Source of the DNA: Synergistaceae bacterium OttesenSCG-928-I11
Lineage (GTDB): Bacteria > Synergistota > Synergistia > Synergistales > Synergistaceae
Assembly (NCBI GenBank): GCA_030266365.1
Contig: JAJDHV010000010.1
Coordinates: 1 to 35,329 of the forward strand
Direction: 5' to 3'
DNA length: 35,329 nt
Numbering within the stretch: the first letter of the stretch is position 1; every line of letters begins with the position of its first letter. The translations under genes and the position numbers were made by a program. This document shows positions 1-35,329 of this stretch, one piece after another. The notes beneath the pieces were generated by a model. That model did not search any database. It was not told where the DNA came from and was given only the letters and a program-made list of their open reading frames with translations.

Positions 1-467
1 ATCCTGCACCGGGCGATCGTTCGCGCAAGTTCGGGCGACATGGTCTCGTACCGGGAGAGGATTTCGGCTGCGAGCGACTCGACCGCATCCGGGTCGACCC
101 GGGCCGCGCGCGGCGGCGCCTTCGGTCCGGAACGGCGCGGCGCGTGCGCACCCGGCTTTCTCGCAACGCTTCCCAGCTCGACGCGGATGTCCCGCAGGTC
201 GATGCGCGCACCGGTGCGGATTTTGCGGACGAGCGCGCTTTTTTTGAAGTTCAGGTCCTGCAGCACGGCCGGGCCGTCCGCCGTCACGACGAGGACGTCC
301 CCCTCCAGGGCATGCGGCGCCGTGCGGAGCGCGAGGCGGTCGCCGACGAGGGCGCGCCACTCCCGCTCGAGGGCGGAGAGCGTCATGCAGAGCGAGGTCA
401 CAGTCGTCACCGACGGGACGGAGAGAAGGTCGTAGATGGGTCGTCCGGTCGATTTGTCGCCCTTCAT
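1..467 (-). CDS. DUF721 / DciA-like protein, 3' end cut by window
   Basis: The frame opens at an ATG at 467 that overlaps the mnmG stop (ATGA at 464-467) and stays open to the window edge, giving about 155 residues. The protein begins MKGDKSTGRPIYDLL. A central stretch (about residues 30-95) has the pattern of DUF721: a conserved W (EREWRALVG), then LVVTADGPAVLQDLNFKKSALVRKI and an ...IRVELG strand. DUF721 includes DciA, the ancestral loader or operator of the replicative helicase DnaB, and such genes often sit near recF, gyrB and dnaA. The position at the end of a dnaA-dnaN-recF-mnmG run supports that role, but helicase interaction is inferred, not visible. A basic, proline- and alanine-rich linker (about 105-125) precedes a C-terminal part whose end lies outside the window. 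Confidence 0.72.
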   Translation of the reverse strand, partial: MKGDKSTGRPIYDLLSVPSVTTVTSLCMTLSALEREWRALVGDRLALRTAPHALEGDVLVVTADGPAVLQDLNFKKSALVRKIRTGARIDLRDIRVELGSVARKPGAHAPRRSGPKAPPRAARVDPDAVESLAAEILSRYETMSPELARTIARCR

Positions 468-2356
468 TCGTCCGCCGCTCCCCCGCGCATCCGCTCGATC
501 GTGATCTGGATCAGCTGGATGTCGACGTTGTTCACGCCCGGCACACGGGAGGCCTGCCCCAGCGTGCGGGGGGCAGTGCGCGCCAGTTTTTCCGCCGCCT
601 CCGCGGAGAGGCCGCTCAAATTCGCGTAGTCGATCCCCTCCGGGATGACGAGGCGTTCCATCGACGAGAGCCGCCGGACCCTGCGGTTCTCGCGCTCCAC
701 GTAGCCCGCGTACTTCGCCTCCGTCTCGATCTTCGTCCCGAGCTCGGGGTCGAGGTCCGAGTCGATCAGGCGCGTCAAATTTTTCCAGGAAATCTCGGGG
801 CGCAGGAGCAGGTCGATCGCGGCGACCGGTTCGGACAATGGGGACGAGTCCATCTCCCGCAGCAGCGCGTTCGTGCGATCGTTCGCGGGCACGCGCAGTT
901 GCGAGATGCGCTCGCGCTCCTGTTCCAATGCCCGACGTCGCTCACAAATTTTTTTCCAGCGCGCGTTGCCGAGCAAGCCGATCTCGTGTCCGATTTCGCA
1001 CAGCCGGTCGTCCGCGTTGTCGTGCCGCATGACGAGCCGGTACTCGCAGCGGCTGGGGAGCATGCGGTACGGTTCGTCCGTGCCGCGCGAGACGATGTCG
1101 TCGATCAGGACGCCGATGTAGGCCTCTTCGCGCCCGAGCACGAGGGGTTCGTCGCCGCGAAGCGAGAGCGCCGCGTTGATCCCCGCCATCAGGCCCAGAG
1201 CCGCCGCCTCCTCGTAGCCGGACGTGCCGCAGATCTGCCCCGCGTAGTACAGGCCGCGCACGACGCGCGTCTCCAGCCACGGCTCGAGTTGCGTCGGGAC
1301 GACGTAGTCGTACTCGATGCCGTAGCCCGGCCGGAGCATGAGGGCGTCTTCGCAGCCGGGGAGGCTGTGGACCATCTCGAGCTGGACGTCGGGCGGCATC
1401 GACGTCGAAAAATTCTGCATGTAGACCTCGCGGCTGTTGCGCCCGACCGGTTCGAGGAAGATCGGGTGCGACTCCCGTTCGGGGAATTTCAAGATTTTGT
1501 CATCGATGGAGGGGCAGTAGCGCGGGCCCTTCGACGCGAGCGCCCGCGTCGCGAGCGGCGAGCGGTCGAAGGCGCCGCGGACGATCTCGTGCGTCCGCGC
1601 GTTCGACCGCGTGATACCGCAGACGTAGCCCTCGTAGGCGCGCTTCTCGCTCCAGTGCGAGAAGGCCTCCGGCTCGGGGTCGCTCGGCTGGAGTTTGAGC
1701 GACGCCCAGTCGACGCTGTTGCGGCAGATTCGGGGCGTCGTATCCGTCCGAAAGCGCCCGAGTTCGATCCCCGCCAGGATCAGCGAGTCGGAGAGGTTGC
1801 CGGCCGGCACTTGCCCCAGCGGGCCGGAGGGGAAGTGGACGAGGCCCATGTGCACGACCCCGCGCAAGTAGGTCCCGCTCGCCACGACGACCCGGGCCGC
1901 GGAAAATTTCTCGCCGGTTGCTGTGACCACGCCCGCAACGCGCCCGTCCTCCACGACGATCTCCGTCGCCATCCCCTGATAGACGTAGAGGTTCGGGACG
2001 GCGGCGAGTGCGCGTTCGTAGTGGGCTGCGTAGTCCCGGAGGTCGCACTGTGCGCGCAGCGTGCGGACGGCGTGCCCCTTCGACGTGTTGAGCCAGCGCA
2101 GGTGCAGCGTAGAGGCGTCGGTCGCGAGCGCCTGTTCGCCGCCCAGCGCGTCGAGCTCGCGCACGAGGTTGCCCTTCGCGGGGCCGCCGATGGAGGGATT
2201 GCACGGCATGAGCGCCGTGTTGTCGAGATTGTGGTTCAGCATCAGCGTGCGGCATCCCATGCGCGCGGCGGCGAGCGCCGCTTCGCATCCGGCGTGTCCG
2301 CCGCCGACGACGACGACCTCGTAGTCGTAATTTTGGTTTTTTTCACTCGTGCTCAT
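464..2356 (-). CDS. mnmG: tRNA uridine-5-carboxymethylaminomethyl modification enzyme MnmG (GidA)
   Basis: A 630-residue FAD protein of normal family length. With MnmE it installs the carboxymethylaminomethyl group on wobble U34 of certain tRNAs in the cytoplasm. The N-terminal dinucleotide-binding motif is VVVGGGHAGCEAA (about residues 15-27). The family signature MPCNPSIGGPAKG follows, with the conserved cysteine at residue 53. The second conserved cysteine lies in GPRYCPSIDDK, followed by the LEPVGR region. TSGYEEAAALG and a C-terminal helical domain (KYAGYVERE, then IPEGIDYANLSGLS) complete the fold. The ATG overlaps the recF stop (ATGA at 2353-2356) and the stop overlaps the next gene's start, so translation is probably coupled along recF-mnmG-DUF721. 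mnmE is not in the window. Confidence 0.97.
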   Translation of the reverse strand: MSTSEKNQNYDYEVVVVGGGHAGCEAALAAARMGCRTLMLNHNLDNTALMPCNPSIGGPAKGNLVRELDALGGEQALATDASTLHLRWLNTSKGHAVRTLRAQCDLRDYAAHYERALAAVPNLYVYQGMATEIVVEDGRVAGVVTATGEKFSAARVVVASGTYLRGVVHMGLVHFPSGPLGQVPAGNLSDSLILAGIELGRFRTDTTPRICRNSVDWASLKLQPSDPEPEAFSHWSEKRAYEGYVCGITRSNARTHEIVRGAFDRSPLATRALASKGPRYCPSIDDKILKFPERESHPIFLEPVGRNSREVYMQNFSTSMPPDVQLEMVHSLPGCEDALMLRPGYGIEYDYVVPTQLEPWLETRVVRGLYYAGQICGTSGYEEAAALGLMAGINAALSLRGDEPLVLGREEAYIGVLIDDIVSRGTDEPYRMLPSRCEYRLVMRHDNADDRLCEIGHEIGLLGNARWKKICERRRALEQERERISQLRVPANDRTNALLREMDSSPLSEPVAAIDLLLRPEISWKNLTRLIDSDLDPELGTKIETEAKYAGYVERENRRVRRLSSMERLVIPEGIDYANLSGLSAEAAEKLARTAPRTLGQASRVPGVNNVDIQLIQITIERMRGGAADE

Positions 2357-3429
2357 AAAAATTTGCCTTTCTGCATGCGATACGTTTCGATCCCCTCGAA
2401 ATCGATTGGGTCCGCGCTTGCGGCGAAAACCTGACAGCCGGTCGAGAGGAGCGCGTCGAGCGTGGCGTCCCTTCCGTCCCCGTCGAGCTCGGACGCGATT
2501 TCGTCGAAGAGGAGGACCGGCTTTCGCGCGAGGCTCCGTTCCACAATGTACGCCGAAGCCAGGACAAGTGCGCTCGCGGCCCTTCGGCTCTGTCCTCTGG
2601 AGAGGGAGACGGCGGCCTCGCGCGTCCCGCAGATCAAGCGGAGATCGTCCCGCTGCGGCCCGACGAGCGGAACCCCCGCCGCCCGCTCTCCGGCATTTTT
2701 TTCGGAAAGCGCTTTTCGGAAATCCGTCAGCGGATCGTCGTCGAGTCCGCCGCCCCCGCGCACGAAAGCGACGCTCATCGGCGCGGCGAGGAGGTCCGAA
2801 AATCGCGCAAGCGCGTCCTCGAGCAGCCGAGAAAGCTCCTCCCTCGCCGTCCAGAGCCAGGCCCCGAACGGGAGGAGCGTTCGATTCGCGACCCGGGTGT
2901 CGTCCCTCCTTCGAAGGAGCACGGATTTCTGGCGCAGCGCCTTTTTGTAGTCGTGCAGCCGCCGCGCGTACGAAGGGCTGATCAGCGACCCGACCCGGTC
3001 AAGCAGGCCCCTCCTGTGCGACGCGGATCCCCTGAGAAGCGAAAGGTGATCGGAGAGGAAGGGCAGGACGGGGACTTTGCTCCGCATGGCAGAGGCACTG
3101 ACGCTTTTTTCGTTCAGTTTCAGCGAACCGCGCAGGCCGACGGACAGAAACAATTCGGCGCTCTCCTCGCCGGATACCCCGGCCCAGAGAGACGCCCTGT
3201 CGTGCCTGTCGTCGGTTTTGTCGCTGCCGTCCGCTTTCCACGTTACGAGAGCGGACATCTTCGTCCCCTTTTCCAGCGGCCCCCACCCCGATATGAGGTT
3301 GAGCCCCTCCAGAAAATTCGTCTTTCCGGCGCCGTTGCGCCCGGTAATCAAATTGAAGCCCGGCGACCAGAGGAGCCGCTCGGGCATCAGGTTGCGAAAG
3401 TTGTAAAAGTAACTGCTCTTAAAGTACAT
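2353..3429 (-). CDS. recF: DNA replication and repair protein RecF
   Basis: SMC-like ATPase of 358 residues that helps load RecA at single-strand gaps. Starting at the ATG at 3429 (MYFKSSYFYNFRN), the Walker A GRNGAGKT is at residues 30-37. The ABC-type signature LSRGQSRRAAS and Walker B PVLLFDEIASELD lie near the C terminus, the normal order. The frame is open further upstream to 3585, but that part lies inside dnaN and has no RecF similarity. The chosen start has a purine-rich GGGGGAG just before it and overlaps the end of dnaN by 11 bases. The signature is slightly unusual (SRGQSRR instead of the common SxGQ[QR]R), but all catalytic motifs are present. Confidence 0.95.
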   Translation of the reverse strand: MYFKSSYFYNFRNLMPERLLWSPGFNLITGRNGAGKTNFLEGLNLISGWGPLEKGTKMSALVTWKADGSDKTDDRHDRASLWAGVSGEESAELFLSVGLRGSLKLNEKSVSASAMRSKVPVLPFLSDHLSLLRGSASHRRGLLDRVGSLISPSYARRLHDYKKALRQKSVLLRRRDDTRVANRTLLPFGAWLWTAREELSRLLEDALARFSDLLAAPMSVAFVRGGGGLDDDPLTDFRKALSEKNAGERAAGVPLVGPQRDDLRLICGTREAAVSLSRGQSRRAASALVLASAYIVERSLARKPVLLFDEIASELDGDGRDATLDALLSTGCQVFAASADPIDFEGIETYRMQKGKFL

Positions 3430-4603
3430 CTCCCCCGGATTCCACGCTCTCCTCCGCGATATCTTCGGAAGACGGCGCTTCCTCCCCGCCGATCTCGACC
3501 GGCGCGATGAGGCACAGAAACGAGTCGGAGTCGCGCGCGCGAACAAGCATGTGCCCCTCCTGCCCGTTGAAGAAAAGGCCCACAATCGGTTCGTCCAGGA
3601 CCTTCACGGCGTCGTGGAAGAAACGCGTGTTGAAGCCAATCAGGATGGGCTCCCCCTCGACCTCGCAGGGCACGTTTTCGACCGCCTCGCCGAACTCCGG
3701 CGCGCGGCCCGACATCGTGCTCTCCCCCTCCGGGCGGAAGTTGACGATGATGATCCGGTTGTAGTCGCGGACGACGACGTCGACGCGCTCGATGGACGCG
3801 ATCAGGTCCGAGCGGTCGACGAGCACCTTCGTCTTGTGCGACGTGGGGAGGATCTTGGCGTACGGGGGGAATTTGCTCTCCACCCTGCGGATCGCGAACT
3901 CCATCCCCTCCGCGACGAAGTAGGCCTGCGAGTCGTCGTACAGCATGCGAAGGCTCATATCCGCGTCGAGCATGCCCAGGATCCGAAGGAGTTCCTTGAG
4001 GCCTTTCATGGGGAGAAGGAGGTTCTCGGGGGACTCGCCCCGCTCCTCGACCTCGCATTTTGCGATCGCGAGCCTGCGCTTGTCCGTCGACACGACGTTC
4101 ATCCCCGCCTCGTCGATCTCGAAGAGCGCGCTGGAGAGGTACTGCGGGTACTCGTCCCCAGACGACGCGCAGAGCGAGCCGCGGTCGATCGTCCGGATCA
4201 GGTCGGAAATTTTGAGCGAACAGAAGAGTTTCGCCGAAGCGGAGGAGGGAAGTTTCGGAAAATCGCCGACCGGATAGGTCGTGAAGCGATAGCGGCTCTT
4301 GCCCGCCGTCATGACGGCACGGCCGTCCTCGATGACGAGCGTGAACTCGGGCGATCCCGCTTTTTTGAAGAGGTCGGTCACGCCCTTCAGGGGGATGACC
4401 GCCTCCCCCGGTTCCACGACCGTGACGCCCTTCGCCTGGCAGACGATCGAGGTCTTGATGTCCGTCGCCTGCATCTCGACGTCGCCCTCGAAGGCCTTGA
4501 GGCGGATCGTGGAGAAGATGTTCATGGATCCGGACGTTCCTGCGCTGCGCTCCGTCAGGCTCCAGCTCTTTATGAATGTCGCTTTGTCGATGATGATTTT
4601 CAT
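3419..4603 (-). CDS. dnaN: DNA polymerase III beta subunit (sliding clamp)
   Basis: A 394-residue clamp protein starting MKIIIDKATFIKSWSLTER, typical of DnaN. Internal landmarks are VPLKG-like VIPLKGVTDLFKKAG, FTTYPVGDFPKLP, the second-domain pattern YPQYLSSALFEIDEAGMNVVSTDKRRLAIAK, and VESKFPPYAKILP in the third domain. An ATG eight codons upstream (4627) is possible, but the ATG at 4603 is preceded by GGAGGG at a good distance and begins where the family begins. The usual C-terminal LMP(M/V)R end is replaced by a longer acidic tail (SFLCLIAPVEIGGEEAPSSEDIAEES...), a modest oddity. It lies between the origin element and recF in the classic dnaA-dnaN-recF order. Confidence 0.95.
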   Translation of the reverse strand: MKIIIDKATFIKSWSLTERSAGTSGSMNIFSTIRLKAFEGDVEMQATDIKTSIVCQAKGVTVVEPGEAVIPLKGVTDLFKKAGSPEFTLVIEDGRAVMTAGKSRYRFTTYPVGDFPKLPSSASAKLFCSLKISDLIRTIDRGSLCASSGDEYPQYLSSALFEIDEAGMNVVSTDKRRLAIAKCEVEERGESPENLLLPMKGLKELLRILGMLDADMSLRMLYDDSQAYFVAEGMEFAIRRVESKFPPYAKILPTSHKTKVLVDRSDLIASIERVDVVVRDYNRIIIVNFRPEGESTMSGRAPEFGEAVENVPCEVEGEPILIGFNTRFFHDAVKVLDEPIVGLFFNGQEGHMLVRARDSDSFLCLIAPVEIGGEEAPSSEDIAEESVESGGDVL

Positions 4604-4639
4604 GCCTGCAATCCCTCCGTTGTTCACAGCGCTTCTCTG

Positions 4640-4707
4640 ATTGGTTCTATATATTATATATAAAAAATAAGCAGTAATAGTAGTAGGGGCTGTGGATTCG
4701 TGGAAAA
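4640..4707. other. putative oriC unwinding element: AT-rich DUE, DnaA-trios, GC clamp, DnaA box
   Basis: In the dnaA-dnaN spacer, 4647-4670 is almost pure A/T (a TATATATTA-like stretch and an A-run). It is followed by CAG TAA TAG TAG TAG (4672-4686), GGGC (4687-4690), a DnaA-box-like TGTGGATTC (4691-4699) and a second degenerate box (CGTGGAAAA, 4699-4707). Read from dnaA toward dnaN this gives boxes, GC cluster, CTA/TTA trios, AT-rich DNA. That is the order and orientation of the DnaA-trio element known from Bacillus subtilis, where DnaA filaments on the trios melt the origin. The arrangement is seen directly; function as the unwinding site is inferred. Confidence 0.75.
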
Positions 4708-4741
4708 CGTATCCGAGATGTCATGGATCGCGGGTTTGCGA

Positions 4742-4886
4742 TGTGGAAAACCCTCTCGGGGAGTCATCCGGGTTATTCACATTTTCCACAGAAACGATGT
4801 GGAAATACGGGAATTTTACGGATCGAAACACGACTGTCCACACGAAAAAAGCGGTTTTCTACATCTTGTTTCGGATGTTATCCACA
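4742..4886. promoter_or_regulatory. DnaA-box cluster between dnaN and dnaA
   Basis: Sites close to the DnaA-box consensus TTATCCACA are TGTGGAAAA (4742-4750), TTATTCACA (4773-4781), TTTTCCACA (4782-4790), TGTGGAAAT (4799-4807), CTGTCCACA (4834-4842) and a perfect TTATCCACA (4878-4886). The last lies inside the 3' end of dnaA, where it encodes part of the terminal VDN. The boxes are on both strands, two of them adjacent, next to the unwinding element. Together they look like the incC-type half of a bipartite origin. Confidence 0.75.
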
Positions 4887-6181
4887 ATCGTTTTGACCCG
4901 GATGTTGCTCTTCATCATCTCCTCGATCTTCTTGCACGCGTGCAGGACCGTCGTGTGGTCCTTCTTGTTGAACGCGTACCCGATCTGCTGAAGGCTGTCG
5001 CTCAAGAGGTCGCGCGCGAGGTACATCGCGATCTGGCGGGCGAGCGCCAGGTCGGACGTCCGTTTCGAGGAGGTGAGGTCCTCCACGGTGATGCCGAAGC
5101 TGTCCGCGGTCAGTTGCTGGATCTGGTCGATGCTGATGTTGCCGCGCGTGCCGTGGCGGAGGATGTCCTTGAGCCACACGCCCAGATTCTCCGTGCTCAT
5201 CGGCTCGGCGTTGATGTTCGAGTACGCGACGACGCGGTTTAAGGCGCCCTCCAGTTCGCGGATGTTGCTCGGGATGTTCTGCGCGAGAAAGAGGATGACC
5301 TCCTCCGGGATGCGGTAGTCCTTGAACTCGGCTTTTTTCTGCAGGATCGCGACCCGCGTCTCGAGGTCCGGCTGCTGGATGTCCGTAACGAGTCCCCACT
5401 CGAAGCGGGAGACGAGGCGCTCTTCGACGCCCTTGATGTCCTTCGGCGGTCGGTCTGAGCTGATGACGATCTGTTTTTTGGCCTCGTGGAGGCTGTTGAA
5501 CGTGTGGAAAAATTCCTCCTGCGTGCCCTCCTTGTCGCCGATGAACTGGATGTCGTCGATCAGCAGGATGTCGAGGTTGCGATAGCGCGCGCGGAACTCC
5601 GTCGTGCTGTTCGTCTTGATCGACGAGATCATGTCGTTCGTGAACTTCTCCGAGCTGACGTAGAGAATGCGCGCGTTCTGGATGTGACTCTCCATGTGAT
5701 GCGCGATGGCGTGCATGAGGTGCGTCTTGCCGAGGCCGACGCCCCCCCAGATGAAGAGCGGGTTGTACGCCACGCCCGGCGACTCGCTGACTGCGAGGCT
5801 CGCCGCGTGCGCGAGACGGTTGGACTTGCCGACGACGAACGAGTCGAAGACGTAATTCGGGTTGAGCCCGTTTCGGTTCTGCGGCGCGCTGGTCCCCTGA
5901 ACGACGCTGCGCGCGCGCTCCTGCTCCTGGATGCCGTTCTCGAGGTGGATGACGACGGCGTCGGCGTAATTTTTCGTCTGAAGAAACGCGAGCAACGGCT
6001 CAATGATCTTCTTCTCCATGTTCTCCTTCGCGAAGGGGTTCGGCACGTCCAGGTTCAGGACGCCGTCCTCTAGGGAAATGGGCAGACAGGTGTTGAGCCA
6101 CATGTCGGACGTGCCGGGGGGAAGAAAATTCCTCGACGAGTTCAGCACGTCCTGCCAGATTGTCTTTAGATCGTTTTTCAA
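4859..6181 (-). CDS. dnaA: chromosomal replication initiator protein DnaA
   Basis: A 440-residue AAA+ initiator that binds DnaA boxes and melts oriC. From the proposed TTG start at 6181: domain I (KNDLKTIWQDVLNSS..., about 1-70), a short linker, Walker A GGVGLGKT at 146-153, Walker B LLIDD at 206-210, sensor-I region IVISSDRPP, and domain IV with the DnaA signature DHTTVLHACKKIEE near the C terminus. The frame is open to an ATG at 6340, but the extra 53 residues (MTKKHHARIW...) are not DnaA-like. A GGATGGGG lies about 8 bases before the TTG; a GTG at 6190 is the next alternative. It is flanked on both sides by DnaA boxes, so autoregulation is likely. Confidence 0.96.
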   Translation of the reverse strand: MKNDLKTIWQDVLNSSRNFLPPGTSDMWLNTCLPISLEDGVLNLDVPNPFAKENMEKKIIEPLLAFLQTKNYADAVVIHLENGIQEQERARSVVQGTSAPQNRNGLNPNYVFDSFVVGKSNRLAHAASLAVSESPGVAYNPLFIWGGVGLGKTHLMHAIAHHMESHIQNARILYVSSEKFTNDMISSIKTNSTTEFRARYRNLDILLIDDIQFIGDKEGTQEEFFHTFNSLHEAKKQIVISSDRPPKDIKGVEERLVSRFEWGLVTDIQQPDLETRVAILQKKAEFKDYRIPEEVILFLAQNIPSNIRELEGALNRVVAYSNINAEPMSTENLGVWLKDILRHGTRGNISIDQIQQLTADSFGITVEDLTSSKRTSDLALARQIAMYLARDLLSDSLQQIGYAFNKKDHTTVLHACKKIEEMMKSNIRVKTIVDNIRNKM

Positions 6182-6312
6182 CAGAAACACCCCATCCGGT
6201 GTCGAACGAACACGACGATATGATGAAAAAAACGGACCGCATTGAAAATGAGAGCGGCGAAACCGTACATTCGCCGCAGTAATATTTACGATCCGAGCAA
6301 AATCCACTCTCC

Positions 6313-6340
6313 ATATTCTAGCATGATGCTTCTTTGTCAA
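6313..6340 (-). promoter_or_regulatory. possible dnaA promoter
   Basis: On the minus strand TTGACA (6340-6335) is followed after 14 bases by TAGAAT (6320-6315), which has a TGC extension just before it (extended -10). The spacer is short for a standard sigma-70 promoter, so the extended -10 would have to carry much of the recognition. It would give a leader of roughly 125 bases before the TTG start of dnaA. Confidence 0.4.
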
Positions 6341-6386
6341 GGACCTCGATGGAAGTTCCTAAGAAAAATGAGCCAAATGGCGCATT

Positions 6387-6690
6387 TTATCCACCAAAGT
6401 TGTCCACTTATCCACAAGTTTCGACGGGGAGATTTGTGGATAGTATGAAGGCGGATTCTCTCTTCACTCACGGGCAAAGCAAGAATGTGAAAAAAATGAA
6501 GTGCGCAAAAAACGAGGCCCACGTCTCAGTGGAAAGTCGTGCAAAGTTATACACGTTTGTGGATAAAAGTAGTGGACAACTTGTAAAGATGATAAAAATA
6601 AGAGAACACGCCCATTCGAAAAAGTCCCGCGAGCATCGATTGCGACGCTCGCGGGACTTTTTTTCGGGAGTGCGGTGGGGTTGTGGATAT
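6387..6690. promoter_or_regulatory. second DnaA-box cluster, upstream of dnaA
   Basis: The gene-free stretch between dnaA and the ECF gene holds TTATCCACC (6387-6395), TTGTCCACT (6400-6408), perfect TTATCCACA (6408-6416), TGTGGATAG (6435-6443), TTATACACG (6547-6555), perfect TGTGGATAA (6558-6566), AGTGGACAA (6571-6579) and TGTGGATAT (6682-6690). The first three point one way and are closely spaced; most of the others point the opposite way. It resembles the incA/incB half of a bipartite origin and would also let DnaA control its own promoter. The last box overlaps the first bases of the ECF gene's stop region. No coding gene is seen in 6341-6689. Confidence 0.75.
6619..6664 (-). terminator. 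rho-independent terminator of the argH-ECF transcript
   Basis: A 14-bp perfect stem (AAAGTCCCGCGAGC at 6621-6634, partner 6647-6660) with a 12-base loop, flanked by A's on the left and T's on the right, so it can work in both directions. It lies just downstream of the minus-strand ECF gene, whose transcript would end here. It also shields the origin box cluster from read-through. Confidence 0.85.
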
Positions 6691-7382
6691 TATTTTTGGT
6701 TGGTGCCACCCTCGTTATTTTTCGCCTTTCCCCTGTCCAGATAGGCGAACATGGCCTTTCCCACGCCGGAGGTGAACACCCCCGCGACGACGGCCTCCGG
6801 GATTCCGTGCAGGACGATGACGGACAGGATCATGGGGTAGACGGCGCCGGGCGCGACGTTGCGCGTTGCGGCATACGCGTCCTGAAAGAGAACGTAGATG
6901 AGGTTCATGACGAGCAGCGTGTTCGTCATTCCGCCTGCGACGCCCGCGGTAAAGAGCGAGACAAAACGCCATTTTTTGTCGCTCCGCCCGACCCAGCACA
7001 TGAACCTGTCCACATAGTACGGGACGACGCCGACCAGAATGCGGGGGCCGAAGCAGATCAGGATCGCCCAGAAGCTCCCGCGCTCCGTCCCCGGGACGGG
7101 GATGAGCGGCGAGAAGACGAACGAGAGCAGCGACGGGGCGATCGTGTTGTTGATGAGGCTGGCTGCCCCGAACATCGCGCCAAGGAGTGCGCCGATTTTC
7201 GGCCCCAGCAGGACCGACCCGATGATGACGGGGATGTGGACGATCGTCGCCTTGATGACGACGAGGTTGATGAATCCGATCGGCGTAAACGTCATCAAAA
7301 AGATGATGGCAGCGAAGAGGGACGTCAGCGCAAAGTTGCGAAGTTTTTCGGTCCGTGCCCCGGGATTGCCTGGATCGTTCAT
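6690..7382 (-). CDS. ECF transporter S component (vitamin uptake)
   Basis: A 230-residue integral membrane protein with about six hydrophobic segments. It starts MNDPGNPGARTEKLRNFALTSLFAAII at an ATG preceded by AGGAGTGG; the longer open frame upstream runs into the argH end and is not used. The pattern FTPIGFINLVVIKATIVHIPVIIGSVLLGPKIGALLGAMFGAASLI is characteristic of the substrate-binding S components of energy-coupling-factor transporters (PF12822-like). These bind a vitamin or other micronutrient and share an EcfA/EcfT energising module. The ligand cannot be told from sequence alone; pantothenate- or folate-type S components are the nearest impression. No EcfA or EcfT gene is in the window. 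It follows argH by about 58 bases and is probably co-transcribed. Confidence 0.8.
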   Translation of the reverse strand: MNDPGNPGARTEKLRNFALTSLFAAIIFLMTFTPIGFINLVVIKATIVHIPVIIGSVLLGPKIGALLGAMFGAASLINNTIAPSLLSFVFSPLIPVPGTERGSFWAILICFGPRILVGVVPYYVDRFMCWVGRSDKKWRFVSLFTAGVAGGMTNTLLVMNLIYVLFQDAYAATRNVAPGAVYPMILSVIVLHGIPEAVVAGVFTSGVGKAMFAYLDRGKAKNNEGGTNQK

Positions 7383-7440
7383 GATCACCACTCCTGTGCA
7401 GTTTTTTCTTGAAACGTGGTCCATTATACGCAAAAAAAAT

Positions 7441-8859
7441 TTATTCCGGCATACGAGGATAGCTTTTTTTTCGGTCGGCAAAAAACGCGCCCATCGCTGC
7501 GATTTTTTTTCGGGCATCCTCGACTTGCAGCCGCACCTGATCGGGCGATGCGCCGCCGGTCGTGTTGCGCCGTCCGGCAGAGCGCTCCGGCGTCAGGAGG
7601 CCCGGCAGGTCGTCCCCGATTTTTGGGTCGAACGTCCGCCACTCCTCCGGGGTCAGCGACGTCAGGGCGCGCCCGCGCTCGATGCACCACTTCACGGCTC
7701 CCCCGACGATCTCGTGCGACTTGCGGAACGGCACGCCGCGTTCCACGAGATACTCGGCGACGTCCGTCGCGAAGATATATCCGTCCTCGAACCCTGCGCG
7801 CGCACGCGTCGCGTCGACCCCGACCTCCGCGAAGAGCGGGGGCATGACGTCCAGCATCCCCAGCACCGCGTCGACCGAGCGCCAGAGCGCGCGCTTGTCC
7901 TCCTGAAAGTCGCGGTTGAACGTCAGGGGCGTCCCCTTGACGAGCGTCAGCGTGTCGACGAGCGCGCCGGTGAGCTGCCCGGATTTTCCGCGCAGCAGCT
8001 CCAGCACGTCGGGATTTTTTTTCTGCGGCATCATGCTCGACCCCGTGCAGAAGGCGTCGGGCAGCTTGATCCAGCCGAACTCGCTCGAGAAGTAGACGAT
8101 CAGGTCCTCCGAGATCCGGCTCGCGTGCACGCCGAAGACGCTCGCGAAGTGGTGGAAGTCGAGGAGGTGGTCGCGCGAGGCGACCGCGTCCATGCTGTTG
8201 GGGCAGAGGCCCGAGAAGCCGAGGTCGCGCGCCGTGAAGTCGCGGTCGAGCGGCAGCGTCGAGCCCGCGAGCGCGCCGCAGCCGAGCGGACAGACGTCGA
8301 CGCTCTCGTAGGCCGCGCGCAGGCGGTCCGCGTCGCGCATGAACGCCGTCCAGTGCGCCATCCAGAAGTGCCCCATCGAGACGGGCTGCGCCTGCTGGAG
8401 GTGCGTGTAGCCGGGGACGATGGTATCCGCGTGCTCGGAAGCCTTGGTGGCGAGGACGTCGAGCAGTTCGTGGAGGCCATCCCAGATGCGTAGCATCTCC
8501 CAGCGCAATGCGAGCCGAACGGAGGTGTTGGATTGATCGTTCCGGCTCCGCCCTGTATGAATCTTTGCACCCACGTCGCCGGTGCGTTCGGTCAAGAGCG
8601 CCTCGACGTTCATGTGTACGTCCTCGAGCGCCTCGCTCGGCACGAACGTGCCTTCCTCCGCTTCGTGCGCGATTTGGACGAGCGCGCGCTCGATCGTCTC
8701 CCCCTCCTCGGGCGTGAGCAACCCTGCGCGGACCAGCATGCGCGCGTGGGCGACGCTGCCCCGCACGTCCGCGCCTACCGTGCGCCAGTCGAGGTCGAGC
8801 GACTGCGTGAAGCGCCGCACCCGCTCGTCGGTGTCCTGCGAAAATCTTCCCTTCCACAT
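7441..8859 (-). CDS. argH: argininosuccinate lyase
   Basis: A 472-residue member of the fumarase/aspartase superfamily catalysing the last step of arginine synthesis (argininosuccinate to arginine and fumarate), cytoplasmic. It starts MWKGRFSQDTDERVRRFTQSLDLDW, as ArgH does. Signatures are HTGRSRNDQ (101-109), GYTHLQQAQPVS with the conserved His at about 153, and the flexible-loop signature GSSMMPQKKNPD at 273-284 carrying the catalytic serine. Length is normal. The ribosome site is weak (AAAGGG about 11 bases upstream). No other arginine genes are nearby. A minus-strand TATAAT-like sequence (8929-8924) could be its -10, without a good -35. Confidence 0.97.
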   Translation of the reverse strand: MWKGRFSQDTDERVRRFTQSLDLDWRTVGADVRGSVAHARMLVRAGLLTPEEGETIERALVQIAHEAEEGTFVPSEALEDVHMNVEALLTERTGDVGAKIHTGRSRNDQSNTSVRLALRWEMLRIWDGLHELLDVLATKASEHADTIVPGYTHLQQAQPVSMGHFWMAHWTAFMRDADRLRAAYESVDVCPLGCGALAGSTLPLDRDFTARDLGFSGLCPNSMDAVASRDHLLDFHHFASVFGVHASRISEDLIVYFSSEFGWIKLPDAFCTGSSMMPQKKNPDVLELLRGKSGQLTGALVDTLTLVKGTPLTFNRDFQEDKRALWRSVDAVLGMLDVMPPLFAEVGVDATRARAGFEDGYIFATDVAEYLVERGVPFRKSHEIVGGAVKWCIERGRALTSLTPEEWRTFDPKIGDDLPGLLTPERSAGRRNTTGGASPDQVRLQVEDARKKIAAMGAFFADRKKSYPRMPE

Positions 8860-9009
8860 TTCGAATCAGACCCTTTCGGTTCATTTGGAATTCCTGTACA
8901 CTTGCAAACGAATGTCACACGCCATTATAGTCGATAAACGCCGGGATCGCCCGCGAGGCGCGGCGAAAAATACGCGTAACGACCGCTCGGGCCAGGGCGA
9001 AACATGCGC

Positions 9010-9052
9010 TATAATAGCCCCTGATAAAAAGTACAGAAAAAACCGAGGAGGT
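9010..9052 (+). promoter_or_regulatory. -10 element and ribosome site before the LmeA-like gene
   Basis: A perfect TATAAT at 9010-9015 has no clear -35 at the usual distance. AGGAGGT at 9046-9052 lies nine bases before the ATG at 9062 and fixes that start, although the frame is open far upstream. Confidence 0.45.
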
Positions 9053-9061
9053 CTCGCTCGA

Positions 9062-9808
9062 ATGAAAAACGCAATGTTTCACGTGATACGAAGAGGGAAG
9101 ATCGCCGTTCTCGCGGCATTTTTCGCTTTTTGTCTCGCAACGTTTCTGTCCTCTCCGTTACACGCGGAGGTCTCCGACCTGGAGATGGCGCGCCACATCG
9201 CCTCCCTGCTCGGCGAGAAATTTTCCCCGGAGTCCGTGACGGTCACGGTGCGGGAGAGCCGGGCCTACGCCGAGATGAAGGGCGCCGTGCTGAGCCGGAT
9301 CCGCATCGACACGATGCGGTTAGACGCCCTGTTGACGAACCGCGACCAGCCGCTCTCGGACGACGTCGACTCGCTCGCGAGCCTGATCGGCTACTCGCGC
9401 GGCGAGCTCGTCCTGCTGGAGCGCGACGTCAACGCGTACTTCGACGACAACGACACGCGCGGCTTCTCGAACCTCGTCTTCGACTTCAAGCCGGAGGGCT
9501 TCCGCGCGGACGGCGTCTTCAGCGCGACGTTCCTCTTCACGCTCCGCATCCGCCTTGCGGCGACCGGCGTGCTCGGGCTCGGCTCGGACGGCGTCTATCT
9601 CGAGAACGTCAAGATCTACACGGAGAGCATCAAGCAGCCGGACATGCTGACGAACCAGGTGCTCTCGCGCGTGAACCCGCTGATCGAGTGGAGCGATATC
9701 CCCTTCAAGGTGGAGTTCAAAGAGATCGCGATGGACGACGAGGCGGCGCGCATGACGGGCGACCCCCAGCCGCTCGAGGGCGCGACGCACGTCTGGAGGC
9801 CCCGATGA
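9062..9808 (+). CDS. exported LmeA/DUF2993-like lipid-binding protein
   Basis: A 248-residue protein with a clear signal peptide: basic start (HVIRRGK), hydrophobic core, and cleavage predicted after LHA (about residue 35). The mature part has a pattern of amphipathic beta strands (FSPESVTVTVRESRAYAEMKGAVLSRIRIDTMRLDALLTN..., VYLENVKIYTESIKQPDM..., IPFKVEFKEIAMDDEAARMTG). I read it as DUF2993 (LmeA-type), a tubular-lipid-binding-like fold that acts in the envelope; this is a resemblance, not a firm match. Its stop overlaps the next gene's ATG (ATGA, 9805-9808), so the two are probably translated together, tying it loosely to surface-sugar metabolism. A parS-like sequence lies in its fifth to tenth codons. 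Confidence 0.55.
   Translation: MKNAMFHVIRRGKIAVLAAFFAFCLATFLSSPLHAEVSDLEMARHIASLLGEKFSPESVTVTVRESRAYAEMKGAVLSRIRIDTMRLDALLTNRDQPLSDDVDSLASLIGYSRGELVLLERDVNAYFDDNDTRGFSNLVFDFKPEGFRADGVFSATFLFTLRIRLAATGVLGLGSDGVYLENVKIYTESIKQPDMLTNQVLSRVNPLIEWSDIPFKVEFKEIAMDDEAARMTGDPQPLEGATHVWRPR
9075..9090. promoter_or_regulatory. degenerate parS-like site
   Basis: TGTTTCACGTGATACG differs from the Bacillus-type parS consensus TGTTNCACGTGAAACA at two positions near one end. It is inside the coding start of the LmeA-like gene and about 4.2 kb from the dnaA-dnaN origin element. It is the weakest of four such sites. Confidence 0.4.
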
Positions 9809-10782
9809 ACATGGAACGCTGGCTTGTGACCGGGGCGGCGGGCTTTATCGGCTCGCACCTCGCGGAGGGGCTTTTGCGGCGCGGCTATGTCGTGCGCGGG
9901 ATGGACAACTTTTCCACGGGATATCGGGCGAACGTCGAGGCGATCCGAACTGCCGCAGGCCCGCTCGCGGAACGTTTCGAGATGATGGAGGCGGATATCC
10001 GCGATCCGGACGCTTGCCGCGAGGCTTGCAAAGGCGTCGACCGGGTGTTGCACCTGGCGGCGCTCGCCTCCGTGCCGCGCTCGATCGAGGAGCCCGCGGA
10101 GACCTTTCGGACGAATCAGGAAGGTTTCGTCCTGCTGCTCTCCGCCGCCCGCGAGCAGGGGATCGAACACGTCGTCTACGCCTCGTCGAGCGCGATTTAC
10201 GGCGACTCGGCCAAGCTGCCGGTCAGTGAGGGCAACCGCGGCCTTCCCCTCTCCCCCTACGCGCTCACGAAGACGATGAACGAAGAGACCGCCGAGCTCT
10301 ACAGCCGGATTTACGGCATGAAGTGCGTCGGCCTGCGGTACTTCAACGTCTTCGGCACGCGGCAGGACCCGAACGGCGCGTACGCCGCCGTCATCCCCCG
10401 CTGGTTCGACGCGATCTCGCGCGGCGAGCGGCCGATCATCTACGGCGACGGGACGACGTCCCGCGACTTTTGCCACGTCGACGACATCCTCGCGGCAAAC
10501 GTCCTCGCGGCGACGACGGAGGATCCGCGCGCGTTCGGCGACGCGTTCAACATCGCCTGCGGCGGACGGACGAGCCTGAACGAGCTCTTCGAGATCATCC
10601 GCGACATCACAGGCGCCCCCGCGAGCCTGCAACCGATCTACGAGGACTTTCGCGTCGGCGACATCAAGCACTCGTACGCCTCGATCGACAAGGCGCGCAG
10701 CGTCCTCGGCTACGAACCCGCGACGACGTTCATGGACGGCCTGCGAAAGACCGCCGACTGGTATCTGGGCAAACAAGAATAG
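9805..10782 (+). CDS. NAD-dependent epimerase/dehydratase, probable UDP-N-acetylglucosamine 4-epimerase
   Basis: A 325-residue extended SDR enzyme. The N-terminal Rossmann motif TGAAGFIG (about 9-16), the SSSAIYGD segment (about 127-134) and the catalytic YALTK (Y152, K156) are intact. FGTRQDPNGAYAAVIPRW followed by YGDGTTSRDFCHVDD is characteristic of the WbpP/TviC subgroup, which interconverts UDP-GlcNAc/GalNAc or the matching uronic acids. The exact sugar is inferred. The enzyme is cytoplasmic and would supply a precursor for surface polysaccharide or LPS. The ATG at 9805 overlaps the upstream stop. A palindromic terminator follows directly. Confidence 0.88.
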   Translation: MNMERWLVTGAAGFIGSHLAEGLLRRGYVVRGMDNFSTGYRANVEAIRTAAGPLAERFEMMEADIRDPDACREACKGVDRVLHLAALASVPRSIEEPAETFRTNQEGFVLLLSAAREQGIEHVVYASSSAIYGDSAKLPVSEGNRGLPLSPYALTKTMNEETAELYSRIYGMKCVGLRYFNVFGTRQDPNGAYAAVIPRWFDAISRGERPIIYGDGTTSRDFCHVDDILAANVLAATTEDPRAFGDAFNIACGGRTSLNELFEIIRDITGAPASLQPIYEDFRVGDIKHSYASIDKARSVLGYEPATTFMDGLRKTADWYLGKQE

Positions 10783-10798
10783 AAGATACACGAGAGAC

Positions 10799-10842
10799 GA
10801 AAAAAATCGCGCAGCCCCGATCGGGGCTGCGCGATTTTTTTC
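10799..10842. terminator. bidirectional terminator between the epimerase and DUF2156 genes
   Basis: An almost perfect palindrome with the stem ATCGCGCAGCCCCGA mirrored about position 10820, flanked by an A-run on the left and a T-run on the right (to about 10841). It serves the plus-strand epimerase and the minus-strand DUF2156 gene, which ends at 10867. Confidence 0.9.
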
Positions 10843-10866
10843 GTCTATGTCAGTTTCGGGGCGAGG

Positions 10867-11760
10867 CTACAGTTTGATTCGTACCGTGTACTTCTTGATG
10901 AAGCTGCTGGGGTGGTAGGACATCTTCGCGTCGCGGAGGCCCGGGTCGTCCATGTCTTCCTCGCGGTTGACGCACTTGTACGGCTCGCCCTCGTGCACGA
11001 GGAACTCGTGGTTGATGACCTGATAGGCGGCGTTGTACTCGAGGCTCGCCTTTTCGAAGTGGATCATCAGCGTCTCGCCGACGATTTCTGCGACGGTGTA
11101 GGCGACGATGCGGCCCATGACCTCGATTGCGCCGCCGATCATCTGCGGCAGGGCGTCCCAGTTGCCGAGGATGTTGCGGACGATCCCCTCGCTCTCCCGC
11201 TCGATGCTGCCGGAGTCGTTGAAGATGCGGTACGACTCGCACCAGGCGCGCTGGAACAGGACGATCCGTGGGAGCAGTTCGGTCGTGATCGGCAGGTACT
11301 CGTACGGGTTCTGCTTGCTGAACTGGTTGACGCGGTTGCGTTTTTTGACGTACTTTTTGCCGGCGAGCGTCGCGAGGTCCGAGACGCGGTGCAGGTACTC
11401 CCAGCTCGCGCGGTTCTCGGTCGCCTCGACGGCGTCCCCCATCTGCTTGCGCCAGATGTCGACGAGCTTTTCCGGCACGAGGCGGAACTCGGCGGTCCGG
11501 CCGAAGCGCGCCGCGATGATCTCGTCCCACCCCTTGATGTTCCAGTTGCCGACCGGCGCCAGGAAGTGCTCGTCCGGCGACGCCCCCTTGATCCAGACGA
11601 GTTCCTCGTCGTCGTCGAACGCGAACTGGTATCCGAGCGCCCGCTCCCAGCAGAGCAGGACCCCGCTCGAATAGTCGGACGACTTCTGCCTCGTCCGCGC
11701 CCACCGCTCCATATAGGGAACGATCGTGTCCAAATTGACGGACTTGAAAAGAAATCTCAC
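10867..11760 (-). CDS. DUF2156 (phosphatidylglycerol lysyltransferase C-terminal-like) protein
   Basis: A soluble 297-residue protein. Key segments are ENRASWEYLHRVSDLATLAGKKYVKKRNRVNQFSKQNPYEYLPIT in the middle and YKCVNREEDMDDPGLRDAKMSYHPSSFIKKY at the C terminus. These patterns mark the DUF2156 family, built from two GNAT-like halves and related to the catalytic domain of MprF. There is no membrane part, so it is unlikely to be a true lysyl-phosphatidylglycerol synthase. Stand-alone members are probably aminoacyl- or acyl-transferases of unknown substrate. The gene stands alone, with the next gene upstream diverging after about 215 bases. Confidence 0.75.
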   Translation of the reverse strand: MRFLFKSVNLDTIVPYMERWARTRQKSSDYSSGVLLCWERALGYQFAFDDDEELVWIKGASPDEHFLAPVGNWNIKGWDEIIAARFGRTAEFRLVPEKLVDIWRKQMGDAVEATENRASWEYLHRVSDLATLAGKKYVKKRNRVNQFSKQNPYEYLPITTELLPRIVLFQRAWCESYRIFNDSGSIERESEGIVRNILGNWDALPQMIGGAIEVMGRIVAYTVAEIVGETLMIHFEKASLEYNAAYQVINHEFLVHEGEPYKCVNREEDMDDPGLRDAKMSYHPSSFIKKYTVRIKL

Positions 11761-11975
11761 GGTAACGCCTCCGTTTGCTGCTTTCGTCGTTCTTTGTTTT
11801 TCTTGTCGTGCGCCACTTTACCATATTTGACGACGCCGGAGAAGGGGTCCACCGGAGACGTTTCGTGCGCGCGCACCGTGCGGCACGTGCGGCGGAATTT
11901 CCCGTTTCGGCTCTTTGCTGTAAAATAAATCATATTCCGAAAGAAAAAAACAGGGACCCGGAAAGAGGTGTTCGC

Positions 11976-13307
11976 TTGAACGAGAGGGACGAGAAGGACG
12001 AGAAGACACGCGAAGCGGAAGAGATGCCGCCTGCGCCCGGGACGGACGAGGCGAAGAGCGAAGAGAACCCGACCGTGCGGCCCGCGCCGGAAACTCCCCG
12101 CGAGGGGGCGGAGGATCCCGGGGGCAGGGGCACGTTGTTTCTCACGCCGGAGGCGCCCTACCGGCCGCCGAGCGCGCCCCGCGACGTGCCGCTGTGGGTG
12201 TTCGGCGTGCTCGCGTGCGTTCTGCTGGTCGTCTTTTTCCTGCTGGGCAGGTCGTACTATCGCAGCAACGTCCTGCCGGACCGGCTCTACCAGAGCGCGT
12301 CCGAGCACTTCGAGCGGGAGGAGTACGAGGCGGCGGCGCGCGAGTACGAGCAGGCGGATGCCTTGCAGTCGAAAAAATCGAGCGACGACGTCCACTACCG
12401 CCGCGCGTATGCCTACGAGCGCGTCGGCAAATACGAGGAGGCGGCGGCGGCCTACGTGCGGCACCTCGCCGAGCATTCCGGCGACATGCGCGCCGTGGCG
12501 AGCCTGGGGAAAATCTACTACAGCCTGGGGCGCTCGGAGGACGCGCTCCCCTACCTGGAGCGGACGGCGGAGGCCGTCTCCGGCGACGCTGCGCTCTCGC
12601 TTGCGCTCGGTCGTCTCTACGAGTGGCGAAGCGACGACGTGCGGGCGGCGGACGCCTATGCGGACTTCGTCGCCCTTGAAACGTCCGACGCCGAGACCCT
12701 GCTCGAAGTCGGGCGGTTTTTGATGAAAAGCGCCCGCTACAAGGACGCGCTCAGCGGTTTCGAACGCGCGAACGGGCTGCTTGCCTCCGATGACAAGCGT
12801 GGGTATCACGCCGTCAACGCGGCGAAAAACATGCTCGGCTGGCCGACGGACGAGGGGATGGTCGTGACGCCCGGCGCGTCGGTCGGAAACATGCACCTCG
12901 GGCTCACGCGCCCCGAGGCGCTGGAGGCCTGGGGGAAGCCGCTCCATCAGGTCGACGAGGAGGGGTACTCCGTCTGGGGGTACAACGGCACGGCGGACGC
13001 GCCGGAGACGGTCGTCTTCTTCGACGACGACGGCGTGATCGAGATCGTGACGGAGTCGAAGAAGCACGCCACGTCCGACGGCCTCAGCCTGGCGAATTTC
13101 CGCGAGGTGAAGTATGCCGACCGCTTCCTGCGGACGCGGGACGAGAACGCCGATCCGCATCTCTATCGCTACATCCTCAAGGGGGGCGGGCTTGCCTTCT
13201 ACACGGGCGACGCGGTCTCATCGGACAAACCGCGCGCCGTCGTTTACGACGGCACGCGTCCGCTGACGGAGCACCTGGACGCCGAGTGGCGGTATTATTG
13301 GGATTGA
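11976..13307 (+). CDS. membrane-anchored TPR protein with BamE/SmpA-like C-terminal domain
   Basis: The TTG at 11976 is chosen because AGAGGTG lies just upstream and no ATG fits; this gives 443 residues. An acidic, proline-rich cytoplasmic tail (1-70) precedes one membrane segment (VPLWVFGVLACVLLVVFFLL, about 71-90). Four or more tetratricopeptide-like repeats (about 100-275, such as YRRAYAYERVGKYEEAAAAYVRHL) would lie outside the inner membrane. The C-terminal part (about 300-443) begins GNMHLGLTRPEALEAWGKPLHQVDEEGYSVWGYNG and continues with VVFFDDDGVIEIV, resembling the small SmpA/OmlA (BamE) fold. The domain call is inference. It may be an envelope assembly scaffold. Its end overlaps the convergent AI-2E-family gene. 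Confidence 0.7.
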   Translation: MNERDEKDEKTREAEEMPPAPGTDEAKSEENPTVRPAPETPREGAEDPGGRGTLFLTPEAPYRPPSAPRDVPLWVFGVLACVLLVVFFLLGRSYYRSNVLPDRLYQSASEHFEREEYEAAAREYEQADALQSKKSSDDVHYRRAYAYERVGKYEEAAAAYVRHLAEHSGDMRAVASLGKIYYSLGRSEDALPYLERTAEAVSGDAALSLALGRLYEWRSDDVRAADAYADFVALETSDAETLLEVGRFLMKSARYKDALSGFERANGLLASDDKRGYHAVNAAKNMLGWPTDEGMVVTPGASVGNMHLGLTRPEALEAWGKPLHQVDEEGYSVWGYNGTADAPETVVFFDDDGVIEIVTESKKHATSDGLSLANFREVKYADRFLRTRDENADPHLYRYILKGGGLAFYTGDAVSSDKPRAVVYDGTRPLTEHLDAEWRYYWD

Positions 13308-14502
13308 CGCGCGCGCATAAAAAATCGCCCGCCGGCGTGACGTCCGGCTTCGCGCGCAGTTCTGCGCGGTAGAGGTCGAGCGCGCTCAGGAAGATCGCGA
13401 TGATGAGCGGGCCCAGAAAGACGCCCAGGAGGCCCCACGCGGCGATGCCGCCGGTGAGTCCGATGATGAGGGCGAGCGTCGGCATGGAGCTTCCGCTGCC
13501 GATGAAGATCGGGCGCAGAATGTTGTCGATCGACGACACGACGACGATCCCCCACACGAGGAGCGCCACGCCCCACCCCGTCGCGCCGGTCGCGATGAGG
13601 TAGATCGAGCCGGGCAGCCAGACGACGGCGGTCCCCATCGGGAACATGCCGAAGAAGAACATGGCCGCCGCCGCGAGGAAGGCCTTCGACAGGCCCGCCG
13701 TCGCCCACCCGATGCCGCCCAGGAGCGCCTGCACGGCGACGGTGAGGATGACGCCGTACGCGACGGAGTTCATGATCCGTCCCGTGTTTTCGATGAAGTG
13801 CTCGCGCCCCTCCCTGGGCAGGGGGATGAAGTCCTTGATGTAGTTCACGACGCTCTCCCCGTCGCGGATCATGAAGAAGAGCGTCATGAGCGCGATGAAC
13901 GCCTGGAAGATGAACGCGCCCGTCCATTGGAGCACGCCCTTCGAGAGGTTCTGCAAAAAGGTCGCCACGCTCTGCGCAACGGAGGTGAGCGCGCTCGCGA
14001 CCCGGTCGCGGTCCGAGATCACCGGCACGATGAACTCGCGCAGGCTTTCGGGGATAAAATCGTCCAGCGGCGGCAGCCCGACCTCGCGGATGTGCTGGAT
14101 GTACGACGAGAGCGAGTCGTAGGCCTGAAGGAGTTCGCCGACGACCGCGCGAAGCGTGTAGGCGAGCGGGATCGTGATGCAGATCATCAACAGCAGGAAC
14201 GAGAGGACGGCGCAGATGTTGCGGTGTTTCCCGAGGCCGCTCTTCCGGACGATGAACGTATGCACCGGGTGCCAGAGGAAGGCGAAGACCGCGCCCCACG
14301 CGATGCCGTAGAGAAGGGGGCTGATGACGAAACACGAGATGAGAAGAAGAATCACAAGAAAGATCGAAAAATTTTTCCCGTAACGCGGGGGATCCGCTTT
14401 GAGACAAGGGGCGAGTGTCGGTGGTTGTTTTTGTTCCGTTGTCGATGTATCTATGGGTGCGTTTTTGTCTTTATTTTTGCTCGACGTCAAGCCGATATTC
14501 AC
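13177..14502 (-). CDS. AI-2E family transporter (PerM-like permease)
   Basis: An integral membrane protein of up to 441 residues with about seven or eight hydrophobic segments in the AI-2E/PerM pattern. FISPLLYGIAWGAVFAFLWHP-type start, FFMIRDGESVVNYIKDFIPLP, and the conserved end WGIVVVSSIDNILRPIFIGSGSSMPTLALIIGLTGGIAAWGLLGVFLGPLIIAIFLSALDLYR are all present. Members include exporters of small signals or lipids and Na+/H+ antiporters; the substrate here is unknown. The start could be the GTG at 14502 or a TTG at 14490, which is better spaced from AAGGAAGG. The last 45 residues (after GDFLCARV) are basic and proline-rich, not family-like, and overlap the TPR gene by 131 bases. A one-base shift in the T6 run would end the protein near 13295. 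Confidence 0.88.
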   Translation of the reverse strand: MNIGLTSSKNKDKNAPIDTSTTEQKQPPTLAPCLKADPPRYGKNFSIFLVILLLISCFVISPLLYGIAWGAVFAFLWHPVHTFIVRKSGLGKHRNICAVLSFLLLMICITIPLAYTLRAVVGELLQAYDSLSSYIQHIREVGLPPLDDFIPESLREFIVPVISDRDRVASALTSVAQSVATFLQNLSKGVLQWTGAFIFQAFIALMTLFFMIRDGESVVNYIKDFIPLPREGREHFIENTGRIMNSVAYGVILTVAVQALLGGIGWATAGLSKAFLAAAAMFFFGMFPMGTAVVWLPGSIYLIATGATGWGVALLVWGIVVVSSIDNILRPIFIGSGSSMPTLALIIGLTGGIAAWGLLGVFLGPLIIAIFLSALDLYRAELRAKPDVTPAGDFLCARVNPNNTATRRPGAPSADACRRKRRRAVCPMRPRRPCRRQARPP

Positions 14503-14536
14503 CCTTCCTTGTACGATATGGTCAATTGTGACGCAC

Positions 14537-14565
14537 TTGACAGGGCGCGTCGCAGTTTTTATGAT
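14537..14565 (+). promoter_or_regulatory. sigma-70 promoter of ftsZ
   Basis: Perfect -35 TTGACA (14537-14542), exactly 17 bases, then TATGAT (14560-14565). It is followed by a leader of about 100 bases, then GGAGGAG and the GTG start of ftsZ. This is the best canonical promoter in the window. Confidence 0.82.
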
Positions 14566-14673
14566 AGCATACGTAGAAGGGTTTCCGACTCGTCGGAGCT
14601 TACGTATTTATGCATTTTTTGCAAGGTGGTCGCGCAAGGGGAATCGCGGCCCGATAAAAGGAGGAGTTGCGAG

Positions 14674-15852
14674 GTGGCGAACACAGCTGTCGTTTACACG
14701 GATGAGAGCGCGGAAGAAAGGGTAAGACCCTCGGAACGCGTTGGTCGCGACGCAACGGAGCATCCGCAGACGCAACGCGCCTTCCGGGAACGCATCAAGG
14801 TCGTCGGTGTAGGCGGAGGCGGCAACAACGCGCTCGACCACATCATCCGGACCGGCGCGTCTGGCGTCGAGTTCCTCGCCGTCAACACGGACGCGAACTG
14901 CCTCGACAAATGTCTCTCCGTCGAAAAACTCGTCATCGGTGAAAAATTGACAAAAGGTCACGGTGCGGGCGCCCGTCCGGAGGTCGGCGAGCAGGCGGCG
15001 CTCGAGTCGCGCGACGCCATTCGCGAGTGCCTCAAGGGCTGCGACATGGTCTATCTCGCCGCCGGCATGGGCGGCGGAACGGGGACCGGTGCATTGCCGG
15101 TCATTGCCGGCATCGCGAAGGACATGGGCATGCTGACCGTGTCGGTCGTGACGCGCCCGTTCGGCTTCGAGGGCAAACGGCGCGCCAAGTACGCCGAGGA
15201 GGGCATCGAGAAGGTCAAACAGGTCGTCGACGCGCTGATCGTCGTGCCGAACGACCGGCTGCTCAGCCTCTCCGAGCGGACGACGTCCTTGACCGACGCG
15301 TTCGCCATGGCGGACAACGTCCTCCGCCAGGCCGTGCAGGGCGTCACGGATCTCGTGACGAAACCGGGCTTCATCAACGTCGACTTCGCGGACCTGCGCA
15401 ACATCATGAAGCACGCGGGCGGCGCGGTCATGGGCATCGGCACGGGATCGGGCGAGCACCGCACGCAGGACGCGCTGAAGCGCGCCATGGAGAGTCCGCT
15501 CATGGAGACGTCGATCCACGGCGCGAAGGGCGTCATCCTGAACGTCACGGCGAGCCCTTCGGTCGGCATCATCGAGGTGCAGGACGCCTCCGCGAAGTTG
15601 CAGGAGCTCATCGACCCGGACGCGAACTTCATCTGGGGACTCGTCTACGACGAGAACATGGGCGAGGAGATCCAGATGGTCGTCATCGCGACGGGCTTCG
15701 ACTTCGACGAGGCGGGCAGCGAGACGTTCTACACGGGCGCGAAGAAAAAACCGCTCGAGACGGTTGCGACTGCCACAGGCGACGCGCCGCTCTTCTCCAT
15801 GGATTCCCCCATCGACACGCCCTCCTACCTGAGGCGTCGCGCGCGCCACTGA
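14674..15852 (+). CDS. ftsZ: cell division protein FtsZ
   Basis: A tubulin-like GTPase of 392 residues that forms the division ring under the membrane. The GTG at 14674 is chosen because AAAGGAGGAG ends eight bases before it; the open frame upstream is unrelated. After a 40-residue charged N-terminal extension come IKVVGVGGGGNNALDH, the GTP-binding tubulin signature GGGTGTG (133-139), and the T7 loop NVDFADLRNIM with its catalytic aspartates. A linker of about 45 residues ends in the conserved peptide DTPSYLRRR (partner site for FtsA/ZipA-type tethers). It stands apart from ftsA, ftsQ and the mur genes, with its own promoter and terminators. The signature reads GALP where most FtsZ have GAAP. 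Confidence 0.97.
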   Translation: MANTAVVYTDESAEERVRPSERVGRDATEHPQTQRAFRERIKVVGVGGGGNNALDHIIRTGASGVEFLAVNTDANCLDKCLSVEKLVIGEKLTKGHGAGARPEVGEQAALESRDAIRECLKGCDMVYLAAGMGGGTGTGALPVIAGIAKDMGMLTVSVVTRPFGFEGKRRAKYAEEGIEKVKQVVDALIVVPNDRLLSLSERTTSLTDAFAMADNVLRQAVQGVTDLVTKPGFINVDFADLRNIMKHAGGAVMGIGTGSGEHRTQDALKRAMESPLMETSIHGAKGVILNVTASPSVGIIEVQDASAKLQELIDPDANFIWGLVYDENMGEEIQMVVIATGFDFDEAGSETFYTGAKKKPLETVATATGDAPLFSMDSPIDTPSYLRRRARH

Positions 15853-15884
15853 TCCGTCGCCACAACTTTCATACGATTTCAATG

Positions 15885-15910
15885 CGGGACCGATTCGGTC
15901 CCGTTTTTTT
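15885..15910 (+). terminator. ftsZ terminator 1
   Basis: An 8-bp stem CGGGACCG / CGGTCCCG with the three-base loop ATT, followed by seven T's. Confidence 0.92.
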
Positions 15911-15956
15911 ATGACGCCCGCAAGCATTTCCATATCCATGTGCGATACCCTCGCTG

Positions 15957-16000
15957 AATCGCGCCGTCGATTTTTTCTGTCGACGGCGCGATTTTTTTTT
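15957..16000 (+). terminator. terminator 2 after ftsZ
   Basis: A 14-bp perfect stem (AATCGCGCCGTCGA at 15957-15970, partner 15980-15993) around a T-rich nine-base loop, followed by an uninterrupted T-run to 16000. No gene separates it from the first terminator, so it is either a fail-safe or ends a short transcript starting in between. Confidence 0.9.
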
Positions 16001-16030
16001 AGCGCGAGTTGGGAAGATCATCGAATAATA

Positions 16031-16056
16031 GTCAATAAAAATCAATCCTCTTCAAT
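16031..16056. promoter_or_regulatory. 10-bp phased TCAAT repeats upstream of bioY
   Basis: TCAAT occurs at 16032-16036, 16042-16046 and 16052-16056, exactly one DNA turn apart. The first 17 bases (16031-16047) recur as an exact reverse complement at 17108-17124. This looks like a binding site for a protein docking on one face of the helix. The regulator is unknown. Confidence 0.5.
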
Positions 16057-16155
16057 TCTTTTTCATGATTGAGCGATGGCGTTTTATGCGTCTTGTGATA
16101 GAATTTTTTCGGATTTTCGGATCGTTGAATCGTTAGAATGCCTGGAGGTATGTGT

Positions 16156-16800
16156 ATGTCGGAAACACTGGAAAAACCGAATCAAAACATCGAAGCGGGG
16201 CGGCGGCGAATCAGCACGAGGGATATGGCGCTGATCCCGCTCTTCTCGCTCTTGGTCGGGATCGGCGCGATGATCCGCATTCCCCTCCCCTTTTCGCCCG
16301 TTCCACTCACCCTTCAGACCGCGATGGTATTTGCCGCGGGCCTTCTTCTCGGCTCGCGCAGAGGCGCGCTCGCGCTTCTGGCGTACATGGTCATGGGATT
16401 GCTGGGGTTGCCCGTCTTTACAGGGGGCGGTGGGTTGCACAACCTCATGCTCCCCTCCTTCGGCTTCATCGTGGGCTTCATCGGGACCGCCTGGACGGCG
16501 GGGCGGATCTGCGAGCTCGCTTCGGGCTGGGTTGCCAGGCAATCGCGTCGCGGAGTTGCGGCGCTCGCCGTCCGGATCGTCGCGTGCCTCGCCGGCGGCG
16601 CGATCTACAACGTCGTCGGCGTCCTGTGGCTCTACATGAACGTGAACTACATCCTCGGCAAGGCCGCGACGTTTCACCAGGTGCTCGTCATGGGCCTCTT
16701 TCCCTTTCTGCTGCCCGACCTCCTGAAACTCGCCGCGGTCGCGCTCGTCGTCTCGCTCATCGCCGAGCGCGTGAAGGCGCTCGACCTCTTCGACGCGTAA
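16156..16800 (+). CDS. bioY: biotin transporter BioY
   Basis: A 214-residue membrane protein with about six transmembrane segments. BioY is the biotin-binding S component of ECF transporters, and some act alone. The family pattern is clear: IRIPLPFSPVPLTLQTAMVFAAGLLLG, YMVMGLLGLPVFTGGGGLHNLMLPSFGFIVGFI, and the C-terminal LPDLLKLAAVALVV. Of three in-frame ATGs, the one at 16156 has GGAGGT six bases before it; the ATG directly abutting GGAGGT and the ATG at 16138 fit less well. No biotin ligase, bio synthesis gene, EcfA or EcfT is near. A phased repeat upstream is shared with the next gene. A terminator follows. Confidence 0.93.
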   Translation: MSETLEKPNQNIEAGRRRISTRDMALIPLFSLLVGIGAMIRIPLPFSPVPLTLQTAMVFAAGLLLGSRRGALALLAYMVMGLLGLPVFTGGGGLHNLMLPSFGFIVGFIGTAWTAGRICELASGWVARQSRRGVAALAVRIVACLAGGAIYNVVGVLWLYMNVNYILGKAATFHQVLVMGLFPFLLPDLLKLAAVALVVSLIAERVKALDLFDA

Positions 16801-16846
16801 AAGCCGGGACACCACACAAAAAAATCGGACCATAACCCTGCCCCGG

Positions 16847-16877
16847 ACGGGCCCGCTTGATTCGGGCCCGTTTTTTT
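16847..16877 (+). terminator. bioY terminator
   Basis: A 9-bp perfect stem ACGGGCCCG / CGGGCCCGT with the loop CTTGATT and seven T's. Confidence 0.93.
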
Positions 16878-17187
16878 ATCCGCTGCGCATTCGAATTCCA
16901 GATCCTCCCAGTTGTTGAAGCTAGAAACGGCCATGAATGGCCGATTTCGACGCGGTCGTTTACATAGTGAATCGCCAATGCCGCCAACGCGAAGCGGAAT
17001 GGGCCGTTTGATTGAAAAAAGAGATAATGCCGGGAAAAGTCAGGCGTAGCGGGGTGTCCAAACGATCGGTCAAGAGAAAATCGGATCAATGCAAAAGAGA
17101 TTTAGTCGATTGATTTTTATTGACCTTTATTGCGAAAATTCCTTGATGTTATAATCGAACGACCTCAAAAAATGGAGTTGAGCATCG
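16878..17187. other. gene-free stretch before the metallopeptidase-like gene
   Basis: About 310 bases without a supported gene. It has a small perfect inverted repeat CGGCCAT-GA-ATGGCCG (16928-16943) of unknown meaning, the ATTGA phased repeats (17108-17132) and a -10 element (17150-17155). No RNA gene was recognised. Confidence 0.5.
17108..17155 (+). promoter_or_regulatory. ATTGA phased repeats and promoter of the metallopeptidase-like gene
   Basis: ATTGA at 17109-17113 and 17119-17123 and ATTG at 17129-17132 are each 10 bp apart. The segment 17108-17124 is the exact reverse complement of 16031-16047 upstream of bioY. A perfect TATAAT (17150-17155) lies 21 bases after the start of the third unit, and no good -35 is present at 17 bp. 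The repeats cover the place where a -35 would be, so an activator or repressor here is plausible. Confidence 0.5.
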
Positions 17188-17682
17188 ATGGAATCCAGTC
17201 ACGAATTCGACTATGAGATCTGTAACAGCCGTATCCGCCCGATTGCGGACGGGTTGGTGAAGAAATACGAGGAACTGCGCCACATCGACGTGGACAAAAT
17301 TCTCTTTGTCGTCAACCACAAGAGCGCGGGGAGCAAGAAGCGCATCGTTCTCGCGCGCACCGCGCGGGTGCCGGAGAAGTGGCGCGACATTCTCTTCCAG
17401 TTGGGCGCGTGTTCCTACTTCTATATCGTGGAGTTTTTCGGAAAGACGACCTCCTGTCTGGACGAGAACCAGATGACCGCGCTCGTCTACCGCGAACTCC
17501 GCCGCATCGGGCCCGAGGGGCAGATCATCACGCCGGATATTCACGACTGGTGGCAGGTGCTGATGGGGCTCGGCCGTCATTGGTTCTACCCGGACTCGAC
17601 CTGTCCGAACCTTCTGGACGATAGCGTCGACTGGAAAAAACTCATGGGCACGAACTACGAGCCGCCGCGCACGGCAGACTGA
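17188..17682 (+). CDS. putative-metallopeptidase-like protein lacking the zinc histidines
   Basis: A 164-residue soluble protein. Its layout (KKYEELRHIDVDKILFVVNHKSAGSKKR at 25-52, then RVPEKWRDILFQLG, YFYIVEFFGKTTSCLDENQMTALVYRELRRIG, and IHDWWQVLMGLGRHW) matches small 'putative metallopeptidase' proteins. In those the helix normally reads YHELxHI, giving an HExxH-like zinc site. Here residues 101-106 are YRELRR: R102 and R106 replace the two histidines (both codons CGC, one transition from CAC). E103 and a downstream His (H119) remain. It is probably not a zinc peptidase; a binding or regulatory role is possible. Family identity is from memory of the pattern. It is a single gene with its own promoter. 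Confidence 0.6.
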   Translation: MESSHEFDYEICNSRIRPIADGLVKKYEELRHIDVDKILFVVNHKSAGSKKRIVLARTARVPEKWRDILFQLGACSYFYIVEFFGKTTSCLDENQMTALVYRELRRIGPEGQIITPDIHDWWQVLMGLGRHWFYPDSTCPNLLDDSVDWKKLMGTNYEPPRTAD

Positions 17683-17718
17683 TACGGATCGGCCCGTCGA
17701 ACGAACGATCTCGAAACA

Positions 17719-17762
17719 CAAGACCCCGCGGAGCGTTTTTTTGCTCGCTCGCGGGGTCTTTG
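17719..17762 (+). terminator. likely terminator after the metallopeptidase-like gene
   Basis: A long stem with one bulged G (AAGACCCCGCGGAGCG at 17720-17735, partner 17746-17760) and a T-rich loop. The T-tract after the stem is short and broken, so efficiency is uncertain. Confidence 0.6.
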
Positions 17763-17782
17763 TACTTTCGGAACGTTTGCTC

Positions 17783-17810
17783 TTGAAACATTGTGTATGG
17801 GTGCTTAAAT
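17783..17810 (+). promoter_or_regulatory. probable promoter of the A2M-pbpC operon
   Basis: TTGAAA (17783-17788), 16 bases, then TTAAAT (17805-17810) preceded by TGC, an extended -10. The operon's first start codon is about 50 bases downstream. Confidence 0.45.
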
Positions 17811-17858
17811 ATGCACAGGAAGAAATAAAATCGGCTTCTGCCGTTAGGGAGTGATACC

Positions 17859-20800
17859 GTGTCCGCCTCCTCGCCCCGATCGTTTGAAAAGACCCGCCTT
17901 GCAGCCCTGATTCTCGCAGCTCTCCTCTTTTTTGCCCTCCCGCATGTTGCGTGGGCGAGTCCATTTGCCGTCTCCTCCTTCTCCCCCACCGGAGAGGTTG
18001 CCGGGCCGACTGAAATCCGCATCGTCTTCAACACCGCCGTGGTGAAGAGCGACGAAGTGGGCAAAACCCTTGCCCCGGGCGAGATGCCGCTCACATTTGC
18101 ACCACCCTTGCCTGGGAATGGAAAGTGGTTGGATGCCCTGACTTTTCTTTATCAACCTACATCGGGATATCTGGAGGAGGCGACGGAATATCGCGCGACG
18201 ATCCGGGAGGATCTGAAGGACCTCTCGGGCGCGTCGTTTGCAGGCGACCGGGATTATCGCTTTCATACGCCGCCGTTGCGTCTGTTGGAGGCGCGTCAGA
18301 TCGACTTCGACGTGCGAAACGACTATGTCGATTATGAGTTGCGCTTCTCAACACCGGTGAGTCCCGCTCGTCTGCGTGGCTACACGGAACTTCTCGACGG
18401 GAAGGGACAACCCGTTCCGCACACATACCTTGGAACGCTGGTTACGCAGACGCCGCGCTTGCGCGTGCGCGCGGACGACGGATCGGAGCTTGCCGTAGCG
18501 ATCGAGGCCGGCCTGACGCCAGCGCGCGGCAACCTCGGGCTGAAGGAGCGCGTTTCTCTCACGCTTCGCCGAGATCTCTCCCTGAAAATTGGAAACGCGT
18601 ACGCTGGCAGCGAATATGATGGAAGCTTCCTATATATAGAAACATCCTCACCGGTAGATCTTGAAAAAGCCGCTTCCTTCATCGAAGTCGAACCGAAGAC
18701 GAAGTTGACGTTGGAAGCGTGGGGAGGCAGGCTTCGAATTGGCGGCGATTTCAAGCCGCGCGACCGCGTTCTGCTCACCGTGCGAAAGGGGCTGCCCCCG
18801 ATCGAGGGAGAGGCGCTCGGCGAAGCGTGGTCGCGTGCGTTTATCATCCCCGACGTGGAGCCCTCCCTATCGTTTGAGACGCAGGGGCGCTTTGTCTCGC
18901 CGCTTGGCGAATCCCTGATGTTTCCGCTCTCGACGGTAAATATCGAACGTCTCGACGTCGGCGTAAACCGGGTTTACGACAACAACGTGCCATATGTCAT
19001 GCGTAATTCCTGGCCATACAGCGCCTACGACCTCTCGGAGGAAATCTTCCGAAAGCGCTATACGATTGCCGCGTCCCCGAATGAAAAAATCCGAAATGCC
19101 ATTGATCTGGAAAAAATTCTGGACGGGAAAAAGGGCCTTTTCGAAGTCTACGCGAACAATGCCGGTCACTGGCCCGGCGAGTTCAGGATCGTCAATGTGA
19201 CGGATCTCGGCGGATCGGCGAAAGTATTCGAAAAAGGAATGCTCGTCTGGGTCAACTCCATCTCGCGTGGGAAGCCGGTTTCGGATGCGCGCGTCGACGT
19301 ATATTCGAACAGCAATCAACTTCTGGAGAGCGGCCGCACCGATCGGCAGGGTGTGTGGAAAATCACGCTCGATGCACCGTGGTCCCAGAATCTCAGGCCG
19401 GATCTGGTCGTCATCTCCAAGGGGGACGATACGTCGGTGCTTCGTCTTGAAAACAGTATCTGGAACAGAGGCGCACCGGAGTACGCAGGCGCGCCATACC
19501 CATCGGGTGCGTACCTTGGACTTTGTTACACGCCAAGAGGCGTGTTCCGCCCCGGAGAGCGCGTCCCCATCGGCGTGATTGTACGCGATCGCACACTCGC
19601 GTTGAAAGAACCATTTCCCGTGCAGGTCAAGGTCCGCACCTCGTTGGGGCGGGAATGGGAGACAAAGACGGTGGAATTGTCCGAGCTGGGAATGGCGTCC
19701 ACCGACATCCGGCTTTCTGAAGCCTCGCCAACCGGTTCCTGGCATGCCGGCGTATATATTCCTGGCGAGTCGCGTCCGATTGCCGAGACGTATTTTTTTG
19801 TGGAGGATTTTGCCCCCCCAAGGATCGAAGTCGAAGTAAGCAGTGATGCAAAGGAACTCGTCGGGGAAGAGAATTGCAACGTTTCTCTCTTTGCGCAGTA
19901 CCTTTTCGGCGCACCTGGCGACAGTCTTGCCTATGAGCTGGAAGCAACGTATATTCCCCGGGAATATTCGCATCCCAATTGGACGGGCTACCGCTTCGGT
20001 GACGAGAGAAAAACGTTGACGCCGGAAATGCAAACCGTTGCGAGCGGCATGCTCGATGCAAACGGAACGGTCACGATTTCAGACCTCGACATCCCGCCGC
20101 CCTTCCCCGCCATTCTCGACCTTTCCCTTCGTGCCGGTGTTATGGAGGACAGCGGCAGGTGGGTTTATCGCACCCTCACCATTCCGTACTATCCCGCGGA
20201 TACCCTACTGGGCATTCTCCTTCCACAGGGAACCCTGACATCCGAATCGGATCTCTCATTCGGTTTTGCGTCGATCAAAACGGACGGCAGCCCCTCCTTG
20301 GGGCCTGCCTTCTATACGATCTACAAGCAACTTTCGGCCGTCTCGATCCATGAACGGGATGGCGTGACAAGAGGAGAGCGCAATATTCGATACGAGCCAC
20401 TGGAAGGACACGAAGACGTCCCCGTGACGTTTACCGACGGAAAAGCCGAGATCAAGGCCAACCTCCCAACCGGTGGGGACTATTTGATCGAGTTGACCGG
20501 TCCGGATGAAACGATTTCGACCGCCGCTTCGTTTTATGTCTATGACGCGAGGTGGAATTACGGCGAGGGCGATGGCGTACTCCCCGATGCCTTGACAATC
20601 ACGCTCGACAAACCGCTTTACAGGGTAGGAGAAAAAGTCCGTGGCAGAGTAACGGGCGCTTTCGAAGGCTCTTTGCTCGTCTCGCTCGAAACCGACTCCA
20701 CCCTGCGGCACGAAGTGCTAACGGCGGGCAGTGACGGCGGGACCTTTTCCTTCGACGTCGCGAAAGAAATGGCCCCGAACGCATGGATCACCGCACAATT

Positions 20801-23276
20801 GATCCGACCGGTCCTTCCGGAAGAAGATTGGCGTTCGCACCGTGCGTTCGGCGCCGTGCCTCTGCACGTCGACAACAGCGATCATTCCCTGACGGTCGAA
20901 ATCCAGGGGCCCGCCAAACTTTTTGCGGAGAAGGCGAATGAAATTTCGATTCAACTCAAGGATCATCGGGGAAAGGGCGTCGAGGGCGAAATATCCGTGA
21001 TGCTCGTCGACGACGGTGTTCTGGCGCTGACACGTTTTGAAACGCCGGATTTCTACCGCGCCTACGCGATGCGAAGGGGACTGGCGATCGACGTCTTCGA
21101 CATCTACCGCGATCTCATCCGTCTCTATCCGGAATACCCGACTCCACTTACGCCCGGAGGCGGAATGGCGGAGGACGCCGCGTTCGCAAGAATGCAGCAA
21201 TCCCTCTCGCCCGTGCGCGCCGATCGCTTTCGCGTTCTCACGATCTGTGACGCCGTAAAGACGGACAAGACCGGACACGCGAACCTCACCGTCACGCTTC
21301 CGGAATTCACCGGCAGGGCGCGCCTGATGGCGGTCGCCGTGGCGAAGACGGCTTTCGGTGCCGGAGAGATGCGATATGAAGTAGCGGACGATATCGTGGC
21401 GGACGTTTCGCTTCCAAGGGCGCTCGCACCCGGCGACGTCTTCGATTCGGAGATTCGGATCTTCAACCAGACATCGGCGGATATCGCCGTCTCGATCGAC
21501 CTCTCCATTCAGGGGGCCTTGACGCTTCTCGAAAATGATGGGACGGACTCAACTGGGGCCTCTTATCTGGCAAAGCGGACCGTTCGCATCGACGCGAATC
21601 CAACCGTCATTCCACTTCGAATGAAAGCGAGCGAGGAGGCTGGCGTTGCGGATATCTCGCTCCAAATTACTTTCGATCGCGGTGAAATTCGAAAGACGAA
21701 TCAAATTGCGGTCCGCCCCCCATATCCAAGAATAACGAAAAGCAGGTCGACCTCGCTACCTCCGGGCGGTGTGGAGCGCTTGCTCCTTTCGGACGACTGG
21801 TTCCCCGGTACACGTCGCGGACTTTTGGCCGTCTCCGCACTGCCCGAGGTCACGATCTCCGATCTGGCGAAATTCCTTGTCGGTTATCCCTATCACTGCC
21901 TGGAGCAGACGGTATCGAGCGGATGGGGCATGCTCGCAGCGCCCGACCTCGTTGCCGGGATCGACCCGGCCCTCGCCTCGCCCACGCAGTTGGCGGAATC
22001 GCTGGACGGCAGAATTCGCAGGATTCAGGCAAGTCAGTTGTATAGCGGCGCATTCGCCTTCTGGCCCGGCTCGCCTGCCTCCGATTGGGCGACGGCCTAT
22101 GCGGCGCACTTCCTCGTCGCCTGCGAAATGCGCGGGCTCCAACTCCCTGGCGATATTCTGGCGAACGCATATGCATACCTCCGTCAGGTTTTGGCGCTAT
22201 CGCCCTCCTCGCAGAATGACGCACTCTACGGCCCCGAACTCGCGACGCGCGCCTATATTGCTTATATCATGTCGATTCGCGGCGATGTACCGCACGCCTG
22301 GATGTCCTATTTGCGCGACAACCTGCCGGATATGCCGGCGTACGGCCGCCTTCTCCTGGCAGCGGCATACGCCCGGAGTGGTCAGAAAGACCTCGCGCGC
22401 GCGATGTTGGGGGAAAGCATCCCCGCGATCGATCAGCCCACGGCAATGCAGCAGGAAAAACCGAATTGGGATTCACCGCTTCGCAGTACGGCGCTATCCC
22501 TGTTGGCATGGAACGAAATCGATCCGATGTCCCCTGAAGCCGCAGACGCCGCTACAATCCTGCTCGAAGGACTTCGCGCGAACGATCTCTACACGACGCA
22601 GGAAGCCTCCTTCGCCCTGTTCAGCCTCGCGACGTTCTACGCGCACCAAGAGCAAAGCGGTGAAAGCCGCATCGTCATAAAGAGCGAATCGGGGCGGGTG
22701 CTTTTGACTCAAGAAAAGAACAAAAGTTACAATATTCAGCTACCCCCCGACATCACTTCTCTCGAGGCCCGAAACACCGGCACAGGTACGGGGTATGTCG
22801 CGGTTGTCCTCGACGGCGTCCCAACCGTCGCACCCGAGGCGCGGAACCAGGGAATTCGCGCTTCTGTTGAATATCGCGACTCGTCTGGCACGCGCATCCA
22901 ACCGGGCACATCCGTCACGCGAGGTGAACGCGTCACGGCAACGATCACCCTTGCGCCCCTCTCTGCGGAAATGAAAAATATCGTTGTCACCCTCCCCCTT
23001 GCGGGTGGCCTCGAAGTCGAGAATCCCTGGTTGATGGACGCGCCGAGCGAAGGATCTTACGGCGACGACAACGTATCGGGCGCTCGTGCGGAACTGCGCG
23101 ACGATCGCCTGCTCCTCTTCGTCGACGAGCTTTCCAAACCGTTCACTTGGAGATGCGCCATGCGCGCGGTGACCGCCGGACAATTCCTGCTGCCCCCGAT
23201 CGTTGCGGAGGGAATGTACGCCCCCGGACTGCAAAGCATTGGCGAGACCTCCACGTTGACGATCGTTTCGAAATAG
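17859..23276 (+). CDS. bacterial alpha-2-macroglobulin with thioester motif
   Basis: A 1805-residue exported protein starting at a GTG after AGGGAGTG. The signal peptide ends about residue 33 (VAWA-SP) with no lipobox cysteine, unlike the lipoprotein YfhM of E. coli, so it may be soluble in the periplasm. After macroglobulin-like beta domains (for example VYSNSNQLLESGRTDRQGVWKITLD and the CYTPRGVFRPGERVPIGVIVRDR MG domain) comes the A2M core: SVMLVDDGVLALTRF, TLPEFTGRARLMAVAVAKTAFG. The thioester motif YHCLEQ has Cys1347 and Gln1350. The family traps proteases by a reactive thioester, protecting the cell envelope. pbpC follows after 8 bases, the pairing known from many diderms. Slightly larger than typical (about 1600-1650). 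Confidence 0.93.
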   Translation: MSASSPRSFEKTRLAALILAALLFFALPHVAWASPFAVSSFSPTGEVAGPTEIRIVFNTAVVKSDEVGKTLAPGEMPLTFAPPLPGNGKWLDALTFLYQPTSGYLEEATEYRATIREDLKDLSGASFAGDRDYRFHTPPLRLLEARQIDFDVRNDYVDYELRFSTPVSPARLRGYTELLDGKGQPVPHTYLGTLVTQTPRLRVRADDGSELAVAIEAGLTPARGNLGLKERVSLTLRRDLSLKIGNAYAGSEYDGSFLYIETSSPVDLEKAASFIEVEPKTKLTLEAWGGRLRIGGDFKPRDRVLLTVRKGLPPIEGEALGEAWSRAFIIPDVEPSLSFETQGRFVSPLGESLMFPLSTVNIERLDVGVNRVYDNNVPYVMRNSWPYSAYDLSEEIFRKRYTIAASPNEKIRNAIDLEKILDGKKGLFEVYANNAGHWPGEFRIVNVTDLGGSAKVFEKGMLVWVNSISRGKPVSDARVDVYSNSNQLLESGRTDRQGVWKITLDAPWSQNLRPDLVVISKGDDTSVLRLENSIWNRGAPEYAGAPYPSGAYLGLCYTPRGVFRPGERVPIGVIVRDRTLALKEPFPVQVKVRTSLGREWETKTVELSELGMASTDIRLSEASPTGSWHAGVYIPGESRPIAETYFFVEDFAPPRIEVEVSSDAKELVGEENCNVSLFAQYLFGAPGDSLAYELEATYIPREYSHPNWTGYRFGDERKTLTPEMQTVASGMLDANGTVTISDLDIPPPFPAILDLSLRAGVMEDSGRWVYRTLTIPYYPADTLLGILLPQGTLTSESDLSFGFASIKTDGSPSLGPAFYTIYKQLSAVSIHERDGVTRGERNIRYEPLEGHEDVPVTFTDGKAEIKANLPTGGDYLIELTGPDETISTAASFYVYDARWNYGEGDGVLPDALTITLDKPLYRVGEKVRGRVTGAFEGSLLVSLETDSTLRHEVLTAGSDGGTFSFDVAKEMAPNAWITAQLIRPVLPEEDWRSHRAFGAVPLHVDNSDHSLTVEIQGPAKLFAEKANEISIQLKDHRGKGVEGEISVMLVDDGVLALTRFETPDFYRAYAMRRGLAIDVFDIYRDLIRLYPEYPTPLTPGGGMAEDAAFARMQQSLSPVRADRFRVLTICDAVKTDKTGHANLTVTLPEFTGRARLMAVAVAKTAFGAGEMRYEVADDIVADVSLPRALAPGDVFDSEIRIFNQTSADIAVSIDLSIQGALTLLENDGTDSTGASYLAKRTVRIDANPTVIPLRMKASEEAGVADISLQITFDRGEIRKTNQIAVRPPYPRITKSRSTSLPPGGVERLLLSDDWFPGTRRGLLAVSALPEVTISDLAKFLVGYPYHCLEQTVSSGWGMLAAPDLVAGIDPALASPTQLAESLDGRIRRIQASQLYSGAFAFWPGSPASDWATAYAAHFLVACEMRGLQLPGDILANAYAYLRQVLALSPSSQNDALYGPELATRAYIAYIMSIRGDVPHAWMSYLRDNLPDMPAYGRLLLAAAYARSGQKDLARAMLGESIPAIDQPTAMQQEKPNWDSPLRSTALSLLAWNEIDPMSPEAADAATILLEGLRANDLYTTQEASFALFSLATFYAHQEQSGESRIVIKSESGRVLLTQEKNKSYNIQLPPDITSLEARNTGTGTGYVAVVLDGVPTVAPEARNQGIRASVEYRDSSGTRIQPGTSVTRGERVTATITLAPLSAEMKNIVVTLPLAGGLEVENPWLMDAPSEGSYGDDNVSGARAELRDDRLLLFVDELSKPFTWRCAMRAVTAGQFLLPPIVAEGMYAPGLQSIGETSTLTIVSK

Positions 23277-23292
23277 GGTTGCACGTGAAACA
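23277..23292. promoter_or_regulatory. parS-like site over the pbpC start codon
   Basis: GGTTGCACGTGAAACA matches TGTTNCACGTGAAACA except at the first base. The central CACGTG includes the GTG start of pbpC (23285-23287), and the left arm contains the end of the A2M gene's spacer. Confidence 0.6.
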
Positions 23293-25531
23293 GCAATATA
23301 GCTTGAAGGGAGCAAGGAACGTTTTTGCGGCGGCAGTCTCCGCCGCTGCGCTCCTTGCTCTTTTTGTGCTTTCGTACGAGGCGCGCTTGACGTTTCCGGA
23401 CGTTCGCGAATATGAACGTTCTATCGTCACGCTCGACCGTCATGGAGATATTCTGAATGTCCAACTTTCAGGGGACGACGAGTGGTGTATCCCGGTCTCG
23501 CTCGATAAGATGGGCGCGTGGACGGCGCTGGTCGCGGTGCAGTTGGAGGACAAGCGATTCTACGAACACCGCGGTGTGGACCTCGTCGCCATCTGTCGTT
23601 CCTTTTTTTATAATCTCAAGTCTGGGAAGGTGGTCTCCGGCGCCTCCACGATCACGACGCAGTTGATCCGCATCGCGGATCCGCAGCCACGTACTTACGC
23701 CGCCAAGTTTTCGGAATTTTGGAGAGCGATGCGCCTCGAGTCGAAGATGTCGAAGTCCGAGATTCTGGAACTCTACCTCAACCGCGCGCCATTCGGAGGA
23801 AACATCCGGGGCATCGAGGCGGCGTCGCGCATTTATTTCGACAAGAGCGCGCAATTTCTCTCGCTCTCGGAGAGCGCGCTTCTGATTTCGATCCTCCGCG
23901 CGCCGAGTCGCTATCGCCCGGATCGTCACGCCGAAGAAGCGACGGCACTTCGGGACCGTAGCCTCGCTTTGCTTCACGAACGCGAGCAGATCACAGAGGC
24001 GGCGTTCGAAATCGCCCACTCGGAGGTACCGAATAGCCGTCGATATTTTTTGCCGAAACACGCCGCAATGGCATGTGCGCACGCGGCAAACGCCAAACCA
24101 ACGACACGCGTCCGTTCGACAATCTCTTCTCCGTTGCAACGCATGCTTGAAAAGAACATGGAAAGGGCGTTGACAGTATACCCATTGCAGATCACCGGTG
24201 CGGCGATCATCGCTGACAACACCTCCGGCGAAGTTCTTGCGTATGTGGGAAACGGACGTTTGGGCACAGGGTTGCCCGGTTCTGAAGTCGACTGCGGGGA
24301 CGCAATGCGATCGCCGGGGTCGACGTTGAAACCATTCATTTATGCAGCCGCCTTCGAAAGGGGGCTGCTGACGCCCGCATCCTTGCTCGCGGATACGCCG
24401 TTGGCCTTTCATGGGAGTGCGCCAAGGAATTTCGATCTCTCATACAGAGGCCCCGTTTCAGCCCGGACTGCGCTTGCTTCCTCGCTGAACGCCCCCGCCG
24501 TTCGCGTCCTTCGCCGCCTTGGTTACGCTCAGGCAATCGAGGTTTTGCGTCGCTTCGGTTTCGCGAACATCGAGCGTGAGAGTGGGTACTACCGAGATGC
24601 GCTTGTCCTCGGTGGATGCGAGGTGACGCTTGTGGAATTGGCGTCGGCATATCGCACGCTTGCGCAGGGGGGCATTTATACGCCACTGACATGGACGCTC
24701 GATCCAGAAAAACCGAAACGGATTGCAATATCGCAAGCGGCAAGTTACCTAACGCTCGATATTTTGGAGGATACAGGACGTTTGATTCCCTTGTACCGCG
24801 ATGTCTTTGCCGAAGAAAAACGGAAGGTCGCATTCAAGACGGGGACGTCCCACGGTTTGCGAGATGCGTGGTGTGTCGGTGTAGCGGGAACTTACACCGT
24901 TGCCGTCTGGCTTGGTGTGCCCGAAGGAAAAGGGTCGGAACGGTTGGTCGGTCTCCAGACCGCGGCGCCAATCGTAATGCAGATTTTTCGAGAATTGCCG
25001 AATCCTCAGAGCGCATCATTCGAGATACCCAAAGAAGTTTTCGAGAGAACCGTTTGCGCGATATCGGGCATGTTACTGACGAGAAACTGTCTTCAGCTGA
25101 CGCGCGACATTGCCATCCGCGATGTTTCTTCGCTGGCGCTCTGCGATATGCATCAAAATATCGAGGGAAAAATCGTCACGATCTGGCCGCCCGAAATCGC
25201 GAGTTGGTCTCGAAACAGGAGCGAAAACATATCTCCTCTCTCGTCGATCAAAATCACAAAACCGTTGCCGCGTTCGAGATATCGCCTGGAAATGGGCAAA
25301 GAACATTTGTCCATTTACCTAGCCGCGGAAGGACCGCTTCCACACCACTGGTTTTTGGATGGAAAATTTTTATCCACTGATCGGAACGGCAGCGGGATAT
25401 ATATCGACGTGCCGCGCGGACATCATCTCGTGAGCGTCCTCTCCGGAGAGCAAACCGACCGCACCTCATTTGAAGTTTTGGATGTGTCGAGGCAAAAAAA
25501 GGACACCCCGATAATGGGTGTCCTCGATTGA
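23285..25531 (+). CDS. pbpC: penicillin-binding protein 1C
   Basis: A bifunctional peptidoglycan glycosyltransferase/transpeptidase-like protein of 748 residues anchored by one membrane segment (about 11-30). The GT51 domain has VQLEDKRFYEHRGVD with the catalytic Glu at 88, then GASTITTQL and LELYLNRAPFGGNIRGIEAAS. The penicillin-binding domain has S346-T-L-K349, SSLN, and K518-T-G. The C-terminal about 90 residues (PRSRYRLEMGKEHLSIYLAAEG...HHWFLDGKFL...HLVSVLSGEQ) match the BiPBP_C domain that defines PBP1C. The GTG at 23285 has AGGG six bases upstream and sits 8 bases after the A2M stop. A minus-strand terminator for yigZ is embedded in its last codons. Confidence 0.95.
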   Translation: MKQQYSLKGARNVFAAAVSAAALLALFVLSYEARLTFPDVREYERSIVTLDRHGDILNVQLSGDDEWCIPVSLDKMGAWTALVAVQLEDKRFYEHRGVDLVAICRSFFYNLKSGKVVSGASTITTQLIRIADPQPRTYAAKFSEFWRAMRLESKMSKSEILELYLNRAPFGGNIRGIEAASRIYFDKSAQFLSLSESALLISILRAPSRYRPDRHAEEATALRDRSLALLHEREQITEAAFEIAHSEVPNSRRYFLPKHAAMACAHAANAKPTTRVRSTISSPLQRMLEKNMERALTVYPLQITGAAIIADNTSGEVLAYVGNGRLGTGLPGSEVDCGDAMRSPGSTLKPFIYAAAFERGLLTPASLLADTPLAFHGSAPRNFDLSYRGPVSARTALASSLNAPAVRVLRRLGYAQAIEVLRRFGFANIERESGYYRDALVLGGCEVTLVELASAYRTLAQGGIYTPLTWTLDPEKPKRIAISQAASYLTLDILEDTGRLIPLYRDVFAEEKRKVAFKTGTSHGLRDAWCVGVAGTYTVAVWLGVPEGKGSERLVGLQTAAPIVMQIFRELPNPQSASFEIPKEVFERTVCAISGMLLTRNCLQLTRDIAIRDVSSLALCDMHQNIEGKIVTIWPPEIASWSRNRSENISPLSSIKITKPLPRSRYRLEMGKEHLSIYLAAEGPLPHHWFLDGKFLSTDRNGSGIYIDVPRGHHLVSVLSGEQTDRTSFEVLDVSRQKKDTPIMGVLD
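25494..25524 (-). terminator. terminator of the parAB-HIT-yigZ transcript, inside the pbpC end
   Basis: Perfect 8-bp arms GGACACCC (25501-25508) and GGGTGTCC (25516-25523), extendable by one A-T pair. Seven A's (25494-25500) lie on the left, which read as a T-run for minus-strand RNA. On the plus strand the hairpin is not followed by T's, so it works mainly for the minus transcript while encoding KKDTPIMGVLD of pbpC. Confidence 0.85.
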
Positions 25532-25534
25532 ATT

Positions 25535-25550
25535 TGTTTCATGTGAAACA
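25535..25550. promoter_or_regulatory. parS-like site between pbpC and yigZ
   Basis: TGTTTCATGTGAAACA differs from the consensus TGTTTCACGTGAAACA at one central base. It lies in the 22-base gap between two convergent stop codons, a place with no other evident function. Confidence 0.6.
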
Positions 25551-25553
25551 GAG

Positions 25554-26207
25554 TCAAGCTTCGAATGGCGAGACAAGAAATGAAAATGTCGATTTGGCGG
25601 ACGCGATATTTTCAAGTTCAAGCGTGATGCTGGGAAGTAAAGAATTGGGCACGATTATTTCCCCGGAAATAGACACATCGAATATCGCATTGATTGAAGA
25701 GGGCGGAATGTGGCAATGCTCCAACCGTGAAAGTATGAGGTTGTATAAATCATATGATGTTGCAAATTTGACAATCGATTTTGGTTCGTTGATCGCGATC
25801 GTTGCCTTTTCGATTGCTTCGATCGTCGCAAGGGAATAGGCGGCGATCAAACCCTTCACACCGAGCTTGATCCCCCCGTAGTATCTCGTAACGACCCCCA
25901 TGATATTTAAGAGAGAATATTTTTTCAGTGCCCCCAGTATGGGACGCCCGGCTGTGCCGGCCGGTTCCCCCGCATCCGAAGAATGTTCCAGCGGGATTCT
26001 GTCGTTGAAACGATAGGCCCAACAATAGTGCGTCGCTTTGGGAAAGGCACGATTAATCTCGTTCATTTCCCGGTCGAATTCCGCTCGGTTTTTGACAACC
26101 CGCAGGGAGGCGATGAATCTGGAACGTTGCACGGTAATTTCGTGGTCGATGGGAAATTCGATCGTATAATACTGTCCTTCTTTTAAAGATGTTGCGTCGT
26201 GCGCCAT
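25554..26207 (-). CDS. yigZ: YigZ/IMPACT family protein
   Basis: A 217-residue cytoplasmic protein. The first domain carries the UPF0029/IMPACT signature SDAGEPAGTAGRPILGALKKYSLLNIMGVVTRYYGGIKLGVKGLIAAYS (about 77-126), preceded by SRFIASL and ATHYCWAYRF. A ferredoxin-like C-terminal domain (DUF1949-type) follows. Eukaryotic IMPACT restrains GCN2 signalling; the bacterial role is unclear, with ribosome- or proline-dipeptide-related ideas in the literature. Its ATG at 26207 overlaps the HIT gene's end by 25 bases, so it is the last gene of the parA-parB-HIT-yigZ run. Confidence 0.92.
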   Translation of the reverse strand: MAHDATSLKEGQYYTIEFPIDHEITVQRSRFIASLRVVKNRAEFDREMNEINRAFPKATHYCWAYRFNDRIPLEHSSDAGEPAGTAGRPILGALKKYSLLNIMGVVTRYYGGIKLGVKGLIAAYSLATIEAIEKATIAINEPKSIVKFATSYDLYNLILSRLEHCHIPPSSINAIFDVSISGEIIVPNSLLPSITLELENIASAKSTFSFLVSPFEA

Positions 26208-26686
26208 GCGTTTGCGAGCCTTTCATATGTCGCGGAGAGTGCTTCGGGGAGCACTTTGGTTTCAGCCGTGACGGACATGAAGTTGGTATCGCCGTTCCAA
26301 CGAGGAACGACATGCAAATGTAAGTGGGCATCGATTCCAGCGCCTGCGACTTTCCCCAAATTGATCCCCATGTTAAAACCGTCCGGGTGAAGCGCTTGTT
26401 TGATTGCCTCGGTCGCGCATTGGGCGAGGTGGATCAACTCGAGAGATTCTGCCGAGGACAATGAAACGAAATCGTTCGTATGGCGATATGGAATGACCAT
26501 CAAATGACCGCTGCTATATGGATAACGGTTCATCATCACAAACGCCGTTTGCCCACGAACGAGAAGCAGATTTTCTACGTCTTTCTCCTCTTTCGAATAT
26601 TCGCAAAAAATACAATGTTCCTGTGTATTTTCTTCTCGCGGTGCATTGATATATTCTGCACGCCATGCTGCACGTAGAACATCCAT
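26183..26686 (-). CDS. HIT family nucleotide phosphorylase/hydrolase
   Basis: A 167-residue histidine-triad protein. The ATG at 26686 (MDVLRAAWRAEYI) has GGAGG eight bases upstream; the open frame before it overlaps parB and is not used. CIFC at the N-terminal end of the core, NRYPYSSGHLMVIPYRHTNDF, and the triad DAHLHLHVVPRWNGDTNFM (alternate histidines) identify the Ap4A-phosphorylase-like (AprA/HIT-B) branch. It probably cleaves dinucleoside polyphosphates or adenylylated compounds in the cytoplasm. It follows parB by 19 bases. Confidence 0.92.
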   Translation of the reverse strand: MDVLRAAWRAEYINAPREENTQEHCIFCEYSKEEKDVENLLLVRGQTAFVMMNRYPYSSGHLMVIPYRHTNDFVSLSSAESLELIHLAQCATEAIKQALHPDGFNMGINLGKVAGAGIDAHLHLHVVPRWNGDTNFMSVTAETKVLPEALSATYERLANAWRTTQHL

Positions 26687-26705
26687 TTGATTTCCTCCAC
26701 GGATG

Positions 26706-27611
26706 TTATTCCCTAGGGAATAACTCCTCACTGTTATTTTCCAGGTATTCCAGAAGCAGTTGGACCTGCCATTTTTTCAGGCCCTTGATCAGGAGACCCA
26801 TATTCTTTCGGTTCCCTGCAATGCGGACGGTCAGCTTCAGGTTTTTGTGAATCCGGTCGATCTCGTCCTGAAAATCGGTGGGCATCGCCGCTTTTCTCGG
26901 CAGGGCGGCGTCGATCTTCGCAGCGATTGCGACGTTCCGAACCAGTTGTTCGAGTTGCCGGACGCTCAAGTTTTTTTGGACGGTCGTGTTCGCGAATTCC
27001 AATATTTTTTCGACACTAGAGAGAGAAAGCAAGGCTCTTGCATGGCCCTCTGTAAGCTCGTCGTTTTCGAGCATTGCGATCACGCTCTCCGGCAGTTGAA
27101 GCAAGCGCAGCTTATTCGTCACCGCGGCGCGGCTGATTCCGATTTTTTCGGCGACTTCCTCGTGGGTGAGGGACAGCTTGGCGATCAACTCCTGAATGCC
27201 GAGCGCCACTTCGACGGTGCTTAAATCTTCGCGTTGCAGGTTTTCGACGAGTGCAAGCTCCATCGCCTGCGCATCCGTGATCTCGAGAACGCGTATGGGG
27301 ATTTCCTTCAGGCCCGCCAACTGCGCTGCACGCCAACGACGCTCGCCAGCCACGATCTGATAGCCATTCGACGAAGGACGAACCAGAACCGGTTGAATGA
27401 TGCCATGTTCCGAAATGGAATCGGCGAGGTTCTTGAGCAACTCTTCGTTTATGGTCTTTCGGGGCTGAAAGGGATTGGGGTGCAAATCGAGCGTCGCAGC
27501 CAGTGTTTGCGAAGTCGCTGTCTTTTCTTCGGGATGCAACTCTTGCGGCGCTTCGGGCGAAGCTGGAATCAGCGACGCCAGGCCCTTTCCTAACCCTCTT
27601 TGCTTTGCCAT
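26706..27611 (-). CDS. parB: chromosome-partitioning protein ParB (Spo0J)
   Basis: A 301-residue DNA-binding CTPase that loads at parS and spreads as a clamp. The N-terminal MAKQRGLGKGLASLIP is the typical ParA-contact tail. HPNPFQPRKTI, the CTP motif GERRWRAAQLAGL and ENLQRED follow, then the helix-turn-helix (LTHEEVAEKIGISRAAVTNKLRLLQLP, about 145-170) and a C-terminal dimer region. Its ATG overlaps parA by 22 bases. parS-like sites are present nearby (28420, 25535, 23277, 9075), so ligand and target lie together near the origin. Confidence 0.97.
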   Translation of the reverse strand: MAKQRGLGKGLASLIPASPEAPQELHPEEKTATSQTLAATLDLHPNPFQPRKTINEELLKNLADSISEHGIIQPVLVRPSSNGYQIVAGERRWRAAQLAGLKEIPIRVLEITDAQAMELALVENLQREDLSTVEVALGIQELIAKLSLTHEEVAEKIGISRAAVTNKLRLLQLPESVIAMLENDELTEGHARALLSLSSVEKILEFANTTVQKNLSVRQLEQLVRNVAIAAKIDAALPRKAAMPTDFQDEIDRIHKNLKLTVRIAGNRKNMGLLIKGLKKWQVQLLLEYLENNSEELFPRE

Positions 27612-28357
27612 CTCTTCAGCACCTCCTTTGTGAATTTGTTATAAGCGGTTGTACCGGGACTTGAGGCGTCGTAATACTGAATGGGCATCCCATGGCTCGG
27701 TGCTTCGCTAATCCGGACATTGCGTGGAATCTGCGTCTTGAACACTTTTTCAGCAAACCGCAGCCGAACCTCGGCGGCCACATCCTTGGAGAGCCTCGTC
27801 CTTGCGTCGTACATCGTCAACAAAAGCCCATCCAACTTCAGGGCGGCGTTCAAGTGGGAACGAACGAGGTCGATTGTGTTCATCAGCTGCGAAAGGCCCT
27901 CCAGCGCGTAGTATTCACATTGAATCGGTATGATGAGCGAGTCCGCGGCGACGAGGGAATTGAGGGTCAGCAAACCGAGCGAAGGAGGACAATCGATGAT
28001 GACGTGGTCAAATTTCGCCGTCTCGAGTGCTTTTTTCAGTCTGGTCTCGCGGCTCATCGCGGAAACCAGTTCGATTTCGGCGCCGGCAAGGTCGATGGTG
28101 GCTGGCACGACGGAAACATTCTTCCAAGGGGAGGGAATGAGGCATTCTTCCAACGGGAGGCCGTCGACGATCAGCTCATAGATACTGGCTTCCAGTGTTC
28201 CTCTCTCGATACCGATCCCACTGGTGCTGTTGCCCTGAGGGTCCATGTCCACCATGAGAACCCGTTTGCCGAGCATTCCCAGCCCCGCACAGAGGTTCAC
28301 GCACGTCGAGGTTTTACCGACCCCGCCCTTTTGATTTGCGATCGCGGTCAATTTCAA
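27590..28357 (-). CDS. parA: chromosome-partitioning ATPase ParA (Soj)
   Basis: A 255-residue deviant-Walker ATPase. The TTG at 28357 gives MKLTAIANQKGGVGKTST with the motif KGGVGKT at about 10-16, and GGAGGTG lies six bases before it; another TTG five codons earlier is embedded in that ribosome site. Walker A' DMDPQGNSTSGIG, the CPPSLGLLTLNSL region, and the QCEYYALEGLSQL segment are all typical of chromosomal Soj-type ParA. It interacts with ParB to segregate origins and may affect DnaA. It is the first gene of the minus-strand run; a parS lies 62 bases upstream of the start. Confidence 0.97.
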   Translation of the reverse strand: MKLTAIANQKGGVGKTSTCVNLCAGLGMLGKRVLMVDMDPQGNSTSGIGIERGTLEASIYELIVDGLPLEECLIPSPWKNVSVVPATIDLAGAEIELVSAMSRETRLKKALETAKFDHVIIDCPPSLGLLTLNSLVAADSLIIPIQCEYYALEGLSQLMNTIDLVRSHLNAALKLDGLLLTMYDARTRLSKDVAAEVRLRFAEKVFKTQIPRNVRISEAPSHGMPIQYYDASSPGTTAYNKFTKEVLKRWQSKEG

Positions 28358-28388
28358 ATAGCACACCTCCAAATCGATTCTTCAATTT

Positions 28389-28394
28389 ATTATA
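28389..28394 (-). promoter_or_regulatory. -10 element of parA promoter
   Basis: A perfect TATAAT on the minus strand (28394-28389), about 30 bases before the TTG of parA. The -35 is poor and would lie at about 28412-28417, directly beside the parS at 28420. ParB bound there could control the operon. Confidence 0.5.
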
Positions 28395-28419
28395 TCCCGT
28401 TTTCGTAAAAATGATACCG

Positions 28420-28433
28420 GTTTCACGTGAAAC
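28420..28433. promoter_or_regulatory. parS site upstream of parA
   Basis: The 14-base core GTTTCACGTGAAAC is a perfect palindrome that matches the core of the Bacillus-type parS; only the outermost bases differ. It is located in the parA promoter region. Confidence 0.8.
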
Positions 28434-28589
28434 GGGATTCGCGAGACTCGAAGAATTTTATTATTGTAATTTTTGTATCGACTCTCTGTTCGCGCATTTG
28501 TAAAGATATCCAAAGAATCCCGTCCGACACTGTTCAAAGTGGTATTCAGATGGTAATATCAGTGCCGTATATCGTTTTGGGGGATTGAA

Positions 28590-31500
28590 ATGCCTGTATT
28601 GAAAAGACGCACGATTGCAGTTGCTGCGGCATTCTTTTTGCTTATGCTTGTTGCGGGATTTCTTTTCCTATCCAGCAGCACATTTTATGCGGATCTCGTC
28701 GCGGGCAAGGTCGGGGATGCCTTTCAGGATATGGGCGGTTACGATCTGATGATCGGCGATCTCCGCGGGAATCCGATAACAGGCGTGGATGCCACGGGCG
28801 TTCGTATCGTTCACGACGGTGTCGAACTCGCCTCCGCGGACAGCGTGGAAATGCGTCTCGACCTTGCAAGCGTCCTTTCCTCTCCCAAACTCTCCCGCCT
28901 CTCTCTTTCCGGTCTGACGGCGGATCTCGACACGGTGTTGAATCATCTGCCAAAGAAAAAGAAGGATTCCTCCGGCCCCCCCGCACTGGAACGACTCACG
29001 CTTCACGATTCAAAAATCACATCGCCGTTCGGCGTCGTTGAGGTGCGCGATCTGACCGTCCTCTTGAGCGAAGGGCGCTACCGCGTCGACCTTCGCGGCG
29101 AATTTTTCTCCAAGCCCTTTTCGCTCAAGGCGGATATTCCCGCTTCGGATGGGGCGATGTCGCTGCGGCAGTTCGCCGCGGAGTGGAACGATATGGCGCT
29201 GGAGGCGACCGGTGCCCTCTCGCCGAGCCTCGATCTGTCGTGCAGCGCGGTCAATCTGGACATGGACTCGCTCGTGGAAGTCCTGCCGCAGTTGAAATCG
29301 ACGACGGCACAGGGATTTTATTCCGTGGAGGCGCGTTTGCGAAACGATGCCGGCCTGACAGCGACGGGCGAAATTCGATCCGGGGCGGGGCAGATCTGGC
29401 GCGTTCCCTTCGATGATTTGCGCACGGACTTCGATTACGCAGAGAATGAAATTGTGCTTCGCGACTTGAACGCCCGCCTTTTCGGTGGGGCGGCGAGCGG
29501 CGACGCGAAAATCGCATTTTCCGCAAAGTCGACGCCGACGCTTGACCTCGATTTTGTCGCGAGCAGAGTCAATACGGGCGATATGCTGGATATTTTCCCG
29601 TGGCTGGAGCACTTTGCGGGCAGTGTCGACGCTTCCTGCGACATCTCGGGGCCAATCGACGCGCTCGGTGGAACGATCCGCCTGGACGCCAAAAACGTCG
29701 CCGTATACGGCGTCAATGCCTCCAACGCGTCCCTAAACGCGCGGCTCTCGAAGTCTGCTGCATTCGCCCTTTCGTTTCGGGCAAGCGCGATGGGAGCGGC
29801 CATCCAGGGGGCAGGCGATATTGCGCTGAAACCGAATGTTCGTTTGAAATTGGATGTCGATGCATCCGGCATCTCGCTTGAAACGCTCGCCGAACGCTTT
29901 CCCCAGATTGCCGAAGCAGGCGTGGATGGCCTCGGCACGGCGAATGTCAAGATTTCCGGACCGGCGAACGCGCTTACCTTCGATGCGAGAGTCTCGTTTC
30001 CCTCCATGACGGCCATGCGGGAATATGATCTGAAGGATGTTGCGGCCGCTTTTTCCTACGGGAAAAGCGGGCTTGCCCTGACCGAAGCGAAGGCCACCTT
30101 CAACGATGCGACCCTGACCGCAGTGGGAAGCAGCACGGCAAACCTCTTGGAGGGTAGGGAAAACCTCGATTTCAATGGCAGCCTCTCGAATCTCAAATTG
30201 GAGAATTTTTCGAATCTGATACCGGCGATAGGAGAGAATCATCTTCATGGAACCGTTTCCGGGAAATGGAGCCTGGGCGGAGCGGTCGCAGACCCTCATG
30301 TGCGCGTCTCGTTGAGCGCGCCGTCACTTTCCTTGTTAAAACAGGTCGCATTGTCGAATGTCGCAGCGGAAGCGGCGTACCGCGACGGCGCGCTGGAAGT
30401 CGCGGCAGCTTCCGCGAAGATGGGGAGCGCGTCGCTCTCCGCCGCGGGAGAGATCGTTCTTCCGATGAAAGACAAAACGCTCGCATATAACATAAAGGGT
30501 TCTTTCGACGACCTGAACCCGGAGGATTTTGTCAAAATGGGATTTGTTTCCGCGGACCTGTCGGGCGACCTCGCCGGTGATTTTCGCGTGTGGAGCGAGC
30601 ATGGCGAGACGCCCTCGGTCAGGGTTTTCTTCAAGGATTCACACGTTGTCTACTCCAAGATTTTCGACGTTTCAAATCTTAGAGGTTCTCTCACCCTGCG
30701 CGATGGAAACTTGCATCTGGATCGCTTGAGAACGGTGATCAATACCGGATATATCAGTGTCACGGGCACCGTTGGAAATATCGTGGACAAAGAATTTGCC
30801 CTGGAAAAAATCCCGCTGGACCTCGATGTATCGATTGCGAGTGCGGACATTGGACGAATCTCGCGTCTCTTCATGCCCGACTCGAAAGGCTATCAGGGCG
30901 TGCTCACGGGGAGTGCGGACATCAAGGGGAGTGCCGCGGATCCCCGATTCAGAGGCGACGCTTCTCTCTCCGGTGTGCGCGCTTTCGGCTTGTTCCTCCC
31001 CATCGTTCGGATCAACGATGTGTCCGGAAGTTTGAACGAAATCCAATTTCCGCGCGTGAGGGCGATCGTCGGGCGTGGTGTGATCAACGGGCACGGATCT
31101 TTGCGCAAAACGACCGATTGGAGCGCAAGCGTCGAGGCGAGTGGTCGCAGCGTCGACATTCGCAGTCTCACCTTCTCGCTCGATCGTGGGGTGCGCAGGG
31201 GGATCGAAGGCACGCTGGACTTCGATTTCAAGGGGGATGGGTGGCTTCATTCCTTCGAGGGAGGCGGCGAGGTTCGCGTTCCCACATTCAGCGCGATGGG
31301 AATCCACATCACCGACTTCAGTGCGCCGTTCTGGGTGAACGAAGGGTATGTGCTGATCGAAGATTCCAGCGCAAAGGGGTATGGCGGCATTTTAAAGGCC
31401 CAGGTGGCGAAGGATCTCATGCTCTCGAACTGGGGCGGCAGGGTCGAGATCCTGAGCGCGGATTTCGCCTCGGTGCTCAAAGATCTCATGCCGAACGCCG

Positions 31501-32231
31501 AAGGGACCATCTCCGGCAGCGCGGATTTGACGCTGCGAATCGAAGGGGACTCGACCCGAACCAGTATGCAGGACGGCAGCGGCACTTTTGTGATTCACAA
31601 CGGCGAAATCTCCGGCTTCCCCGGAACGGAAGCCGTCTCGAGCATCATCGGGGGCAGGCCGTTGCGTTTCAGCTCGGCCGCCTTCCCGTTCAGCATCGAC
31701 GGAAAAACCCTGTACCTTCTTCCCGGCACCCGCGTGTCTGCGCCCAGCGACGATCCCGTTTTCAAATACATCATGGCGGACGGAAGCATCGTCATCGAGG
31801 AGAAAAAAATTTCCCTCTCCTGTCTTGGAAACGTCAACGTTCGAGCGCTCAATTCGTTTATCGGCGGATTGCAGAGCCTGGTATCCGCCGTGATGGACAA
31901 TAAGGGAAATACCGATGCCCTCCTGCAAAATTTTCTGGGAGGGGCGCTTTCCGGGTTTTCGCGAAACGAGTTTCGCGACGTCAGTCTCATTGTCAAGGGG
32001 ACGCCCGACGACCTCAATTTCGAGGGTATTGAAATCTCGCAGCCGATGACGTTCGACACAAAGCCCGAAGCGCTGAATCAAGCGACCAGTGGACGCGAAA
32101 CCGAAGAAGAGCGTTTCCGTTTGAAAGTCGAAATTCCCGTGGGACCCGGCGGCGGTCATGGAAGCAATGTCGGCGGCCAGGTCGGTGGTCAGGTTTTCGA
32201 GCAGGCGATCAAGAGTCTCTTCTCGTTCTGA
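28590..32231 (+). CDS. AsmA/TamB-like large envelope protein
   Basis: A 1213-residue protein with one N-terminal membrane anchor (about 8-29, AVAAAFFLLMLVAGFLFLSS). The rest is a long series of alternating beta-strand segments, many with the AsmA-type pattern (LSLSGLTADLDT, GAGDIALKPNVRLKLDVDASGI, GVLTGSADIKGSAADPRFRGDASLSGVRAFG, AEGTISGSADLTLRIEG). The region GTFVIHNGEISGFPGTEAVSSIIGGRPLRFSSAAFPFSIDGKTLYL near 1005-1050 resembles AsmA C-terminal (AsmA_2) segments. AsmA/TamB/YhdP proteins form hydrophobic grooves that carry phospholipids between inner and outer membrane; that role is inferred. GGGGGA precedes the ATG. It supports a diderm host. The terminator is inside the convergent fecCD-like gene. 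Confidence 0.8.
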   Translation: MPVLKRRTIAVAAAFFLLMLVAGFLFLSSSTFYADLVAGKVGDAFQDMGGYDLMIGDLRGNPITGVDATGVRIVHDGVELASADSVEMRLDLASVLSSPKLSRLSLSGLTADLDTVLNHLPKKKKDSSGPPALERLTLHDSKITSPFGVVEVRDLTVLLSEGRYRVDLRGEFFSKPFSLKADIPASDGAMSLRQFAAEWNDMALEATGALSPSLDLSCSAVNLDMDSLVEVLPQLKSTTAQGFYSVEARLRNDAGLTATGEIRSGAGQIWRVPFDDLRTDFDYAENEIVLRDLNARLFGGAASGDAKIAFSAKSTPTLDLDFVASRVNTGDMLDIFPWLEHFAGSVDASCDISGPIDALGGTIRLDAKNVAVYGVNASNASLNARLSKSAAFALSFRASAMGAAIQGAGDIALKPNVRLKLDVDASGISLETLAERFPQIAEAGVDGLGTANVKISGPANALTFDARVSFPSMTAMREYDLKDVAAAFSYGKSGLALTEAKATFNDATLTAVGSSTANLLEGRENLDFNGSLSNLKLENFSNLIPAIGENHLHGTVSGKWSLGGAVADPHVRVSLSAPSLSLLKQVALSNVAAEAAYRDGALEVAAASAKMGSASLSAAGEIVLPMKDKTLAYNIKGSFDDLNPEDFVKMGFVSADLSGDLAGDFRVWSEHGETPSVRVFFKDSHVVYSKIFDVSNLRGSLTLRDGNLHLDRLRTVINTGYISVTGTVGNIVDKEFALEKIPLDLDVSIASADIGRISRLFMPDSKGYQGVLTGSADIKGSAADPRFRGDASLSGVRAFGLFLPIVRINDVSGSLNEIQFPRVRAIVGRGVINGHGSLRKTTDWSASVEASGRSVDIRSLTFSLDRGVRRGIEGTLDFDFKGDGWLHSFEGGGEVRVPTFSAMGIHITDFSAPFWVNEGYVLIEDSSAKGYGGILKAQVAKDLMLSNWGGRVEILSADFASVLKDLMPNAEGTISGSADLTLRIEGDSTRTSMQDGSGTFVIHNGEISGFPGTEAVSSIIGGRPLRFSSAAFPFSIDGKTLYLLPGTRVSAPSDDPVFKYIMADGSIVIEEKKISLSCLGNVNVRALNSFIGGLQSLVSAVMDNKGNTDALLQNFLGGALSGFSRNEFRDVSLIVKGTPDDLNFEGIEISQPMTFDTKPEALNQATSGRETEEERFRLKVEIPVGPGGGHGSNVGGQVGGQVFEQAIKSLFSF

Positions 32232-32238
32232 TTTGCAA

Positions 32239-33264
32239 CTATTTCCCGGGAATATCTTGTCGATTGGACAAGAGCAACAGAAGAAGTGGAAAACCCGCCA
32301 GCAGGATAATCATTCCTGCCGGCGGGTTTTTTATTGTGCGAACGACGGAGTCGATCGCACACATCCCTGTTGCGCCGCAAAGGATAGAAAGAGGGAAAAA
32401 ATGTCCGCGGATATGTGGAAAATACTCGCGCAACAGGTGCGATACGATCAAGCCGAATAATGGGAAAATGCCGAATCGAACGACGATGGGCGATATTGCA
32501 AAAAGTGCGCCGAGAGTCAAGACAAGGCGTTTTTGGGATGGAATGATTTTGGATGCAATCTCACCGTGCATGTCCTGGGAAAATAAAATCTCGATCTCCT
32601 CTGCGTAGACGCTACAGATCAAGAAAAAAGCGCAACTTGCGATTGAGATCGACAGGAGGTCGAGCCATCCCGCATGAGAGAAGTTCCCGACAAGGAGAAT
32701 GAATGCATCGAATCTCCCCATCCCTTCGAACAGCCGCAGCGCGTAGGCGGCAAGAGAAAAAATCGTTGCCACGAGCAGGCCTGAAAGAACAGGCCTGTTT
32801 TTCTTTCTCGATCCAAAAATCTCGTTGCCGACCCACGTCAGAAACGTGGCGCAAACGCAGGCGACGAATGGAAGGGGAAACAGATAAGGGAGTGCCGCGA
32901 GGGAGGCGCTCGACGCGCCGAATGCAGCGCCCGGGGACGCTCCTGCCGTAAAGGGGGAGGCAATGTTGCTGACAGAAATGCCTTGCAGGACGACGCCGCA
33001 CCCCGCCAGAACGGCCCCAGAAAGGGCGGCCGCCAGGATCCGAGGCAGCCGAATGTGTAGAATGGCGTACCGTTTGAGCACGTGCAACCCGACATCTGCC
33101 TGCGGCGAGAAAAAGAGTTTCAGAAGCTTGAAGGGTGAGATGTGTATCTCGCCCATAGCAAGGCTGGTCAGAATGACGGAAAACAGGCAAATAACGAGAA
33201 AGGCGTATGTTTTGGCAATTTTTTTAGAGTGTTCCTCGATTCGGTCCGGGTGAATGGGAAACAA
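32239..33264 (-). CDS. FecCD-family ABC transporter permease (orphan)
   Basis: A 341-residue polytopic protein starting at a TTG (MFPIHPDRIEEHSKK) preceded by AAGAGGTG. The BtuC/FhuB pattern is present: RLPRILAAALSGAVLAGCGVVLQGISVSNIASPFTAGASPGAAFGA (about 71-116) and FGIFPLFGLIVSHLLREYF, where most members have VGLIVPH. Such permeases import iron-siderophore, haem or cobalamin with an ATPase and a binding protein. Neither partner is adjacent on either side, so partners must be elsewhere or the gene is a leftover; intactness of the frame argues for use. No cobalamin riboswitch or clear Fur box was recognised upstream. The substrate is unknown. Confidence 0.88.
   Translation of the reverse strand: MFPIHPDRIEEHSKKIAKTYAFLVICLFSVILTSLAMGEIHISPFKLLKLFFSPQADVGLHVLKRYAILHIRLPRILAAALSGAVLAGCGVVLQGISVSNIASPFTAGASPGAAFGASSASLAALPYLFPLPFVACVCATFLTWVGNEIFGSRKKNRPVLSGLLVATIFSLAAYALRLFEGMGRFDAFILLVGNFSHAGWLDLLSISIASCAFFLICSVYAEEIEILFSQDMHGEIASKIIPSQKRLVLTLGALFAISPIVVRFGIFPLFGLIVSHLLREYFPHIRGHFFPLSILCGATGMCAIDSVVRTIKNPPAGMIILLAGFPLLLLLLSNRQDIPGK
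32292..32331 (+). terminator. terminator of the AsmA/TamB-like gene, inside the fecCD-like gene
   Basis: Stem ACCCGCC-A-GCAGGA (32292-32305) with TCCTGC-C-GGCGGGT (32313-32326), one A/C mismatch and a seven-base loop, followed by T's to 32331. It begins 61 bases after the plus-strand stop and lies fully within the minus-strand coding sequence (residues KNPPAGMIILLAG). Confidence 0.85.
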
Positions 33265-33488
33265 AATTGCACCTCTTGTTTATTTATTGTTCGCATAATG
33301 AATAAATGTTGTCGAAATGCTAAAAATAACACGTCCCATATAAATATGAAGCAACTTTCGATGCCATTGATGCAATAGCCCCTTGTTTTTTTGCTGCAAT
33401 GGGGGTTAGAATCACGTCATACTGCGCGCGGCTCGTCAATTATATAACAATTTCGAGAAAATTTCGAAAACGCGCGACGGGAGGAAAA

Positions 33489-34142
33489 ATGGCCAAAAAA
33501 GTTGCCCCCACGAGGGGAAATCTTGTCAAGCTCCAGAAGTCGATGGAACAGGCGCAGAGCGGTCATGATCTGCTCGAACAAAAGCGCCAGGTTTTGATGA
33601 TGGAGCTCGTGAAATACATCGACGAAGCGAAAAATCTGCAGCGCGATCTCTCGCAGGTGTTCAGCGACGCGTATGGCGCACTGCGGCGCGCCAACGTCTC
33701 GCTCGGCATCGACACGGTCGAGGACATCTCGGGCTCGATTCCCCACACGGACGAGATCGTCGTCCGGCTTCGTTCGGTCATGGGCGTCGAGATCCCGGAC
33801 ATCGACGAGCTCGACTGTGAAATCAAGCCGAGCTATTCCTTCTACGCCTCGACGAGCGCGATGGACGAAGCCTACCTTTCCTTCCGGCAAGTGCTCTTGA
33901 TGCTCCTCAAGCTCGCGGAGGTCGAGACGAGCGTCTATCGCCTCGCGGTGCAGATCCGCAAGACGCATCGCCGGGTCAACGCATTGGAGAAGGTTGTCAT
34001 TCCGGCGAGCAAAAACCAGATCGTGTTCATCAACGGCGTGCTGGAGGAGAGCGAGCGCGAGGACTTCGTCCGGATGAAGATCGCGAAATCGAGCCGGGAA
34101 CGAAAGAAAAGCGTGCAGAATGCTGAAGAAGCAAGTGCCTGA
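33489..34142 (+). CDS. V/A-type ATPase subunit D
   Basis: A 217-residue protein forming the central rotor shaft of V/A-type ATPases. The start MAKKVAPTRGNLVKLQKSMEQAQSGHDLLEQKRQVLMMEL is characteristic: TRxxLxxLKxxLxxAxxGhxLLKxKRd. Long N- and C-terminal helices (LEKVVIPASKNQIVFINGVLEESEREDFVRMKIAK) would form the coiled coil. The ATG at 33489 has GGGAGGA in front; earlier codons of the open frame are not used. It is the first gene of the operon visible here. Subunit D preceding G/H and C is unlike the Enterococcus order. Confidence 0.93.
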   Translation: MAKKVAPTRGNLVKLQKSMEQAQSGHDLLEQKRQVLMMELVKYIDEAKNLQRDLSQVFSDAYGALRRANVSLGIDTVEDISGSIPHTDEIVVRLRSVMGVEIPDIDELDCEIKPSYSFYASTSAMDEAYLSFRQVLLMLLKLAEVETSVYRLAVQIRKTHRRVNALEKVVIPASKNQIVFINGVLEESEREDFVRMKIAKSSRERKKSVQNAEEASA

Positions 34143-34161
34143 CAATAGGAGGAATTTCTAA

Positions 34162-34500
34162 ATGAGCGCACTGCAGGAAGTATTGACCGTGCTCCTCGGG
34201 GCGGAGAGCGAGGCGACCCGCATCGTGGAGGACGCGAAATCGCAGACCACGAGCGTGATGAAGATCACGCAGGATTCGTTCGACTCGAACCGAAAGAGCA
34301 AGATGGCGGCAGCCCGCGAGCAGGCGAAGAGCGTCATGGCGAACGCCCTCTCCGCGGCCCAGACGGAGGCGAAGCAGATCCTCGACCTTGGCAAGGAGGA
34401 GCGCGACCGCGTCAACAAGCGCTTCGACGAAAACGTGGACACCGTCGTCGCGAACGTTTTGGCGGAGACGGTGGACCGAATTCTGACCGGAGGGGAATGA
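34162..34500 (+). CDS. V/A-type ATPase subunit G/H (peripheral stalk)
   Basis: A 112-residue, highly helical charged protein (LLGAESEATRIVEDAKSQTTSVMKITQDSFDSNRKSKMAAAREQAKSVM...AAQTEAKQILDLGKEERDRVNKRFDENVDTVVANVLAETVDRIL) with the right length and heptad character for the stalk subunit G/H. Identity rests on context between subunits D and C. AGGAGG lies eight bases before the ATG. Confidence 0.75.
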   Translation: MSALQEVLTVLLGAESEATRIVEDAKSQTTSVMKITQDSFDSNRKSKMAAAREQAKSVMANALSAAQTEAKQILDLGKEERDRVNKRFDENVDTVVANVLAETVDRILTGGE

Positions 34501-34503
34501 CCG

Positions 34504-35329
34504 TTGCCCTATTCCTCGCAGGGCGAATGCTTGTCGATCGGCGTCAAAGCCCACGTCCTCTATAGCCGCTTGCTCACCGCCGACGACTACTGGACGCTTC
34601 TGGGCAGCGACACCGTCATCGAGGTGGCGCAAAAACTGCTCTCCACGTCGTACGAGGAGTCGCTCGCGACTTTGCCGGCGGAACCGCACCGGTACGATGT
34701 CGAGGCGGCGGTCAAGACGGTGCTGGTGAAGGAGGCCTCGAGTTTCCTGATCCATCTGAGCAATCCGCGCGACCGCTTCTTTCGCGCCTGGGTCCGCTGG
34801 CACGAGGCGGACAACCTGAAGAGCATCTTTCGACACGTTGCAGCCGGCAGAATGGACCGTGACGAGCTACGGCGAAGGCTCTACGTCTCGAAGTACAGCA
34901 CCGTTTCGTATGAAAACCTCCTCTCGGCCCGGGATTTTTCGGAGCTCTCGGAAGCGCTCGCGGGTTCCGCCTATCACGCCGTCCTGGAGGACCCGATGAA
35001 ACGCCTTGCGACGGGGGAGGAGCACTCCCTCTTCCCGCTCGAAATGGCGCTCGACGCTTTTGTCGAACTTTCCCTCGCGAGAGCGATGAAGAAGCTCGCA
35101 CCGGCCGAGCGCAAGATGGTGCAGCCGATCTTCGGCGCGCGTGTCGACCTGTACAATCTGTACATGCTCTATCGCGCGGTGACGTTTTACGATATGACGC
35201 CGGAGGAGACGCTGAACCGCCTGCTGCCCGTCCGCTACCGGGTGACGCTTGCGTTTTTGCGATCCGCGGTGCGCGCGGTGTCGATGGAGCAGGTTATCGA
35301 CATGACGAAGGAGGCGTTTCCGAAGTATG
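34504..35329 (+). CDS. V/A-type ATPase subunit C (AC39 family), 3' end cut by window
   Basis: The TTG at 34504 follows GGAGGGG at a good distance, three bases after the previous stop. The frame stays open for 275 codons to the window end. The sequence (PYSSQGECLSIGVKAHVLYSRLLTADDYWTLLGSDTVIEVAQKLLSTSY, ...NPRDRFFRAWVRWHEADNLKSIFRHVAAGR, ...FGARVDLYNLYMLYRAVTFYDMTPEETLNRLLPVRYRVTLAFLRSAV) shows the AC39 pattern: AxxR/AKxxxLLxxxdyxxLL and the repeated D-xxNLxxlxR helices. It links the rotor to the peripheral stalk. No ATG explains the frame. Confidence 0.88.
   Translation, partial: MPYSSQGECLSIGVKAHVLYSRLLTADDYWTLLGSDTVIEVAQKLLSTSYEESLATLPAEPHRYDVEAAVKTVLVKEASSFLIHLSNPRDRFFRAWVRWHEADNLKSIFRHVAAGRMDRDELRRRLYVSKYSTVSYENLLSARDFSELSEALAGSAYHAVLEDPMKRLATGEEHSLFPLEMALDAFVELSLARAMKKLAPAERKMVQPIFGARVDLYNLYMLYRAVTFYDMTPEETLNRLLPVRYRVTLAFLRSAVRAVSMEQVIDMTKEAFPKY

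Follow-up and report, generated by a model that had tools for sequence, protein, structure and literature searches.

Does the row of trinucleotides between dnaA and dnaN in this DNA mark the place where the chromosome opens, and should a Bacillus-like element of this kind surprise us in a diderm lineage? The stretch analysed here, referred to as the window, is a whole contig of 35,329 bases from a 1.85 Mb, 55%-complete genome. The longest dnaA open reading frame reaches 6340, but the likely start is the GTG at 6188-6190, the point at which the alignment of the relatives begins. The dnaN frame extends to 4627, the relatives' DnaN proteins align from about residue 9 of this long frame, and the likely start is the ATG at 4601-4603. 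Since the two genes lie on the same strand and dnaN likely begins at this ATG, the spacer between them is delimited as listed in Table 1. This spacer is very probably the place where the chromosome first opens for copying, and we propose with high confidence that the element within it is the basal unwinding system (BUS) of a bipartite oriC.

The window DnaA is up to 82% identical to that of its relatives, and among solved structures the nearest is that of B. subtilis DnaA (8btg). All genomes of the phylum fall into one supported group in a DnaA tree of 123 rows, and a named Synergistaceae bacterium (L036) is nested within this group, placing the lineage in Synergistota by a name that rests on this single row. 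The lineage also carries an Omp85 protein, which accords with a diderm envelope, and therefore the label "apparently diderm" given to the lineage by a first-pass annotation of this DNA fits.

Table 1. Features of the dnaA-dnaN region, in window coordinates
Feature	Position	Strand	Basis or remarks
dnaN (sliding clamp)	3419..4603	-	PF00712, PF02767, PF02768
dnaA-dnaN spacer, main origin region	4604..4858	-	density of DnaA-box-like sites
AT-rich tract	4643..4668	-	plus strand GGTTCTATATATTATATATAAAAAAT; 23/26 A or T
Six DnaA-trios	4669..4686	-	dnaA sense CTA CTA CTA TTA CTG CTT; plus strand AAG 4669-4671, CAG 4672-4674, TAA 4675-4677 and, on the box side, TAG 4678-4680, TAG 4681-4683, TAG 4684-4686; sequence, simulations
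GC clamp	4687..4690	-	GCCC (plus strand GGGC), between box 2 and trios
DnaA box 2, proximal	4691..4699	-	GAATCCACA in dnaA sense, TGTGGATTC on plus strand
DnaA box 1, distal of tandem pair	4699..4707	-	TTTTCCACG in dnaA sense, CGTGGAAAA on plus strand
Further DnaA boxes, dnaA side of spacer	4742-4750, 4773-4781, 4782-4790	.	box scan
Weaker DnaA boxes, dnaA side of spacer	4798-4806, 4834-4842	.	box scan
dnaA (initiator)	4859..6190	-	PF00308 E 3.9e-73, PF08299 E 4.3e-29; stop at 4859
Second DnaA-box cluster, upstream of dnaA	6387-6395, 6408-6416, 6435-6443, 6558-6566, 6682-6690	.	box scan

Read in the dnaA sense, the spacer runs TTTTCCACG-AATCCACAG-CCC-CTA-CTA-CTA-TTA-CTG-CTT-ATTTTTTATATATAATATATAG, in which a tandem pair of DnaA boxes is followed by a GC clamp, six trios and an AT tract. 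Beyond CTT the reading continues as ATT TTT TATATATAATATATAG, so that the triplets after the sixth trio merge into the AT tract. The first-pass annotation had described AT-rich DNA, CAG-TAA-TAG-TAG-TAG, GGGC and one DnaA box oriented toward the trios, and both its coordinates and its letters are right. All five of its trios are confirmed, but the row counts six, the outermost AAG having been missed, and the single box that it recognised, our box 2, belongs to a tandem pair whose other, co-oriented member, box 1, it had overlooked.

A BUS is expected to contain a DnaA box with at most two mismatches no further than 16 bp from the trios. Here both boxes point toward the trios, box 2 at a distance of 4 bp and box 1 at 12 bp, and each deviates from TTATCCACA by two mismatches, which counts against the BUS reading. 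In place of the minimum of three consecutive in-register 3'-NAN-5' trios there are six, which on the strand predicted to be bound by DnaA read 3'-GAT GAT GAT AAT GAC GAA-5'; the box-proximal trio, expected to be 3'-GAT-5', is CTA in the dnaA sense. The boxes of a BUS, usually a tandem pair, face the trios with 10-13 bp between trios and the better box, and the gap measured here from the upstream box is 12; the AT-rich DNA expected past the trios is the tract of Table 1. Around these elements, DnaA-box-like sites with at most two mismatches number seven in 231 bp of the spacer versus 43 in a 28 kb control (7000-35000). Upstream of dnaA, five boxes with at most one mismatch fall within the 350 bp of the second cluster, as against none in 1-4000, and this second cluster therefore makes the origin bipartite.

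Could the triplet row be a product of chance, or a transcriptional feature of the dnaN leader with no role in origin opening? Promoter elements can sit in AT-rich DNA upstream of genes, and the loose published pattern (five or more NTN) is found elsewhere in the window too, with seven matches versus 0.37 expected, four of the seven being the spacer element itself in sliding registers. With seven matches the loose pattern is less selective and, taken alone, weaker evidence. We therefore defined a strict pattern, consisting of a box with at most two mismatches, a gap of 2-16 and at least five triplets of the form [CT]T[ATG]. Its single site on both strands of the 35 kb window is the spacer element, and first-order Markov simulations never produced it, either for the window (60 runs) or for the spacer alone (5000 runs), bearing out the earlier claim that such a row beside a GC clamp is unlikely to arise by chance.

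The same question was put to relatives by reading the dnaA-dnaN region of 29 genomes of the family and order plus 60 more from the phylum, of which 87 could be evaluated, L175 and L192, both among the 60, being left out as a contig end cuts the 3' side of their dnaA. Boxes, clamp and trios were found in the spacer of 85 of these 87, an exact count that leans on the score used to scan the 60, which rewards trio-like triplets; in this second set the dnaN side outscored the opposite side of dnaA in every case. Mean column information was 0.88 bits for the boxes and 0.83 for trios 1-6, compared with 0.27-0.28 for the upstream spacer. It was likewise 0.83 bits for the clamp (columns -3 to -1), in which C at -1 is kept in 25 of 29 sequences. 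Trio 1 is [CT]TA in 28 of the 29 aligned sequences (CTA in 25, TTA in 3), and 26-28 of the 29 retain T, C, A and C at the box 2 columns -10, -8, -7 and -6. The box matching box 1 is conserved in the relatives, 12-13 bp from trio 1. A register blind to central bases, which used only positions 1 and 3 of each trio, admitted 83 of the 87 sequences, and the box-to-trio gap was 12-13 bp in 81 of them, in agreement with the published peak of 10-13 bp (PMC8287927). The trios thus hold their distance from the box in relatives whose DnaA identity is down to about 50%, which argues against a chance or transcriptional origin of the row. Non-conserved trios, which the first-pass annotation had named as grounds for abandoning its reading, were not what the alignment of the phylum returned: trios, spacing and boxes are conserved across it.

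The exceptions are few. One genome, G017, has a dnaA-dnaN spacer of only 54 bp and was considered as a refutation of conservation, which we rejected as boxes, clamp and trios were found about 440 bp upstream of dnaA (locus L085, contig C39). To judge from its sequence, the BUS element of this genome has moved as a unit, a natural relocation. Here the trios have travelled together with the boxes away from dnaN, a further point against a feature of the dnaN leader. Together with the strict row's absence from the simulated windows and its fixed box distance, it leaves the chance or transcriptional reading largely refuted and, in our estimate, highly improbable. In a second genome with a short spacer (64 bp; L101, G011 contig C9) no recognisable trios were found in either flank of dnaA or by a pattern search of the genome that recovered the controls G000, G017 and G174. 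This genome has dnaA and a box cluster upstream of it, and its trios may be divergent, misassembled or lost. The trios of L099 are weak.

The GC skew of the window itself, a contig of 35 kb in a genome that is 55% complete, does not suffice to place the origin and shows no usable switch. Two relatives with long contigs were more informative. On the 2.0 Mb contig of G032, where dnaA lies at 1.072 Mb, the lowest cumulative skew falls between the points sampled at 1.02 and 1.12 Mb. On the 2.4 Mb contig of G065 the sign of the skew changes around dnaA (2.284 Mb), from negative to positive. An origin mapped away from this locus would have spoken against the initial interpretation; in both relatives the GC-skew origin falls at dnaA. 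The interpretation that the layout is that of the Bacillus basal unwinding system is thus supported by conservation across the phylum and by GC skew in two relatives.

The initiator itself carries what this system requires. B. subtilis Asn187, Ile190, Ile193, Arg202 and Glu228 capture the bases of the trios and Arg264 is the arginine finger (PMC10721633, PMC8287927). In the alignment with 8btg all six positions are identical in the window DnaA (residues 235, 238, 241, 250, 276 and 312 of P0001). By analogy with B. subtilis and with Gram-negative DnaA proteins studied in vitro (PMC8287927, PMC10721633), two DnaA molecules would dock via domain IV on the tandem boxes at 4691-4707, and their AAA+ domains would extend as an oligomer across the GC clamp to reach one strand, where each protomer would take one 3'-GAT-5' trio and capture its first two bases. 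The AT tract, likely the DNA opened first, would then open and DnaB helicase would be loaded there. The present analysis contributes the layout, its above-chance occurrence, the conserved spacing, the coincidence with GC skew in two relatives and the identity of the DnaA residues; strand binding, oligomer growth, opening and helicase loading are presumed from the other species.

The spacer might instead be opened in the manner of E. coli, where DnaA would hold the AT tract via TTATT-like motifs with the help of a bending protein, leaving the trios a supportive role. In T. maritima DnaA can bind without the trios adjacent to box 1, and these do no more than stimulate opening (PMC10316083), and in the window ATTTTTTAT and ATATTATATA stretches do come downstream of the trios. 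However, the element that T. maritima cannot do without consists of TAG repeats in a row, and in the window it is the TAG repeats that are the conserved part. Relatives are AT-rich at the position of the window tract, but across the phylum this tract is conserved in composition rather than in sequence, whereas the trio bases themselves are kept. We consider an E. coli-type opening unlikely, though less remote than the chance reading, and retain the BUS as the preferred interpretation.

As in B. subtilis, the element lies between dnaA and dnaN and has co-oriented boxes in tandem, a short GC spacer, a row of trios with TAG on the box side and an AT tract beyond; a second box cluster upstream of dnaA and identical base-capture residues in DnaA are shared as well. 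Box 1 is the counterpart of Bacillus box 6 and box 2 that of box 7, yet box 6 matches the consensus whereas both window boxes deviate by two bases. The order of the trios is different as well, the window plus strand reading AAG-CAG-TAA-TAG-TAG-TAG. H. pylori, like the window's lineage, is a diderm and has a tested BUS, whose trio set (TAG/TAA/CAG/AAT) the window set (TAG, TAA, CAG, AAG, AAT) resembles, although it belongs to another phylum and the likeness is drawn from the trio set. TAG repeats are bound single-stranded by DnaA in the T. maritima oriC (eTrio, TAG x3); there the repeats lie beyond a supportive box-proximal trio, whereas the TAG run of the window directly follows the clamp. In the oriC DUE of E. 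coli AT-rich DNA is likewise opened by DnaA, but that origin lies apart from dnaA and scored weakly for BUS in the published survey.

A BUS has been predicted in the origins of 1755 of 2070 species (85%), and it works with DnaA of H. pylori, S. elongatus and D. radiodurans, mutations of the H. pylori BUS being not recoverable in vivo (PMC8287927). As the system is already published as broad and as functional in Gram-negatives, a Bacillus-like BUS in a diderm is expected. Thus the element put forward by the first-pass annotation is real, but the surprise that it implied is not new (PMC8287927), and the window offers a well-supported yet expected example. Among the papers searched none pairs Synergistetes with the DnaA-trio, although the phylum may have been included earlier in the species list of PMC8287927. 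What is gained is a well-defined BUS with phylum-wide conservation now extended to Synergistota, a diderm phylum, in support of the view that the BUS is ancestral.

A modest new point comes from the central base of the trios. Cytosine shares the amine read by Asn187 and can replace the central A in B. subtilis (PMC10721633), and trios without a central adenine were already suspected (PMC8287927). In the 83 phylum sequences of the blind register the central bases T, G, A and C (dnaA sense; A, C, T and G on the bound strand) were counted 253, 48, 20 and 11 times over trios 2-5; trio 1, for which the register admits only CTA or TTA, was left out. As the sequences are related and not independent, the counts are to be read as descriptive. 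An earlier register had favoured central G over A or C, and the recount in the blind register gave the same result. The corresponding counts in a comparison set of named, mostly Bacillota sequences were 204, 24, 6 and 6, so that C comes second on the bound strand in both sets. The exceptions in Synergistota concentrate in trios 3 and 4, in which bound-strand central A falls to 64% and 59%; it stays at 89% and 93% in the strict trios 2 and 5 and stands at 81% in trio 6. This two-block pattern, of strict trios 2 and 5 against trios 3 and 4 that often carry C, is weaker in the mostly Bacillota set. The window trios have central A only. Judging by these alignments, C in place of A at the trio centre would be common in Synergistota, whose natural origins follow the same A-or-C rule that mutation had revealed for the trio centre in B. 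subtilis.

The same order contains a genus, g24 (G026, G035, G080, G083, G086, G118 and others; loci L212-L217, L223-L242 and L264-L283), in which the DnaA C-terminal domain is present in 3 of 30 near-complete genomes and DnaB in all 30; dnaA appears to have been lost in the other 27. Searches of seven dnaA-negative genomes for the two DnaA domains gave no convincing match: PF00308 gave weak matches only (E ~1e-5 to 1e-9), in three genomes, and PF08299 gave none. Among six dnaA-negative genomes the neighbours of dnaN differ, and the 500 bp before dnaN, inspected by eye, hold no box cluster or row of trios. Thus, in the sampled genomes, the dnaN-side box/trio element is absent where DnaA is absent; a congener, G112, has both dnaA and CTACTACTACTACTGCTT. 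In two sampled dnaA-negative genomes GC skew is flat, with a mean absolute value of 0.024-0.025 and random sign, whereas two dnaA-positive genomes give 0.089-0.091. Cyanobacteria are known in which dnaA has been lost and the skew has collapsed (PMC7198777), and g24 resembles these in its apparent absence of dnaA and its flat skew; no report of dnaA loss in Synergistota was found among the papers searched. If the genus has indeed lost dnaA, the dnaA-dnaN arrangement and the dnaN-side box/trio element, with a flat GC skew, it would replicate without DnaA; apparently dnaA-less, it provides a contrast for asking what replaces the initiator. We lean towards viewing Synergistota as a natural test series for origin opening, in which the BUS of those that keep DnaA, the window included, tolerates C for the central A of the inner trios and one genus would replicate without DnaA. 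Two 1.2 Mb genomes of another genus (G030 and G039; genus g28, family f7), of over 90% completeness, gave no convincing DnaA and no PF02768 match to DnaN, for which an assembly gap, divergence or loss is possible.

The remainder of the window holds several further genes of note. ParB is encoded at 26706-27611 (-), some 20 kb from dnaA, a distance that fits a region near the origin. A large AsmA/YhdP-like protein, typical for diderm envelopes, lies at 28590-32231 (+). A large bacterial alpha-2-macroglobulin (17859-23276, +) adjoins a penicillin-binding protein of the transglycosylase/transpeptidase type (23147-25531, +), and we take this pair (17859-25531) to be the common yfhM-pbpC pairing.
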